From IMG/VR virus record IMGVR_UViG_3300045454_000127, positions 1 through 45,932 of that record: DNA of 45,932 bases; one strand, 5' to 3'. Below are positions 1 to 45,932 of the stretch, piece by piece. Position 1 is the stretch's first letter. The number at the start of each line of letters is the position of its first letter. Origin of the DNA: a virus. The notes below the pieces were generated by a model. The model saw only the letters and a program-made list of their open reading frames with translations, did no database searches and was not told where the DNA came from. The translations under genes were made by a program, and so were the position numbers.

Positions 1-12
1 GGGAAAACCTTC
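1..12 (-). promoter_or_regulatory. higB ribosome binding site across the window ends
   Basis: On the minus strand the repressor stop codon (bases 15-13) is followed by GAAGGTTTTCCC. If base 1 joins base 45932, the higB ATG comes next, giving TAGGAAGGTTTTCCCATG. AGGAAGG is a strong Shine-Dalgarno sequence with a 7-base spacer. That this appears only when the ends are joined is the main evidence that the molecule is circular and that higB is cotranscribed with the repressor. Confidence 0.75.
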
Positions 13-606
13 CTAGCCGCGGAAGCGTACCGTACAGGCCCATTCCACGGCAATGTTTTCAATGGGCCCCGCGTTCCAGCTGTCGAGGTTGAACATCCTG
101 GGCAGGGTACCCTGGCGCAGGATCTTCACGAACATGCGGCCATCGAGCAGCTTGACCACGCATTCGCGCCCGATGAAGCGCGCCGGCGCTTCCTGCAGCT
201 TGCGGTAATAGATGATTTCGCCAGCAAAGTAGCGCGGATACATCGAGTTGCCGTCCACGCGGACGGCCTCGAGCTCGTCGGCGGTGCCGGGCGGCATGTC
301 GATCTCGTCGCCGAGAGCATCGCCGTCGAAGGGATGAATCTCGTTGCCGGCACCTACATAGCCCATGAGGCGCATACGGCGCGCGGCCTTGGCCGTAGGC
401 ACGCCTTCGCCGTCGAGCAGCCATGGCCAGCGCACGCCGAAGTCGCGGGCGATCTGCTTCACCTTGGTCCAGTGCGGGGTGCGGTCGCCGCTCTCGTAGC
501 CGAGATAGGTGGACTGCTTCCAGCCGAAGGCTTCGACGGCCTCCACGGCGGTGTGGAAGCCCCGGTTTCTACGGGCCCAGATCAGACGGTCCTTAAAACT
601 GTTCAT
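13..606 (-). CDS. CI-type phage repressor, HTH plus S24 peptidase domain
   Basis: A 197-residue LexA/CI-type repressor that should hold the phage in lysogeny and inactivate itself after DNA damage. Residues about 1-60 form a helix-turn-helix domain (a QSTYLGYESGDRTP-type segment near 31-44). Residues about 80-190 are an S24 peptidase fold: GYVGAG with the likely Ala86-Gly87 cleavage site, Ser121 in GNSMYP as nucleophile, and Lys161 in MFVKIL as the general base. The ATG at 606 places the HTH at the N terminus, as in the family; the frame extends further upstream but would cross the operators. No strong Shine-Dalgarno sequence precedes it. It is divergent from the Cro-like gene and, in a circular molecule, first gene of a repressor-higB-higA operon. 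Confidence 0.93.
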   Translation of the reverse strand: MNSFKDRLIWARRNRGFHTAVEAVEAFGWKQSTYLGYESGDRTPHWTKVKQIARDFGVRWPWLLDGEGVPTAKAARRMRLMGYVGAGNEIHPFDGDALGDEIDMPPGTADELEAVRVDGNSMYPRYFAGEIIYYRKLQEAPARFIGRECVVKLLDGRMFVKILRQGTLPRMFNLDSWNAGPIENIAVEWACTVRFRG

Positions 607-624
607 AGCCAGAAAGGTCGCACC

Positions 625-672
625 TTGCGTTACGCAATTTGCGTTGCCTTCATTACGCATTTTGCGTAACGC
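625..672. promoter_or_regulatory. Operator region between repressor and Cro-like gene
   Basis: Two dyads sit in the divergent gap. 653-669 is a perfect palindrome, TTACGCA-N3-TGCGTAA. 630-646 is the same pattern with changes in the right arm (TTACGCA-N3-TGCGTTG). Their centres are 23 bases apart, about two helical turns. A shorter overlapping palindrome, TTGCGT-T-ACGCAA, lies at 625-637. The position and spacing fit cooperative binding of repressor and Cro-like dimers over divergent promoters. I could not identify convincing -35/-10 pairs. Confidence 0.8.
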
Positions 673-679
673 TCGATTC

Positions 680-937
680 ATGGTTACCGCTGATTCGCAG
701 CCCGCCCCGGACTCCATCGCCAGGCTCATCGCCGAGCTCGGCGGGCCGACCAAGTTCGGCCAGGCCTGCGGCTTTGCCGACAACCCGGCCCCGCGCGCGG
801 CCGACTTCCGGCGGCGCAACTCCATTCCCGGCAGCTACTGGTCGGCGATCGTCGCGTATGCGCGCGAGCACAAGATTCCGGGCGTGACGCTGGAGCGGCT
901 CGCGGCGCTTCACAAGAAAGTCGAGTGCGTTTCATGA
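680..937 (+). CDS. Cro-like HTH regulator, first early gene
   Basis: An 85-residue protein divergent from the repressor, the usual place of Cro in lambdoid phages. It has a compact helix-turn-helix-like arrangement (IARLIAELGGPTKFGQACGF near residues 13-32, then a recognition-helix-like stretch) and a short basic centre. The ATG at 680 lies only 11 bases after the perfect operator palindrome, so the mRNA leader must be very short or absent; longer upstream starts would translate through the operators. It overlaps the next gene by ATGA. The family is assigned by position and fold pattern, not by a strong motif; a CII-like activator is the alternative. Confidence 0.65.
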   Translation: MVTADSQPAPDSIARLIAELGGPTKFGQACGFADNPAPRAADFRRRNSIPGSYWSAIVAYAREHKIPGVTLERLAALHKKVECVS

Positions 938-1380
938 GCAGAACCTCCGCCATCGGCGCGATTCCGCAAAAAGCCACAAACGACCAACTGGTCGCATTCT
1001 CCCCGGCGCGGCCCGCGCGCCAGTGGGCGAAGACCTATTTTTCCGCAGCCATGCGCGTGGTGCAGGGCATTTGCCGCGCCGAAAAGCGCGATGCCGCCAA
1101 GGAACTGCGCTTCGCGACGGGTCACTCGATCCGCAACTGCGAGCGCTTCGTCGCGCAGACGCGCGTCGGCGGATTCGACACCGCCATCAATCTGATCTTC
1201 TCGGACAACGGTGTCGCGTTCATCGACGCCTTTGCCGAAGAGCGCCGCAAGGCAGGCCTGCCGGTGCCCGCATGGGTGCGGGACCTGCGCGCCATGACGG
1301 CCGCCGCAAAAATCATGCGCGAGCAGGTGCAGATCGACGATCAACTCGCGCGCGGCGCGAAACGCTTGAAGGACTTGTGA
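934..1380 (+). CDS. Hypothetical early protein, 148 aa
   Basis: I do not recognise this family. The protein is basic in its first half (AMRVVQGICRAEKRDAAKEL near 40-59) with alternating charged helices, no membrane segment and no cysteine cluster. A stretch near residues 57-75 (AKELRFATGHSIRNCERFVA) resembles the short helices of a DNA-binding protein, but I would not assign a domain. The ATG at 934 overlaps the stop of the Cro-like gene, which supports this start over the upstream GTG at 925. It belongs to the early operon. Confidence 0.75.
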   Translation: MSRTSAIGAIPQKATNDQLVAFSPARPARQWAKTYFSAAMRVVQGICRAEKRDAAKELRFATGHSIRNCERFVAQTRVGGFDTAINLIFSDNGVAFIDAFAEERRKAGLPVPAWVRDLRAMTAAAKIMREQVQIDDQLARGAKRLKDL

Positions 1381-1461
1381 GGGAGTAACCGCCCGCGTTC
1401 GCGCGGTCGGCAAGGCGGATTTCAACACCAACGCCCGCGTCGGCGGGAAAGGTCAGCAGGC

Positions 1462-1755
1462 ATGCGCCATTTGCTGAAACGATTTCTTGTTGCCTGCGCA
1501 CTGCGCGCAGGAAGTGCGGCGTCCTATGTCGCCGGAGCCTGCGCGGATTTCGTGTGGACGCTGACCACGAACCGCAGCTGGGCGCAGTTTCGCCTCGCGC
1601 GCAGCGCGGGCGTCGATCTCTCGAAGATCGCCGACTGGAGCACATGGAGAGTGCGCGTCGAGGTCATGCGGGCAAACGCGTTCAACGGATTCCCGCTTTC
1701 CGAGACGGCGATCTACGCGGTGTTTCCGCGCGAGGAGGACGCCGATGCGCGTTGA
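1462..1755 (+). CDS. Hypothetical early protein, 97 aa
   Basis: No family recognised. The N terminus (MRHLLKRFLVACALRAGSAA) resembles a weak signal or amphipathic membrane helix, followed by a mixed soluble domain rich in Trp and Arg. An AGCAGG sequence lies just upstream of the ATG, and the C terminus overlaps the next gene by 11 bases, so translation is probably coupled. The 81 bases before it hold only short GC-rich inverted repeats. Confidence 0.65.
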   Translation: MRHLLKRFLVACALRAGSAASYVAGACADFVWTLTTNRSWAQFRLARSAGVDLSKIADWSTWRVRVEVMRANAFNGFPLSETAIYAVFPREEDADAR

Positions 1756-2110
1756 TCCTGAAACCATTGATCGCCGTCTCGCAGGCAACACGCTCGAGCA
1801 GAACATCGCGCTCGCGCGAAGCCGCGCGCGCTGGCACATGCGGCAGGCCTGCATCCATGCCGCCTGGATCGTGGTGCTACTCGCGGCTTTCGTGTTTTCT
1901 GCGTCCAGCGCCGCCGGATATCTGTTCGCCGCCGCCGTCATTATCTGGCTGGAGATTGCCCTGCTTCGCGCCGTGCGCGCAGCGCTGGCACTTAAGGCGG
2001 TGGGCGATCTGGGACAGGGCGCGATCGATTTCTGTGCGCTGCTCGCCGACCAGAACAAGCGCGCCACGCGTGCTGCCTTCGCGCTGATGCCGGTCGCGGG
2101 GAGGGCGTGA
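1745..2110 (+). CDS. Small membrane protein, 121 aa
   Basis: Two hydrophobic helices lie near residues 38-57 and 59-78, with a basic stretch before them (ARSRARWHMRQ) and a soluble C terminus. This predicts a hairpin in the inner membrane with both ends in the cytoplasm. No family is recognised. It overlaps the genes on both sides (11 bases upstream, one base downstream), so it is part of the early operon. A membrane protein expressed early could serve superinfection exclusion, but nothing in the sequence shows that. Confidence 0.7.
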   Translation: MRVDPETIDRRLAGNTLEQNIALARSRARWHMRQACIHAAWIVVLLAAFVFSASSAAGYLFAAAVIIWLEIALLRAVRAALALKAVGDLGQGAIDFCALLADQNKRATRAAFALMPVAGRA

Positions 2111-2502
2111 TGCCGATCATTCGCGCGCGCCTCTTCAATCTGCCCGAGCAGGGCGAGGTCGTGATCGAGAGCCGTCCGAACGGCGACGTGCGGGTCGCCG
2201 ATCTCGCAGAAGACAACGTGCAGACGATCACACGCGCGCAAAGCGACGAAGCGGCGCGGTTAGTGCTCGGCATGAACGAAGACGAACCGGTGCCCGCGCA
2301 TTTTGCGCGGCGGCTCGCGTTTGCGCGGCTCGCGCAGGACGCGGGTTCGGTCGATCACGACGAGCTTGTCGGCCGGCGGTGCGGGTTGCGCGCGGCCGGC
2401 GAGGCCCCCGCCGCGCAGCCCTCCTCGGCTTCTCCTCTGTCGCAGGTCGAGAACGCCGAAGCGTGCGCGGCGGGCGGCATGAAAATCCGGGAGCCGCTCT
2501 GA
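2110..2502 (+). CDS. Hypothetical early protein, 130 aa
   Basis: No family recognised. Residues 1-45 look like a small beta-rich domain (RARLFNLPEQGEVVIESRPN), and the rest is an Ala/Pro/Ser-rich, probably disordered tail. The ATG at 2110 shares its first base with the preceding stop codon; the GTG at 2107 is the only nearby alternative. The stop overlaps the following start by one base. Confidence 0.65.
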   Translation: MPIIRARLFNLPEQGEVVIESRPNGDVRVADLAEDNVQTITRAQSDEAARLVLGMNEDEPVPAHFARRLAFARLAQDAGSVDHDELVGRRCGLRAAGEAPAAQPSSASPLSQVENAEACAAGGMKIREPL

Positions 2503-2636
2503 TGATGCGCGCCGCACTCCTTGAGGTTTATCTCACCGCCGCTGTCGCGCTCGCGCCCGTGCTTTGCGCGGCACTGATGGGGTGGCTGCTCTCGCCGAAC
2601 CGGCGCTGGAGCACATACAGGGAAACCGAAGAATGA
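2502..2636 (+). CDS. Single-pass small membrane peptide, 44 aa
   Basis: A short gene in the early operon with one clear membrane helix (VYLTAAVALAPVLCAALMGW, residues 9-28) and a charged C-terminal tail. Start codons at 2502 and 2505 are both possible. It overlaps both neighbours by one to four bases, which is the pattern of the whole operon and supports translation. Function unknown. Confidence 0.6.
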   Translation: MMRAALLEVYLTAAVALAPVLCAALMGWLLSPNRRWSTYRETEE

Positions 2637-3277
2637 GGCTTTTTACTTCCGTCTCCGGGCGGCAGATCGACCTGGCCTATCCCGATCGCGCGAAGGTGGA
2701 TTTCGCGGATGCAGCGCACCATCTGGCGCAGCTCGTGCGCTACGGCGGCGCGGTGAACCCGCCGGGCTACACGGTCGCGCAACACCTGAAATTCGGGACC
2801 GAACTGTGCTCCAAGGAGGCACAGCCCTATTTCAACGTGCACGACGCACACGAGTATTTCTTCCAGGACGAAACCACGCCGAAGAAGAACGCGCGACCGG
2901 TCGTGCTTGCGGAAGAACTGCAGGATCTGTTCCCGCTCGCGACCATCGAAAAGATTCTCGAGCGGATGCGCGCCGCCGACCGGCGCATGGAGAACCTCGC
3001 CGCGGATGCGGTGCACCGCGCCGCCGGGCTGCAATGGCCGGTTCCGCCCCGTATCCACGCCGAGGTCGAGCATTTCGACCGCGTGATGCTGCTCACCGAA
3101 TGGCGCGAATTCATGCCGGGCGATCCGCCCGAGGAGTACCGCACCCTGCACGGCGAGCGGGTCGAGCCGCTCAAGCGCAGGATCGGCATGCCGTGGAAGT
3201 TCATGCAGGCCCGCGACGAATATCTCGCGCAGTGCAAACGCCTGCTGCCGGTTTTCAAGGACCAGAAGAATGGGTGA
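2633..3277 (+). CDS. HD-domain phosphohydrolase (YfbR-like)
   Basis: A 214-residue metal-dependent hydrolase of the HD superfamily, probably acting on nucleotides. Metal ligands visible are His51 in VAQHLKF, the His70-Asp71 pair in VHDAHEYFFQD, and an Asp near 116 or 125 in AADRRMENLAAD. The block HDAHE followed by DETTPKK closely follows the YfbR-type 5'-nucleotidase pattern (HD.E...GD..TP.K), in which the enzyme dephosphorylates dNMPs. Related HD proteins are common in phage early operons and may adjust dNTP pools. The start overlaps the preceding stop by ATGA, and the end overlaps the GapR-like gene by 8 bases. Confidence 0.8.
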   Translation: MRLFTSVSGRQIDLAYPDRAKVDFADAAHHLAQLVRYGGAVNPPGYTVAQHLKFGTELCSKEAQPYFNVHDAHEYFFQDETTPKKNARPVVLAEELQDLFPLATIEKILERMRAADRRMENLAADAVHRAAGLQWPVPPRIHAEVEHFDRVMLLTEWREFMPGDPPEEYRTLHGERVEPLKRRIGMPWKFMQARDEYLAQCKRLLPVFKDQKNG

Positions 3278-3926
3278 GGCGATGACAAACGGAATTGCGC
3301 GAGAGCAGCTTCGGTCGGGTATCGAGCGGATCGAGCGGCTGGAAGTCGAGAAGCAGGAAATTGCCGACGAGATCAAGTCGGTGAAGCAGGAAATGAAATC
3401 CCAGGGCTTCAATCCGTCGGCGATCAATCGCGCCCTGAAGCGGCGGAAGAAAGCACCGCATGACCTTGCAGAGGAAGATGCGCTCGACGATCTCTACTGG
3501 TCCGCGCTCGGCATGATACCAACTCCGCCGCTGTTCCGCGAAGTCGGAATCGCAGGAAAGGACGGTCTCGCCGAATCCGAACTTATCGAACGAATGCTGA
3601 AAATCGTGCCGATCGGCGGCAGCATCGTCGTCAAGATTGGCTCGATGAACAAGCGCTTCACGCGCGATGAAAGCGGTCAAGCGCGGGCAGAGGACGTGGC
3701 CGACGCACCTGCTGCCAGCGCTCCGCAGCCAGCCGGCAATCCGCCGCGACAGCATGAACCGGTTCCGGACTGCACCGAGGACGAAGCGGAGTCGCTGGGC
3801 GAGTCGGCGGCGCAGAACAACACGCCGGTCATCCGCAATCCGTTTCCGCACGACGACCCGCGCCGCCCGCGCTGGGACAAAGGATGGCGACGCGGCGCGA
3901 ATTCCGACGGCATGGGGGAGGACTAG
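3270..3926 (+). CDS. GapR/DUF2312-like domain fused to RMF-like tail
   Basis: A 218-residue fusion. Residues about 10-85 match the GapR (DUF2312) family: RIERLEVEKQEIADEIKSV, then a KSQGFN segment and a basic RALKRRKK helix, ending in LDDLYWSALGM. Host GapR is an alphaproteobacterial nucleoid protein that binds overtwisted DNA. A middle section (about 85-135) is unknown, followed by a Pro/Ala linker. The C terminus (NPFPHDDPRRPRWDKGWRRG, about 191-210) resembles the ribosome modulation factor family pattern N-P-[FY]..., W..GW. Both halves are assigned by pattern. The gene overlaps the HD gene by 8 bases and is three bases from the AAA+ gene. Confidence 0.75.
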   Translation: MGEAMTNGIAREQLRSGIERIERLEVEKQEIADEIKSVKQEMKSQGFNPSAINRALKRRKKAPHDLAEEDALDDLYWSALGMIPTPPLFREVGIAGKDGLAESELIERMLKIVPIGGSIVVKIGSMNKRFTRDESGQARAEDVADAPAASAPQPAGNPPRQHEPVPDCTEDEAESLGESAAQNNTPVIRNPFPHDDPRRPRWDKGWRRGANSDGMGED

Positions 3927-3929
3927 CCT

Positions 3930-4820
3930 TTGCTGCCGCGCGACGTTTCCAACGCGAAGCTTTCCGATTTCGGGCAAGTGCTCGATCCCCGCGAAGCGAT
4001 GGAGCCGATTCTGGCAAAATCGGTTCGCGCGGCGCTGCTTGAATGGCTCGAAGAAATGTGGGCCTTGAAGCAGTTGCAGGAGGTCGGACTTGAGCCGCGC
4101 AAAAAGGCCTTGTTCGAGGGGCCTCCCGGCTGCGGAAAGACGACGCTCGCGCATCACCTGGCGGCGCGTCTTGGGTTGCCGCTTCTCGTGGCCCGCTCTG
4201 ACCGGCTGATCGATGCCTATATCGGCTCGACGGGCCGGAATATCGGGGCGTTGTTCGATGCAGCGGAGAAGTCCGAACGCTGCGTGGTGTTTCTCGACGA
4301 GTTCGATTCTCTGGGCGCGAAGCGCATGGAAGCGCGTCAGGGTGCCGAGCAGGAGAGAAACAACTCCGTAAACGTGCTGCTCGCTGCGATCGAGCGATAC
4401 GACGGAATTCTGCTCGCCGCGACGAACCACGCTGGATCGCTGGATGAGGCGGTCTGGCGGCGCTTCGATATCCAGATCAACATCGAATTGCCCGGTCAGG
4501 ACGAGCGTGAGCGCATTCTTCGGCGCTATCTGAAGCCTTACGTGATCGCCGACGGGCAGCTTGCTGAGCTCGCGCGCGCCTTCGAATGCGCTTCGCCGGC
4601 GCTGATGCGCCAGTGGTGCGAAGGGCTCAAGCGCCATTTCATCATCGGACCAAAGGTCGGATGGAACATGGATCGCGAGCCGGTCATGGCGAAGCTCGTT
4701 CACACCTTTGCACCGCACCCGAATTTGGACAAGCCGCGCCTGTGGCGGCTGAAGGAAAAAGATCCGGCTGTCGGCGCGCTGTCGTGGCCGCTCGCCCGCG
4801 AGGAGGCAAAAGCCACATGA
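3930..4820 (+). CDS. AAA+ ATPase, FtsH/Cdc48-like core without protease
   Basis: A 296-residue classic AAA ATPase. Walker A is GPPGCGKT (64-71), Walker B VVFLDEFD (119-126), sensor 1 is in ILLAATN (Asn166), and arginine fingers are in the VWRRFD segment (177-178). A pore-loop-like YIGS motif lies near 97-100. There is no attached protease or metallo site, so it may remodel protein complexes or DNA-protein assemblies. The TTG at 3930 is preceded by GGGGGAGG at 3914-3921 with suitable spacing; the next ATG (3999) lacks a comparable site. It overlaps the following zinc-ribbon gene by ATGA, and with the GapR-like gene forms a three-gene block. Confidence 0.9.
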   Translation: MLPRDVSNAKLSDFGQVLDPREAMEPILAKSVRAALLEWLEEMWALKQLQEVGLEPRKKALFEGPPGCGKTTLAHHLAARLGLPLLVARSDRLIDAYIGSTGRNIGALFDAAEKSERCVVFLDEFDSLGAKRMEARQGAEQERNNSVNVLLAAIERYDGILLAATNHAGSLDEAVWRRFDIQINIELPGQDERERILRRYLKPYVIADGQLAELARAFECASPALMRQWCEGLKRHFIIGPKVGWNMDREPVMAKLVHTFAPHPNLDKPRLWRLKEKDPAVGALSWPLAREEAKAT

Positions 4821-5050
4821 CCATCCACAAAAACGAAAAAGACGACGACTGGGAGATCGCCTGCGACCGCTGTGCCGGCGGGGAGCAGAAGTGCTCGATC
4901 CTGGCCTTCGAGAAGTTCGCCGACGCCGTCGCGCGCTTCAAGCAGCTCGGCTGGAAGATCATCCGGCACGGCAACGGCACCTATGAGCACCGCTGCCCGG
5001 ACTGCGCGCGCGATATCCAGAACAACGGCCGACAGACGGGGCTGTTCTGA
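4817..5050 (+). CDS. Small putative zinc-binding protein, 77 aa
   Basis: Two cysteine pairs (CDRCAGGEQKC near residues 15-25 and CPDC near 62-65) with a beta-rich centre suggest a zinc ribbon. Acidic and basic stretches alternate. It overlaps the AAA+ gene before it and the ParB-methyltransferase gene after it by four and one bases. It may be an adaptor for either neighbour, by position only. Confidence 0.7.
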   Translation: MTIHKNEKDDDWEIACDRCAGGEQKCSILAFEKFADAVARFKQLGWKIIRHGNGTYEHRCPDCARDIQNNGRQTGLF

Positions 5051-6726
5051 TGGAGCGGCGCGCGCATCATCCGCTGGCCGAACTCTTCCCGATGCTGGAT
5101 GCGGCATCGCACGCGCAGCTGCGCGCCGATATCGAGGCGAATGGGCTGAACGAGCCGATCGTGACCTTCGAGGACATGATCCTCGACGGCCGCAACCGCG
5201 AGCAGGCGCTGATCGAACTCGGCTTCGAGCCCGAGGCGATCGCGGGCGCGGAAATCGACTTTGCCGAGACGCCGTGGGCGCACGCGCGCGCCGCCGCGGG
5301 CGAGGATCTGGATGCGCTCGGCTTCGTGCTGTCGAAGAACCTCTACCGGCGGCACCTGAACGAAAGCCAGCGCGCCATGGTCGCGGCGAAGATCGCGAAC
5401 ATGCGGCAGGGCGGCCGGACTGACCTTTCGCCAATTGGCGAAAGGTTACCTGAAACTTCGCAGTCCGAGGCTGCAGAACGATTGAACGTGGGCAAGCGTT
5501 CGGTCGAGCGCGCGGCGAAGGTCCAGGACCACGCGGTGCCGGAAGTGCGCGCAGCGGTCGAGCGCGGCGAGGTGTCGGTTTCCGCCGCCGCCGAAATCGC
5601 CGAACTGCCGAAGGAAGAGCAGGCCAAGATCGTGATCTCGCTGCCGCTCGACGAAAAGGGGCAGTTGACCAAGGAAGGGCGGAAGGCCTTCGGCAAGATC
5701 GTGCGCGACGTACGCGCCTCCGATACCCAGAAAAAGAAAGAACGCCGTGCCGCGCGCGAGCAGCAGCTCGCCAGCAAAATCCTCGCGCTGCCGGAGCGGA
5801 AGTTCGGCGTGATGCTCGAGGACTTCGAATGGGATCACGAGGTCTGGAGCCGCGACAGCGGCATGGACCGCCACGCCAGCAATCACTACCCGACCGCGAA
5901 AGCGGCCCACGCGCCGGAGGAAATCGTGGCGGCGACCGCCGAGCGCTTCTCGGTTGCGGCCGAGGACTGCGTGCTCGGCATGTGGACCACGAACCAGCAT
6001 CTTGCGATCGCGATCCGGGTCATGGAATTGCGCGGTTTCGCCTACAAGACGAACTTCGCATGGAGCAAGCCCTCGATCGGGCTCGGCTACTGGAACCGCA
6101 ACAAGCACGAACTCCTGCTGATCGGCACGCGCGGCAAGGTGGTGCCGCCGGCGCAGGGCACACAGTTCGATTCCGCGCTGCCCGGCGATAAGGGTGCGCA
6201 CAGCGAAAAACCCGACTGGCAGTACGAGATTTTCGAGCGGCACTTCCCGAACATCCCGAAGCTGGAGTTGAACGCGCGCCGCGCGCGGCCGGGATGGACC
6301 GCGTGGGGGCTGGACGCGCCGTCTTCTGAAGGCACAGCGCCGCGGACTACGCAGGATGCGCCTGCTCCGCTCGACGGCGCGGTGCCAACGTGCGCTGCGG
6401 CCGAGGTGCCTGCGCACGATCCGAATACTGGCGAAATTTACGAAAACGAAGCGGCAAGCAAGGAAGGCCAGCCGTCCGCGCAGGGACCTGCTGACCCGTC
6501 CGCTTCGTCCGCGCCCGCAGCGGCAGTGTCCGCCAGTGCATCTGCGGGCGCAACTTGTTTGGGTACGTCGCCGCCTCCGGACGCGTGCTCGACCGGCGGC
6601 GACGTGGCCGCGATGAAGGCGTTCGAAAACGCATCGCCGATCGAGGCGCGCGAAGCGCGGTCCGGAGGCGATGCGCAGAAACCCGACGATCTCGACATCC
6701 CGCCGTTTCTGCGGAGGCAGGGCTGA
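5050..6726 (+). CDS. ParB-like domain fused to MT-A70-type methyltransferase
   Basis: A 558-residue fusion. Residues about 5-125 are a ParB/Srx-type N-terminal domain (ILDGRNREQAL; LSKNLYRRHLNESQRAMVA). Residues 125-190 contain a ParB-like HTH (SQSEAAERLNVGKRSVERA). Residues about 255-420 follow the MT-A70 N6-adenine methyltransferase fold: SRDSGMDRHASNHYPT, MWTTNQHL, GLGYWNRNKHELLLIGTRGK and LNARRARPGW. Where the family has DPPW, or in related phage enzymes as I recall them DPEW, this protein has DFEW, keeping the Asp. The last 130 residues are Ala/Pro-rich and probably disordered. No ParA is encoded, so the ParB part is more likely a DNA-targeting or regulatory module than a partition protein. 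Confidence 0.85.
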   Translation: MERRAHHPLAELFPMLDAASHAQLRADIEANGLNEPIVTFEDMILDGRNREQALIELGFEPEAIAGAEIDFAETPWAHARAAAGEDLDALGFVLSKNLYRRHLNESQRAMVAAKIANMRQGGRTDLSPIGERLPETSQSEAAERLNVGKRSVERAAKVQDHAVPEVRAAVERGEVSVSAAAEIAELPKEEQAKIVISLPLDEKGQLTKEGRKAFGKIVRDVRASDTQKKKERRAAREQQLASKILALPERKFGVMLEDFEWDHEVWSRDSGMDRHASNHYPTAKAAHAPEEIVAATAERFSVAAEDCVLGMWTTNQHLAIAIRVMELRGFAYKTNFAWSKPSIGLGYWNRNKHELLLIGTRGKVVPPAQGTQFDSALPGDKGAHSEKPDWQYEIFERHFPNIPKLELNARRARPGWTAWGLDAPSSEGTAPRTTQDAPAPLDGAVPTCAAAEVPAHDPNTGEIYENEAASKEGQPSAQGPADPSASSAPAAAVSASASAGATCLGTSPPPDACSTGGDVAAMKAFENASPIEAREARSGGDAQKPDDLDIPPFLRRQG

Positions 6727-6935
6727 TGGCCGGGCACTACACGATCCCGACGAAGAAAGAATGGCTGCTCGGCGCCGATCGTTTCGGGCGGCAAGTGACT
6801 CTCACGCGCGAAGGCGCGGACTACTCGATTCGCATTACTCCCGGCGATCAGCGTGACGATGGCGAGCGCATCAACTCGCTTTCGCGCGACTTGCTGATGC
6901 GCGCCGGCGAAATCGCAGGAGGCGAACGTGGCTGA
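6726..6935 (+). CDS. Hypothetical early protein, 69 aa
   Basis: No family recognised. A small, charged, probably beta-rich soluble protein with a helical C terminus. The ATG at 6726 overlaps the preceding stop by one base, and the stop overlaps the DUF5131 start by 8 bases. Its conservation of operon spacing is the main reason to accept it. Confidence 0.6.
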   Translation: MAGHYTIPTKKEWLLGADRFGRQVTLTREGADYSIRITPGDQRDDGERINSLSRDLLMRAGEIAGGERG

Positions 6936-7974
6936 GCACACCAAGATCGAGTGGACCGACGCGACCTGGAATCCGGTCACCGGCTGCTCGATCGTCTCGC
7001 CGGGCTGCACGCATTGCTACGCGATGAAGCTCGCGGGCACGCGGCTGCGCCATCACGCTTCGCGCAAGGGCCTCACCGACGAGACCAGGGCAGGCCCGGT
7101 CTGGAACGGGAAGGTGCGGCTCAACGAGGCATGGCTCACGCAGCCGCTTCGCTGGAACAAGCCGCGCCGGATCTTCGTCTGCGCGCACGGCGATCTGTTT
7201 CACGAGAAGGTGCCGGATGCATGGATCGACAAGGTCTTCGCCGTCATGGCGCTTTCGCCGCAGCACACGTTTCAGGTGCTGACGAAGCGCGCGGAGCGGA
7301 TGCGGAATCACTTCGGCGTCGGGCGCGAGAGAATGCAGACCCGATGGCTTTGGGCGGCGCGCGATGTGCTGGGCGATGATGCCGACGGCCACATTCCCGG
7401 CGCATGGCCGCTGCCGAACGTCTGGCTCGGTGTCTCGGCCGAGCGGCAGCAGGAAGCCGACGAACGCATCCCGCACCTACTCAACACGCCGGCGGCGATC
7501 CGGTTCGTGTCATGCGAGCCGCTGATCGGGGCGATTGATCTGCGGGGCATTAACGCCAGCGGCGACGGCACAGTTTACAACGCAGTCGATGGGCTGCGCG
7601 GAGTGTCTCTGCTGCATGTCGAGCCCTGCGCGAAACTCGACTGGATCATCGTCGGCGGCGAGAGCGGCCCCGGTGCGCGGCCGATGCACCCGGACTGGGC
7701 GCGCTCGCTTCGCGATCAATGCGAAGCCGCAGGCGTGCCGTTCTTCTTCAAGCAATGGGGCGAGTGGTGTCCGGACACAGGTCCGCTGGCGGCCAGCGAT
7801 CCGATCTTCGAGGGACGCGGCCCTTGCGCCAAATATGCTAACGGCGCGTGGGAGATTTCCGAGAACGGCTTCACCATGCCGCTCGGCGGTGATGGCGAAT
7901 GGGTCTTTCGCCTCGGCAAGAAGCGCGCCGGCCGCCTGCTCGACGGGGCCGAGCATTCGGAGTTTCCTGCATGA
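6928..7974 (+). CDS. Phage Gp37/Gp68-type protein (DUF5131)
   Basis: A 348-residue member of the DUF5131 family seen in many phages. The N terminus has the family signature IEWTDATWNPVTGC followed by the three-cysteine motif C-x6-C-x2-C (CSIVSPGCTHCYA), and the centre has FQVLTKRAERM, RFVSCEPLIG and WIIVGGESGPGARP, then FFFKQWGEW. The cysteines may bind a metal cluster; a radical-SAM-like fold has been suggested, but the reaction is unknown to me. The start is GTG at 6928. In other genomes the family sits near three-Cys-motif partner proteins; none is present here. Confidence 0.9.
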   Translation: MAEHTKIEWTDATWNPVTGCSIVSPGCTHCYAMKLAGTRLRHHASRKGLTDETRAGPVWNGKVRLNEAWLTQPLRWNKPRRIFVCAHGDLFHEKVPDAWIDKVFAVMALSPQHTFQVLTKRAERMRNHFGVGRERMQTRWLWAARDVLGDDADGHIPGAWPLPNVWLGVSAERQQEADERIPHLLNTPAAIRFVSCEPLIGAIDLRGINASGDGTVYNAVDGLRGVSLLHVEPCAKLDWIIVGGESGPGARPMHPDWARSLRDQCEAAGVPFFFKQWGEWCPDTGPLAASDPIFEGRGPCAKYANGAWEISENGFTMPLGGDGEWVFRLGKKRAGRLLDGAEHSEFPA

Positions 7975-8399
7975 GCAAGTTCATGGAGCCTGCCGCGCGG
8001 GATGGGAACGCGCCGCTCCGTCACCCCGTCCGCCGCGGCCCGAAGAAGGGCGCGAAACTCTGCGCGGCCAGCCTGCGCAACCTGCTGAACCGCGGCGAGG
8101 CGCGCTGGGCCGGGAAAATCCCCGATCCCGTCCGCGCGCATCCGCTGGTGCGCGACCTCGTCGCGGAAATGAACCGGCAGCGGGTCTGCTTCTCGCATCT
8201 TGCCGCGCGTATCGGCTGCGCGCGCACAACACCCTCGATGTGGCGCTACAACCGCACGCCGCAGATCGACCTCTTCTCGGACGCATGTGCCGCGCTCGGG
8301 CTCGAACTGGCGATCGTGGCCAGGCGCGCGGCGGGCGAGCCTCTCGCGGATATCGAAGCCGGCAGGGCGGCACAGCCGGAGCCGGGGCCGAAATCATGA
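7971..8399 (+). CDS. HTH domain protein, 142 aa
   Basis: Residues about 55-115 carry a helix-turn-helix-like pattern (FSHLAARIGCARTTPSMW, then IDLFSDACAALGLELAI), as in XRE-type regulators where the last helices pack as 'dal.alGLel'. The first 50 residues are basic (PVRRGPKKGAKLC) and may add non-specific DNA contact. It overlaps DUF5131 and the C5-methyltransferase gene by ATGA on both sides. It may regulate the methyltransferases next to it. Confidence 0.7.
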   Translation: MSKFMEPAARDGNAPLRHPVRRGPKKGAKLCAASLRNLLNRGEARWAGKIPDPVRAHPLVRDLVAEMNRQRVCFSHLAARIGCARTTPSMWRYNRTPQIDLFSDACAALGLELAIVARRAAGEPLADIEAGRAAQPEPGPKS

Positions 8400-10072
8400 G
8401 GCGGCGCAAAATCCTCGTCGCCGATCTGCTGTGCGGCGCCGGCGGCTCGTCGACCGGGTGCCAGCGCGCGCTTTCCGAACTCGGACTCGAGATGGAACTC
8501 GTCTGCGTCAACCATTGGGATGTCGCGATCGAGACGCACAAGAAAAATCATCCCGAGGCGCGGCACTACTGTCAGGACATCGCGAGTGTGCGCCCGCACC
8601 TGGTCGTGCCGGAGGGCTATCTCGATCTCCTGATGGCGAGCCCGACCTGCACGCACCATTCGGTCGCACGCGGCGGCAAGCCGACCTCGGACCAGCAGCG
8701 CTCCGACCCCTGGCACATCGTCACCTGGTTCACCGAGCTGCGGGTGAAGCGGGCCATCATCGAGAATGTCTGGGAATTCGTCGGCTGGGGGCCGGTCGAT
8801 GTCCGCACCGGCAAGCCCATCAAATCCCGCAAGGGCGAATACTTCCGTGCATGGGTGGATACGATCTGGCGTCTCGGCGCGACCAGCATCGAATACCGCA
8901 AGCTGAATGCGGCCGACTACGGCGATGCAACCACGCGCTCGCGATTCATCATGATGATCCGCTTCGACGGAAAGCCGATCGTCTGGCCGCAGCCCACGCA
9001 TTTCAAGCGCGATGACGGCAAGCTCGCGCTCTTCCCCGGGATGAAGCCATGGAAGCCCGCACGCGACATCATCGACTGGAACATCAAGGGCAAGTCGATC
9101 TTCGCGCGCAAGAAGCCGCTCGCGCCGAAGACGCTCGCGCGCATTTACTCCGGCGCGGTGAAGTTCGGCTGGCCGGAGCCGTTTCTCGTCATCCTTCGAA
9201 ACCACATGGCGGGGCAGAGCGTCGATGCTCCGCTTCCGACGATCGCAGCGAATGGCACGCATATCGGGCTGGCGCAGCCGGTGATCATGAACGGCCGCAG
9301 AAATAACCAAGCGAAGCCGGTCACGACCGAGCCGGTGCCGTCGCTCGACACCAAGGGCGGCGTCTGGCTCGCGGAGCCTTTCGTACTGTCGCGGCATGCG
9401 GAGGGCGCGCCGCGCTCGGTCGACGAGCCGACGCCGACGCAGGTCGCGAAGCAGTCGCACGTGCTCGTCACGTCCTATTACGGTGCGAGCCAGACGGCGG
9501 GCTCGGCGGAAGAGCCGCTGCCGACCGTCACCACCAAGGACCGCTTCGGCATCGTGGTGCCGCTGACCCACGCGGGCGGACACGATCGCGCCCTGAATAC
9601 GGAAAGCGATCCGCTGCCGACCGTGACCGGCGCGAACCGGGGCGAACTCGCGGTCATCACCGCGCAGCACGGCGAGCGGCCGGGGCAGGCGCCGCGGGTG
9701 CACAGCGTCGATGCGCCGGTGCCGACGATCGCGGCGAGCGGCCATGTCGACCTCGCACAGGGCGTGGTGACGCCGGTCGTGGACGGCGATTCCTCCGGCG
9801 ATCCGTCGCGGACTGCGCTCGTCGACGGATCGCGGCAGCACTACGACATCCTGTTCCGGATGCTGGAGCCGCACGAACTTGCAGCGGCGATGGGCTTCAC
9901 GGACGAAGAAGCCGCTTACGAATTCGCCGGCACCAAGACCGAGCAGATCAAGCAGATCGGCAACGCGGTTTCCGTCTCGAAGATGAAAGCCTGCGTCGGC
10001 GCGATCATGGCGGACGCAGCGCCGAAGGCGGCTGCAAAGTCCTATCGCGAACCTCGGAGGGCGAGCGCATGA
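8396..10072 (+). CDS. DNA (cytosine-5-)-methyltransferase
   Basis: A 558-residue C5-methyltransferase. Motif I is DLLCGAGGSSTG (about 9-20). The motif IV region is SPTCTHHS, with the catalytic Cys in place of the usual PCQ context. Motif VI is IIENVWEF, motif VIII is YGDATTRSRF, and motif X is IGNAVS near the C terminus. Between motifs VIII and X lie six degenerate copies of a roughly 30-residue unit centred on P-[LVT]-P-[TS] (DAPLPTIAANG, TEPVPSLDTKG, DEPTPTQVAK, EEPLPTVTTK, SDPLPTVTGA, DAPVPTIAAS), filling the target-recognition region. The true start is ATG 8396; the frame extends upstream only by chance. No partner restriction enzyme is present, which fits anti-restriction use. Confidence 0.92.
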   Translation: MRRRKILVADLLCGAGGSSTGCQRALSELGLEMELVCVNHWDVAIETHKKNHPEARHYCQDIASVRPHLVVPEGYLDLLMASPTCTHHSVARGGKPTSDQQRSDPWHIVTWFTELRVKRAIIENVWEFVGWGPVDVRTGKPIKSRKGEYFRAWVDTIWRLGATSIEYRKLNAADYGDATTRSRFIMMIRFDGKPIVWPQPTHFKRDDGKLALFPGMKPWKPARDIIDWNIKGKSIFARKKPLAPKTLARIYSGAVKFGWPEPFLVILRNHMAGQSVDAPLPTIAANGTHIGLAQPVIMNGRRNNQAKPVTTEPVPSLDTKGGVWLAEPFVLSRHAEGAPRSVDEPTPTQVAKQSHVLVTSYYGASQTAGSAEEPLPTVTTKDRFGIVVPLTHAGGHDRALNTESDPLPTVTGANRGELAVITAQHGERPGQAPRVHSVDAPVPTIAASGHVDLAQGVVTPVVDGDSSGDPSRTALVDGSRQHYDILFRMLEPHELAAAMGFTDEEAAYEFAGTKTEQIKQIGNAVSVSKMKACVGAIMADAAPKAAAKSYREPRRASA

Positions 10073-10800
10073 GCCTCGGTTCGCGCCAGCGGGCGGTCGG
10101 CAAGTCGCAGGTCCACCTGACACCGCGATGGATTCTGGACCCGCTCGGACAGTTCGATACCGATCCTTGCGCGAGCGAGCCGCGCCCTTGGCCGACAGCG
10201 CGCAGGCACATCACCGCGCGCGAGAACTCGCTTGCAATGCCGTGGGACGACTTCGGGCGCATCTGGCTGAACCCGCCGTTCGACACGCGCATTGTAGGCG
10301 AATTCATCCGGCGAATGATCGCGCACGATCACGGCACCGCGCTCGTGCACGCGCGTACCGAGACGCTCTGGTTCCAGCCGATGTTCGACGCTGCGGCGGC
10401 GCTGTTCTTCATTCGCGGCCGGGTTGGCTTCCACAAGCCGGACGGCTCCCGCTGCACTACGGCAAAAGGCGTTCCCTCAGATAGCGGCGCGCCGGTCGTG
10501 CTCATCGCCTTCGGCCCTTCCGATGCCGATATTCTGGCCACCTGCGGGCTGCCCGGAAAGTTCGTGCCACTCGCGCTTCCGCGCTCGGTGTTGGCGCTTG
10601 CCGTTTCCGGCACGTGGCGGGACGAACTCATGGCATGGATGCGCGCGCGGCGCGGACCGGTGCGGCTTGCCGATCTCTACGAAGCCTTCCGCGATCATCC
10701 GAAGGCGCGTGGCCGCAAGCACTATCGCGAGAAGTTGAGGCAGGTGCTGCAGCGCGGACCGTTCGAGCGGACGGCGTCAGGCGAGTGGAGGGCGGCATGA
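10069..10800 (+). CDS. Phage N6-adenine methyltransferase (Dam/PF05869-like)
   Basis: A 243-residue adenine methyltransferase of the phage Dam type. It shows HLTPRWILDPLGQFDTDPCA (16-35), the catalytic motif NPPF at 68-71 in WLNPPF, and the following TALVHARTET and VLIAFGPSD segments. The C-terminal 70 residues are an extra basic, winged-helix-like extension (VRLADLYEAFRDHP; KHYREKLRQVLQRG). A GGAGGG-like ribosome site precedes the ATG at 10069, and the gene overlaps both neighbours by ATGA. It probably masks host restriction sites. Confidence 0.9.
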   Translation: MSLGSRQRAVGKSQVHLTPRWILDPLGQFDTDPCASEPRPWPTARRHITARENSLAMPWDDFGRIWLNPPFDTRIVGEFIRRMIAHDHGTALVHARTETLWFQPMFDAAAALFFIRGRVGFHKPDGSRCTTAKGVPSDSGAPVVLIAFGPSDADILATCGLPGKFVPLALPRSVLALAVSGTWRDELMAWMRARRGPVRLADLYEAFRDHPKARGRKHYREKLRQVLQRGPFERTASGEWRAA

Positions 10801-11129
10801 AGACCGACGCACCGTTCATGCGCGACGCGCAAGGCGCACTGAACCTGCACATAGAGGGCGGGCGCGAACTGCAGTACGGGCACACGTTCGATGCCCGGCG
10901 CGGTTATCGCGTGGCCTTCGGCTTTGCCGATTCGGCTTCCAAGAACTCGTTTCCCGCGAATGACGCGCGCGGCCTCGCCGACAAGTTCTTCGCGGCGGAG
11001 CCGCATCGGCCGCTGCATGCGGCGCTGCACAAGATGGCCGACCAGGTGGACCGGCTGCAGCTCGCATGGATCGCCGCCGGGCGTCCGGCGAAGCCTCTCG
11101 ATGAAATGTTCGAGGGAGGTCATGCGTGA
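10797..11129 (+). CDS. Hypothetical early protein, 110 aa
   Basis: No family recognised. A soluble alpha/beta protein with a helical C-terminal half (PLHAALHKMADQVDRLQLAW) that could dimerise. The start overlaps the methyltransferase stop by ATGA; the end overlaps the next gene by GTGA. It has no membrane segment or metal motif. Confidence 0.65.
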   Translation: MKTDAPFMRDAQGALNLHIEGGRELQYGHTFDARRGYRVAFGFADSASKNSFPANDARGLADKFFAAEPHRPLHAALHKMADQVDRLQLAWIAAGRPAKPLDEMFEGGHA

Positions 11130-11383
11130 AAGACGACAGCGAAAAGGAGAAGGACGATGCAGCCGAGCGCGTGCTGATCGCGGTCGATGCGTTCACGCCG
11201 GAGACCGCGTCTTACGCACTGACGGTCAATCTTGCTCTCGCGCCGGTCGAATGGGGCGGGAAGCGGGAGCGGGTAGAGGCACTCAAGAACGACGTCGTGA
11301 AGATTCTCAACGCGAGCATCGATGCGGCGCTCGCGACCGAAGCCAACGACCTGAAGCACACACCGACCCAGGGGAGCGCGTGA
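11126..11383 (+). CDS. Hypothetical early protein, 85 aa
   Basis: No family recognised. Starts with GTG inside the previous stop. The N terminus is highly charged (KDDSEKEKDDAAERV) and the rest is a small alpha/beta unit with a long helix (KRERVEALKNDVVKILNASI). It overlaps the cupin-like gene by one base. Confidence 0.6.
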   Translation: MKDDSEKEKDDAAERVLIAVDAFTPETASYALTVNLALAPVEWGGKRERVEALKNDVVKILNASIDAALATEANDLKHTPTQGSA

Positions 11384-11760
11384 TGAGGGCCCTGTTGCGC
11401 TGGATTTTCAGCATTTCGTGGGACGAGTGGCGCGGCTCGCTCGACGGACGTCCTTCGATGCTCGTGAAGTGCCTTCTCGACTTCGCCGGCTATCGGGTTG
11501 ACCTGCACAAATTCATCCGCGCCGACGATCCGACCTGCTTTCACACGCATCCGGCGAATGCCATCCGCATCGTCTTCTGGGGCGGATACGAAGAAGAAAT
11601 TCATGGCGGTATGCGAATCGACTGGCGACCGGGCGACTTCGGTGTTGTGCATCCCGAACTTTGTCATCGCGTATCGAAAATCCTGAACGGCTCGAGCTCG
11701 TATTCGCTCTGGCTGCGCGGCCGTAAGACCAACAAGGCCAAAATCATAGGAGAATGCTGA
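11383..11760 (+). CDS. Cupin-fold protein, 125 aa
   Basis: A single small cupin. Motif 1 reads FHTHPANAIRIVFWGGYEEEI (about 47-67, supplying two His ligands) and motif 2 reads RPGDFGVVHPELCHRV (about 76-91). The layout matches a group of small phage and bacterial cupins with H.HP...S.IL.GGY.E. A metal site is likely; the substrate is unknown. It is encoded between small unknown early genes and overlaps both. Confidence 0.75.
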   Translation: MRALLRWIFSISWDEWRGSLDGRPSMLVKCLLDFAGYRVDLHKFIRADDPTCFHTHPANAIRIVFWGGYEEEIHGGMRIDWRPGDFGVVHPELCHRVSKILNGSSSYSLWLRGRKTNKAKIIGEC

Positions 11761-12098
11761 TGGCCCGCGATCATCGCGCGATGAAACATCGCGATTTCAA
11801 GAAGTGCATCTGCGACAGGGGCGTGATGCACACGAACATGCCGACCTTCTATCGTCTCCAGTTCACGCGGATGTTTATCGACGCGCGTGCGGTGCAGCGC
11901 GCACAAGGTATCGAGCAGTTCTTCGGCGGCGGGCAGGCGGGTGCGGTGCTCGGCAACGTCATGGGAACGGACGACGATCTTGCCGTGCCGGTCGGCGAGA
12001 CGATCGACGTACTGCTCTGCGAACAGTGCGCGATGGACTTCAAGCTATCGACGCCGGAACTGATCGAGAAGGCCTTCGCGGACAAGGAGGCGAAGTGA
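11760..12098 (+). CDS. Hypothetical protein with cysteine pairs, 112 aa
   Basis: No family recognised. A CICDRG motif near residues 17-22 and a CEQC motif near 88-91 could together form one zinc site. The ATG at 11760 is chosen because AGGAGA (11748-11753) lies six bases upstream, while the ATG at 11754 would directly abut it. It overlaps the cupin stop and the next start by one base each. Confidence 0.65.
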   Translation: MARDHRAMKHRDFKKCICDRGVMHTNMPTFYRLQFTRMFIDARAVQRAQGIEQFFGGGQAGAVLGNVMGTDDDLAVPVGETIDVLLCEQCAMDFKLSTPELIEKAFADKEAK

Positions 12099-12349
12099 TG
12101 GAGGTGCTTGCGGGTTTGTTCACGATCAGCTTCGCGCTGCAGTGCGCAGCGACGGTCACGACCTTCCTCGCGATGTGGCGCATGGGCGACCGCTCGCTCT
12201 CCGGGCCGCTGTGGGGCATTGCGAGCCAGGTGCCGTGGTTCGCGCTCGTGTTTCACGACGGGCTCTGGGGGCTTTTGCCGATCAATCTGGCGATGGCCTT
12301 CATTCACACGCGCAACTTCATCAAGTGGAAGCGGGAGCGGGTGTCTTGA
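12098..12349 (+). CDS. Small membrane protein, 83 aa
   Basis: Three hydrophobic stretches (about residues 4-25, 36-53 and 55-71) predict two or three membrane helices, with a basic C terminus (FIKWKRERVS) on the cytoplasmic side. No family is recognised. AAGGAGG (12083-12090 region) precedes the ATG at 12098. It is coupled to the next gene through a TTGA overlap. Confidence 0.65.
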   Translation: MEVLAGLFTISFALQCAATVTTFLAMWRMGDRSLSGPLWGIASQVPWFALVFHDGLWGLLPINLAMAFIHTRNFIKWKRERVS

Positions 12350-12822
12350 AGGCGCTTACAATCTGGCAGCCGTGGGCATCGCTCGTGATGATCGGCGCGA
12401 AACCACACGAGTTCCGCGGCTGGGACTATCGCCCGCGGGTGCCTGACGTCGAAAACCAGCGGATCGTGATCCATGCAGGGTCGCGGCCGATCCGCCGCGC
12501 GGAAGCGTTAGATATCCGGGAGCGCATTCTCGAAGGCGATTCCGGCCTCGTTCGCGACCTGGCACTGCCGGTGATCGAGCGGCTGCTCGCCTCATCGAAG
12601 TGTCTCGGGGTGCTGCCTCTTGCATGTGCGCTCGGTACCGTGGTCGTCGGCGCGCCGGTCAACGTGGCCGATCTGTTTCCGCACCTGCGTGACAGCGACC
12701 GGCTCGATCACTCGAAATATGGTTGGCCGATGCGCGACCCAAAGTTTTTCGCGGAGCCGGTGCCGATCCGGGGATTTCAGGGCTTCTGGCACTGGCCGCT
12801 GTCGATTGGGGAAGCGGCATGA
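12346..12822 (+). CDS. ASCH/PUA-like domain protein
   Basis: A 158-residue ASCH-like protein: KALTIWQPWASLVMIGAKPHEFRGWDYRPR at the N terminus (quoted in part, residues 2-20 being the key block), then IVIHAG, LPLACALGTVVVG and a C-terminal W-rich PIRGFQGFWHW. ASCH domains have a PUA-like beta barrel expected to bind RNA. The start is TTG at 12346 inside the previous stop; the next Met (residue 15) would cut the conserved first strand, so TTG is preferred. It is convergent with the leftward membrane gene, whose stop is 14 bases away. Confidence 0.8.
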   Translation: MKALTIWQPWASLVMIGAKPHEFRGWDYRPRVPDVENQRIVIHAGSRPIRRAEALDIRERILEGDSGLVRDLALPVIERLLASSKCLGVLPLACALGTVVVGAPVNVADLFPHLRDSDRLDHSKYGWPMRDPKFFAEPVPIRGFQGFWHWPLSIGEAA

Positions 12823-12836
12823 TAGTTCGTGCGCCA

Positions 12837-13505
12837 TCACTCGGGCGTTCCGTAGAGATTGTTTATCTCACGCGAGCGATGTTCGAGGCGCGTTGCCTTC
12901 ATGCCAAGGTCGATCCGCAGTGCGCGGATGCTTCCGAGAAAACCCATCGCGGCTTCATCGTATTCCTTCTGCGCGGCAAGCGCGCCGGCGGCATCGCCGC
13001 GCGACTGTGCGTCTTCTATACGCTGCAACAGGAAGCCTGCCATATGCAGGATCGCCTCGGCCTGATTGATCCAGTGGGGCGGACAATCCGGAATCAGCCG
13101 GCTCAACTGCTCCCTGATCACAAACCGGTTCGACAGGTCGTGCATGCCCTGTTCGCGCAGGCGCGCGATGAAGTCATGGCGAGATGTTGCGCTCGTCGTT
13201 ATGTCGATGTTCAGGCTCAGAAATCGGTGCAACTCCCGAAGCGCGGGGACCTGCCGTTCCAGTCTATCGGCATCTCGGATCACGATCTGCGCCCGGATCT
13301 GATGCTGGATGCCGTTCCAGGCGTAGAGCGCGGCACCGATTGCTGCGAAGGCGGCGACGATGCCTGCGACCAGTGTCTGATAGCGGAAGAAAATGCTCTC
13401 CGTCTCCGCCACGTGCCGAGGAAAAACTTCGCTGCCGATCGTGATGCCGAGCGCGAAGCTCGTGATGGCCGCAGCGCCGATCAAGACAGTCGTGTTCCGA
13501 TCCAT
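12837..13505 (-). CDS. Leftward membrane protein, possible moron
   Basis: A 222-residue protein on the opposite strand inside the early operon. Two membrane helices lie at about 9-27 and 46-65. The remaining 150 residues form a charged helical cytoplasmic domain (RDADRLERQVPALRELHRFL; EDAQSRGDAAGALAAQKEY). The ATG at 13505 follows AGAGGAA with good spacing. Orientation against the operon, a separate ribosome site and an unknown function fit a moron gene expressed from the prophage, for example for superinfection exclusion; that role is inference. I could not find a convincing promoter. Confidence 0.8.
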   Translation of the reverse strand: MDRNTTVLIGAAAITSFALGITIGSEVFPRHVAETESIFFRYQTLVAGIVAAFAAIGAALYAWNGIQHQIRAQIVIRDADRLERQVPALRELHRFLSLNIDITTSATSRHDFIARLREQGMHDLSNRFVIREQLSRLIPDCPPHWINQAEAILHMAGFLLQRIEDAQSRGDAAGALAAQKEYDEAAMGFLGSIRALRIDLGMKATRLEHRSREINNLYGTPE

Positions 13506-13540
13506 GGTGTTCCTCTGGCCGCTGGGAGCATAGCGAGCGC

Positions 13541-14113
13541 ATGAGCATTACGGCCAGCGAAATTCTGGAAGCGCTGATTGCGGCAACCGACGACAACAAA
13601 ATCTGGGCGTCGGAGCTTGCGTTGCACCACGAAAAGACCTCCCGCCGCGTCGACTTCTGGACGCTTGAGCCGGTACGCTCGAAAGGCTTCCGGGCTCAGG
13701 CTTATGAAATCAAGGTCACCCGCGCGGATTTTCAGCGTGACACCGTCGAGAAACAATCCGGCGCGCTGCAATACGCCGACCGCTTCTGGTACGTCACGCC
13801 GCCCGACCTGCTGCGCCTTGACGAGACACCCGAATGGGCGGGGCTGCTCGAATGGACCGGCAAGAAATTCGAGATCAAGCGGAAGGCTCCGCCGCGGGAA
13901 AAGGTCGATCCAACTTGGCCGTTTCTCGTGTCGCTGCTCCGCAATTGCGGTGAGATGCGTCGCGACGTCGGTCTACTGAAAGCAGAGCTTGCCTTTTACC
14001 GATCTTCGCATGCGCGCGACCAGCGCATCGAGAAGCTCAAGAAAGATATATTCTGGGAGGGCATGATCGCGAAGTCAAAACGCTCTCACGCAACGCCGAG
14101 GGCGATTCCGTGA
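13541..14113 (+). CDS. MmcB-like PD-(D/E)XK nuclease-fold protein
   Basis: A 190-residue protein whose first 100 residues match the nuclease-fold pattern of MmcB-type DNA repair proteins: an acidic residue in RRVDFW, then the E-x-K core AYEIKVTRADFQRD, followed by YADRFWYVTPPDLL. The Asp and Glu-Ile-Lys residues that would bind metal are all present, so it may be an active nuclease. The C terminus is helical and basic (RDQRIEKLKKDIFW). It follows the leftward gene after a 35-base divergent gap and overlaps the next gene by GTGA. Confidence 0.75.
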   Translation: MSITASEILEALIAATDDNKIWASELALHHEKTSRRVDFWTLEPVRSKGFRAQAYEIKVTRADFQRDTVEKQSGALQYADRFWYVTPPDLLRLDETPEWAGLLEWTGKKFEIKRKAPPREKVDPTWPFLVSLLRNCGEMRRDVGLLKAELAFYRSSHARDQRIEKLKKDIFWEGMIAKSKRSHATPRAIP

Positions 14114-14382
14114 GCGATCTCGTCTGGAAAAAGTGGTTCGCGTGGCGACCTGCGCAGCTTTCGCACGGCAGCGAGGGCTTCTGGCTCGCGCCGATATGGA
14201 TGCCGCGTCCGTGGCGATGGCTCTGCATGATCGAGCGGACGACAAGCCCTGCAGCTGTCTTCGGGCCGTACTACCGCGATCCGAAGCTTAAGAACCTGCC
14301 GCCTCAGGCGGAGCGTGAACGCGCGCGACTTGCTGTCTCGCGCAACCAGAGCGATCAGTCCGGCATGGAGAAAACACCATGA
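14110..14382 (+). CDS. Hypothetical early protein, 90 aa
   Basis: No family recognised. A Trp-rich small protein (VWKKWFAWRP; APIWMPRPWRWLCMIER) with a charged C-terminal tail. It starts with GTG in the preceding stop and overlaps the replication initiator start by ATGA. No membrane helix is convincing despite the aromatic content. Confidence 0.6.
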   Translation: MSDLVWKKWFAWRPAQLSHGSEGFWLAPIWMPRPWRWLCMIERTTSPAAVFGPYYRDPKLKNLPPQAERERARLAVSRNQSDQSGMEKTP

Positions 14383-15641
14383 GCATTCAGGTCATGACAT
14401 GGGTGTTCCGGCAGACGCTGCCGCCGCGCGAGAAGGTCGCGGCACTCGCGATCGCGGACGAGGCCGACGACACCGGGCTTTGTTTCACCCGCAACTCGCT
14501 GCTCGCGGCGAAGGCCTCGCTTTCGCCCGGTACGTTCAAGCGCGCGGTGAAGCAGCTCGTGGAATGGGGCATGCTCGAAACCAAGCCGCAGTTCACCGTC
14601 ACCGGGCGGCAGACTACGAACCTGATCCAGCTTCGCATCGACCGCGACGTGCCGTTCGAGGTCGCGGAAGCCGTGAAAGAGGAGGGGTCCAAGTTTAACC
14701 CCACCCCCGCCGGGGATTCGGAAAACGCAACGAAACCAGCACCTTCCGATGGTGACCCCATGGAGGGGGTCCAGATTGGACCCCTAGCAAATGCTGCAAA
14801 TTCCGGGGGGGAGGGAGTCAATCTGAACCCCACGGGGGGGTCACAGCTGGACCCCTCGGGGGAGTCAACTGCTGACTCCCCTATAACCCGTTTTAATACC
14901 CCATCTTTAAACTCAGCCGCGGTCGTGCCGAATTTCGGATCGGTCAAACCGCCGCCGCTGCCCGTACGCAAGGCAGCAGGCTCGGCAGGAGAGCAGGAAA
15001 CGATCGACCGCGACTCGTCGCAGTTCATCGCCGAACAGTTCGAGCGGCTGAAGACGATCTACCAGCAGTTCAACAAGGCTACCTTCATCGGCAGCGAGCC
15101 GTTGCCGTGGGCGAAGTTCCGGAAACTGCCGTTCGAGAAGCGGCACGAGGCCGAAACGAAGCTGCCGCTCTACTTCAAGGGCTTCAACGCCGCCTACGCA
15201 CGCTGGCAGACCGCGAAGCCTTCCGAGCGCGGACCAAAACCCAAATGTGCGTCGCTGCGCGACTACATCTGCGGCGAGATGTTCGAAAAGATCGGCTGGC
15301 CTTCCGCGCCCGTGGCGCCGCCGAAGCCGCCGCCGGCTGCGTGGTGTGCCGCCATCAAATCGGCGCCGCGCTCGCAGTTCGACGAGGGTGCGGTGTTCGT
15401 GCAGGCCGAGAGCCAGTCCTTCCGCGACTGGAAGGCGGCCGAGCGGCGCGCGGGCGCGGTCGCGCTCGGTGCGCGCAAGTTCGTGCGGCGCGCCGAAGAC
15501 AGCGACCAGATTGCGTGGAGCGGCTACGGGCTGTTCTACGCATCGGAAACGCCGCCTAGCGAGGAAGATTTCGAGGACCGGATCGCCGGTCGAACAACGT
15601 CCGGAGGCGATCCGGGCAACAGAACAAGGGGTGCGGCATGA
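14379..15641 (+). CDS. Replication initiator-like winged-helix protein
   Basis: A 420-residue protein with an N-terminal winged-helix domain of the kind found in phage replication initiators: VMTWVFRQTLPPREKVAALAIADEADDTG, then FTRNSLLAAKASLSPGTFKRAVKQL and GMLETKPQF (residues 5-80, quoted in parts below 20). Residues about 102-168 are low complexity because their DNA carries five palindromic iterons. The C-terminal half (about 210-400) is conserved-looking and may hold the primosome-contact region. This organisation is that of lambda O, whose gene contains the origin. The next gene overlaps by ATGA. No helicase gene is present, so host DnaB is probably recruited. Confidence 0.8.
   Translation: MSIQVMTWVFRQTLPPREKVAALAIADEADDTGLCFTRNSLLAAKASLSPGTFKRAVKQLVEWGMLETKPQFTVTGRQTTNLIQLRIDRDVPFEVAEAVKEEGSKFNPTPAGDSENATKPAPSDGDPMEGVQIGPLANAANSGGEGVNLNPTGGSQLDPSGESTADSPITRFNTPSLNSAAVVPNFGSVKPPPLPVRKAAGSAGEQETIDRDSSQFIAEQFERLKTIYQQFNKATFIGSEPLPWAKFRKLPFEKRHEAETKLPLYFKGFNAAYARWQTAKPSERGPKPKCASLRDYICGEMFEKIGWPSAPVAPPKPPPAAWCAAIKSAPRSQFDEGAVFVQAESQSFRDWKAAERRAGAVALGARKFVRRAEDSDQIAWSGYGLFYASETPPSEEDFEDRIAGRTTSGGDPGNRTRGAA
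14684..14881 (+). repeat. Palindromic iterons, candidate replication origin
   Basis: Five related dyads with arms near GGGGTYCA and TGRACCCC lie in the initiator gene: 14684-14702, 14766-14784 (GGGGTCCA-GAT-TGGACCCC, perfect), 14813-14831, 14837-14855, and 14859-14881 (GGGGAGTCA-N5-TGACTCCCC, perfect). The first four are 19 bases with a 3-base centre. The final three are packed about 22-24 bases apart, two helical turns. They are the expected binding sites for the encoded initiator. Confidence 0.8.
14881..14915 (+). other. AT-rich segment next to iterons, candidate unwinding element
   Basis: Directly after the last iteron the sequence becomes about two-thirds A+T (TATAA, TTTTAATA and TTTAAACT blocks) in a strongly GC-rich genome. 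In lambda the same order, iterons then an AT-rich stretch inside gene O, marks the origin and its melting site. Confidence 0.65.
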
Positions 15642-16309
15642 CGAAGAAAAACAAGCAGCCGAAGGACTACAAGACGCTCGCGGCGGCGATGGAAGCGAAA
15701 GACGACATGTACGCGCGGGCGCCGAGCGTGCGGCTCGACCGGCCGCGTTCGAAAATCGCGCGGGTCGAGAAGGCGTGGCATGCGATCCGCACCCAGCCCC
15801 TGATGGAGGCGAAGGTCGCGGCGCGGATGATCGGCGACTACGAGTTCGGCAAGATGAAGATCGGGCACTACCTGCCGCTGACCAAGATTTCGTTCGAGCG
15901 CATGCGGCGCATGGTGATCGCCTCGCGCGCGCTGTTTCCCGGCATCGTGTTCGTGCACTTTCCGGACGAGGAGGCGGAAGCCAAGGGCTTCGAGAAGCTG
16001 CGCGGTTGGCCGGGCTTCATCAACATGCTGCGCTCGGGCAACCCGCGCACCGGCCCCTGGGGTGAGATCGAGGCGATCGGCATCCGCACGCTGATGGAGC
16101 AGGAACTACAGTTGTCCACAGCCAGCAAGAAGCTGAAAATGCCCTATGCAGTCGGCGATCGGGTGCAGCTTACGGGCACGAACCCGTTTGCCGGCTTCCG
16201 GGCGATGATCGAGGAAGTTGCGCCGAACGAACGAATCACTATGTTGCTGGACGTGTTCGGCCGGAAGACGCGCATGACCGTCGATCCGGGCGAGGTGATC
16301 AAGGTCTAG
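15638..16309 (+). CDS. NusG paralogue, candidate late antiterminator
   Basis: A 223-residue protein with both NusG domains. The NGN domain (about 47-150) shows AWHAIRTQPLMEAKVAARM, YLPLTKIS and RALFPGIVFVHF followed by GWPGFINML. The KOW domain (about 168-223) reads YAVGDRVQLTGTNPFAGF, then IEEV and a VFGRKTRMTVDPGEV ending typical of NusG. Host NusG binds RNA polymerase; specialised paralogues such as RfaH and LoaP suppress pausing and termination on chosen operons. It is the last early gene, just upstream of a hairpin leader and intrinsic terminator before the late genes, so a late antitermination role is a strong inference. Confidence 0.88.
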   Translation: MTKKNKQPKDYKTLAAAMEAKDDMYARAPSVRLDRPRSKIARVEKAWHAIRTQPLMEAKVAARMIGDYEFGKMKIGHYLPLTKISFERMRRMVIASRALFPGIVFVHFPDEEAEAKGFEKLRGWPGFINMLRSGNPRTGPWGEIEAIGIRTLMEQELQLSTASKKLKMPYAVGDRVQLTGTNPFAGFRAMIEEVAPNERITMLLDVFGRKTRMTVDPGEVIKV

Positions 16310-16373
16310 ACGCAACCGAGGGGGCGTCTGGCACTGATGCCGGGGAGCTTCGAGGGCTCGCTACAACGCAAAC

Positions 16374-16388
16374 GGCTCGAAACGAGCC
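16374..16388 (+). promoter_or_regulatory. Late leader hairpin
   Basis: GGCTCG-AAA-CGAGCC forms a tight 6-bp hairpin in the leader between the NusG paralogue and the late genes. Its 3' arm can instead pair with AGGGCTCG at 16353-16360 (an 8-bp arm with CGAGCCCT, 16383-16390), so two structures compete. It could recruit the antiterminator or act as a weak terminator (CTTTG follows). Confidence 0.5.
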
Positions 16389-16427
16389 CTTTGCTCCTGC
16401 CGGAGGCATGCAGACCGAAAACGAATG

Positions 16428-16452
16428 ACCGCGCCATCGAGCGCGGTTTTTT
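16428..16452 (+). terminator. Intrinsic terminator before late operon
   Basis: ACCGCGC-CATCGA-GCGCGGT followed by six T residues: a 7-bp GC-rich stem with a clean U tract. It lies 118 bases after the NusG paralogue and 11 bases before the first late gene, so it should separate early from late transcription unless read through. Confidence 0.88.
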
Positions 16453-16463
16453 CGTTCTAGGGC

Positions 16464-17225
16464 ATGCTCACCATCGGCGTGAAAACCAACGTCAACGAGA
16501 TCAAGCGCGTCCTGAACGACCAGCGGCGCCGCAAAGCCCCGCTCGCGGTCGCGGTTGCGCTGACCAAGACCGCGAAAAGCGTGCAGCAGTCGCAGTATCT
16601 CGAAATGGCCTCGGTCTTCGACCAGCCGACCCGCTTCACGCTGAACTCGCTCTACGTGCGTCCGGCCAAGCCCAACGATCCGAAGGCGAGCGTTGAGTTC
16701 AAGGAGGGCTTCGGCTCGATCCCGGCGTTCCGCTACCTGCAGCCGCAGATCGAAGGCGGCACGCGCGTGCACAAAGGCTTCGAGCGCGCGCTGATCCGGG
16801 CAGGCCACATGCGCAAGGACGAGTTCGCCGTACCCGGCAAGCATGCCGAACTCGACCAGCACGGCAACATGAAGGGCAGCTTCATCACGCGCGTGCTGTC
16901 GCAGCTAGGCGCTGCCGAGCATTCTTCAGGGTACATGGCCAACATGACCAAACGGTCCCGGAAAGGGAACGTGAAGCGGGCAGGCGGCCGGTATTTCATC
17001 ATGGGGCGTGGTCGGACCGGCAGCCGCGCTGAGCGAAACGTGCAGCCGGGCATCTACCTCCGCGCGCCCACCGGGGCGGCCTACCTGATCATCGCGTTCG
17101 TGAAAGCGCCGAAGTACCAGAAGCGGTACGACCACTATGGTGTCGCCGAGCGCGTGGTCGATCTCGAACTGGAACTCGAAATGTCGAAGGCCTTCGAGAA
17201 GTACTGCGGCATGCCGCGCCGCTGA
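16464..17225 (+). CDS. First late gene, putative virion-associated protein, 253 aa
   Basis: I do not recognise a characterised family with certainty. The protein is basic and begins with a helix seen in tail-completion-like phage proteins (NEIKRVLNDQRRRKAPLAVA; ALTKTAKSVQQSQYLEMASVFDQPTRFTLNSLYV). It then has a beta-rich middle (FRYLQPQIEGGTRVHKGFER) and a C-terminal segment around GIYLRAPTGAAYLIIAF. Related unnamed proteins occur next to terminase genes in other lambdoid phages. It is the first gene after the leader terminator. Confidence 0.7.
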   Translation: MLTIGVKTNVNEIKRVLNDQRRRKAPLAVAVALTKTAKSVQQSQYLEMASVFDQPTRFTLNSLYVRPAKPNDPKASVEFKEGFGSIPAFRYLQPQIEGGTRVHKGFERALIRAGHMRKDEFAVPGKHAELDQHGNMKGSFITRVLSQLGAAEHSSGYMANMTKRSRKGNVKRAGGRYFIMGRGRTGSRAERNVQPGIYLRAPTGAAYLIIAFVKAPKYQKRYDHYGVAERVVDLELELEMSKAFEKYCGMPRR

Positions 17226-17330
17226 AATCGCCGTAAATGGCGAAGTGGAATGGCAACGGGTCCTTCCTGCGGTTCTGCCAACTGCGGGTAATTCGAACCC
17301 CGGCTATTCAGCAGTCTCGCGAGTTTTTAG

Positions 17331-17370
17331 AAGCCTAAACAGACTAAAGAAAAAGCCTAAAGAACTAAAG
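17331..17370 (+). repeat. A-rich direct repeats upstream of small terminase
   Basis: AAGCCTAAACAGACTAAAG (17331-17349) is repeated almost exactly as AAGCCTAAAGAACTAAAG (17353-17370), 22 bases apart. The tract is purine- and A-rich in a GC-rich genome, with an inverted match (GTTTTTAG) just before it. The 154-base gap it occupies also holds TCGCC-N6-GGCGA at 17229-17244. A terminase-binding (cos or pac) site is the natural guess. Confidence 0.5.
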
Positions 17371-17379
17371 GGGCGCGTA

Positions 17380-18054
17380 GTGAATGGCTCTGCGGTTCCG
17401 GAACTTCTCAGCAAAGGCGAGTACGCGCGGCTGATCGGTGTGACGCCCGGACGGGTATCTCAATACATCTCCGAGGGAAAGCTTTCAGGCGAGGCCCTCA
17501 AGGGCGAGGGCCGGACCGCACAAATCCGCGTTGCCGTCGCGAACCAGCAGTTGAACCTGCGTCTCGATATCTCGCAGCGGCTCGGTAATGGCATCAACAC
17601 GCGGCTCGATCAGGGACCGCGTCCAGCGGCGGCTGACGCACTTCCGCTGGCAGCGCCGCCGGCCGGGGATTCGGTCGAGGAACAGATCAAGCGCGCACGG
17701 CTGCGCCAGATCGAACTCGACAACCGCAAGAGTGCCGAAGACGCGGCCCTTCGGGCCGGCAAGCTGATCGACGCCGAGGCGGTACGTCAAAGCCAAGGCC
17801 GCGCCTTCGCCCGCCTGGTCGCAGGCTTCGAGGGCTCGCTCGCCGACTTCGCGACCGCGATCGCGAACAAGTTCAGCCTTCAGCAGCGCGACGTGCTGCA
17901 CGAACTCAAGATGGAATGGCGCAACGTGCGCGCTCGGAATGCCAAGGATCTGCAGACGGCGGCGGAACAGCTGCCGCAGGAATCGCAGATCGAGCTCGAA
18001 GACGGCGCCGCGATCGACGAAGCCGAGCCCGTGCCGGAAGACGCCGCCGCATGA
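17380..18054 (+). CDS. Terminase small subunit (Nu1-like)
   Basis: A 224-residue DNA-packaging protein. Residues about 10-40 form a helix-turn-helix (LLSKGEYARLIGVTPGRVSQ then YISEGKL), the standard Nu1-type DNA-binding start. The centre has RARLRQIELDNRKSAEDAALRAGKL and an ALL-helix region, and the C terminus is acidic, as needed to contact the large subunit. GTG 17380 is preferred because AAGGGG lies 6-7 bases upstream; the frame is open further upstream but without a site. The stop overlaps the large subunit start by ATGA. Confidence 0.82.
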   Translation: MNGSAVPELLSKGEYARLIGVTPGRVSQYISEGKLSGEALKGEGRTAQIRVAVANQQLNLRLDISQRLGNGINTRLDQGPRPAAADALPLAAPPAGDSVEEQIKRARLRQIELDNRKSAEDAALRAGKLIDAEAVRQSQGRAFARLVAGFEGSLADFATAIANKFSLQQRDVLHELKMEWRNVRARNAKDLQTAAEQLPQESQIELEDGAAIDEAEPVPEDAAA

Positions 18055-19994
18055 CGATCCACATCGTGAACGCCGAGCGGCTGGCGATGGAAGCGGCCGC
18101 GGCGGCCATCAAGCCGCCGCCGCCGGTCGACTATCTTGCCTGGGCCGAGCGCAACATCGTCTTCACGGAGCGCGAGAGCCAGTTTCCCGGCCCATACAAC
18201 CGGGACCTGTTTCGCTATTTCGACGAGCCGCTGCGCGCGCTTTCGCCAGACGATCCGTGCCGCATCGTGACCGTGATGGGCTCCGCCCAGGTCGGCAAGA
18301 CCGTCATCGGCAACGTGTTCACGCTCGGGTCCGTGCACATGGATCCCGGCGACTTTCTCGTCATTCATCCGACCGACGACAACGCGCGGCGCTGGTCGAA
18401 GATGAAACTGACGCCGATGCTGCGGAACACGACCGCGCTGTCGCCGCTGTTTTCGGTCAAGTCGCGCGACGGCTCGGACTCCGTGCTCTACAAGGAACGC
18501 ACCGACGGTCTCGGCGCGATCCTGATTTCCGGTGCGAACTCACCAGCCTCGCTTTCGCAGGTCACGGTGCGGCGGCAGTCGCAGGACGATCTCTCGAAGT
18601 GGGAGGTCAACGACGCCGGCGACCCCGAGGCGCAGGCCGACAACCGCTCCCGCGGCGTCGTCTTCGCGAAGATTCTGAAGATATCGACGCCGCTCGTGAT
18701 GCCGGGATGCCGCATCACGAAGAACTACGAAGCCGGAAGTCAGGAGCGCCCATACGTTCCTTGCCCGTCATGCAAGTACAAGCAGGTTCTCGAATGGGAG
18801 AACATGCTGGAGCATCTCGATCCGGCGAAGCCCGAGGACGCGCACTTCACCTGCGTCTCCTGCGGGGTCGAGATCAGGGAGCATCACCGCAAGCAGCTGC
18901 TCTCCGGACTCGAGTGGCGCGCCGAGAATCCGGGCGCGAAGCGCTGGCACAGGTCATTCTGGATTTGGTCGGCCTACTCGTTCCTGCAGACATGGGAGCA
19001 GATCGCCCGCGAATGGTTCAAGTCCAAGGGCGATGCCGACGCGGAGAAGACGTTCGCGAACGATACGACCGGCAAGGCCTACCGCGGCGCGTCTGAATCG
19101 CCTCCATGGGAAAAGCTTCGCGACCGCGCGAGCGCCTCGGACTACGCGCGCGGCCAGATCCCGCAGGGTGCGATCCTGCTGTTCATGGGGCTCGACTGCC
19201 AGATCGACCGCGTCGAGTGGCAACTGGTCGGCTTCGGCCGCGACCGCCGGACCTTCGTGGTCGACTACGGAATCGAGCCCGGGCACATCACCGACGAGAA
19301 GTGCCAGGAGCGGCTGCTCGCACGGCTGAACATCCAGCGCTGGAAGAATAGCTACGGCCAGCCGCTCGGCGTCGATCTCGCCGCGATCGACGGCAACGCA
19401 TGGACCGAAGACGTCTGGGAATTCGCGAAGAAAGTCCCGATGTCGAAACTGATCATGGTGCGCGGCCGCGGCGAGGATGCCGCACCGCGTCTGATGCGTG
19501 TGAAGAAGGAACGCAACACGCGAACCGGCAAGCTCCTGCGGTATGCCAAGCGCTTCTACAACTTCAACACGTCGATCCTGAAGATGGCGCTCTATCGCAA
19601 CGCCACGAACGAAGACCGCGAGAAGCGCGGCTTCGTCGGCTTCCCGCGCGGGCTGGAGGATACCTATTTCCAGCAGCTCGCCGCCGAGCGGCGCGTCATG
19701 GTCAAGCGGCACGGCTTTCTGGTGCCGCGCTGGGAGATCGATCCCGGTCAGGCGAACGAAGCGCTCGACACCTACTGCCAGGCCTGGGCGGCGGCGACCA
19801 AGTTCGGCGTGATCGACATGCCCGAAGCGGTCTGGGACCGGTACGAAGGCGAGCGCGAAGTCGCGCCGAAGGAAGTGCAGGGCGATCTCGAGGATTTGCT
19901 GCACCGGCCGGCGGCTGCGAAGCCCGACGCCAAGCCCGACAAAAATCCCGCGAAGGCCACACCCTTCGCAAGCCTGTCCAAGCTGAATCAGTGA
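18051..19994 (+). CDS. Terminase large subunit (GpA family)
   Basis: A 647-residue packaging ATPase and nuclease of the lambda gpA family. The ATPase Walker A is GSAQVGKT (77-84), preceded by YNRDLFRYFDEP and followed by FLVIHPTDDNARRWSK. A zinc-ribbon-like region with CPSC and CVSC pairs lies near 230-275. The nuclease domain begins near residue 380 at FMGLDCQIDRVEWQLVGF, with Asp in place of the family GVD..DRLE motif, and ends after YCQAWAAATKFGV. The C terminus is Lys/Ala/Pro-rich. It cuts concatemers at cos and drives DNA into proheads with the small subunit. Confidence 0.95.
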   Translation: MTIHIVNAERLAMEAAAAAIKPPPPVDYLAWAERNIVFTERESQFPGPYNRDLFRYFDEPLRALSPDDPCRIVTVMGSAQVGKTVIGNVFTLGSVHMDPGDFLVIHPTDDNARRWSKMKLTPMLRNTTALSPLFSVKSRDGSDSVLYKERTDGLGAILISGANSPASLSQVTVRRQSQDDLSKWEVNDAGDPEAQADNRSRGVVFAKILKISTPLVMPGCRITKNYEAGSQERPYVPCPSCKYKQVLEWENMLEHLDPAKPEDAHFTCVSCGVEIREHHRKQLLSGLEWRAENPGAKRWHRSFWIWSAYSFLQTWEQIAREWFKSKGDADAEKTFANDTTGKAYRGASESPPWEKLRDRASASDYARGQIPQGAILLFMGLDCQIDRVEWQLVGFGRDRRTFVVDYGIEPGHITDEKCQERLLARLNIQRWKNSYGQPLGVDLAAIDGNAWTEDVWEFAKKVPMSKLIMVRGRGEDAAPRLMRVKKERNTRTGKLLRYAKRFYNFNTSILKMALYRNATNEDREKRGFVGFPRGLEDTYFQQLAAERRVMVKRHGFLVPRWEIDPGQANEALDTYCQAWAAATKFGVIDMPEAVWDRYEGEREVAPKEVQGDLEDLLHRPAAAKPDAKPDKNPAKATPFASLSKLNQ

Positions 19995-20002
19995 GCGCGC
20001 GC

Positions 20003-20239
20003 ATGACCCTCGAGCAGATCGACCTCGCGATCACCAAACTCGAAGAAACCAAGCTTGCGATCCTGACCGGCACGCAGCGCGTGAAGGGCTCCTATCAGGG
20101 CGGGAGCATCGAGCTCGCGACGGCAACGCCGGAGCAGATCGAAATGGAGCTCACCCGCCTCCGTATTCTGCGCTCGCGCATCACCGGCGAGCCGTCCGGC
20201 ATGCGCCCGATCCGCCCCGGTTTCTCCAGCCGGTACTGA
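20003..20239 (+). CDS. gpW-like head-tail connector
   Basis: A 78-residue protein with the gpW plan: an N-terminal helix (EQIDLAITKLEETKLAILTG), a short beta pair around GSYQGGSIELATAT and a second helix, ending in RPIRPGF. Lambda gpW is 68 residues and sits between gpA and gpB, exactly this position. Either the GTG at 19991 (in the terminase stop) or the ATG at 20003 could start it; ATG is used because the family begins at the helix. Confidence 0.85.
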   Translation: MTLEQIDLAITKLEETKLAILTGTQRVKGSYQGGSIELATATPEQIEMELTRLRILRSRITGEPSGMRPIRPGFSSRY

Positions 20240-20248
20240 GGAACAAGA

Positions 20249-21886
20249 ATGGCAAACGCCGCGCTTTTGTCTGCCGCTACCCTCTCGGCGACGCGCCTGA
20301 AGGCCAGCGCCTCGGTCTACAAGACCGAGCGCGGTCATGGGCGCGCGCCGCACGCGGCGGCCGATCTCGGCATGCAGTCGCTGCTCGGCTGGGCACCGCC
20401 GAACCTCTCGGCGGATGCCGAGTGGCTCTACGACCGCGACATCTCGACCGCGCGCATTCGCGATCTACTGCGCAACGACGGCTGGGGGCAGGCGATCGTC
20501 GATCGCCAGGTCGACATGGCCGTCGGCGCGAACTTCCGCCTGTCGGCGAAGCCCGACGCGCTGGCGCTCGGGATTTCGCAGGATCAGGCGGACGAACTCG
20601 CGACCAGGATCGAGGTCAAGTGGCGTGCCTTCGCCGAGGACCCGACCTTCCGTTGCGATGCCGAGCGCATGTCGCCGTTCGCCGGCATCATCGGGCTGGC
20701 CTGCCGCGAGCTCGTGGGCGTCGGCGAGGCACTCGGCGTGCTGCGCTGGCTGCCGCGCGAGAACTGGCCTTACGCGACCGCGATCCACATCGTGGACGCC
20801 GACCGGCTGAGCAATCCGCACGGCCAGATGGATTCGACCGAACTGCGCGGCGGTGTCGCGCTGGGTTCGAGCGGTGAGCCGATCGGCTATCACATCCGCC
20901 GCAGCCATCCGGGCGACGTCGGGATCGATGCAGCGTTGCTGGAGTGGGACTACGTTTCCCGATTCGACAACGTGAACGGCTGGGAGCGCCCGAAGGTTCT
21001 GCACTGCTTCGAGCGCCGACGCCCGGGCCAGCATCGCGGGATTTCGCGGCTTGCCGCCGCGCTCGTGAAGATGCGGTTGCTCAACCGCTACTCCGAATCC
21101 GAAGTGAAGGCCGCCGCGATCAACGGCTCGATCATCGGCGCGATCTACACACAGCTCGGCGCGGAATACTCCGCCGAAATCCTCGGCGAGGAAGGCTCGG
21201 CGAAGGCGCTCGGCGAACTGTCCGACGCGCGCGGCGAATTCTACGGCGGACGGCGCGTGCTGGACGACGCGAAGTTCATCACCATGTTTCCGACCGACCG
21301 GCTCGACCTCAACACGCAGCCGCGTCAGGTCACGGGCTTCCCACAGTTTCAGACCGCCTTCCTGCAGGCCTTCGCGGCGTCGATCGGTATTTCCTACGAG
21401 CAGTTGTCGATGGACTGGAGCCGCACGAACTATTCCTCGGCGCGCGCCGCACTCAACGAGGTGTGGCGCTCGATCCTGCGGCTACGCGCGAACCTGATCT
21501 GGGGCTATGCCCAGCCGATCTATACCGCGTGGCTCGAGGATGCCTTCGACACCGGCGAGATCGACGTGCCCGCCGGCGCGCCGGATTTCTATGACGCGCC
21601 CGCCGCCTATGTGCGCGCCGACTGGATCGGCCCGCCGCGCGGCTATGTCGATCCGGTCAAGGAGGCGCAGGCCGCGCTCCTCCGCCGTCAGGCCGGGCTC
21701 ACCACGCTCGAGAAGGAAGTCGCGGAGCAGGGCGGCGATATGGAACAGACGCTGCAGGCGCTCGCGCGCGAAAACAAGCTGCTCGCGCGCTACGGCATTC
21801 GCCTGCCGGCGGCCGCCGTCACCTCGGCGAAAGACGAGGGCGACGAAGAGGAAGCCAACGCAAAGCGCGACGAGCGCGCGCAATAG
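20249..21886 (+). CDS. Portal protein (lambda gpB family)
   Basis: A 545-residue portal. Family blocks include ADAEWLYDRDISTARIRDLL followed by RNDGWGQAIVDRQVDMAVG, HIVDADRLSNP, GYHIRRSHPGD, VLHCFERRRPGQHRGISRL and AFAASIGISYEQLSMDWSRTNYSSARAAL (each in the usual order). Twelve copies form the DNA channel at the head vertex. The C terminus has the charged helices and tail seen in gpB. It is 9 bases after gpW and 11 bases before the protease/scaffold gene. Confidence 0.95.
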   Translation: MANAALLSAATLSATRLKASASVYKTERGHGRAPHAAADLGMQSLLGWAPPNLSADAEWLYDRDISTARIRDLLRNDGWGQAIVDRQVDMAVGANFRLSAKPDALALGISQDQADELATRIEVKWRAFAEDPTFRCDAERMSPFAGIIGLACRELVGVGEALGVLRWLPRENWPYATAIHIVDADRLSNPHGQMDSTELRGGVALGSSGEPIGYHIRRSHPGDVGIDAALLEWDYVSRFDNVNGWERPKVLHCFERRRPGQHRGISRLAAALVKMRLLNRYSESEVKAAAINGSIIGAIYTQLGAEYSAEILGEEGSAKALGELSDARGEFYGGRRVLDDAKFITMFPTDRLDLNTQPRQVTGFPQFQTAFLQAFAASIGISYEQLSMDWSRTNYSSARAALNEVWRSILRLRANLIWGYAQPIYTAWLEDAFDTGEIDVPAGAPDFYDAPAAYVRADWIGPPRGYVDPVKEAQAALLRRQAGLTTLEKEVAEQGGDMEQTLQALARENKLLARYGIRLPAAAVTSAKDEGDEEEANAKRDERAQ

Positions 21887-21897
21887 GGAAACCGGAC

Positions 21898-23460
21898 ATG
21901 CGAGACTTTCTGATGCGGTCGGCGCGCCGTCCGCTGCTGATGGAGCGCACCCGCGTCGATACGCTGCTTGCGATGCTGGAGCGCGGCGTGCCGCGGCCGT
22001 CGCTGCTGTCGCGCGCCGCCCGCGCCATCGGTATCCGCGCGGAAGAAGACAGCGAGATTCCGCGCGAAGCAATGATGGTGGGGCCGCGCTGGGCGCCCGA
22101 TGCGCAGTACGAGAGCGGCGGCTACCTGCGCGCCGGTGCGATCGCCGTGATCGACGTGACCGACGTGCTCACGCCGGAAGGCTACGTGGACTGGTGGAAT
22201 TACCGCTGGGTCAACGGCTACCAGCAGATCGGCGGCGCGATCGAAGCCGCGCGCGCCGACGACGCCATCAAGGCGATCCTGCTGCGCATCGATTCGCCGG
22301 GCGGGCTGGTCGATGGCTGCTTCGAACTCGCGGAAGAAATCCGCGCCGGATCCGCGCGCAACGGCGGCAAGCCGATCTGGGCCTACAGCAACATGGCATT
22401 CTCCGCGGCTTATGCGCTGGCCTCGGCCTGCGACCGCATCGTGGCGGGCCGCACGTCCGGCGTCGGTTCGATCGGCGTCGTGGTGCTGCACATGGACCAG
22501 AGCGAGATGCTCGACGACTGGGGCATCAAGGTCGAGGCGATCGAGAGCGCCGCACACAAGACCGACGGGCATTCGTGGAAGCCGCTCTCGAAGGCGGCGC
22601 GCGAGGACATTCGCGCCGAGGTCATGGAAATTGCCGAAATCTTCGTGGGCGCCGTCACGGCGGGCCGCAAGATCACCGCGGACGCGGTGCGCGCGCAGGA
22701 AGCGCGTTGCTATCTCGCGCAACATTCCGAAGCCGAACGGTCGGGCATGGCGCTCGGCCTGGTCGATGAAATCGGTACGGAGCGTCAGGCCGCCGAAGCG
22801 CTGCTTGCGTTTCTCGACAGCGGAAGCTCGCCGCAGCCCGAGCCCAATGCAACCACACAGGAGAACGACATGAGCGCAAGCAAGCTCAATGCCGAGATCG
22901 GCCGTATCCTTGCGAGCGACGCGAGCGAGGAAGACAAGCAGAAGCAGATCGTCGCGTTGCAGCGCAAGGCCGCGAAAGCGTCCGAAGACAAGAAGGACGA
23001 GGACGCGAAGAAGTCCGAGTCTGGCGACGAGGACGAGGACGAAGAATCGTCCGAAGACAAGAAGGACGAAGACTCGAAGAAGTCCGAGTCCGACGACGAA
23101 GACGAGAACGACAAGGACGGCAAGAAGTCCGAGTCCGGCGACGAGGACGAAGAAGCATCCGGCGACGAGAAGGACCCCGAAGCCAAGGCCGTCAAGAAGT
23201 ACGACGCCTTCGCGGTGCTCGACCTGCCCGAAGCCAAGGGCCGCGAGAACCTCGCCAAGAACCTCGCGCGCAAGGTCGGCGCCAGGAAGATGACTGTCGC
23301 GGAAGCGCAGTCGACTCTGAAAGCGGCGCCGAAGTCCTCGCGTCTCGGCGAAGCCATGAGCGGCCGCGACATGAACCCCGGCGCTGGCGACAGCGGCAAG
23401 GGTGCCGGCAGCGGCCTCGGTGCGGCGGTCGACGAGCTCGTCAAGGGCATGAAGCGCTAA
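21898..23460 (+). CDS. S49 capsid maturation protease with C-terminal scaffold (gpC-like)
   Basis: A 520-residue protein. Residues about 80-305 are an SppA/S49 serine protease: LLRIDSPGG (128-136), nucleophile Ser169 in NMAFSAAYALAS, and the general base Lys221 in SAAHKTDG. Residues 325-520 are the scaffold part, acidic and low complexity (about 355-425), then a folded C-terminal helix domain. In lambda, gpC and the scaffold Nu3 share a reading frame in this way. The protease trims the scaffold and itself during prohead maturation. Confidence 0.93.
   Translation: MRDFLMRSARRPLLMERTRVDTLLAMLERGVPRPSLLSRAARAIGIRAEEDSEIPREAMMVGPRWAPDAQYESGGYLRAGAIAVIDVTDVLTPEGYVDWWNYRWVNGYQQIGGAIEAARADDAIKAILLRIDSPGGLVDGCFELAEEIRAGSARNGGKPIWAYSNMAFSAAYALASACDRIVAGRTSGVGSIGVVVLHMDQSEMLDDWGIKVEAIESAAHKTDGHSWKPLSKAAREDIRAEVMEIAEIFVGAVTAGRKITADAVRAQEARCYLAQHSEAERSGMALGLVDEIGTERQAAEALLAFLDSGSSPQPEPNATTQENDMSASKLNAEIGRILASDASEEDKQKQIVALQRKAAKASEDKKDEDAKKSESGDEDEDEESSEDKKDEDSKKSESDDEDENDKDGKKSESGDEDEEASGDEKDPEAKAVKKYDAFAVLDLPEAKGRENLAKNLARKVGARKMTVAEAQSTLKAAPKSSRLGEAMSGRDMNPGAGDSGKGAGSGLGAAVDELVKGMKR
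22870..23460 (+). CDS. Nested scaffold protein (Nu3-like), internal start
   Basis: A 196-residue product in the same frame as the protease C terminus. The ATG at 22870 has AGGAG at 22859-22863 with a 6-base spacer, a strong internal ribosome site, and falls exactly at the linker between protease and scaffold. Lambda Nu3 is made the same way inside gene C. It begins with a short helix (MSASKLNAEIGRIL), then a very acidic Asp/Glu/Lys/Ser region, then a C-terminal core-binding helix region. Confidence 0.85.
   Translation: MSASKLNAEIGRILASDASEEDKQKQIVALQRKAAKASEDKKDEDAKKSESGDEDEDEESSEDKKDEDSKKSESDDEDENDKDGKKSESGDEDEEASGDEKDPEAKAVKKYDAFAVLDLPEAKGRENLAKNLARKVGARKMTVAEAQSTLKAAPKSSRLGEAMSGRDMNPGAGDSGKGAGSGLGAAVDELVKGMKR
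22981..23172 (+). repeat. Tandem acidic repeats in scaffold
   Basis: About two and a half imperfect copies of a 66-69-base unit encode SSEDKKDEDAKKSESGDEDE-type peptides (copies begin near 22981, 23050 and 23116). Codon-level identity is high (TCCGAAGACAAGAAGGACGA shared), so the array arose by recent duplication and may vary in length between relatives. Confidence 0.8.
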
Positions 23461-23483
23461 GCGGCACAAAGCTTCGAACAATA

Positions 23484-23509
23484 CACCGCCGCGAATTCGC
23501 GCGGCGGTG
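23484..23509 (+). other. GC hairpin between scaffold and decoration genes
   Basis: CACCGCCGCG-AATTCG-CGCGGCGGTG is a perfect 10-bp stem with no T tract. It lies 23 bases after the scaffold stop and 30 bases before the decoration start. It could stabilise the very highly translated decoration mRNA or mark a processing site. Confidence 0.6.
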
Positions 23510-23539
23510 CCTGAAATCCCTCTTTCGAGGAGAAGAGAA

Positions 23540-23935
23540 ATGCAGACCATGAAAGTGAATGCGCCGAAGCTGCAGACTTCGGTGCTGGCCTACGAAGTCC
23601 ACCCCGACTTCACGCGCGAGCAGGCGACCCTGCTGGCGGGTGACGCAACCGAGCGTGTCGCCGAAATCGGCCTTGTCGTCGGAAAGATTTCCGCAAGCGG
23701 CAAGATCGTGCAGCACGCGCCGGGCGCCAGCGACGGCTCGCAGAACGCCTATGGTATCGTGATTGCGAAAGCGGTCGCGCCCTACGGCGAAGACGCGCAG
23801 GTGCTCCTGCTCGAGCGCGGTCCGGCGCTGGTGAAGGCCCCCGGCCTGATCTGGGCCGACGGCATTTCCGACGGGAACAAGGCAACCGCGGTCGCGGCGC
23901 TGCTCGCCAAGGGCATCCGCATCGTCAACGACTAA
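23540..23935 (+). CDS. Head decoration protein (lambda gpD-like)
   Basis: A 131-residue capsid-cementing protein. The sequence LQTSVLAYEVHPDFTREQATLLAG, then a Gly/Ala-rich beta core (YGIVIAKAVAP; QVLLLERGPALV) and an ALLAKGIRIVND end, match the gpD fold, which forms trimers on the expanded head. GAGGAGAAG lies just upstream of the ATG at 23540. It sits between scaffold and capsid, as in lambda. Confidence 0.85.
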   Translation: MQTMKVNAPKLQTSVLAYEVHPDFTREQATLLAGDATERVAEIGLVVGKISASGKIVQHAPGASDGSQNAYGIVIAKAVAPYGEDAQVLLLERGPALVKAPGLIWADGISDGNKATAVAALLAKGIRIVND

Positions 23936-23940
23936 CCGCC

Positions 23941-23959
23941 GGCGGACTTCGCGTCCGCC
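23941..23959 (+). other. Stem-loop after decoration gene
   Basis: GGCGGAC-TTCGC-GTCCGCC, a 7-bp GC-rich stem with a small loop, begins six bases after the decoration stop. It lacks a T tract and precedes a second, terminator-like hairpin. Confidence 0.55.
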
Positions 23960-23976
23960 TGCCAGTGCCTGCGTAA

Positions 23977-23996
23977 CGGCGGACACCGCCGCTTTT
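23977..23996 (+). terminator. Weak intrinsic terminator before capsid gene
   Basis: CGGCGG-ACA-CCGCCG followed by C and four T residues. The short stem and short U tract suggest partial termination, which would set relative decoration and capsid levels unless read through by an antitermination complex. Confidence 0.55.
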
Positions 23997-24073
23997 CCCC
24001 TCTAACAACGTAGTGCCGCTCTGACTGCCGCGAGGCAGCGATCGCGCACGCCATCTGAAAGGAGTCGGCGGTC

Positions 24074-25129
24074 ATGGACCCCACGAACTTCAACTTCCCC
24101 TACACTGCGACCCAGCTCACCGAGCAGGTCAATCGCATCCCGAACATGTTCGGGATGCTTGCGGCGCTCAACGTGTTTTCGAGCGATCCCTCGGCCTCGA
24201 CGCTGGTCGAAATCCGCTACGAGGACGGCCTGCTGCGCGTCCTTCCCGCGAAAGAGCGCGGCGCACCGGGCACGCAGGCGGCACGCGAGCCGGGCAACAC
24301 CATCTTCTTCCCGATCCCGCACTTTCCGCACATGGATCTGATCACGCCCAAGGACATCCAGGACATGCTGATCCTGCTCGGCATGACCAAGGTGCCGAAC
24401 ACGGTCGACAAGGAGATGGCGAAGCGGCTCCTCAACATCCGCAACAATCACGCCATCACCCTCGAATACATCCGCATGGGTGCGCTCAAGGGCGAGATCA
24501 AGGACGGCAACGGGCAGACTCTCTACAACCTGTTCGACGAGTTCTCGATCGAGAAGAAGCAGGTCTTCTTCGATCTTTCGAACGCGGCCACGGACATCAT
24601 CGCCAAGTGCGAGGAAGTCTACGACCACGTGCTAAAGAACCTGAAGGGCGAAGTCTCGACCGGCGTCGAGATCATCGTCGGCTCCGGCTTCATGAACAAG
24701 CTGGTGCAGCACGCCAAGGTCAAGGACACCTGGCTGCACTACTCGGCCGCCGCGGCGGTTGCCAACATGAATCGCGACCGCTCCGGGCAGAACTGGGGCC
24801 GCGTGTTCGAGTTCGGCAACATCTTCTTCCGCGAATACAAGGGCACCTTCCCGGTGAAGGCGAACGCCGATGCCGCGGTCGCCTCGGTCGCGGCCGTGGA
24901 CTCCGGCAAGGGCCATGCCTATCCGACCGGCACCATGGACACCTTCAAGACCTGGTTTGGTCCGGCTAACACGCTGTCGGCCGCAAACAAGCCGGGCGAC
25001 GAGGTGTTCATCTCGCCGAAGGTGCTCGACCACGACAAGGGCGTCGAGATCTGGAGCGAGAGCAACCCGCTCGCACTCTGCAAGCGCCCCGAAGTGCTGG
25101 TCGAAGTCAGCGAAACCGCCGCGCCGTAA
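24074..25129 (+). CDS. Major capsid protein (lambda gpE family)
   Basis: A 351-residue HK97-fold capsid protein of the gpE family. Recognisable parts are NRIPNMFGMLAALNVF at the N terminus, FPIPHFPHMDLITPKDIQDM (near 78-97), an ADEEMAKRLLNIRNNHAITLEY-like helix region and the late blocks WGRVFEFGNIFFREYKG and AYPTGTMDTFKTWFGP. AAAGGAGTCGG precedes the ATG at 24074. It is flanked by a weak terminator upstream and a strong one downstream, consistent with separate control of its level. Confidence 0.95.
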   Translation: MDPTNFNFPYTATQLTEQVNRIPNMFGMLAALNVFSSDPSASTLVEIRYEDGLLRVLPAKERGAPGTQAAREPGNTIFFPIPHFPHMDLITPKDIQDMLILLGMTKVPNTVDKEMAKRLLNIRNNHAITLEYIRMGALKGEIKDGNGQTLYNLFDEFSIEKKQVFFDLSNAATDIIAKCEEVYDHVLKNLKGEVSTGVEIIVGSGFMNKLVQHAKVKDTWLHYSAAAAVANMNRDRSGQNWGRVFEFGNIFFREYKGTFPVKANADAAVASVAAVDSGKGHAYPTGTMDTFKTWFGPANTLSAANKPGDEVFISPKVLDHDKGVEIWSESNPLALCKRPEVLVEVSETAAP

Positions 25130-25150
25130 GGCACACGCGTAGCAAACAAG

Positions 25151-25181
25151 AAAACCCGCCGCTTCACCGCGGCGGGTTTTT
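25151..25181 (+). terminator. Strong intrinsic terminator after capsid gene
   Basis: CCCGCCGC-TTCACC-GCGGCGGG (25155-25176), an 8-bp GC stem, flanked by A and T runs that extend it, with five T residues. It lies inside the late operon between capsid and FII genes, so downstream tail genes need readthrough or another promoter. Confidence 0.9.
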
Positions 25182-25205
25182 GCTTCTAGGGCAAGGAGAC
25201 CGTGC

Positions 25206-25544
25206 ATGCGCCTTCTGCCCGACATGGACCGGCACTTCACCGCACTCTTCGGTGAGGAAAAGCCCGCGCTATACCAGCGCAAGGCGGGCGGCGAGCCGTT
25301 CGCGGTCGATGCGATCTTCATCGACCAGCCGCTCGGCGTCGATCTGAACGAGGTGCCCGCCGACGGCCATCAGACCCAGATCCACGTGCGGGCCGCGCAG
25401 GTCGGCGAGGTCGCGGAAGGCGACCTAATCACGCGCGAACGCGACGGCAGGCAGTTCAGGATCACGCCGCCGATCGCGCGCGACGATCAGGACATGATCG
25501 GCTGCAACGCCTATCCGGTCGATCCGCAGGAGGGCGATTCCTGA
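25206..25544 (+). CDS. Head-tail joining protein (lambda FII-like)
   Basis: A 112-residue protein between capsid and tail genes, matching the size (lambda FII 117 residues) and position of FII. The predicted fold is a small beta barrel (QTQIHVRAAQVGEVAEGDLI; RQFRITPPIARDDQDMIGC). GCAAGGAGACC precedes the ATG at 25206. It prepares the head for tail attachment. The stop overlaps the ATP-grasp start by one base. Confidence 0.72.
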   Translation: MRLLPDMDRHFTALFGEEKPALYQRKAGGEPFAVDAIFIDQPLGVDLNEVPADGHQTQIHVRAAQVGEVAEGDLITRERDGRQFRITPPIARDDQDMIGCNAYPVDPQEGDS

Positions 25545-26449
25545 TGCGCCTGTGGTGTTTCGACGACAACCAGCTCTGGGGCCGGCAACTGCACGCCGCC
25601 GCGGTTGCGCGCGGCGTCGACGCGCGCATGTTCCGCAATCCCTACGACTGCGACGAGGGCTACGCCTTCGTGCACATGCACCATCACCCGGACGTGCGCA
25701 CGCGCGACAAGCGCGTCGCGGGCATTCTCGCGCTGAATACCGCGATCGTCATGGTGCCGGACTATCGCTCGACTTTGCTCTACGACGACAAGGCCGAGCA
25801 GGCCCGGCAGCTCGCGCCATGGATGCCGAAGACGCGGCTATTGTATTCGCGCACCCAGGCGCTGCGCGAACTGCCGCGCATGGTGTTTCCCTTCATGTCC
25901 AAGGCGCCGTTCGGGGCCGGCTCGCACAACGTGCGGCTGGTCGCGAGCGAGGCGCAGGCGCTTGCCGAGATCGAGGACGTGTTCCCGAAGAAAAAGGCGG
26001 ACAAGCCGAAGGGCATCAAGTGCCGCTACGACCAGCGCCAGCGCGGCGTACTCCTGTGGCAGGACTTCCTCGAGGGTAACGATCACGATCTGCGCATCAT
26101 CGCGATCGGTTCGCAGCGGCTGATCCTGCGCCGCAAGAACCGTCCGAACCGGCCGATGGCGTCGGGCTCCGGTCTGACCGAGCCGATCCGCGAACTCGAT
26201 GATGAGTGTGCAGCGGCGCTGGAATTCGCCGACCGGTTCTTCAAGGCGCATAACTTCCGCTGGTGCGGCATCGACCTCGTGCGCGATCGCAGCCAGCCTT
26301 CCGCGTGGCGCGTGCTGGAGACCACGGTCGGCTGGACCCTTTCGGGGTACGACGACTGCAACTTCTTTCCGAGTTCGCGGGCGGGCAGCGACATCTGGAA
26401 CGTTCTGCTCGACGAGATCGCGGCGGGCAATTTTCCGCCCGCGAACTGA
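25544..26449 (+). CDS. ATP-grasp ligase-like protein
   Basis: A 301-residue ATP-grasp enzyme, a fold that ligates a carboxylate to an amine or thiol using ATP. Visible elements are the nucleotide-binding Lys120 in PFMSKAPFGAGSHNVRLV with its glycine loop (123-126), the WQDFLEGNDHDLRIIAIG strand pair (172-189), Asp244 in CGIDLV, and Glu259 in LETT. The usual E-x-N metal motif is E-T-T here, so Asn is missing. It is translationally coupled to FII and followed 9 bases later by a glycosyltransferase. No such enzyme is part of lambda morphogenesis. Modification of a virion protein or host glycan is possible; substrate unknown. Confidence 0.82.
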   Translation: MRLWCFDDNQLWGRQLHAAAVARGVDARMFRNPYDCDEGYAFVHMHHHPDVRTRDKRVAGILALNTAIVMVPDYRSTLLYDDKAEQARQLAPWMPKTRLLYSRTQALRELPRMVFPFMSKAPFGAGSHNVRLVASEAQALAEIEDVFPKKKADKPKGIKCRYDQRQRGVLLWQDFLEGNDHDLRIIAIGSQRLILRRKNRPNRPMASGSGLTEPIRELDDECAAALEFADRFFKAHNFRWCGIDLVRDRSQPSAWRVLETTVGWTLSGYDDCNFFPSSRAGSDIWNVLLDEIAAGNFPPAN

Positions 26450-26458
26450 CCGCGCACG

Positions 26459-27187
26459 ATGGAACCGATTACTTTCGTCACGTGGAAGTGGCGCCCGAAC
26501 GGCTATCGCCACGCGTTCACGAGCGAGCACGTCAACGTGCTGTTTGCCGCGGTCAAGCGCAACTACCAGGGGCCGTTCCGCTTCGTCACCATTACCGACG
26601 ATCCGCGCGGTCTGGAACAGGGGATCGAGCCCGTCCCGCTCTGGAACGATTGCAGCGCAATACCGAACGCAAGCGGCGCGCAGCTTCCGAGCTGCTACCG
26701 CCGTCTCAAGCTGTTCGCGCGGAATGCGCACGAACTGATCGGTGCGGCGCCGTCCTCGCTCGCGGTTTCGCTCGATCTCGATCTGGTGATCACGAAGGAC
26801 CTGACGGCGACACTCTCGATGCCCGGCGACTTCGTCGGCTGGGTGCGCCGCGGCTCGCATCACGAGCGGGTCTTCAACGGTTCGCTCTGGAAGCTGCGGC
26901 TCGGGAGCCTGCCGCGGGTCTGGGAGAAGTTCGATCCGCTGACCTCGCCGCGCGAGGCGAACGAGCGCGGGTTTCTCGGCTCCGACCAGGCGTGGATGTC
27001 CTACCAGCTGCAGGGCTATCCGGGCTGGGAACGGCGCGACGGGATTTTGCACTACGGCGTCGACGCGCAGGGGCACGCGGTTCTGCCGAACGACGCCCGC
27101 ATGGTGATCTTCTGCGGCAAGAAGAAGCCCTGGCATGCCGACATCCTCGCCCACTACGGCTGGGTGCGGGAACACTGGAGGGCGTGA
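26459..27187 (+). CDS. GT-A-fold glycosyltransferase
   Basis: A 242-residue glycosyltransferase. The metal and sugar-nucleotide motif D-x-D is in AVSLDLDLVITKDL (Asp106, Asp108). Later blocks VFNGSLWKL (138-146), GSDQAWMSY (174-182) and FCGKKKPWHADI (218-229) follow the plan of small GT8-like or LPS-type transferases, in which the H-x-G-x-x-K-P-W segment binds the diphosphate. Mycobacteriophages use glycosyltransferases beside structural genes to decorate capsid and tail proteins, which is a good model here. It overlaps the tail terminator gene start by one base. Confidence 0.8.
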   Translation: MEPITFVTWKWRPNGYRHAFTSEHVNVLFAAVKRNYQGPFRFVTITDDPRGLEQGIEPVPLWNDCSAIPNASGAQLPSCYRRLKLFARNAHELIGAAPSSLAVSLDLDLVITKDLTATLSMPGDFVGWVRRGSHHERVFNGSLWKLRLGSLPRVWEKFDPLTSPREANERGFLGSDQAWMSYQLQGYPGWERRDGILHYGVDAQGHAVLPNDARMVIFCGKKKPWHADILAHYGWVREHWRA

Positions 27188-27642
27188 TGGCACATGTTCG
27201 CAAGCTGATCCGTCACGCCGCGGCGGCACTCCTCAAGGACAACATCGCCGGCGTCGCCGACCGCGTGCTCACCGGCCGCCGTCGCGCGCTTACCGAAAAC
27301 CACAAGCCGACGATCCTGGTCTATTTCGGCGACGAGGAGGCGGAGCGCACCGCAAACGGCCGTCCGCCGCCGAGCGACCGCACCGCCACGCTCTACATTG
27401 AAATCCGCGTGCAGGATCCGGAAGAAGTTGACGACAAACTCGACGACATTGCGGAGGCCGTCGAGAAGCGGATCGGCGCGACCCAGAAGTTCGGCGGGCT
27501 CGCGAGCGACACGCTCTACCGCGGTCAGGACACCGTCGCACAAGTGCCAGGCACGACGATCGTTGCCGGCATGCGCCTGAACTACCGGGTTCGCTACCGC
27601 GTGCCCGAAGGAAACCCCACTCATGACACGGGAGACTCGTGA
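27187..27642 (+). CDS. Tail terminator / minor tail protein (gpU-like)
   Basis: A 151-residue protein in the position of lambda gpU or Z. Its start, VRKLIRHAAAALLKDNIAG, with the later TLYIEIRVQDPEEVDDKLDDIAEAVEKRI and a C-terminal TIVAGMRLNYRVRYR strand, fits the gpU alpha/beta fold that caps the tail tube. Assigned by position and fold pattern. It overlaps the tail tube gene by one base. Confidence 0.7.
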   Translation: MAHVRKLIRHAAAALLKDNIAGVADRVLTGRRRALTENHKPTILVYFGDEEAERTANGRPPPSDRTATLYIEIRVQDPEEVDDKLDDIAEAVEKRIGATQKFGGLASDTLYRGQDTVAQVPGTTIVAGMRLNYRVRYRVPEGNPTHDTGDS

Positions 27643-28088
27643 TGCCTGAACTCAACAATGCGGCTGCGGCCGCCGAATATGGCCATGGCGTAATGCTGCG
27701 TGCCAAGAAGGACGCAGCGTTCGTGGAGCTCGGCGAAACGCCGACCGTTCCGGAGCCTACGTTGCAAACCAACATGGGCAATGCGACGCACACCAGGAGC
27801 CCGCTGCGCTTCGGCCAGGTCAAGCCGGGCATGCATACGCTGCAGCCCTACGACCAGGAAGTGCGGCATGCGCACGGTGCGCCGAACATTGCCTGGATTC
27901 GTTCGCAGCAGCTCGCGCGCGCGCGCATCGAATTCCAGATCATGTATCCCGACGGCTCGCACTACGAGTTCCACGCGTACGTCGGCTCGGTCGGGCGCGA
28001 GAATCCCGCCGACGACTTCTTCGTCACGACCATCAACATCGTGCCGGACGGCCCGATCGGCGATCTGGTCGAAGCCTCGGGCGGATAA
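27642..28088 (+). CDS. Major tail tube protein candidate
   Basis: A 148-residue, beta-rich protein directly before the tail chaperone, the standard place of the tail tube subunit (lambda gpV). Strands such as ARIEFQIMYPDGSHYEFHAYV and NPADDFFVTTINIVPDG suit a tube beta barrel. The ATG at 27642 follows GGGAG with a 7-base spacer; the GTG at 27639 is less likely. No C-terminal Ig-like domain is present. Confidence 0.7.
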   Translation: MPELNNAAAAAEYGHGVMLRAKKDAAFVELGETPTVPEPTLQTNMGNATHTRSPLRFGQVKPGMHTLQPYDQEVRHAHGAPNIAWIRSQQLARARIEFQIMYPDGSHYEFHAYVGSVGRENPADDFFVTTINIVPDGPIGDLVEASGG

Positions 28089-28091
28089 ACC

Positions 28092-28451
28092 ATGGCAAAT
28101 CCCGAAAAGGGCGAGCTTTCGTTCGAAGTGCAGGGTGAGCAATACACCCTGCATTATTCGACCAATGCGGTCTCCGAGCTCGAAGACGCCGTCGGCAAGA
28201 CCGCAATGCAGATCCAGAAGGAAGTCCAGTCCTGGAAAACCAAGCCGGAAAAATTCAGCATCTCGCTCTTGCGCAAGATGTTCTGGGCGGGCTTGCAGGA
28301 TCACCATAGCCTTTCGCTGAAAGAGGCGGGCAATCTCTTCGACGCCGCCGGCGGCGTCGTCGTCGTCTTCGGGCTGATTACCGGCGCGCTCGCGCGCAGC
28401 CAGCCCGATGCGGGGGAGACGAAGGGCGCGCACCCTCGGAAGCGGCGCTAG
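28092..28451 (+). CDS. Tail assembly chaperone, G protein
   Basis: A 119-residue protein with the tail chaperone plan: ANPEKGELSFEVQGEQYTL, YSTNAVSELEDAVGK, FSISLLRKMFWAGLQDHH and the helix KEAGNLFDAAGGVVVVFGL. The last dozen residues are basic. A second open frame (-1) overlaps its end, as in the G/GT pairs of many long-tailed phages, in which both products bind the tape measure. It is between the tail tube and tape measure genes. Confidence 0.85.
   Translation: MANPEKGELSFEVQGEQYTLHYSTNAVSELEDAVGKTAMQIQKEVQSWKTKPEKFSISLLRKMFWAGLQDHHSLSLKEAGNLFDAAGGVVVVFGLITGALARSQPDAGETKGAHPRKRR
28412..28418 (+). promoter_or_regulatory. Candidate -1 ribosomal frameshift site
   Basis: GGGGGAG in the zero frame G-GGG-GAG, 11 codons before the G stop. 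The P-site glycine tRNA on GGG can slip back one base and still pair perfectly; the A-site match is poorer, so this is a single-tRNA slip rather than a classic double slip. The -1 frame is open from 28310 to 28777. Confidence 0.6.
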
Positions 28452-28777
28452 ACGAGGGCTGGGCCTCGCTCCTGCGCCGCTGGATGGAAATCGGCTACAC
28501 CGAAGACGAGTTCTGGCGCAAGACGCCGCGGCAGGTGTTTCGCGTATTCGAGGCCGAGGCCGTGCGGGTCAATCAGAAATACAACGAACGCATGCACCTT
28601 GCCTGGCACACCGCGGCCCTCATGCGGTACCCGCCCGACAAGGAACTTCCCGCACTCAAATCCCTGCTTGCGGAAGATAAACCGAAGCCGGACGGCAAGT
28701 CGTTCGACTGGCGCGCGCACAAGGCGGCGATGAAGCGGTTCATCGCCGCACAGCCGGGGCGGAAAAAGGAGGCGTAG
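28415..28777 (+). CDS. Tail assembly chaperone T extension (GT by frameshift)
   Basis: The -1 frame encodes about 120 residues (DEGRAPSEAALDEGWASLL, then MEIGYTEDEFWRKTPRQVFRVF and HLAWHTAALMRY), the pattern of the T part of alphaproteobacterial phage chaperones. A slip at 28412-28418 gives a GT fusion of about 228 residues. The ATG at 28484 could start a separate 97-residue protein, but no ribosome site precedes it and conserved-looking residues lie upstream, so the fusion is favoured. It ends one base before the tape measure gene. Confidence 0.75.
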   Translation, partial: GDEGRAPSEAALDEGWASLLRRWMEIGYTEDEFWRKTPRQVFRVFEAEAVRVNQKYNERMHLAWHTAALMRYPPDKELPALKSLLAEDKPKPDGKSFDWRAHKAAMKRFIAAQPGRKKEA

Positions 28778-28778
28778 G

Positions 28779-30818
28779 ATGGCGAAGAAGAACAGCTTCA
28801 CCGTCATCATCGACGCCAACGCCAGCGATTTCGACAAGGCGCTGGCCGGGATGCAGAACGCCTTCGCATCCTTCGGCAAGCGCATGTTCGAAATCGCCGG
28901 CGGCATGCAGCTCTCGAACGCGATCGACAAGATGGCGTCCTCGCTCTCGGATGCCATGAAGCAGGGCATCGAGCAGGCGGACAAACTCGGCAAGCACGCA
29001 AAATCGTTCAGGATGCCGGTTGACGAGTTTTCCGCCTATGCGGCGGCGGCCCGCGTCGGCGGGCTCGAGGTCGATGCGCTCGCGGGCTCGGTCGACGAGC
29101 TCTCCAAGAAAATGGTCGAGGCGGCCCAGAACACCAAGGGGCCGGCCGCGATCGCGTTCCGCGATCTCGGCATCAGCGTGCGCAGCGCCGACGGCTCGAT
29201 GAAGTCGCAGGCGCAGTTGCTTTCCGAGATCGCCGACAAGTTCAGCCGCTACCAGGACGGTGCCGCGAAATCGGCGATCGCAACGCAGCTATTCGGCACC
29301 AACGCTAAGGCCATGACCGAGTTCCTGAACCAGGGCTCGGCCGGCATCGGCCGGCTCATGCAGGAAGCCGAGGCGCTCGGTATCGTGATCGACGGCAAGA
29401 CCTCGGAGGCTGCAACCCGCTTCCGCGAGAATCTGAATCGCCTTTCGCTCGCGAAAGACGGCATCGTTCTGAAGCTGACTGCGCAGATGCTGCCGGCGCT
29501 CGAGCAGTTCACAAACTGGATGATCGAGGGCGGCAAGAGTTCGGGCCTGTTCGAGGTCGCGGCCCAGCGCCTGGGCGCGGTGCTCGACGGGCTCACGCGC
29601 ACGGTGCTCCTGGTCTACGACAACAGCCAGTTGCTGATCGATGCCTTCAGCATTCTCGTGGCTGCCAAAGTGGCGTCGGTCATGCTCGGCGCTGGTGTTG
29701 CCATGGTGAAGTTCGCCGCCGGCATTCGCGCCGCGACGCTTGCCACGCTCGCCCTCAATGCCGCGAAGACCATGACGACCGCGAAGCTCGTCGCCTTCGG
29801 CGGACTGGTCGCCTGGGCGACCGGCAATCTCGACACCATGAAGGAGAAGCTCGGCGAACTCGCGGGTGCGGTCGTCAAGTTTCTGCCCGAAGACATGACC
29901 GGAAAGATCAAGGACCTGCTCAAGGGTGCCGGCGTCGATCTTTCCGCGCTGACGCGCGACCTCTCGATCTTCAATCAGGAAACCAGCAACACCAAGAAGA
30001 ACCTCGACGACCTGAAAGTGTCGAACGAGCAGGCCGCGAAAGCGATCGAAAAAGCGTTCGAGAACGTCCGCAAGCAGATCGTCGCGATGCAGGCGCAGGC
30101 CCAGACCTACGGCATGACCACGGGGCAGGCGGCCGAGTACATCAAGAAGAAAGAACTCGAAGCGCTTGTGATCGAGAAGCTCGGCTTCGTCACAAAGGAA
30201 CACAGCCTCCAGATTCAGCAGCTTTCCCGCGCCTATGCCGACGCCACGCTGGAAGCCGAAGCCTTCCGCCTCAAGATGGAATTGCGCACGCCGATGCAGG
30301 TCATGCAGGACGAGGTACGCAAGCTCGACGAACTCCTGCAGCGCGGGAAGATCACCTGGGAGGAATACGGCGATGCCATGATGCGCGCCCGTGCCCGCGG
30401 AGCGCAGAGCCTGATCGCCATGGGCTCGGAAGCCGCGCGGCTCATGGGCCAGATTTTCGAGGACTCCAAGGGTGCCGCGATCGCGCAGGCGGTGCTGTCC
30501 GGCGCCGAAGGCGTTGCGCGCTCGCTCGGCGCCTATCCCTGGCCGTTCGCGGGAATCATGGCGGGTCTGCATGCGGCCGCCGCCGCCGCCCAAGTCAACC
30601 GCATCCGCAACACCAACCGCAACAGCCGCAGCCTGAGTGCCACGAGCGCGGGTAGGGGTGCGGCCACGGCCGCGGCCCCGGTCGTGAACGAGCAAATCAT
30701 CAACCTGCGCGGCTTCAATCCGGAGAGCAGCTATCGCGGCCGCGATGTGGAAGAGGTCTTCGACATGATCAATTCCGGGCTCAGCCGCGGCATGAAGTTC
30801 AGGATCGCCTACAAATGA
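28779..30818 (+). CDS. Tail tape measure protein
   Basis: A 679-residue, almost wholly helical protein. The N terminus resembles other tape measures (SFTVIIDANASDFDKALAGM; KSFRMPVDEFSAYAAAARVG), a hydrophobic region lies near 285-345, a coiled-coil region near 400-500, and a C-terminal Ala-rich hydrophobic patch near 565-600. By the usual rule of about 1.5 angstroms per residue, the tail would be around 100 nm long. It overlaps the next gene by ATGA. Confidence 0.93.
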   Translation: MAKKNSFTVIIDANASDFDKALAGMQNAFASFGKRMFEIAGGMQLSNAIDKMASSLSDAMKQGIEQADKLGKHAKSFRMPVDEFSAYAAAARVGGLEVDALAGSVDELSKKMVEAAQNTKGPAAIAFRDLGISVRSADGSMKSQAQLLSEIADKFSRYQDGAAKSAIATQLFGTNAKAMTEFLNQGSAGIGRLMQEAEALGIVIDGKTSEAATRFRENLNRLSLAKDGIVLKLTAQMLPALEQFTNWMIEGGKSSGLFEVAAQRLGAVLDGLTRTVLLVYDNSQLLIDAFSILVAAKVASVMLGAGVAMVKFAAGIRAATLATLALNAAKTMTTAKLVAFGGLVAWATGNLDTMKEKLGELAGAVVKFLPEDMTGKIKDLLKGAGVDLSALTRDLSIFNQETSNTKKNLDDLKVSNEQAAKAIEKAFENVRKQIVAMQAQAQTYGMTTGQAAEYIKKKELEALVIEKLGFVTKEHSLQIQQLSRAYADATLEAEAFRLKMELRTPMQVMQDEVRKLDELLQRGKITWEEYGDAMMRARARGAQSLIAMGSEAARLMGQIFEDSKGAAIAQAVLSGAEGVARSLGAYPWPFAGIMAGLHAAAAAAQVNRIRNTNRNSRSLSATSAGRGAATAAAPVVNEQIINLRGFNPESSYRGRDVEEVFDMINSGLSRGMKFRIAYK

Positions 30819-31630
30819 TCGTCCTGTCGCAGGCGCTCGCGCTCTCGCTCGCCGCTGCGCCGGACGCCGACAATCCGGTGTTCGGCTGGAAGAGCATCGT
30901 GCACGCGGCCGGCATCGCGGCGGATTCGGCGCTGCCGCAGTATCCGGCGTCGAACCTTGCCAATCCGGCCACCAACGAAATCTGGAAGAGTGAAACCGCG
31001 GACCTGCAGTACCTGACGGTGACGATCGAGGAAGTTTCGCTGTTCGATTGCGTGGCGCTGGCGCGCCACAATTTCGGCACGGCGGAGATCGCCGTCTCGC
31101 TGGAAAAGCGCGTCGGGGTGGAGTGGGAGGAACTGATCCCGCCGTTCCTGCCGCCGGACGACAGTCCGGTCATGATGCGGGTACCGAAGCAAGGTATCGA
31201 CGAGGGGCAGCTTCGGATCGGACTTTCTCCGCAACGAGAGATTCCCCCGCGCGCGGCGGTGCTATTCGTCGGCGAGCTGCTCGTGATGGAGCGCTCCTTT
31301 CCGCAGGAATTCACGCCGCTGCCGCATGCGAACCGGGTGACGGTCGCGCAGGACGTCTCCGATGGCGGTGAACTCTTGGGCGCGATCGTGCTGAACGAAA
31401 CCCAGGCGACATCGATTTCCTTCCAGATGCTCGACGCCGCCTGGTACCGGGCTCACATGGCGCCGTTCGTGAAAGAGGCGAACCGCAAGAAGCCGTTCTT
31501 CTTCGCCGCCAACCCGCAGTCGCAGCCGCATGAGGCGGCCTATGCGTGGTTCGAGGAGGCCGCGCAGCCCGTCTTCAAACCCGAATTCGACGCTGCCGAT
31601 ATCTCCATTCAGCTGAGGGCGGTTTCGTGA
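30815..31630 (+). CDS. Distal tail protein candidate, 271 aa
   Basis: A beta-rich 271-residue protein following the tape measure, where distal or minor tail proteins are encoded. No characterised domain is certain. It contains blocks such as LPQYPASNLANPATNEIWKS, FDCVALARHNFGTAEIAVSL and AYAWFEEAAQPVFKPEF that look like those of unnamed tail proteins of related phages. Its stop overlaps the J-like GTG start. Confidence 0.65.
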   Translation: MIVLSQALALSLAAAPDADNPVFGWKSIVHAAGIAADSALPQYPASNLANPATNEIWKSETADLQYLTVTIEEVSLFDCVALARHNFGTAEIAVSLEKRVGVEWEELIPPFLPPDDSPVMMRVPKQGIDEGQLRIGLSPQREIPPRAAVLFVGELLVMERSFPQEFTPLPHANRVTVAQDVSDGGELLGAIVLNETQATSISFQMLDAAWYRAHMAPFVKEANRKKPFFFAANPQSQPHEAAYAWFEEAAQPVFKPEFDAADISIQLRAVS

Positions 31631-34600
31631 AATCCCTGACCTATGTCGAGATCGACCTGAAGCGGTGCGCCCTCAACTATGGAGAGGCGCCTTGTACCGC
31701 CGCGCTCGGCACGCCCGAGGAGGTCGAGAGCGGGGAAGCGACCGGTATCCGCAAGTGTTTCAATTGTGCGGCGGATTGTCAGGACTTAGAGAACCTTGAC
31801 GAGGAAACGGTCACGCTCCGCTTCGCGCTGGATACGGGATACCTGCCGCGCGAAATCGAGGCGATCCCCTCGCTGATCGAGGACCGGCTCTCGCCGGCCA
31901 AGGTGTCGCTCGGCGAGGATCTCGGGGTCCGCGCGCAGCTCGACCTCACGTTCCGCGACCATCCGCACGGCGATACCGGTCCGATCGGCGACAAGTATCC
32001 GGAGTCGCGGGACTATGCCGCGTATGAACGGGGCACGTTCTGGGGCCGCTTCCGGGCGCGCTACCCGTTCATTCGCGGCCGCGCGATCCGGCTGATCCAG
32101 GGTTATGTGCCTGCTGGTTTTGTGGGCGACTATCCGCAAGGGTTGCCGCTGCCGACGGGCGTACTCCTGAAGCAGGACACGCGGCATTTCGTGGCGGAGA
32201 GCACGACCGGGCCGGTGCCCGAAGGCACGTTTAACATCGTCGCGCATGACGAACTGAAGAAGCTCGACGGCGACCGCGCCCAGGTGCCGAAGCCGTCCGA
32301 GGGCCGCCTGCTCGCGGACATCGCCGCCGATGCCGTATCGCTCATGCTGACGCCGACAGGCGCCGGCAATCTCGACTATCCCCGCAGCGGCCATGTCACC
32401 ATCGGCGGCCGCGAAGTGGTGCTGTTCGAGCGCGACCCCGACAACGGGCTCAATGCCAATACGCAGCTCCTGCTGAAATTCAACGGCACCCACGGGGCAA
32501 CCGCGATGCCGGACTCGAGCGGAAACGGCCGCAACGGTACCGCGCAAGGGCACGCGCGGCTGACCACGGCGCGCAAGCCGTTCGGTACCGCAGCGCTGAT
32601 CCTCGACGGCGACGGCGACTATGTCACCGTACCCGACAACACCGCCTGGCATCATGGCAACACCAACCCGTTCACCGAGGACATTCACATCTCGCCCGAC
32701 GAAATTGCGGGCACGCAGTCCTTGATTTGTCATTCCAGCAACAGCCTCACGAACTATCGCCGCCTCTACATCACCGCGGCCGGGGCGGTCGGCTTCGAGG
32801 TCGTCTCCAGCGGAGTGGCGTTATTGTCGCTGGTGTCGCCGGACGGCGTGGTGGAGGCGCAGAAGTTTCAGCATATCTCGATCGAGCGGACGGCGGCACA
32901 CCTCTGGAACATCCGCGTTGACGGGGTGACCGTTGCCAGCACGACGGCCAACATTTCGATCCCGAACTATTCGAGCACGCTGCGCATTGGCACCAACGGC
33001 AACGCTTCCGGAGATTTTTTCAAGGGGGCGTTGAAGGAGGCTCGCATCCAGAACGCCGTGTTCTGGGGCGCCGATTTCCCGGATTCGGTGCCTGCCGGCT
33101 ACACCAACCTCGGTCCCGACGGGCTTTCGATCTTCCGGGCACAAAAAGAAACGGTCGCGCAGGCCCACAACGCGCAGGACCGCGTGCAGCTGATGAAAAG
33201 CTACGTCGCGGCCGACCCGGCAGACGTGCTTGCGGACCTTGCGAACAACTATGCCGACATCGGTCCGGCGCTGACGCCGGTCGAACAATGGCGGATCGAG
33301 ATCGCAAGCTATCTCGGCATTCTGATCACCGCCGATATCGCCGAGCCGACCGCGGTCAAGAAGATATGGGAAGAGATCGTCAAGGACTTCTCGCTCTGCG
33401 TCTGGACCGACGAAACGGTTCCCGAAATCAGGCTGCGGGTGCTGCGGGAGGTGCAGGCCGGCGCGGTGCGCTACGACGAGTCGAATTATATCGAGCGGAG
33501 CCTTCGCATTGCCGAGCAGCCCGAAAAACGCCGGTCCTCGGTCTGGACCTATTACGGCAAGCGCAGCCCGATCGAAGGCGAGGAAGAGCCGAAGAACTAT
33601 CGCGCCGTCGTGGTCCGCGTGACCGCGCTGCAGCAGGCCCTCAACGAACCGCCGTCCATCGAGAAGATATTCTCGCGCTGGATTCCCGCAAGCGGCAGGC
33701 CGATTGCGGAGAACGTGAGCGAAGTGCGTCTTTCGCGCTACGAAGTGGCGCCGCGGCTGATCGAATTCGATCTGTCGCGCGCGATTGCCAGAACGCCGGT
33801 TTTAGGCGAGTCCTGCCATCTTGCCTGCGCGCGCGCCATCCAGGATGCGACCGGCGGCGGGATTTTCCTGCCGCTCCAGAATACCTCGATCGCGGCCAAG
33901 AAAGACCGCTTCTCGCTCGCGGCCGAGGAAATGCGCGGCGGCGCGCAGATCATCGACCAGAATCAGCGGCGGCTTTTTCTGGAGGGCGACCGCTACAACA
34001 TCAATGTTCGCGCCGAACACGACCTGATCTATCCGGCGCTGACCGACGAGGATGTCGCAAACGGCGTTTCGCTGACGGTGATCGTGGTCGCAGGTGCGCG
34101 CGTCGGCAGTATCGCGACCACGATCGCCGCGCTCGATTTCGGCGACGGCAGTTCCTGGCCGGAAGGCCTACCGATCACGCTGGAAATTCGTGGCCTTGTT
34201 CTTGGAAAAGGCGGCGACGGCGGTAATGGAGTTTATCTGAACGGCATGAATGGCGTTTATACCAATGGAAACAAGAACGGACAGAATGGCGGCCCCGCTA
34301 TCAGGACGCGGGTTCCAATCGTTATCAAGGTAATCGAAGGCGGGAAAGCTGGCGGCGGCGGTGGTGGCGGCGGCGGCGCGGAAAATCCTATTGCTTACGA
34401 TATGACCGGCGGGTGCGGTGGTGGCGGCGGCGGATTTAATCCGGGCGCGATCGGAAACTACAGAACAAATAGTGCCGAACCGGGGACCGATCTTCTGGGT
34501 GGGCGCGGCGGCAACTCTCAATGGAATTCTGGCTCTCTATATCGCGGCGGCAAGGGTGGCGATATTGGCCAGAATGGTTCTAACGGATTTCAGGTGAACG

Positions 34601-34710
34601 GCACTCCCGTCAATACAACGCCGGGAAATGCTGGCGCTGTCATCGACGGAATTTCCTACTGCACAATCGAAGAAGGGGACGCGGACATTCTCGGCCCGCG
34701 GATCAACTGA
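31627..34710 (+). CDS. Composite tail tip / J-like protein with LamG and glycine-rich domains
   Basis: A 1027-residue protein. Residues 1-60 carry a Cys cluster (Cys14, 23, 44, 47, 51) like the metal-binding C terminus of lambda gpL. Residues about 80-275 and 480-790 follow J-type tail tip proteins (TFWGRFRARYPFIRGRAIR; AHNAQDRVQLMKSYVA; YDESNYIERSLRI). Between them, about 276-481, a LamG/concanavalin-like domain is inserted (DSSGNGRNGTAQG; ALILDGDGDYVTVPDN; FFKGALKEARIQNAVFWG). Residues about 858-1020 are rich in glycine runs, as in polyglycine-helix receptor-binding adhesins such as T-even gp38. It starts with GTG 31627 in the previous stop. It likely determines host range. Confidence 0.88.
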   Translation: MKSLTYVEIDLKRCALNYGEAPCTAALGTPEEVESGEATGIRKCFNCAADCQDLENLDEETVTLRFALDTGYLPREIEAIPSLIEDRLSPAKVSLGEDLGVRAQLDLTFRDHPHGDTGPIGDKYPESRDYAAYERGTFWGRFRARYPFIRGRAIRLIQGYVPAGFVGDYPQGLPLPTGVLLKQDTRHFVAESTTGPVPEGTFNIVAHDELKKLDGDRAQVPKPSEGRLLADIAADAVSLMLTPTGAGNLDYPRSGHVTIGGREVVLFERDPDNGLNANTQLLLKFNGTHGATAMPDSSGNGRNGTAQGHARLTTARKPFGTAALILDGDGDYVTVPDNTAWHHGNTNPFTEDIHISPDEIAGTQSLICHSSNSLTNYRRLYITAAGAVGFEVVSSGVALLSLVSPDGVVEAQKFQHISIERTAAHLWNIRVDGVTVASTTANISIPNYSSTLRIGTNGNASGDFFKGALKEARIQNAVFWGADFPDSVPAGYTNLGPDGLSIFRAQKETVAQAHNAQDRVQLMKSYVAADPADVLADLANNYADIGPALTPVEQWRIEIASYLGILITADIAEPTAVKKIWEEIVKDFSLCVWTDETVPEIRLRVLREVQAGAVRYDESNYIERSLRIAEQPEKRRSSVWTYYGKRSPIEGEEEPKNYRAVVVRVTALQQALNEPPSIEKIFSRWIPASGRPIAENVSEVRLSRYEVAPRLIEFDLSRAIARTPVLGESCHLACARAIQDATGGGIFLPLQNTSIAAKKDRFSLAAEEMRGGAQIIDQNQRRLFLEGDRYNINVRAEHDLIYPALTDEDVANGVSLTVIVVAGARVGSIATTIAALDFGDGSSWPEGLPITLEIRGLVLGKGGDGGNGVYLNGMNGVYTNGNKNGQNGGPAIRTRVPIVIKVIEGGKAGGGGGGGGGAENPIAYDMTGGCGGGGGGFNPGAIGNYRTNSAEPGTDLLGGRGGNSQWNSGSLYRGGKGGDIGQNGSNGFQVNGTPVNTTPGNAGAVIDGISYCTIEEGDADILGPRIN

Positions 34711-35825
34711 TGGCGCGCGGAGGCTATTACGGTCAGGTGCAGGACGATGCCGGCAACGTCGTGCCGGAGGCGTCGATCCGGGTGCGGCGGCTTTCGGCGG
34801 GCAAGCCGCCGGCCCAGCTGTTCGCGGCGCGCGACGGCGGCGCAGCACTCGGCAATCCGTTCGTCGCCGCCGCCGACGGCAGCTTCCTCTTTTTCGTCGC
34901 ACAAGGCGGCGCCTTCGAGATCACGGCGAGCAAGATCATCGCGGACGAGCTCTGGGAAAAAACCATCCCCTACGCCGCGGTCGCGAACGGCGCCGAATAC
35001 GACTTCGACAGCCTGTTCAGTTCCGTCTCGCTGCCCGGCCTGGAGCATCTGCTTTACAGCGACGAGACCGCTTCGGCGGAACACGTCAATTCGCTCAGCG
35101 AAAGCGGTGCGCTCAAAACTTTCTCGCTCCCAGCCAACACCTACGAGAAGATCAAGATCGAGGCCGTGGTGCGGTCCCGTGTCGAGCAGGACGCCAACGC
35201 GAAGTCCACCTTCACCTGGCGCTTCAAGGCGGCCGGGAATGCGGTCGCGAACGGCATTTTTACCGAGCAGATCACCGCGAACAGCACGACCGGCATCGAT
35301 GGCGGCAACCGCAACGTCAGCACGATCTCTGTCATCATTCAGGGCGGCCAGCAGGAAACCACGGCGCTTTCGATCACCGCGCAGATGACCGTGAACAATT
35401 CTGCGACCGGCGCACTGGTGCACTCCTTCCGCGTCTACGGCTATCGCGACGAGACGGTGACCGCGCTCACCGGCGAGCGCGATACCGCGGTTGTCAGCTT
35501 TGCGATCTCCGGCCGTCCGCGCAGCGGCGAGATCGTCGAAGGCACCGTGTTCGTGGACCCGGTTTCCTTCCCTGTGGATTTCGAGGGTTCGGAAGCCGTT
35601 TCACGCGTGGCGGCGGCTGCCGAAACGGTTTTCTCGATCACGAGAGGTGACGCCGAAATCGGCACCGTCACCTTTGCCGCGGACAGCAGTCACGGTGTTT
35701 TCGCGCTCGAGGAGGAAACGGTTTTCGATATCGGGGAATCGCTCGACATCGTTTGCCCGAATCCGAGAGACACAACGCTTTCCGGCGTGAAGATCGCGCT
35801 GCGCGGACGCCGCATACCCGTCTGA
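34710..35825 (+). CDS. Tail tip or fibre protein, 371 aa
   Basis: Begins YYGQVQDDAGNVVPEASIRVR, a carboxypeptidase-regulatory-like beta sandwich pattern (residues 4-30) seen in fibre and adhesin N termini, followed by extended beta-rich sequence with many Thr, Ser and Val. No enzymatic motif. It overlaps the J-like stop by one base, so it probably joins the tip. Confidence 0.68.
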   Translation: MARGGYYGQVQDDAGNVVPEASIRVRRLSAGKPPAQLFAARDGGAALGNPFVAAADGSFLFFVAQGGAFEITASKIIADELWEKTIPYAAVANGAEYDFDSLFSSVSLPGLEHLLYSDETASAEHVNSLSESGALKTFSLPANTYEKIKIEAVVRSRVEQDANAKSTFTWRFKAAGNAVANGIFTEQITANSTTGIDGGNRNVSTISVIIQGGQQETTALSITAQMTVNNSATGALVHSFRVYGYRDETVTALTGERDTAVVSFAISGRPRSGEIVEGTVFVDPVSFPVDFEGSEAVSRVAAAAETVFSITRGDAEIGTVTFAADSSHGVFALEEETVFDIGESLDIVCPNPRDTTLSGVKIALRGRRIPV

Positions 35826-35848
35826 GTTTTCAAAACAGGAGAAGACGC

Positions 35849-36169
35849 ATGAGCCTCAAGGTGGGGGATCGCTTTACCGTGTCCGCCCCGCACGAAGTAA
35901 GAAGCGCAAAGGGCCGGCTCTTGGCCCGCTACAGGCCGGAGTTCGACTACCGCGTGACCGAGCGCAACGTCGGTGACGCGAACAAGATGCTGGCCGAAGG
36001 CATCGCGCTCGCGGGTGGCAACGCTGCGGCCCGCGAGGTGCAGCGGATGGAAAAGACCGCCGCCGCCGGGCCGCGCGGCAAATCGAAATCGGCAGCGCGC
36101 CTTCGCGGCGGCTCAGCCGCCGGGAAAATCCGTGCAACCGTAAACACTGGCCCGAAAGGAGATAACTGA
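35849..36169 (+). CDS. Small basic tail-region protein, 106 aa
   Basis: No family recognised. Begins with a small beta domain (VGDRFTVSAPHEVRSAKGRL) and ends in a long basic, low-complexity tail (AGPRGKSKSAARLRGGSAAG). AGGAGAAG (35837-35844) gives a good ribosome site for the ATG at 35849. It overlaps the next gene by one base. Confidence 0.65.
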   Translation: MSLKVGDRFTVSAPHEVRSAKGRLLARYRPEFDYRVTERNVGDANKMLAEGIALAGGNAAAREVQRMEKTAAAGPRGKSKSAARLRGGSAAGKIRATVNTGPKGDN

Positions 36170-36558
36170 TGGCTGTTACCCATGATAATGCGACGCGAAA
36201 CGCGCTCGCAAACGTGGTTGGAGACAATCACGATGTAGGCTCTGCCGGCGATGCCGTGCTGCAGCTGCGCGACGGCTCGACCGTCATTGTCGAGTTTCCG
36301 CTCGACGACCCCGCGTTCGACACCGCGCCTGCCACGGCGACGGGCATCATCACTGCGCAGGGCTTGCCGATCGAAGTGCAGGCCGGCGATGAAGGAGACA
36401 TCGATAATTTCGTAACGCGGGACAAGGATGGCACGCAGCGTCTTGCTGGCTCGGTGACTGCGATCGGCATGGGCGGCGATGTCGAGGTGACCAACCCCAA
36501 CATCGCGCCCGGGCAGGACTGCTCGCTCGAAAGCCTGACCTACGAAGCGGCGCCGTAA
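36169..36558 (+). CDS. Hypothetical tail-region protein, 129 aa
   Basis: No family recognised. A probably all-beta protein (AVLQLRDGSTVIVEFPLDD; GIITAQGLPIEVQAGDEGD). A strong AAAGGAGAT site precedes the ATG. Located between the tip proteins and a repeat protein, it may be structural. Confidence 0.65.
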   Translation: MAVTHDNATRNALANVVGDNHDVGSAGDAVLQLRDGSTVIVEFPLDDPAFDTAPATATGIITAQGLPIEVQAGDEGDIDNFVTRDKDGTQRLAGSVTAIGMGGDVEVTNPNIAPGQDCSLESLTYEAAP

Positions 36559-37476
36559 GTGATTGCGCGCCGTCGCATCCTGCTCTCCGGCGACATGCAG
36601 TCCGGAGACGATGTTCTGCTGCTCTCCGGCGACATGCAATCCGGCGAGGATGCCGAGCTGGTCTCGATCGTCCAGTTCGGCGGCGTGCTGGAGTCGGGTG
36701 ACGCGGAGGTCGCCGTATCGGTCAAGCCGCTGGTCGCCGCGAGCGCGGTGCTCGTCTCCCAGGACGGCGTGATCGCGGGCACCGTCGAGATCGCGGACAA
36801 CGTGCTGCGGGTCTATGGCGGGATCGCATCGCAGGAAGCGACTGTCAGCGGCGAAGTTGCGGCTTCGGTCGCCGCAAGCGGCAATCTCTCGTCGGGCAAT
36901 GCTGCGGTCACGAACGACGTCGCGATCCGCATTGCGGCGTCGGGCACCCTGCTTGCCGACGATGCGGTGCTTTCGGCCTCGGTGAAAGCCGTGGTTGCCG
37001 CCTCCGGGCTGCTGCAATCGGAAGAAGCCGCGCTTTCGGCTTCCGTGAACGCCATCGTCGCGGCGGCCGGAGAACTCGCCGCTGGCGAGAGCGAAATCTC
37101 CGGCACCGTCACGACGCGGATCTCTGCGAGCGGCGAACTGCTCTCGCAGGACGCGGCACTCGCCGCGATCGCGGTTACCTCCGACACGATCGTGGTGCAG
37201 GGCGCGATGCAGTCGCAGTCGGCGGCGCTCGCGGCCGAGGTCAGGGCGAAGATCGAAGCCTCCGGCGTGCTGGTGTCCGGCGAGGCGCAGCTGGACGCCG
37301 CGGTGAAAGCCATCGTCTCGGCCGCCGGCGATCTCGTTTCCGGCGATGCCGCGACGGACGCGACCATTCGCTTCACGATCTTCACGAGCGGCGCGCTGGA
37401 ATCCGGCCAGGCCACGATCACGGCGGAAGCCGAGAGCGAACTCGGGCGGCGCATCGTGACCGTCATTCTTTATTGA
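36559..37476 (+). CDS. 21-residue repeat protein, putative fibre
   Basis: A 305-residue protein made almost entirely of about 14 copies of a 21-residue unit with consensus A-S-G-x-L-x-S-G-[DE]-A-x-[LV]-x-A-x-V-x-A-x-V-x-A (for example GTLLADDAVLSASVKAVVAAS and its neighbours, given here by their first residues GTLL, GLLQ, GELA, GVLV, GDLV). The alternating small-hydrophobic pattern suggests a beta-solenoid or a trimeric stacked fibre. The start is GTG at 36559 next to the previous stop; no clear ribosome site is visible, so coupling is assumed. I do not recognise the repeat as a named family. Confidence 0.78.
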   Translation: MIARRRILLSGDMQSGDDVLLLSGDMQSGEDAELVSIVQFGGVLESGDAEVAVSVKPLVAASAVLVSQDGVIAGTVEIADNVLRVYGGIASQEATVSGEVAASVAASGNLSSGNAAVTNDVAIRIAASGTLLADDAVLSASVKAVVAASGLLQSEEAALSASVNAIVAAAGELAAGESEISGTVTTRISASGELLSQDAALAAIAVTSDTIVVQGAMQSQSAALAAEVRAKIEASGVLVSGEAQLDAAVKAIVSAAGDLVSGDAATDATIRFTIFTSGALESGQATITAEAESELGRRIVTVILY

Positions 37477-37483
37477 GGGCACT

Positions 37484-38548
37484 ATGGCAGACAAGGAAAT
37501 CGGCGATCTGACCGACGGCGGCGAGGCACAGGAAGGCGACCTGTTCCATGCCGTGCGCGGCGGCAACTCGCGCAAAGTGACGTTTCCAACGCCGGGCGGC
37601 GGCGGGCTCGACATCGAAGCCCTGATGGCGCTGACCGATCCTGCGACCGCGACGGAAGGGTCGAGCCAACTCACGGTCGATGTCGAAGGCGGCGAAAAGC
37701 TATATTTCGCGCACACACTCTCTGCCAATGCCGAATTGCAGGCGCCGTCGAACTGGCCCGACGACTTCGGCGTCACCTTCACGCTGGAGATCAACCCGAA
37801 CGGGTTTGAACTCACGTTCAATTCCGCGGTCTATGTCGGCAGGGTGCCGACGGTCACGCGCAAGAGCGTGTTGCAGATTCAAAGGCTGGCCAACGGAAAA
37901 TATACGGTCGCGCGAAGCTGGGTCGAGCAGCCCTATGTCGCAATCGTCAGGAACGAAGCGCCGACCGGCACCGGCACTTCGCTCGTCTTCGATGTGTCCG
38001 CGGTCGATATTCAGGAAGGCGATCTCCTGGTTGCGGTCATCGGCATCGATCCGTCGTGGTCGGCGCTGACCCCGCCTTCCGGGTTTTCCACCATCACGGG
38101 CACCACGGCTTCCGGCAACGGCGCGATACAGGCCAAGATCGCGACCTCGACAGAAGTGGAGGCGAGCTCGCTCACCTGGTCCTGGACGACCGCACAGGAG
38201 CGGGCAGGGTCGCTTCTGGTCATTCGCGGCCACAACGGATCGAGCTGGCTTTCGATTGCGGGTGACGCGACGGCGACGAGTGCCGCGCCTACCGCGCCGA
38301 GCGTGCTGGTGCCGCACGACGACACGATGATCCTGCGGTTTTTCGTCACCGACGACGACGACACGCCGTATGCGCAGAACGACTCGTTTGCGTCGATCCG
38401 AGTGCGCGCGAACCTCGCGCCGACGACGGAAGGCCCCGGCGTATTCGGCGGCGAGCACTATCAGGATTTCAGGGGGTATTCCGGCACGTTCACATTCTCG
38501 ATGAACGCCTCGGAAGACCATCGCGTGTTCACGGTCGCGGTGCGCTGA
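37484..38548 (+). CDS. Tail fibre protein A, 354 aa
   Basis: Begins with the short motif KEIGDLTDGGEAQEGDLFHAV common at the N termini of phage fibres that attach to the baseplate or tip. A Thr/Ser-rich beta stem region follows (about 45-150), then a C-terminal domain (about 155-354) with GDLLVAVIGID, GFSTITGTT and AGSLLVIRGHNG blocks. The same plan recurs in the next gene, so the two are likely paralogous tips. Confidence 0.72.
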   Translation: MADKEIGDLTDGGEAQEGDLFHAVRGGNSRKVTFPTPGGGGLDIEALMALTDPATATEGSSQLTVDVEGGEKLYFAHTLSANAELQAPSNWPDDFGVTFTLEINPNGFELTFNSAVYVGRVPTVTRKSVLQIQRLANGKYTVARSWVEQPYVAIVRNEAPTGTGTSLVFDVSAVDIQEGDLLVAVIGIDPSWSALTPPSGFSTITGTTASGNGAIQAKIATSTEVEASSLTWSWTTAQERAGSLLVIRGHNGSSWLSIAGDATATSAAPTAPSVLVPHDDTMILRFFVTDDDDTPYAQNDSFASIRVRANLAPTTEGPGVFGGEHYQDFRGYSGTFTFSMNASEDHRVFTVAVR

Positions 38549-39309
38549 TGGGCGTGCCTGCGCTTGCCAGGTCTGCGGCGCGCGCCCCGCGCCGCCGTAG
38601 GCAGTTTTATGAATTTCCGACCATCGTCAGTTCCGCGACGACGCCGGGGTCTGGCACGAACACATCGCACACGGTCAATCTTCCTAGCACCTACGCGGCC
38701 GGTGATCTTCTGCTGATCGGATCGTCCGCGGCTCGTCGTAACGCCAGCAACGTCCGGGTCGATGCGGTGTTTACCGGGCCTTCGGGCTTTACCGAACTGC
38801 AGCAGGCCACCAACATTACGAACAATGAAGACGTGCGGATCGGGGTGTATGCGAAGATTTCGAACGGCAGCGAAGGCTCGACAGTATCCATGTCGACCGG
38901 AAACAATTCCCGCACCGCGCATATCGCGCTTGCCATCCGTGGTCTTGCTGCCGGCGCGTTGGCCGACGTCGTTAATTCTGGTGTGAACTTCACAAGCATC
39001 CTTACAACCAGCCTTAGCACACCGACGCTGACACCGGGCTGGTTCAACGAGGCAACGCTCTGGATCGCATTCATGGCGCACAGCGCGCCGGAAACGGTTA
39101 CCCCGCCTTCTCCTAGCGGAGAGGCTTCGATTATTTCGTTGTCAGAAAATACCGGTGGCACCGGAGTCGCACATAGCGACATCAATTGCCGCGCTTGGCG
39201 CAGACACCAGAAGTCCTTCGGGCCGGGGTCATGGAGTGTTGGCGGCGATGCTGACATCTGCACTGCCGCTGTTGCAGTGCGTTCCGTGAATTATCTGTTC
39301 GCCGAATAG
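38548..39309 (+). CDS. Tail fibre tip protein B, 253 aa
   Basis: Related to the C-terminal domain of the preceding gene: VSSATTPGSGTNTSHTVNL, AGDLLLIGSS, PSGFTELQQATN, EDVRIGVYAKISNGSEGSTV and HIALAIRGLA occur in the same order as GDLLVAVIG, GFSTITG, AKIATSTEV and LLVIRG there. The N terminus is basic (LARSAARAPRRRRQFY). A duplication of receptor-binding tips is the simplest view. It overlaps the previous stop by one base and ends directly against the leftward small gene. Confidence 0.7.
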   Translation: MGVPALARSAARAPRRRRQFYEFPTIVSSATTPGSGTNTSHTVNLPSTYAAGDLLLIGSSAARRNASNVRVDAVFTGPSGFTELQQATNITNNEDVRIGVYAKISNGSEGSTVSMSTGNNSRTAHIALAIRGLAAGALADVVNSGVNFTSILTTSLSTPTLTPGWFNEATLWIAFMAHSAPETVTPPSPSGEASIISLSENTGGTGVAHSDINCRAWRRHQKSFGPGSWSVGGDADICTAAVAVRSVNYLFAE

Positions 39310-39420
39310 TCAGTCGTAATATCCGTTCTCGCTGACCGAGCCTTCGGGAATGTCGGCGGTGCATGTGCCGCGCCATTCGTTCCACTTGCGGTAAAGCCAG
39401 CAGCGGAGATTCCAGATCAT
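39310..39420 (-). CDS. 36-residue leftward small gene
   Basis: An ATG at 39420 preceded by CGGAGGACACG (a GGAGGA ribosome site with a 5-7-base spacer) opens a 36-residue frame ending at 39310, directly adjoining the fibre stop. The peptide starts MIWNLRCWLYRKWNEWRGTC and is rich in Trp and Arg, with two cysteines and an acidic end. Such a good ribosome site on such a short frame argues for a real gene. Function unknown. Confidence 0.6.
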   Translation of the reverse strand: MIWNLRCWLYRKWNEWRGTCTADIPEGSVSENGYYD

Positions 39421-39450
39421 CGTGTCCTCCGGTCGCCCGGCTGGTGCCGG

Positions 39451-39591
39451 GACGGGTGATTGCGCGTGACCGGAGTCCCACGCCCCGCAGCTTTCGCCGT
39501 GAGGCTGTTTTATGGCTGAGGGCCGCCCGACAGAGGGCGACTCCGGTCAACACGCAAGGTTGCGCAGGCTGCTTTCCGCAATCACTCGGTC
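39451..39591. ncRNA. Structured RNA candidate with nested long inverted repeats
   Basis: An outer stem pairs GTGATTGCG (39456-39464) with CGCAATCAC (39577-39585), extended to 12 pairs with one G-U. An inner stem pairs TGACCGGAGTC (39467-39477) with GACTCCGGTCA (39539-39549), 11 perfect pairs. Inside lie GCCC-N6-GGGC (39525-39538) and CAGC/GCTG (39488-39507). GCTGC (39568) can instead pair with GCAGC (39593), offering a rival fold. The coding strand of this RNA cannot be told from the sequence. Confidence 0.6.
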
Positions 39592-39711
39592 GGCAGCAGG
39601 AACCTTCCTAGACCCTGACGAACGGCACCGCAACGGCTCCGGCAAGCCCCTGAAAACAGACTCGTTTTGGATTTGCGAACCGGCTCCGGACCCGCGCGCG
39701 GCTTTCGATTT

Positions 39712-39763
39712 CGGCATCGCCTCCGGACCGCGCGCTTCGCGCGCGGCTCGACCGGCGATGCCG
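39712..39763. other. Long nested hairpin upstream of exported protein
   Basis: CGGCATCGCC (39712-39721) pairs perfectly with GGCGATGCCG (39754-39763), and inside it CCGCGCGC-TTC-GCGCGCGG (39729-39747) forms a second 8-bp stem. There is no T tract. It ends 34 bases before the ATG at 39798 and could act as an mRNA stabiliser or as a protein-binding site. Confidence 0.65.
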
Positions 39764-39797
39764 GGAAGACCTCACCAACAGCACAAGGAAGACGACC

Positions 39798-40559
39798 ATG
39801 AAGAAGCACTACTTTGTAGTGGCCGCCGCTCTTTTCGCCGTGGCCCTTTCGTTCCTGCCCGCGTCCGCCGAGGACCAGGGCGCGTTCCTGCGCAATCCCG
39901 CGCACTACGCCAAGGGCTCGTTCCAGCGCCAGGCGCTCACGCAGCGGCAGGCGCCGGCCTTTGTCGCCGCCGCCCCGCAGGCGGTGCGCGCAGCCGCCCG
40001 CGCGTTCACGCCGCGGCAGATCGAGCGCAATGCCCGCGCGGTTATGCGTGTTCCGATCGATATGGCAAAGAAGGTCTTCTACGGTGTGGATCGGGCCGGG
40101 ATATTCCTGATCCTTCGCCGCGGCAAGAACTACACCGACTTCACCTGCCTGCAATGCGGCCGCGAGCAGCGGCACGCGGCCATCGCCGGCGGCTTTCGCG
40201 ATTGCAAGTACGGTGACGTCACCTATGGCTGGAAACATCCATCTTGCTCGACGCCGGCGCCGGCCGGGGCGGTCAATTCGCTCCGCATCACCGGACCGCA
40301 TATCGAGCGCGTCGTCGGCACCTGCCCAAATAACCCGGCAGCGCCGGTTGCGGTCGCCGACGGCAACGGTCCGGGCGGCGTGAACACGGTTCGGTGCGTG
40401 CCGCTGCACGGCGCCACGTACCACTACCAGATCAAAGCCGTAGGCGATCCGAAGGTGGATGGCCCGTTCTACATGCAGCCGGACCCATGCAATGGGCGCG
40501 GCCGCAACCCGCGGCATTTCGCAAGCTACCAAGCGGAAGTCGCGGCGCTGAACCCGTGA
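39798..40559 (+). CDS. Exported protein with signal peptide, 253 aa
   Basis: The N terminus is a clear signal peptide: basic MKKH, a hydrophobic core (YFVVAAALFAVALSFL) and an Ala-x-Ala-like cleavage near residues 22-24 (PASAED). The mature part has an Arg/Ala-rich region and then a Cys-containing domain (CLQCGREQ; FRDCKYGD; PSCSTP; GTCPNN; VRCVPL; PDPCNG), suggesting disulphides. AAGGAAG lies 6 bases before the ATG at 39798. No family is recognised. Placed just before lysis genes, it may be an exported moron or a cell-envelope factor. Confidence 0.75.
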   Translation: MKKHYFVVAAALFAVALSFLPASAEDQGAFLRNPAHYAKGSFQRQALTQRQAPAFVAAAPQAVRAAARAFTPRQIERNARAVMRVPIDMAKKVFYGVDRAGIFLILRRGKNYTDFTCLQCGREQRHAAIAGGFRDCKYGDVTYGWKHPSCSTPAPAGAVNSLRITGPHIERVVGTCPNNPAAPVAVADGNGPGGVNTVRCVPLHGATYHYQIKAVGDPKVDGPFYMQPDPCNGRGRNPRHFASYQAEVAALNP

Positions 40560-40894
40560 GGATCCTGCTCCTGTTCGCGCTCGTCCTGCTCGCGCCGGCG
40601 CGCGCGCAGGAGAGCCCTGATCCTTTGCAGTATCCGAACTGCGAAGGTTTCATCGCGGCGTCGTGCTGCTGCACGGCGAACGCCTGCTTCGACGTGCCGC
40701 GCGGCGGAATCGTGCGGCTCACGGAAGACACCTACCGCATCCTGCACACCGGCGAAGTGGTCAAGGCCAAGGGCAGGAGCCCGCACGGCCGCGTGCGCCG
40801 CTGCACCGGCAACCGGGACGAGAACGGCTGGTCGATGATCGGCCATCCCGACGCGAAGACGAACTGCCTCTATGTCACCGAAACGGGCAGTTGA
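40556..40894 (+). CDS. Small exported cysteine-rich protein, 112 aa
   Basis: GTG 40556 in the preceding stop (GTGA) gives a protein with a signal-peptide-like start (RILLLFALVLLAPARAQE) and about 95 mature residues with six cysteines, including CEGFIAASCCCTANACF. The ending RRCTGNRDENGWSM resembles small periplasmic disulphide-bonded proteins. Unknown function; it forms a pair with the gene before it. Confidence 0.72.
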   Translation: MRILLLFALVLLAPARAQESPDPLQYPNCEGFIAASCCCTANACFDVPRGGIVRLTEDTYRILHTGEVVKAKGRSPHGRVRRCTGNRDENGWSMIGHPDAKTNCLYVTETGS

Positions 40895-40930
40895 AGGCCT
40901 GAGACTCTAAAAATCCAGAAAGGACAAGCG

Positions 40931-41128
40931 ATGGAAACGATCAAGAAGATCGGGGCCGCGATCGCGGCCGCTGCGCAATTCGCCGTGGCTAAGCACCGCG
41001 CCGGCCGCCGCTGGCTCGCAACCGAGTTCGTCCCGGCGCACCCGAATTTCACCGTTGGCTACGCTTTCGTGACGACGGTCCTCGCAATTCCGACCGTACT
41101 CGCGATCATCTCCTGGGTGCGGTCGTGA
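40931..41128 (+). CDS. Small membrane protein in lysis region, 65 aa
   Basis: One membrane helix near residues 43-62 (GYAFVTTVLAIPTVLAIISW), with a basic, Ala-rich N terminus (KKIGAAIAAAAQFAVAKHRA) that may be amphipathic. AAAGGA precedes the ATG, and the stop overlaps the endolysin GTG by four bases. It could be a holin or regulator of lysis; this is by position only. Confidence 0.65.
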   Translation: METIKKIGAAIAAAAQFAVAKHRAGRRWLATEFVPAHPNFTVGYAFVTTVLAIPTVLAIISWVRS

Positions 41129-42024
41129 CGATCCGTCTTACCGTCCCGTTGATGAAGCGCATATTCCCGAACGGGAACCCGATTGCGCTCCAGGCCTTCG
41201 TCGACAAACAGGATTCCGTGCTCGGCAAGTACGGCATCAACGCATCACGCACACGGCTCGCCTATCTCTTCGGGCACATGACCGTGGAATCGGCAGGACT
41301 CAGGATTTTCGAGGAGAACCTGAATTACAGCGCGCAGCGCCTGATGCAGGTCTGGCCGAACCGCTTCCCGACGCACGCCACTGCCCAGCCGTACGCGAAC
41401 AACCCCCAGAAGCTCGCAAACTACGTCTATGGCGGCCGCATGGGCAACAACCTGACCGGCGACGGCTATCACTATCGCGGCCGCAGCGCGAACCAACTGA
41501 CCGGCCAGGATAACTACCGGTGGGTCTCGAACGAGATCGGCATCGACCTCGTAGGAAATCCTGACAAGGCCGCCAACCCTATGATTGCGCCGGAGATCTG
41601 CGCCGCCTTCTGGAAGCGTGCGAACCTGTCCCGGTTTGCCGACGTCGACGACATGCGCGGCGCCACGAAGGCATGGCAGGGTGGCAGCCTCCACCTTGCC
41701 GAGCGTGAGGCGGCGAAGAACCGCATTCTCGGGATTCTGAAGGATGCGGCGGAGGGCAGCCCGGACCCGACCGCGCTCAGCGCAGCGGTCGAGGATGCCA
41801 TGGCCCCGGATCGCAACGGACGGAACGTAGCGGTCGCCGCCGGCGTGACGGCTGGCGCCACCAAAACGGTAGCGAACGTCGAGCAGCCCGAGAAGATTGT
41901 CGCCGCCGAAACCAAGGTCGACTGGATGGCGATCGCCGTCGTTGTCGCGGCCATCGTAGGCATAGTCATTTTCTTCGGCCGCATGGCGAAAAAGAAGAAG
42001 GCTGTCGAAGAAAACTGGAGCTGA
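41125..42024 (+). CDS. GH19 endolysin with C-terminal membrane anchor
   Basis: A 299-residue glycoside hydrolase family 19 (chitinase-like) endolysin that cuts peptidoglycan. Catalytic acids are likely Glu55 in HMTVESAGL and Glu64 in EENLNYSAQRLMQVWPNRF. Family blocks NYVYGGRMGNNL, YRGRSANQLTGQDNY and AFWKRANLS follow in order. The unusual part is the C terminus: a hydrophobic helix at about 267-285 (AIAVVVAAIVGIVIFFGRM) and then KKKK, predicting an inner-membrane anchor with the catalytic domain outside or held until export. The start is GTG 41125. Confidence 0.9.
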   Translation: MTIRLTVPLMKRIFPNGNPIALQAFVDKQDSVLGKYGINASRTRLAYLFGHMTVESAGLRIFEENLNYSAQRLMQVWPNRFPTHATAQPYANNPQKLANYVYGGRMGNNLTGDGYHYRGRSANQLTGQDNYRWVSNEIGIDLVGNPDKAANPMIAPEICAAFWKRANLSRFADVDDMRGATKAWQGGSLHLAEREAAKNRILGILKDAAEGSPDPTALSAAVEDAMAPDRNGRNVAVAAGVTAGATKTVANVEQPEKIVAAETKVDWMAIAVVVAAIVGIVIFFGRMAKKKKAVEENWS

Positions 42025-42079
42025 CGCCAAGCCCTAGACCCCTCGCGGTTTCATCAACATCCTGTTTTGGAGATATGTC

Positions 42080-42445
42080 ATGAGCCCCAAACTGCTCTGG
42101 ACGGCGTGGATATTTTTGTCGCTCGTCGTCATCTACGTGTGGCTCATCCGGCCGCGCCTCGCGAAATCGGATGAGCTCCGTGAATTCTACGCGCATGCCG
42201 ACAGCTTCTGGGAACGGCTAAGACTCAGGATAAAGGGCTGGGGCGTCATGATCGTATTGACGTTCTCGCTCATCATTTCCGAGCTTCCCTCGCTTCTCAC
42301 AGAACTCCAGCTTCTCGATTTCGAGTATTGGTTCGGGCCGTACGCGAAGCGCATCAGCCAGTTCCTGATCCTGCTCGGCATCATTTTGCGGGCAAACATG
42401 GCGCGAGGAATTGGCCAAAAGACAGGGCCGGAGGATCGCAAATGA
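42080..42445 (+). CDS. Holin-like membrane protein, 121 aa
   Basis: Membrane helices lie near residues 6-24, 54-72 and probably 92-107, with a charged middle (PRLAKSDELREFYAHADSFW). TTGGAG lies 8-9 bases before the ATG. Directly after the endolysin, it is a holin candidate, but size and topology alone do not prove it. Confidence 0.65.
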   Translation: MSPKLLWTAWIFLSLVVIYVWLIRPRLAKSDELREFYAHADSFWERLRLRIKGWGVMIVLTFSLIISELPSLLTELQLLDFEYWFGPYAKRISQFLILLGIILRANMARGIGQKTGPEDRK

Positions 42446-42909
42446 TCGGCCTCGCACTCAAGCTGCTGTCGTTCCTGCCAAACTTCACGACGCAGGTCGC
42501 GGACTACTTGCACAAGCGTGCCGACGTCGAACTTCAAGGGTTCAAGACAGGGACCGAGGCCGACACCGCCCGGTATCAGGCTTGGCTTAGCGCGCAGGTC
42601 GAGATCAACCGCATGAAGCTCGCCGCGAACGCGTGGTGGGGTGCAAAGCTGATCATCCTGATAGCCGGCGTCCCCGCTGCGGCGCATTTCGGTGCCGTAA
42701 TGCTGGACTCGATTCCGTTCCCGTACCTGTGGCTTGGCGACTGGTTTCTGCCTTACTTCGGGACGCACAAGGTAGGCTCGTGGGGTATCCCGAAGCTGCC
42801 AGCGCCATACGACGGATATCAGTGGGCGATCGTGCAGAGTTTCTTCATCGTGATGCCGGTGCAGACGCTGTCGAGCGCCGCGGGGCAGTGGCTGGCCAGG
42901 AAGCGGTAA
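42442..42909 (+). CDS. Membrane protein of lysis region, 155 aa
   Basis: Has an amphipathic N-terminal helix (IGLALKLLSFLPNFTTQVAD), a helical soluble region, one strong membrane helix near 69-91 (IILIAGVPAAAHFGAVMLD) and a possible second near 127-145. Similar small proteins in other alphaproteobacterial phages lie beside endolysins and are annotated holin-like. It overlaps its neighbours by four bases and one base. Confidence 0.62.
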   Translation: MIGLALKLLSFLPNFTTQVADYLHKRADVELQGFKTGTEADTARYQAWLSAQVEINRMKLAANAWWGAKLIILIAGVPAAAHFGAVMLDSIPFPYLWLGDWFLPYFGTHKVGSWGIPKLPAPYDGYQWAIVQSFFIVMPVQTLSSAAGQWLARKR

Positions 42910-43067
42910 TGCTGGAAGAAATCAAAGCGCTGCTGCCTTTGATCAATCAGGGAGGAGCCGCGCTCGCCCAGTGCACGGGCGACCTGCGCTTTGCAAACCA
43001 GCGCCTGATCTACTCTCGCTCGTGGTACGAGCAGCGCCGGAGCGACTATGCCGGAAAGAAGAAATGA
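42909..43067 (+). CDS. Hypothetical small protein, 52 aa
   Basis: A short helical, charged protein (LEEIKALLPLINQGGAALAQ; SWYEQRRSDYAGKKK) with one cysteine. Its ATG overlaps the stop of the membrane protein by one base. Unknown function. Confidence 0.55.
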   Translation: MLEEIKALLPLINQGGAALAQCTGDLRFANQRLIYSRSWYEQRRSDYAGKKK

Positions 43068-43108
43068 TCCCGCTCTGAGAACGTGGGCGCAATTCTGAAG
43101 AGGGAATA

Positions 43109-43513
43109 ATGGCTGAACAAGCGACAGTGATGAACCCGGCGCTGATGCAGTTCCTGATCGTCGGCGCGCTGGTGCTCGCATCCGGCAATATCATCGGCAT
43201 CATCGCGTTCTGGATGAAGATGGGAGGGCGGCTCCAGACCGGCGAGAACGCCATGTCGCAGGCCACGCTGGCGCAGGCTCAGGTCAAGCTGCTCGAAGAG
43301 AAATTCAACGACTACCGCGAACAGGCGGCGAAGGAGTTTCTCACCGACCGTCGCCTGATCGAGGCGGAGAACCGCATGACGAAATCGGTCGATGGCATGC
43401 GTAACGACGTGCGCGAGCAGATGGGCTCGGTGCGTGATGAAGTGAAAGGTTTGAACGCGCGGCTCGACAAGTTCATGCAGTCCGAACTCGAGCGTGCGCG
43501 CTCGAAGACCTGA
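43109..43513 (+). CDS. Single-pass membrane protein with coiled coil, 134 aa
   Basis: One membrane helix (about 13-36, FLIVGALVLASGNIIGIIAF) followed by a long charged coiled-coil-like region (about 48-130: QVKLLEEKFNDYREQAAKEF; NDVREQMGSVRDEVKGLNAR). That architecture is typical of inner-membrane spanins or of lysis regulators. AGAGGGAATA precedes the ATG. No outer-membrane spanin lipoprotein is seen. Confidence 0.65.
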   Translation: MAEQATVMNPALMQFLIVGALVLASGNIIGIIAFWMKMGGRLQTGENAMSQATLAQAQVKLLEEKFNDYREQAAKEFLTDRRLIEAENRMTKSVDGMRNDVREQMGSVRDEVKGLNARLDKFMQSELERARSKT

Positions 43514-43526
43514 GCGTGGCGGGGGC

Positions 43527-43546
43527 CGGAGCGTTGGCGCGCTCCG
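43527..43546 (+). other. Stem-loop after lysis genes
   Basis: CGGAGCG-TTGGCG-CGCTCCG, a 7-bp stem without a T tract, lies 14 bases after the coiled-coil gene. The remaining bases to 43651 hold nothing else recognisable. Confidence 0.45.
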
Positions 43547-43651
43547 AACTACGGGACCCAATGGATATGAGCCCGTACAGCAGGAAGTGACTCACTGCCG
43601 CCCCGCCGCGAGCAATGTCGCGTCGAGGCGTTGAGAAACGGTTCACAGAGC

Positions 43652-44503
43652 ATGGAGCAGGAATTCAGGCCGGTCGCGCCGGTGCGACCGGCAGCGGCTT
43701 ATATCGGCGGCAAGAAGCGGCTCGCCGAGCACATCGCCCGAGCGATCGAAGCCATCCCGCACGAGACCTACGCCGAGCCCTTCGTCGGCATGGGCGGGGT
43801 GTTCCTGCGCCGCTCGCGTGCGCCGCGCTGCGAGGTGATCAACGATATCTCGCGCGACGTCGCGACCTTCTTTCGCATTCTTCAGCGGCACTACCCGCAA
43901 TTCATGGAGACGCTGAAGTTCCAGATTGCGTCGCGGCGCGAGTTCGAGCGGCTGATGGACACCTATCCCGACACGCTCACGGATCTGGAGCGCGCGGGGA
44001 GGTTTCTCTACCTGCAGCGGCTTGCCTTCGGCGGCAAGGTCGCTGGGCGGAATTTCGGCGTGAACAACCAGCAGGGCGGCCGCTTCGACGTAACGCGGCT
44101 CGGGCCAATCCTGGAAGCGATCCACGAGCGGCTCGCCGGCGTCACGATCGAGTGCCTGCCGTGGGCCGAGTTCATCGCGCGCTGGGACGGGCCGCAGGTG
44201 CTGTTCTATCTCGACCCGCCGTACTACGGCAGCGAAGACGACTACGGCGCCGGCCGCTTCTCGCGCTACGAATTCGACAAGATCGCCGATGCGCTGGAGC
44301 AGATCGAGGGGCGCTTCCTGCTCTCGCTCAACGATACGCCGGAAACGCGCAAGATTTTCGGGCGGTTCGGCGTCGAGACGGTCGAGACGAAATACACGAT
44401 CTCGCGCGGGGAGGCATCCGACGTGAAGGAGATTCTGGTGTTCGGCCCCGATCCCGCGCTGCTCGATCTCGCCAAGCGCAAGGGCGACCTGTTCGGTGCC
44501 TGA
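43652..44503 (+). CDS. D12-class N6-adenine DNA methyltransferase
   Basis: A 283-residue Dam-family enzyme. It shows the AdoMet-binding start YIGGKKRLAEHI (17-28), the F-x-G-x-G motif EPFVGMGGVFL (42-52) and the catalytic DPPYYG (188-193). A target-recognition region lies near 85-160 (REFERLMDTYP; RFLYLQRLAFGG). The ATG at 43652 is chosen because it starts just ahead of the conserved fold; a TTG at 43631 would add 7 residues. It is the fourth methyltransferase of the genome and lies outside the early operon. Confidence 0.9.
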   Translation: MEQEFRPVAPVRPAAAYIGGKKRLAEHIARAIEAIPHETYAEPFVGMGGVFLRRSRAPRCEVINDISRDVATFFRILQRHYPQFMETLKFQIASRREFERLMDTYPDTLTDLERAGRFLYLQRLAFGGKVAGRNFGVNNQQGGRFDVTRLGPILEAIHERLAGVTIECLPWAEFIARWDGPQVLFYLDPPYYGSEDDYGAGRFSRYEFDKIADALEQIEGRFLLSLNDTPETRKIFGRFGVETVETKYTISRGEASDVKEILVFGPDPALLDLAKRKGDLFGA

Positions 44504-45072
44504 TGGCGGTCTATGTCGACGACGCGAAAGCCCGCTACCGCGGCATGATCCTGTGCCACATGATCGCCGACACGCCCGGCGAACTGTTCGCCATGGCGGA
44601 CCGGCTGGGGTTACGGCGTGCATGGCTGCATCGCGACCATTTCGATATCTGCAGGAAGAACCGCGCGCGTGCCGTGCGGTTAGGCGCGATCGAGATAACA
44701 CGGCGCGAAGCGGCTCGAATCCGGAACGGAGCGAAGGCGGCAATGAACTATCCTGAAACACCCAAACATGGACACACTCCAATTCGGATGCGTGCGGTGA
44801 GCGACGGCTTTGATGGCATTCAGCAGCTTGGCGATTTCTGTATCAACGAGGACGGAACGCGCATTCAGATGGCAATACCGTCCCTGCGCCCCTTCCTGAA
44901 GAAAGAGAAGGGCTGGATCTATATAGATCTTCCCATCGGTCGCGAGAAACCAGCGCACTCGCCGTCGTGGAAATGGGACGGCAATCGCGAAAAGCCGACA
45001 CTCGAACCCTCCGTCTGGGCTCACGGGCATTGGCACGGATGGGTTCGTAACGGCGAAATGGTGGAGGCGTAA
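44503..45072 (+). CDS. DUF4031-DUF6527 fusion protein
   Basis: A 189-residue protein in two parts. Residues 1-75 match DUF4031 (MAVYVDDAKARYRGMILCHM; LGLRRAWLHRDHFDI; RAVRLGAIEITRREA). Residues about 90-189 look like DUF6527 (SPSWKWDGNREKPTLEPSVW; HWHGWVRNGEMVEA). These are usually separate small genes in phages. An ATG at 44743, with GGAGCGAAGG before it, could start the second part alone. Neither family has a known function. It overlaps the methyltransferase stop by ATGA. Confidence 0.75.
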   Translation: MAVYVDDAKARYRGMILCHMIADTPGELFAMADRLGLRRAWLHRDHFDICRKNRARAVRLGAIEITRREAARIRNGAKAAMNYPETPKHGHTPIRMRAVSDGFDGIQQLGDFCINEDGTRIQMAIPSLRPFLKKEKGWIYIDLPIGREKPAHSPSWKWDGNREKPTLEPSVWAHGHWHGWVRNGEMVEA

Positions 45073-45076
45073 AGCG

Positions 45077-45105
45077 TTGACAAGTAATCGAGCGGATTTT
45101 GTAAA
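45077..45105 (+). promoter_or_regulatory. Sigma70-like promoter
   Basis: A perfect -35 box TTGACA (45077-45082) is followed after 17 bases by TGTAAA (45100-45105), four of six -10 matches. Transcription would begin near 45112, right at the start of a terminator stem. No rightward gene follows before the leftward higA. Confidence 0.65.
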
Positions 45106-45109
45106 GTGA

Positions 45110-45135
45110 AACCCGGCCCTCGCGCCGGGCTTTTT
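45110..45135 (+). terminator. Intrinsic terminator next to promoter
   Basis: CCCGGC-CCTCGC-GCCGGG (45112-45129), a 6-bp GC stem, followed by C and five T residues. It can end transcripts leaving the last late gene and would also stop the promoter at 45077 within about 25 bases. Confidence 0.85.
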
Positions 45136-45151
45136 CGTCCAGGGGTGTGCG

Positions 45152-45172
45152 AACGCGATGGCGTCGCGTTTT
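45152..45172 (+). terminator. Second terminator-like hairpin
   Basis: AACGCGA-TGGCG-TCGCGTT with two further T residues. A 7-bp stem with a short U tract, it may back up the terminator at 45110. Confidence 0.5.
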
Positions 45173-45267
45173 CGCCGCCCTCCTTACGCACGAACGGCTG
45201 ACCGCCGCGCGTGCGGGGCGTTTCCTCCCTAGACTTGTGGTCTGAAGCTTCGGCTGACGTTTCCACG

Positions 45268-45303
45268 AAGCCCGGTCGCGCCTGTCGCGGCCGGGCTTTT
45301 CTC
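45268..45303 (+). terminator. Terminator facing higA
   Basis: GCCCGG (45270-45275) pairs with CCGGGC (45291-45296); a T-G pair and an inner CGCG/CGCG stem extend it to 11 bp, followed by four T residues and a T-rich tail. It protects the leftward higBA genes from rightward transcription. Read leftward its U tract is only two bases, so it is weak for higBA itself. Confidence 0.75.
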
Positions 45304-45304
45304 T

Positions 45305-45613
45305 TTACAGCTTCGCGATCGGCTTGATCTTCGCGATGCGCGAAGCGAGCTCCTTCTCGGCGTGGAAAATGTCGTAGTCGGCCTGCTGGGCGAGCCAGAT
45401 CGCGCCGCCGTTGCCGATGTAAGCCCCGATCAGGGCGGCGAACTCGGGCGTCACCGGGGTTTCGCCGCGCAGGATCTTCGCCGCCCCGTTCGCCGAATAG
45501 CCGATCGCCTCGGCGGCGGCGCGGCCGGAAATGCGGTTGTCGTCGAGAATACTCTTGATGATCGTGCCGGGGTGGATCGGGGCAGCGGTGCGTTTGCCTG
45601 CCTTGTAGGGCAT
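45305..45613 (-). CDS. higA: HigA-type antitoxin
   Basis: A 102-residue antitoxin with an XRE HTH domain: PIHPGTIIKSILDD (the HigA family start), then ISGRAAAEAIGYSANGAAKI and LRGETPVTPEFAALIGAYIG, and an IWLAQQADYDIFHAEKE end. It neutralises HigB and probably represses the operon. The ATG at 45613 has GGAG five bases upstream and lies 40 bases after the higB stop; an upstream ATG at 45697 would overlap higB by 44 bases and add an unrelated leader. Confidence 0.9.
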   Translation of the reverse strand: MPYKAGKRTAAPIHPGTIIKSILDDNRISGRAAAEAIGYSANGAAKILRGETPVTPEFAALIGAYIGNGGAIWLAQQADYDIFHAEKELASRIAKIKPIAKL

Positions 45614-45630
45614 GATGGCTCCGTAGGCGG

Positions 45631-45649
45631 GCGGGGCGCTTGGCCCCGC
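45631..45649 (-). promoter_or_regulatory. Hairpin between higB and higA
   Basis: GCGGGGC-GCTTG-GCCCCGC, a 7-bp GC stem, fills the 40-base gap between toxin and antitoxin genes. In the mRNA it could block 3' decay of the toxin part or affect antitoxin translation. Confidence 0.5.
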
Positions 45650-45653
45650 GTCG

Positions 45654-45932
45654 TTACGAGTGGGGATCGACGAGGTCGACATCGAATACGTCTCCATTAT
45701 TCCATCTGAACAGAATTCGCCAGTTGCCGCTGACCGAGATCGAAAGGACGGTCCGGTCGCCCTGCCAGCGATGGAAGTGCCAGCCCGGCACGTTCAGTTC
45801 CTCGAGGGTGCGGGCCTTGTTCAGCACCTGCAGGCGTTCAGCAACGCGCTTCTGCAGCTTCTGGTCAATACGGCGGCTCGCACCTTGCTCGAACAGCCGC
45901 TGCAGCTCCTTGTTTTTCCACGTCTTGATCAT
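45654..45932 (-). CDS. higB: HigB-type RelE-superfamily toxin
   Basis: A 92-residue HigB toxin, a ribosome-dependent mRNA endonuclease. Family blocks are MIKTWKNKELQRLFEQG, ERLQVLNKARTLEELNVPG, a basic HFHRWQGDR segment and SVSGNWRILFRWNNGDVFDV, ending in DPHS. The ATG is the last three bases of the window; its ribosome site is supplied by bases 1-12 if the ends join. The toxin-first order is normal for higBA. It would be cotranscribed from the repressor promoter and act as an addiction module for the prophage. Confidence 0.9.
   Translation of the reverse strand: MIKTWKNKELQRLFEQGASRRIDQKLQKRVAERLQVLNKARTLEELNVPGWHFHRWQGDRTVLSISVSGNWRILFRWNNGDVFDVDLVDPHS

Follow-up and report, generated by a model that had tools for sequence, protein, structure and literature searches.

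The window, by which we mean the whole 45,932 bases of an IMG/VR virus record, comes from a temperate phage whose terminase and portal proteins are of the lambda family according to Pfam and PHROG matches. A repressor gene (13-825; PHROG) is read leftward, while methylase and replication initiator genes (PHROG) are read rightward ahead of the late genes. A gene for a replication-initiator-like protein (14379-15641, plus strand; HTH_36 and O-like PHROG matches) lies directly upstream of a gene for a NusG paralogue, P0001 (15638-16309, plus strand; 223 amino acids). The nusG stop codon is followed on the same strand by an untranslated leader of 117 nt (16310-16426), an intrinsic terminator (16427-16455), and the first late gene (16464-17225), whose product matches phrog_1924, 'minor tail protein' (PHROG, 5.5e-66). 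The late genes continue rightward with the small terminase subunit (17380-18054; phrog_57), the large terminase subunit of the GpA family (18051-19994; Pfam and PHROG), the portal, and the major head protein, and they include genes for head closure, tape measure, tail fibre, and endolysin. With the replication initiator on one side and the late genes on the other, nusG is the last early gene, as an earlier note on this sequence had stated; the 154 bases which that note counted between it and the first late gene are exact (16310-16463). One gene beyond the terminator, a further stretch of about 150 nt is noncoding (17226-17379). Between the first late gene and the small terminase subunit gene (17258-17380, plus strand), GGGTCCTTCCTG...CTGCGGGTA is followed by GCCTAAA/CTAAAG repeats, and the same combination occurs upstream of the small subunit gene in another contig (L002, ~11160-11290). 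This cos-like region is a candidate, and a probable, cos site with terminase-binding repeats.

The product of 15638-16309 has an NGN domain at approximately residues 45-135 (Pfam NusG at 28.7 bits, cut-off 22.2) and matches PHROG_6386, 'transcription antiterminator' (1.2e-9). A KOW domain at approximately residues 171-222 was found by alignment to a solved NusG. The AlphaFold model, computed with 57 homologues, contains the NGN domain and a beta-barrel KOW domain; its mean pLDDT is 77, rising to 94-97 across residues ~171-223. In a Foldseek search with this model, NusG was the top match, and RfaH and 8f5g, 'NusG-RNA complex', were also recovered. P0001 is a member of the NusG/Spt5 superfamily, and the description of a complete NGN-KOW protein was correct. 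The C-terminal domain is predicted in one state, a beta barrel, with which a switch is still compatible. Among curated NCBIfam models, the best score was to RfaH (44.7 bits, cut-off 144.5); P0001 failed this cut-off and those for the housekeeping NusG equivalog (41.4 bits, cut-off 135.7), UpxY (36.2 bits, cut-off 100), and LoaP (26.5 bits, cut-off 125). A scan of about 30 window proteins against the PHROGs revealed no second match to an antiterminator family. Peptide patterns detected no close relatives of P0001 in the viral_contigs or genome_contigs collections, and the first late gene and the initiator, used as baits, recovered none. A search of 385 genomes from the class to which genome G001 belongs gave only weak NusG-like matches to P0001 (25-32%). 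Two records of uncultured phages, LR745206 (635 kb) and LR756501 (735 kb), also encode NusG homologues, with 24-25% identity to P0001.

The terminator ahead of the late genes consists of GACCGCGC, CATCGA, and GCGCGGTT, followed by TTTTCGT; its stem was calculated at -13.5 kcal/mol. The hairpin (16427-16448) with its U tract begins 117 nt past the nusG stop codon, and from the U tract to the first late start there are 9 nt. Terminators were called where a stem of at least 6 pairs reached -8 kcal/mol or better and 5 T occurred in 8 positions. By this rule the whole window contains four plus-strand terminators, beginning at 16427, 25154, 45112, and 45269, and the one at 16427-16448 is the only strong one within 1-25153. 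The strong terminator proposed for this position is therefore present. The earlier note placed two more inside the late operon, and this holds for one (25154-25184, hairpin 25154-25177), which lies between the major head protein and head-closure genes; the other two, at 45112-45136 (hairpin 45112-45129) and 45269-45305 (hairpin 45269-45297), lie beyond the last late gene, the second of them closing the late region.

The strongest hairpin in the leader is GCAAA-C-GGCTCG-AAA-CGAGCC-C-TTTGC (16368-16394), with which a GGGCTCG/CGAGCCC pairing competes. The suggestion of two competing hairpins survives to the extent that GGGCTCG/CGAGCCC and the local hairpin 16374-16388 are mutually exclusive on paper; however, these hairpins are insignificant alone, with z -1.5 for the leader minus its terminator (14 of 200 shuffles folded equally well), and have no detectable relatives that would lend comparative support. 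With the terminator included, the fold reached z -2.9. The window leader did not match the family RNA models R1 and R2, nor did it convincingly match any fetched locus, and Rfam gave chance-level matches at most in the window. Two covariance models, run with filters off, ruled out that the window leader is a diverged member of the RNA family. The motif C(UNCG)G is absent from 16310-16463, and the RfaH ops site, GGCGGTAGNNTG, is absent from the window with up to one mismatch allowed. No promoter stands out upstream of the terminator in the window, where two weak sites were found against 3.1 expected.

The order initiator, nusG, gap, and late genes is common to the rhizobial phages phi2LM21, phi3LM21, and PPF1 (Sinorhizobium, Rhizobium) and to Nostoc phage Nsp-JY10; in all four, the gene in this slot is already annotated as NusG or as an antitermination protein. 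Using the phi2LM21 protein as query, 28 viral contigs were recovered. In these contigs, the nusG stop codon is followed by a noncoding stretch of ~160 nt with ~80% column identity, then by GGCGGCCGAGAGGTCGCCTTTTT or a similar sequence, and then by the first late gene. The same arrangement with a covarying RNA occurs in Sinorhizobium, Rhizobium, and Nostoc phages and in at least 120 viral contigs.

A seven-helix structure of this RNA was read by hand and tested for covariation afterwards. In 23 leaders, 31 cells with double changes supported the pairings, against 8.4 +/- 2.2 in shuffled alignments and 3-9 or fewer when the structure was slid along the alignment. With 95 distinct leaders, the count was 453, compared to 144 +/- 12 after shuffling and 48-56 after sliding, and paired cells made up 92.8%, compared to 23-49% for slid structures, although this larger alignment was fitted to the model and thus leans towards the structure. 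A covariance model built without phi3LM21 and the Nostoc phage recovered the RNA in both, at 65 and 56 bits, respectively. The core comprises a closing helix, GATCYG/CRGRYC, that encloses a variable domain, a hairpin GCCYTGA...TCARGGC, and the element AGTGC-NNNN-GCTATG. Among the 120 matches listed, NNNN was GNRA in 66 and UACN in 44; therefore, this element is probably a small tetraloop hairpin. Reading the conserved GCTATG as a -10 box was ruled out because such a hexamer would be variable at its final two positions. The structure is visible by comparison alone, since the phi2LM21 leader, folded singly, did not improve on its shuffles (z -0.7); most of it was also missed by RNAalifold when given a plain MAFFT alignment. 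Rfam 15 gave no gathering match in seven leader loci, and the matches in small loci were at chance level. Three loci carry a second type of leader RNA, CCAGCCAACGAAGACGCCGG..CGGCGGAGTTGGCGC..TATGGG (L063, 4017-4320; L252, 3323-3500; L236, 850-1100), likely a variant form of the main RNA. Transfer RNA-like or inserted stretches lie between RNA and terminator in L236, L063 (~4190-4310), and L012 (8800-8960); despite these inserts, the terminator stays directly 5' of the first late gene. ARAGORN called no tRNA in the pieces from L063 and L012.

The linkage between RNA and nusG was assessed with a bait that made no use of the protein, a 26-nt pattern from the 3' part of the RNA, which matched at least 120 viral contigs. 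Among the 120 matches listed, six could not be assessed because the fetched DNA begins too near the RNA; in all 114 others, a NusG-family reading frame ends 88-151 nt upstream. A terminator passing the strict rule was present 3' of the RNA in 76 of 111 listed loci, compared to 1 of 1110 shuffles; its start was nearly always no more than 30 nt past the RNA, for the most part at 16-30 nt. Under a relaxed rule, 102 of 115 listed loci had one, and the median distance from the hairpin end to the next reading frame in these 102 relatives was 25 nt. About seven or eight of the RNA-carrying relatives listed lack an obvious terminator. Applied to 397 genomes of one order, the covariance model found the RNA in two; it is therefore rare there, consistent with its being phage-borne. 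In one of the two (L065), nusG ends where the RNA begins.

In the closest relatives, synonymous conservation climbs at the last nusG codons (0.77 compared to ~0.56). The triplet TTG is fixed 23 nt before the end of the nusG stop codon in 61 of 69 non-redundant loci, compared to an average of 1.07 loci at other places. The amino acids encoded at this site vary (L/I/V, then A/D/E), and the L/I/V codons end in T in 61 of 61 cases, against 23% in nusG bodies; because the loci are related by descent, neither count represents independent events. A degenerate -10-like stretch follows 17-18 nt past the TTG, just after the nusG stop codon. The consensus promoter of rhizobia is of the CTTGAC-N17 type, and the two elements together look like such a promoter. 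A -35-like element so placed, within the last part of nusG, would have late transcription begin at the RNA and proceed to the terminator.

In a maximum-likelihood tree, the NusG sequences with the RNA group together (65 rows, 97/88); the sister group consists of eight rows, including L063, L252, and five RNA-carrying loci. P0001, with 12-24% identity to the RNA-carrying family, falls outside this clade at a poorly supported position. Among phages with a terminase of the window's type, about twenty have a nusG-like gene in the slot, and in most of these a strong terminator lies 75-300 nt further on. Leader types differ between NusG lineages: L192 and L194 share one, and L063, L252, and L236 another. 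The leaders of L193 (after 5211) and L201 (after 5288), whose nusG genes are nearer to the host NusG, contain several copies of a GCCACC block and in their C-richness resemble Rho-binding sites.

In eight relatives without nusG (L189, L191, L224, L235, L239, L250, L253, and L255), the slot before the late genes is occupied by a phrog_9306 protein (for example, L250, 4142-4951), and in two by a phrog_21451 protein (L213, 4524-5372; L219, 4130-5002). The phrog_9306 proteins are candidates for new late antiterminators or activators. By eye, a TTGACA-like sequence and a hairpin followed by T residues lie downstream of both types of gene; the strict rule calls no terminator there. One phrog_21451 protein had a weak match to DUF6456 (E 0.012, below cut-off). 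DUF6456 is a label carried by homologues of GafA (PMC9638019), and GafZ, a Caulobacter relative of GafA, is a demonstrated antiterminator (PMC11150451). Judged from position, this looks like a slot for late regulators that NusG fills in some phages and other proteins in others.

We consider P0001 to be, with fair probability, a specialised NusG paralogue that acts as a late-gene antiterminator. The protein would be made from the early operon and join RNA polymerase as it crosses the leader 3' of its own gene; the modified polymerase would read through the terminator at 16427-16455 and then the internal one at 25154-25177, and continue as far as the double terminator at 45112-45297. For the relatives, the recruiting signal would be the structured RNA with which the late transcript opens, this transcript being initiated from the promoter in the nusG 3' end. 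This transcript would start at or in the RNA, meet the terminator, and depend on antitermination to reach the late genes. RNA binding, readthrough, and timing in the lytic phase are the steps that we infer. The resemblance to LoaP or RfaH systems drawn in the earlier note stands for the architecture, which is conserved in many phages and is most like that of LoaP; on the other hand, P0001 fails both cut-offs and the ops site is missing. The best reading of the comparative data is LoaP-like late antitermination in the family and the same kind of control in the window.

The alternative that survives best, although we think it unlikely, is that the terminator merely closes the early operon, that NusG is an RfaH-like general anti-polarity factor blocking Rho/NusG on long phage transcripts, and that the late genes are served by a promoter of their own farther on, such as one within the first late gene or the cos region. 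RfaH-type paralogues chiefly counter Rho (PMC7819879). The noncoding stretch at 17226-17379 could accommodate a separate late promoter, and the failure to identify a promoter 5' of the terminator in the window fits this explanation as well. A strong late promoter downstream of the terminator had been named as evidence that would count against antitermination; at the junction itself, however, the 9 nt in the window and the median of 25 nt in the relatives leave no room for one. In the relatives, the sole promoter signal is upstream of the terminator, inside nusG, and a dedicated RNA consistently occupies the interval from nusG to the terminator, which argues against simple closure of the early operon.

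It is quite improbable that the leader RNA acts alone, in the manner of HK022 put, or as an attenuator that responds to another signal, with nusG as a passenger in the operon. The family RNA is larger than the hairpin of LoaP, and put RNA antiterminates without a phage protein (PMC9378689). Against this, NusG adjoins the RNA in every testable listed locus despite extreme divergence of the protein, and NusG clade and leader type go together. The least probable explanation, that the phage protein displaces host NusG globally or makes termination stronger in the lysogen, the leader playing no particular part, can draw on the stimulation of intrinsic termination by housekeeping NusG in Bacillus (PMC8060035), but the fixed place beside RNA and terminator at the early/late boundary of the relatives speaks against it, and a lytic early gene would be an odd place for a lysogeny factor.

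Specialised NusG paralogues control antibiotic, capsule, toxin, and conjugation operons. The literature searched contains no report of one as a phage late regulator; such genes are nonetheless annotated 'NusG' in deposited phages. A broader proposal, which we favour with slightly more reserve, is that mostly alphaproteobacterial temperate phages use a NusG late switch composed of a late promoter in the nusG 3' end, a covarying RNA that recruits the protein, and a terminator; that the slot is modular, with phrog_9306 and phrog_21451 as other occupants; and that the window's branch follows the same logic with a different recruitment signal. If true, this would name the late switch of many such phages, provide a compact natural set of protein, RNA, and terminator for studying NusG-like recruitment by RNA, and add an RNA family new to Rfam, with more than 100 sequences, for structure work.

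The closest precedent is LoaP, for which a NusG paralogue, a leader hairpin, and an intrinsic terminator have been described (PMC12691694). As in the Bacillus LoaP/dfn leader, the paralogue is encoded beside the operon that it would control, and a leader RNA element and an intrinsic terminator precede further terminators downstream (PMC12691694); in the window, the leader of the adjacent operon contains the terminator at 16427-16455. In contrast to LoaP, for which P0001 scores 26.5 of the 125 bits, the target would be a phage late operon, and the RNA of the relatives is a multi-helix structure of ~115-175 nt rather than a small UNCG hairpin, with GNRA or UACN, not UNCG, in the loop of its 3' mini-hairpin. 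As with RfaH, the protein is an NGN-KOW paralogue; unlike RfaH, it would act beside its own gene, no ops site is present, its score is below the cut-off, and its KOW domain is, in the one state predicted, a barrel with no sign of an alpha-helical form.

As with lambda Q, the regulator is the last early gene. In the relatives, the predicted promoter lies just upstream of an RNA element and a terminator before the late genes, as in lambda pR'-tR'; in the window, the terminator is in place, whereas no promoter stands out. Unlike Q, which uses a DNA site at a promoter-proximal pause, the regulator has a NusG fold, recruitment would apparently be via RNA, and in the relatives the promoter lies inside the regulator gene. 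GafZ lets polymerase pass a terminator in the phage-like late cluster of the Caulobacter gene transfer agent (PMC11150451). The proposal made here is likewise for an alphaproteobacterial antiterminator of a phage-like late cluster; GafZ, however, is an unrelated protein that works with host NusA, NusG, and NusE, whereas here a NusG paralogue fills the slot. HK022 put RNA, which suppresses termination with no phage protein (PMC9378689), resembles the family RNA in being structured, made early in a phage transcript, and tied to antitermination; in contrast to put, the family RNA has a phage protein encoded beside it in every testable listed locus.

Follow-up and report, generated by a model that had tools for sequence, protein, structure and literature searches.

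The window analyzed here is a stretch of 45,932 nt that covers positions 1 to 45,932 of the virus record IMGVR_UViG_3300045454_000127 in the IMG/VR database. Its structural module encodes, all on the plus strand and in this order, a major capsid protein E of the lambda gpE family (positions 24074 to 25129; Pfam PF03864, E = 1.9e-81), a lambda FII-like head-closure/head-tail attachment protein (25206 to 25544; Pfam PF05354, Phage_attach, E = 2.4e-12), an ATP-grasp ligase of 301 aa with a RimK/LysX/ArgX-like fold and an E-T-T variant of the metal site (25544 to 26449), a GT8-type glycosyltransferase (GT) of 242 aa that is related to PmgQ of phage P1 (26459 to 27187), and a tail terminator (27187 to 27642; PHROG 4204, E = 3.6e-20), which is followed by the tail tube gene. 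A terminator-like hairpin, detected by a consensus scan at positions 25151 to 25180 (no strand assigned), separates the capsid gene from the FII-like gene; alone, it is no evidence of function. An earlier note, made from the sequence alone, had placed two enzyme genes at 25544-27187 and described them as coupled to the FII-like gene before them and the tail terminator gene after them. The positions are exact, and TGATG overlaps are found at both junctions, with the ligase start overlapping the FII-like stop at 25542-25546 and the tail terminator start overlapping the GT stop at 27185-27189. The ligase and GT genes are 9 bases apart, and a consensus scan revealed no promoter of their own. In GC content and third-position GC, both genes match their neighbors and are not conspicuous in composition; chance or spurious open reading frames are ruled out by the conservation of both genes across dozens of phages. 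The same note held that the pair stands where lambda has no genes. This has to be amended: lambda carries gene Z between FII and the tail terminator gene U, so the ligase-GT pair occupies the FII-Z-U interval.

Outside the structural module (positions 1-18051 and 31534-45793), the window encodes DNA methyltransferases of the D12 class, C5 cytosine, MT-A70, and Dam families, a DUF5131 protein, and a repressor-like protein (positions 16-834). The genes beyond the structural module, including the one for the repressor-like protein, suggest that this is a temperate phage.

The ligase and the glycosyltransferase

The AlphaFold2 model of the ligase, built from an 18-member alignment, has a pLDDT of 93.6 and displays the ATP-grasp fold, with 458 PDB matches at E ≤ 0.001 and ATP-grasp enzymes on top. 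The best Foldseek match is ArgX (3vpb; E = 1.1e-15, TM 0.73/0.78), and among solved structures those of ArgX (with LysW), LysX, RimK, and D-Ala-D-Ala ligase (Ddl) come closest, with TM values of about 0.6-0.8 at ~15% identity. At the sequence level, the window protein alone has no match in Pfam or PHROG, and a residue-level PDB alignment of one of its relatives from sequence alone returned no match. The LysX and RimK models of NCBIfam are matched weakly, with scores far under the family cutoffs (17.8 bits against 143.4 for rimK_fam and 21.6 bits against 275.6 for LysX_arch). Thus, both by the curated cutoffs and by the E-x-N motif, the ligase falls outside the RimK/LysX/ArgX family. It could not be assigned to the R2K/CDC123 clade of ATP-grasp enzymes either, as only 1 of the 18 members matches PF14243, with E = 0.11.

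Six residues, K83, K120, Q173, R184, D244, and E259, are invariant in all 61 nonredundant relatives of the ligase; they include the ATP-binding lysines and acidic metal ligands (K83, K120, D244, and E259), as assigned by motif rather than from a bound structure. The position of the canonical E-x-N is taken by E-x-S/T in 60 of the 61 sequences and by E-T-A in the remaining one. The E-T-T of the window protein, correctly pointed out in the earlier note as a departure from E-x-N, is therefore a family-wide signature, and a degenerate ligase is ruled out on this account. By the motif located near residues 206-210 of the window protein, the family subdivides into the ASGSG type, to which the window ligase belongs, the AQTGN type, and a small AAPS type.

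With the sequences tried, no ligase match was found among 50,697 GenBank phages or 72,556 plasmids. A cellular origin was also considered; a scan of genome contigs with narrow patterns, together with 195 Myxococcota genomes, yielded a single match (RPRB01000006.1; locus L014). This 75,335-base contig of a metagenome-assembled genome is also listed in IMG/VR as a viral contig, so its Myxococcaceae label tells little about the host. The viral ATP-grasp ligase family is apparently undescribed so far.

The AlphaFold2 model of the GT (pLDDT 96.5) has a GT-A fold with the D-x-D motif, as expected of GT8 enzymes. Its best Foldseek match is LgtC (1g9r; E = 3.2e-9), followed by the blood-group GT6 enzymes, GT8 proteins, and glycogenin, which was also recovered by a profile search with the GT family. 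As with the ligase, the main catalytic residues are kept, as had been claimed before; the D-x-D and DQ motifs are invariant in 105 of 105 sequences. The GT8 domain (PF01501) is recognized in 6 of 48 family members, with a best E value of 1.3e-4; the window GT is not one of them and alone has no Pfam match at all. It does match PHROG 1962 ("glycosyltransferase"; E = 2e-9), and the family aligns with P1 PmgQ in hhalign with a probability of 99.3% (E = 2.4e-20), a link also recovered by tblastn with a relative of the GT. By these sequence comparisons, the GT is a distant homolog of P1 PmgQ, the product of a dispensable "morphogenetic" gene. The activity predicted from its fold and motifs is GT8-type (retaining) sugar transfer from a nucleotide-sugar. 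With confident folds and conserved families of 61 and 105 sequences, respectively, the products of the two genes can be regarded as genuine enzymes, a ligase and a glycosyltransferase.

Conservation and surroundings of the pair

A search of IMG/VR with the ligase alignment alone retrieved 68 loci, or 69 with the truncated L004 from an earlier ligase scan. The searches were pattern-seeded and the best-scoring loci were kept, so the frequencies that follow are not population estimates: a GT is encoded within 3 kb of the ligase and on the same strand in 62 of the 69 loci, and of the seven exceptions, five (L004, L112, L119, L126, and L136) lie near a contig end, whereas L113 and L147 lack a GT despite being flanked on both sides. 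After near-identical ligases were dropped, 38 loci had 3 kb or more on either side, and 36 of them contained a GT; this set also takes in loci first found via the GT. Ligase and GT share a strand in all 58 nonredundant pairs. The earlier note had made its proposal depend on the two genes being conserved together in related phages, and this they are. The partnership is well supported, and it is not symmetric. Among nonredundant GT loci with such flanks, a ligase is present in 10 of 32 and absent from 22, of which 21 (e.g., among L019-L093) encode a GT2 enzyme, as if the GT8-type enzyme were paired with either the ligase or GT2. As the ligase is nearly always accompanied by the GT and the GT is often found without the ligase, the GT is the general element and the ligase an accessory that depends on it. 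Some ASGSG-type loci contain both the ligase and GT2. Phage glycosylation cassettes as such are already known; the new element is the near-obligate pairing of a phage ATP-grasp family with a PmgQ-like GT, of which we found no description in the open-access papers searched.

Recurrent partners in these cassettes include a sialyltransferase-like protein (PHROG 4603, similar to P1 PmgO), MptE-like, GT2, Methyltransf_24, O-methyltransferase, and NAD-dependent epimerase enzymes, a glycerophosphodiester phosphodiesterase (GDPD), and a small protein, here referred to as c5. The cassette flanks match families of the head maturation protease, minor head protein, head closure, head-tail adaptor, tail terminator, and major tail proteins, in agreement with the view that the pair belongs to structural gene modules. 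The partners differ between the ligase types. Where present, those of the ASGSG type are a methyltransferase, GT2, epimerase, or MptE-like enzyme. The AQTGN-type ligases are nearly always accompanied by c5, a protein of ~100 aa with one hydrophobic segment by hydropathy and the conserved motif PRET[IV]SG..GR. It is encoded in 37 loci (e.g., L143, 8876-9229; L030, 5093-5485; and L121, 8822-9130), 36 of which contain the ligase, which it adjoins. c5 weakly matches PHROG 3342, whose function is unassigned there; homology to P1 PmgR or PmgN is ruled out because the PHROGs differ. The GDPD protein (E = 2.2e-20) is found in the cassettes of L127 (8866-9834), L152, and L133, and has a second match, to a PHROG with the annotation tail fiber.

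Two relatives of the window phage help to define the site. In L019, whose large terminase subunit (TerL) and capsid protein are 71% and 68% identical to those of the window phage, the same site has the order FII-ligase-methyltransferase-GT-GT-tail terminator. The extra methyltransferase and second GT of L019, along with the lower identity of its ligase (38%) and GTs (43-50%) compared with the capsid, are suggestive of a cassette that is exchanged faster than its surroundings. They fall short of showing this, however, since the FII-like protein (40%) and tail terminator (37%) are equally diverged. In Sinorhizobium phage phi2LM21 (TerL 46% identical), the 14.5-kb structural stretch examined gave no match to the ligase, GT, or other cassette enzymes. 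With a cassette at the same site in L019 and none in that stretch of phi2LM21, the pair behaves as an accessory insertion in an ordinary lambda-like structural operon.

Possible roles of the cassette

The reading that we favor, at a probability of roughly 45%, is that the cassette is a modular, late-expressed unit that builds a sugar modification bearing a substituent in amide linkage, with a virion protein as the most likely acceptor. Judging from folds and motifs, the GT8-type enzyme would pass a sugar from its nucleotide-sugar donor to an acceptor, and the ATP-grasp enzyme would convert a carboxylate into an acyl-phosphate at the expense of ATP and then couple it to an amine. If both act in one pathway, as seems probable, this combined chemistry would give a glycan with an amide-linked substituent as the finished group; the substituent might, for example, be an amino acid or the amide of a uronic acid. 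As cassettes of other phages add sialyltransferase-like, GT2, methyltransferase, epimerase, and MptE-like enzymes, all of a sugar or glycan type, the chemistry would differ from phage to phage. An exposed virion protein would be the most likely acceptor, given the coupling of the cassette to head-tail genes here and its location among structural genes elsewhere, and an altered particle surface would be the likely benefit; the earlier note had proposed a capsid, decoration, or tail protein, or else the host surface, as putative targets. Three observations speak against the favored reading: c5, with its hydrophobic segment, adjoins the AQTGN ligases and could point to a membrane-bound target; P1 plaques normally without pmgO, pmgP, or pmgQ, so that growth there does not require any particle effect of the GT arm; and the GT is frequently found without the ligase (22 of 32 GT loci).

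The first of these observations is also the best argument for the main rival, a late modification of the host envelope (lipopolysaccharide, capsule, or lipid-linked glycan precursors) that would block readsorption to debris or superinfection. This we regard as rather doubtful. It is favored by the nearest fold of the GT, LgtC, being that of a lipopolysaccharide galactosyltransferase, by the sugar-modifying nature of the cassette partners, and by the normal plaquing of P1 mutants that lack pmgO, pmgP, or pmgQ. However, no GtrA/GtrB-like flippase or bactoprenol transferase is seen among the annotated recurrent partner clusters, the pair in the window has no adjoining membrane partner, and its position in a structural operon would imply late-only expression, unlike that of lysogenic-conversion genes.

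Alternatively, the ligase could add amino acids to the C terminus or a side chain of a protein, as RimK does on S6 and ArgX on LysW, with the GT acting separately and with a virion protein, small carrier, or host protein as the target. The closest folds (ArgX, LysX, and RimK) are indeed those of carrier- or protein-directed ligases, and the weak NCBIfam matches are to the same families, but no carrier protein resembling LysW was noticed next to the pair, and the near-obligate association with the GT suggests a single shared pathway; this option seems unlikely. We give still less credence to a role in making a modified peptide or a small molecule that diffuses, or to a takeover function directed at host proteins. 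Many metabolites and RiPPs are products of ATP-grasp enzymes, the fold matches of the ligase include the RiPP ligase PsnB, and phage R2K ATP-grasps have been proposed to modify host proteins (PMC4431377); on the other hand, neither a precursor-peptide gene nor a transporter was noticed in the cassettes, their constant tie to structural genes would be unexpected, and the R2K match is the marginal one mentioned above. Hypermodification of phage DNA bases is the least probable role: phage GTs can glycosylate modified bases (as cited in PMC12619734) and the window encodes DNA methyltransferases, but the cassettes sit among structural rather than DNA-metabolism genes, and the 43 other open reading frames of the window that were scanned include no dioxygenase, dNMP hydroxymethylase, thymidylate-synthase-like, or base-kinase family in Pfam or among the 25 PHROG matches listed.

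Comparison with known systems

If virion proteins are modified by the cassette, sugar-amide chemistry would join the plain sugars of phage glycosylation, which would bear on adsorption and particle recognition. Of the known ligases, RimK, LysX, and ArgX share the overall fold (as measured by the TM values for ArgX) and the core ATP-grasp residues with the window ligase, which differs in its ~15% identity, the E-x-[S/T] in place of E-x-N, its viral origin, and its linkage to a GT. A precedent for the combined chemistry comes from the type B flagellin of Clostridioides difficile, where formation of a peptidylamido-sugar depends on both GT3 and the ATP-grasp gene CDR20291_0245 (PMC5207246). There, too, a GT and an ATP-grasp enzyme are required, the target is a filament protein, and other GTs and a methyltransferase domain are encoded nearby (PMC5207246). 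Unlike the window pair, this system is cellular, with GT2-family transferases and a PF13535 ATP-grasp enzyme.

In mycobacteriophages (Che8 and its relatives), phage-encoded GTs glycosylate capsid and tail-tube proteins, as cited in PMC12619734 and PMC11256854; the passages on this subject describe no ATP-grasp partner, and the GT genes of Maravista lie near the 3' end of the genome and not among head-tail genes. Tetraselmis viridis virus S20/SI1 encodes a GT that is 46% identical to the GT studied here and adjoins the head closure protein Hc1, and it has two sialyltransferase-like genes, a GT2 gene, and methyltransferase genes among its head genes, but no ATP-grasp ligase in the stretch examined. 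An algal host is recorded for S20 (NC_020840.1; L002), yet it carries a Caudoviricetes head-tail module, and the host label may be wrong.

A close parallel is the pmgO-pmgP-ppp-pmgQ cluster of P1 (HdmD in P7). Its PmgQ is homologous to the GT, its PmgO is homologous to the sialyltransferase-like partner of the cassettes (E = 3.7e-43), and it likewise adjoins morphogenesis genes; it differs in having a protein phosphatase and no ATP-grasp ligase. P1 stays viable and shows no plaquing phenotype when pmgO, pmgP, or pmgQ is singly knocked out or knocked down (PMC9024508; PMC10695390), which makes the GT arm accessory and dispensable for assembly under laboratory conditions. The near-obligate co-occurrence thus links a viral ATP-grasp ligase family to a single GT family and ties both to these puzzling dispensable genes, and the link predicts that either the P1 virion or its host is modified in a way that depends on the GT. 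As a tentative generalization, the particles of many environmental phages may bear an aminoacyl- or peptidyl-amido glycan, the joint product of a GT8-type GT and an ATP-grasp enzyme specific to phages, with swappable partners giving each phage its own surface chemistry and with P1 pmgO-pmgQ as the ligase-free version of the same system.
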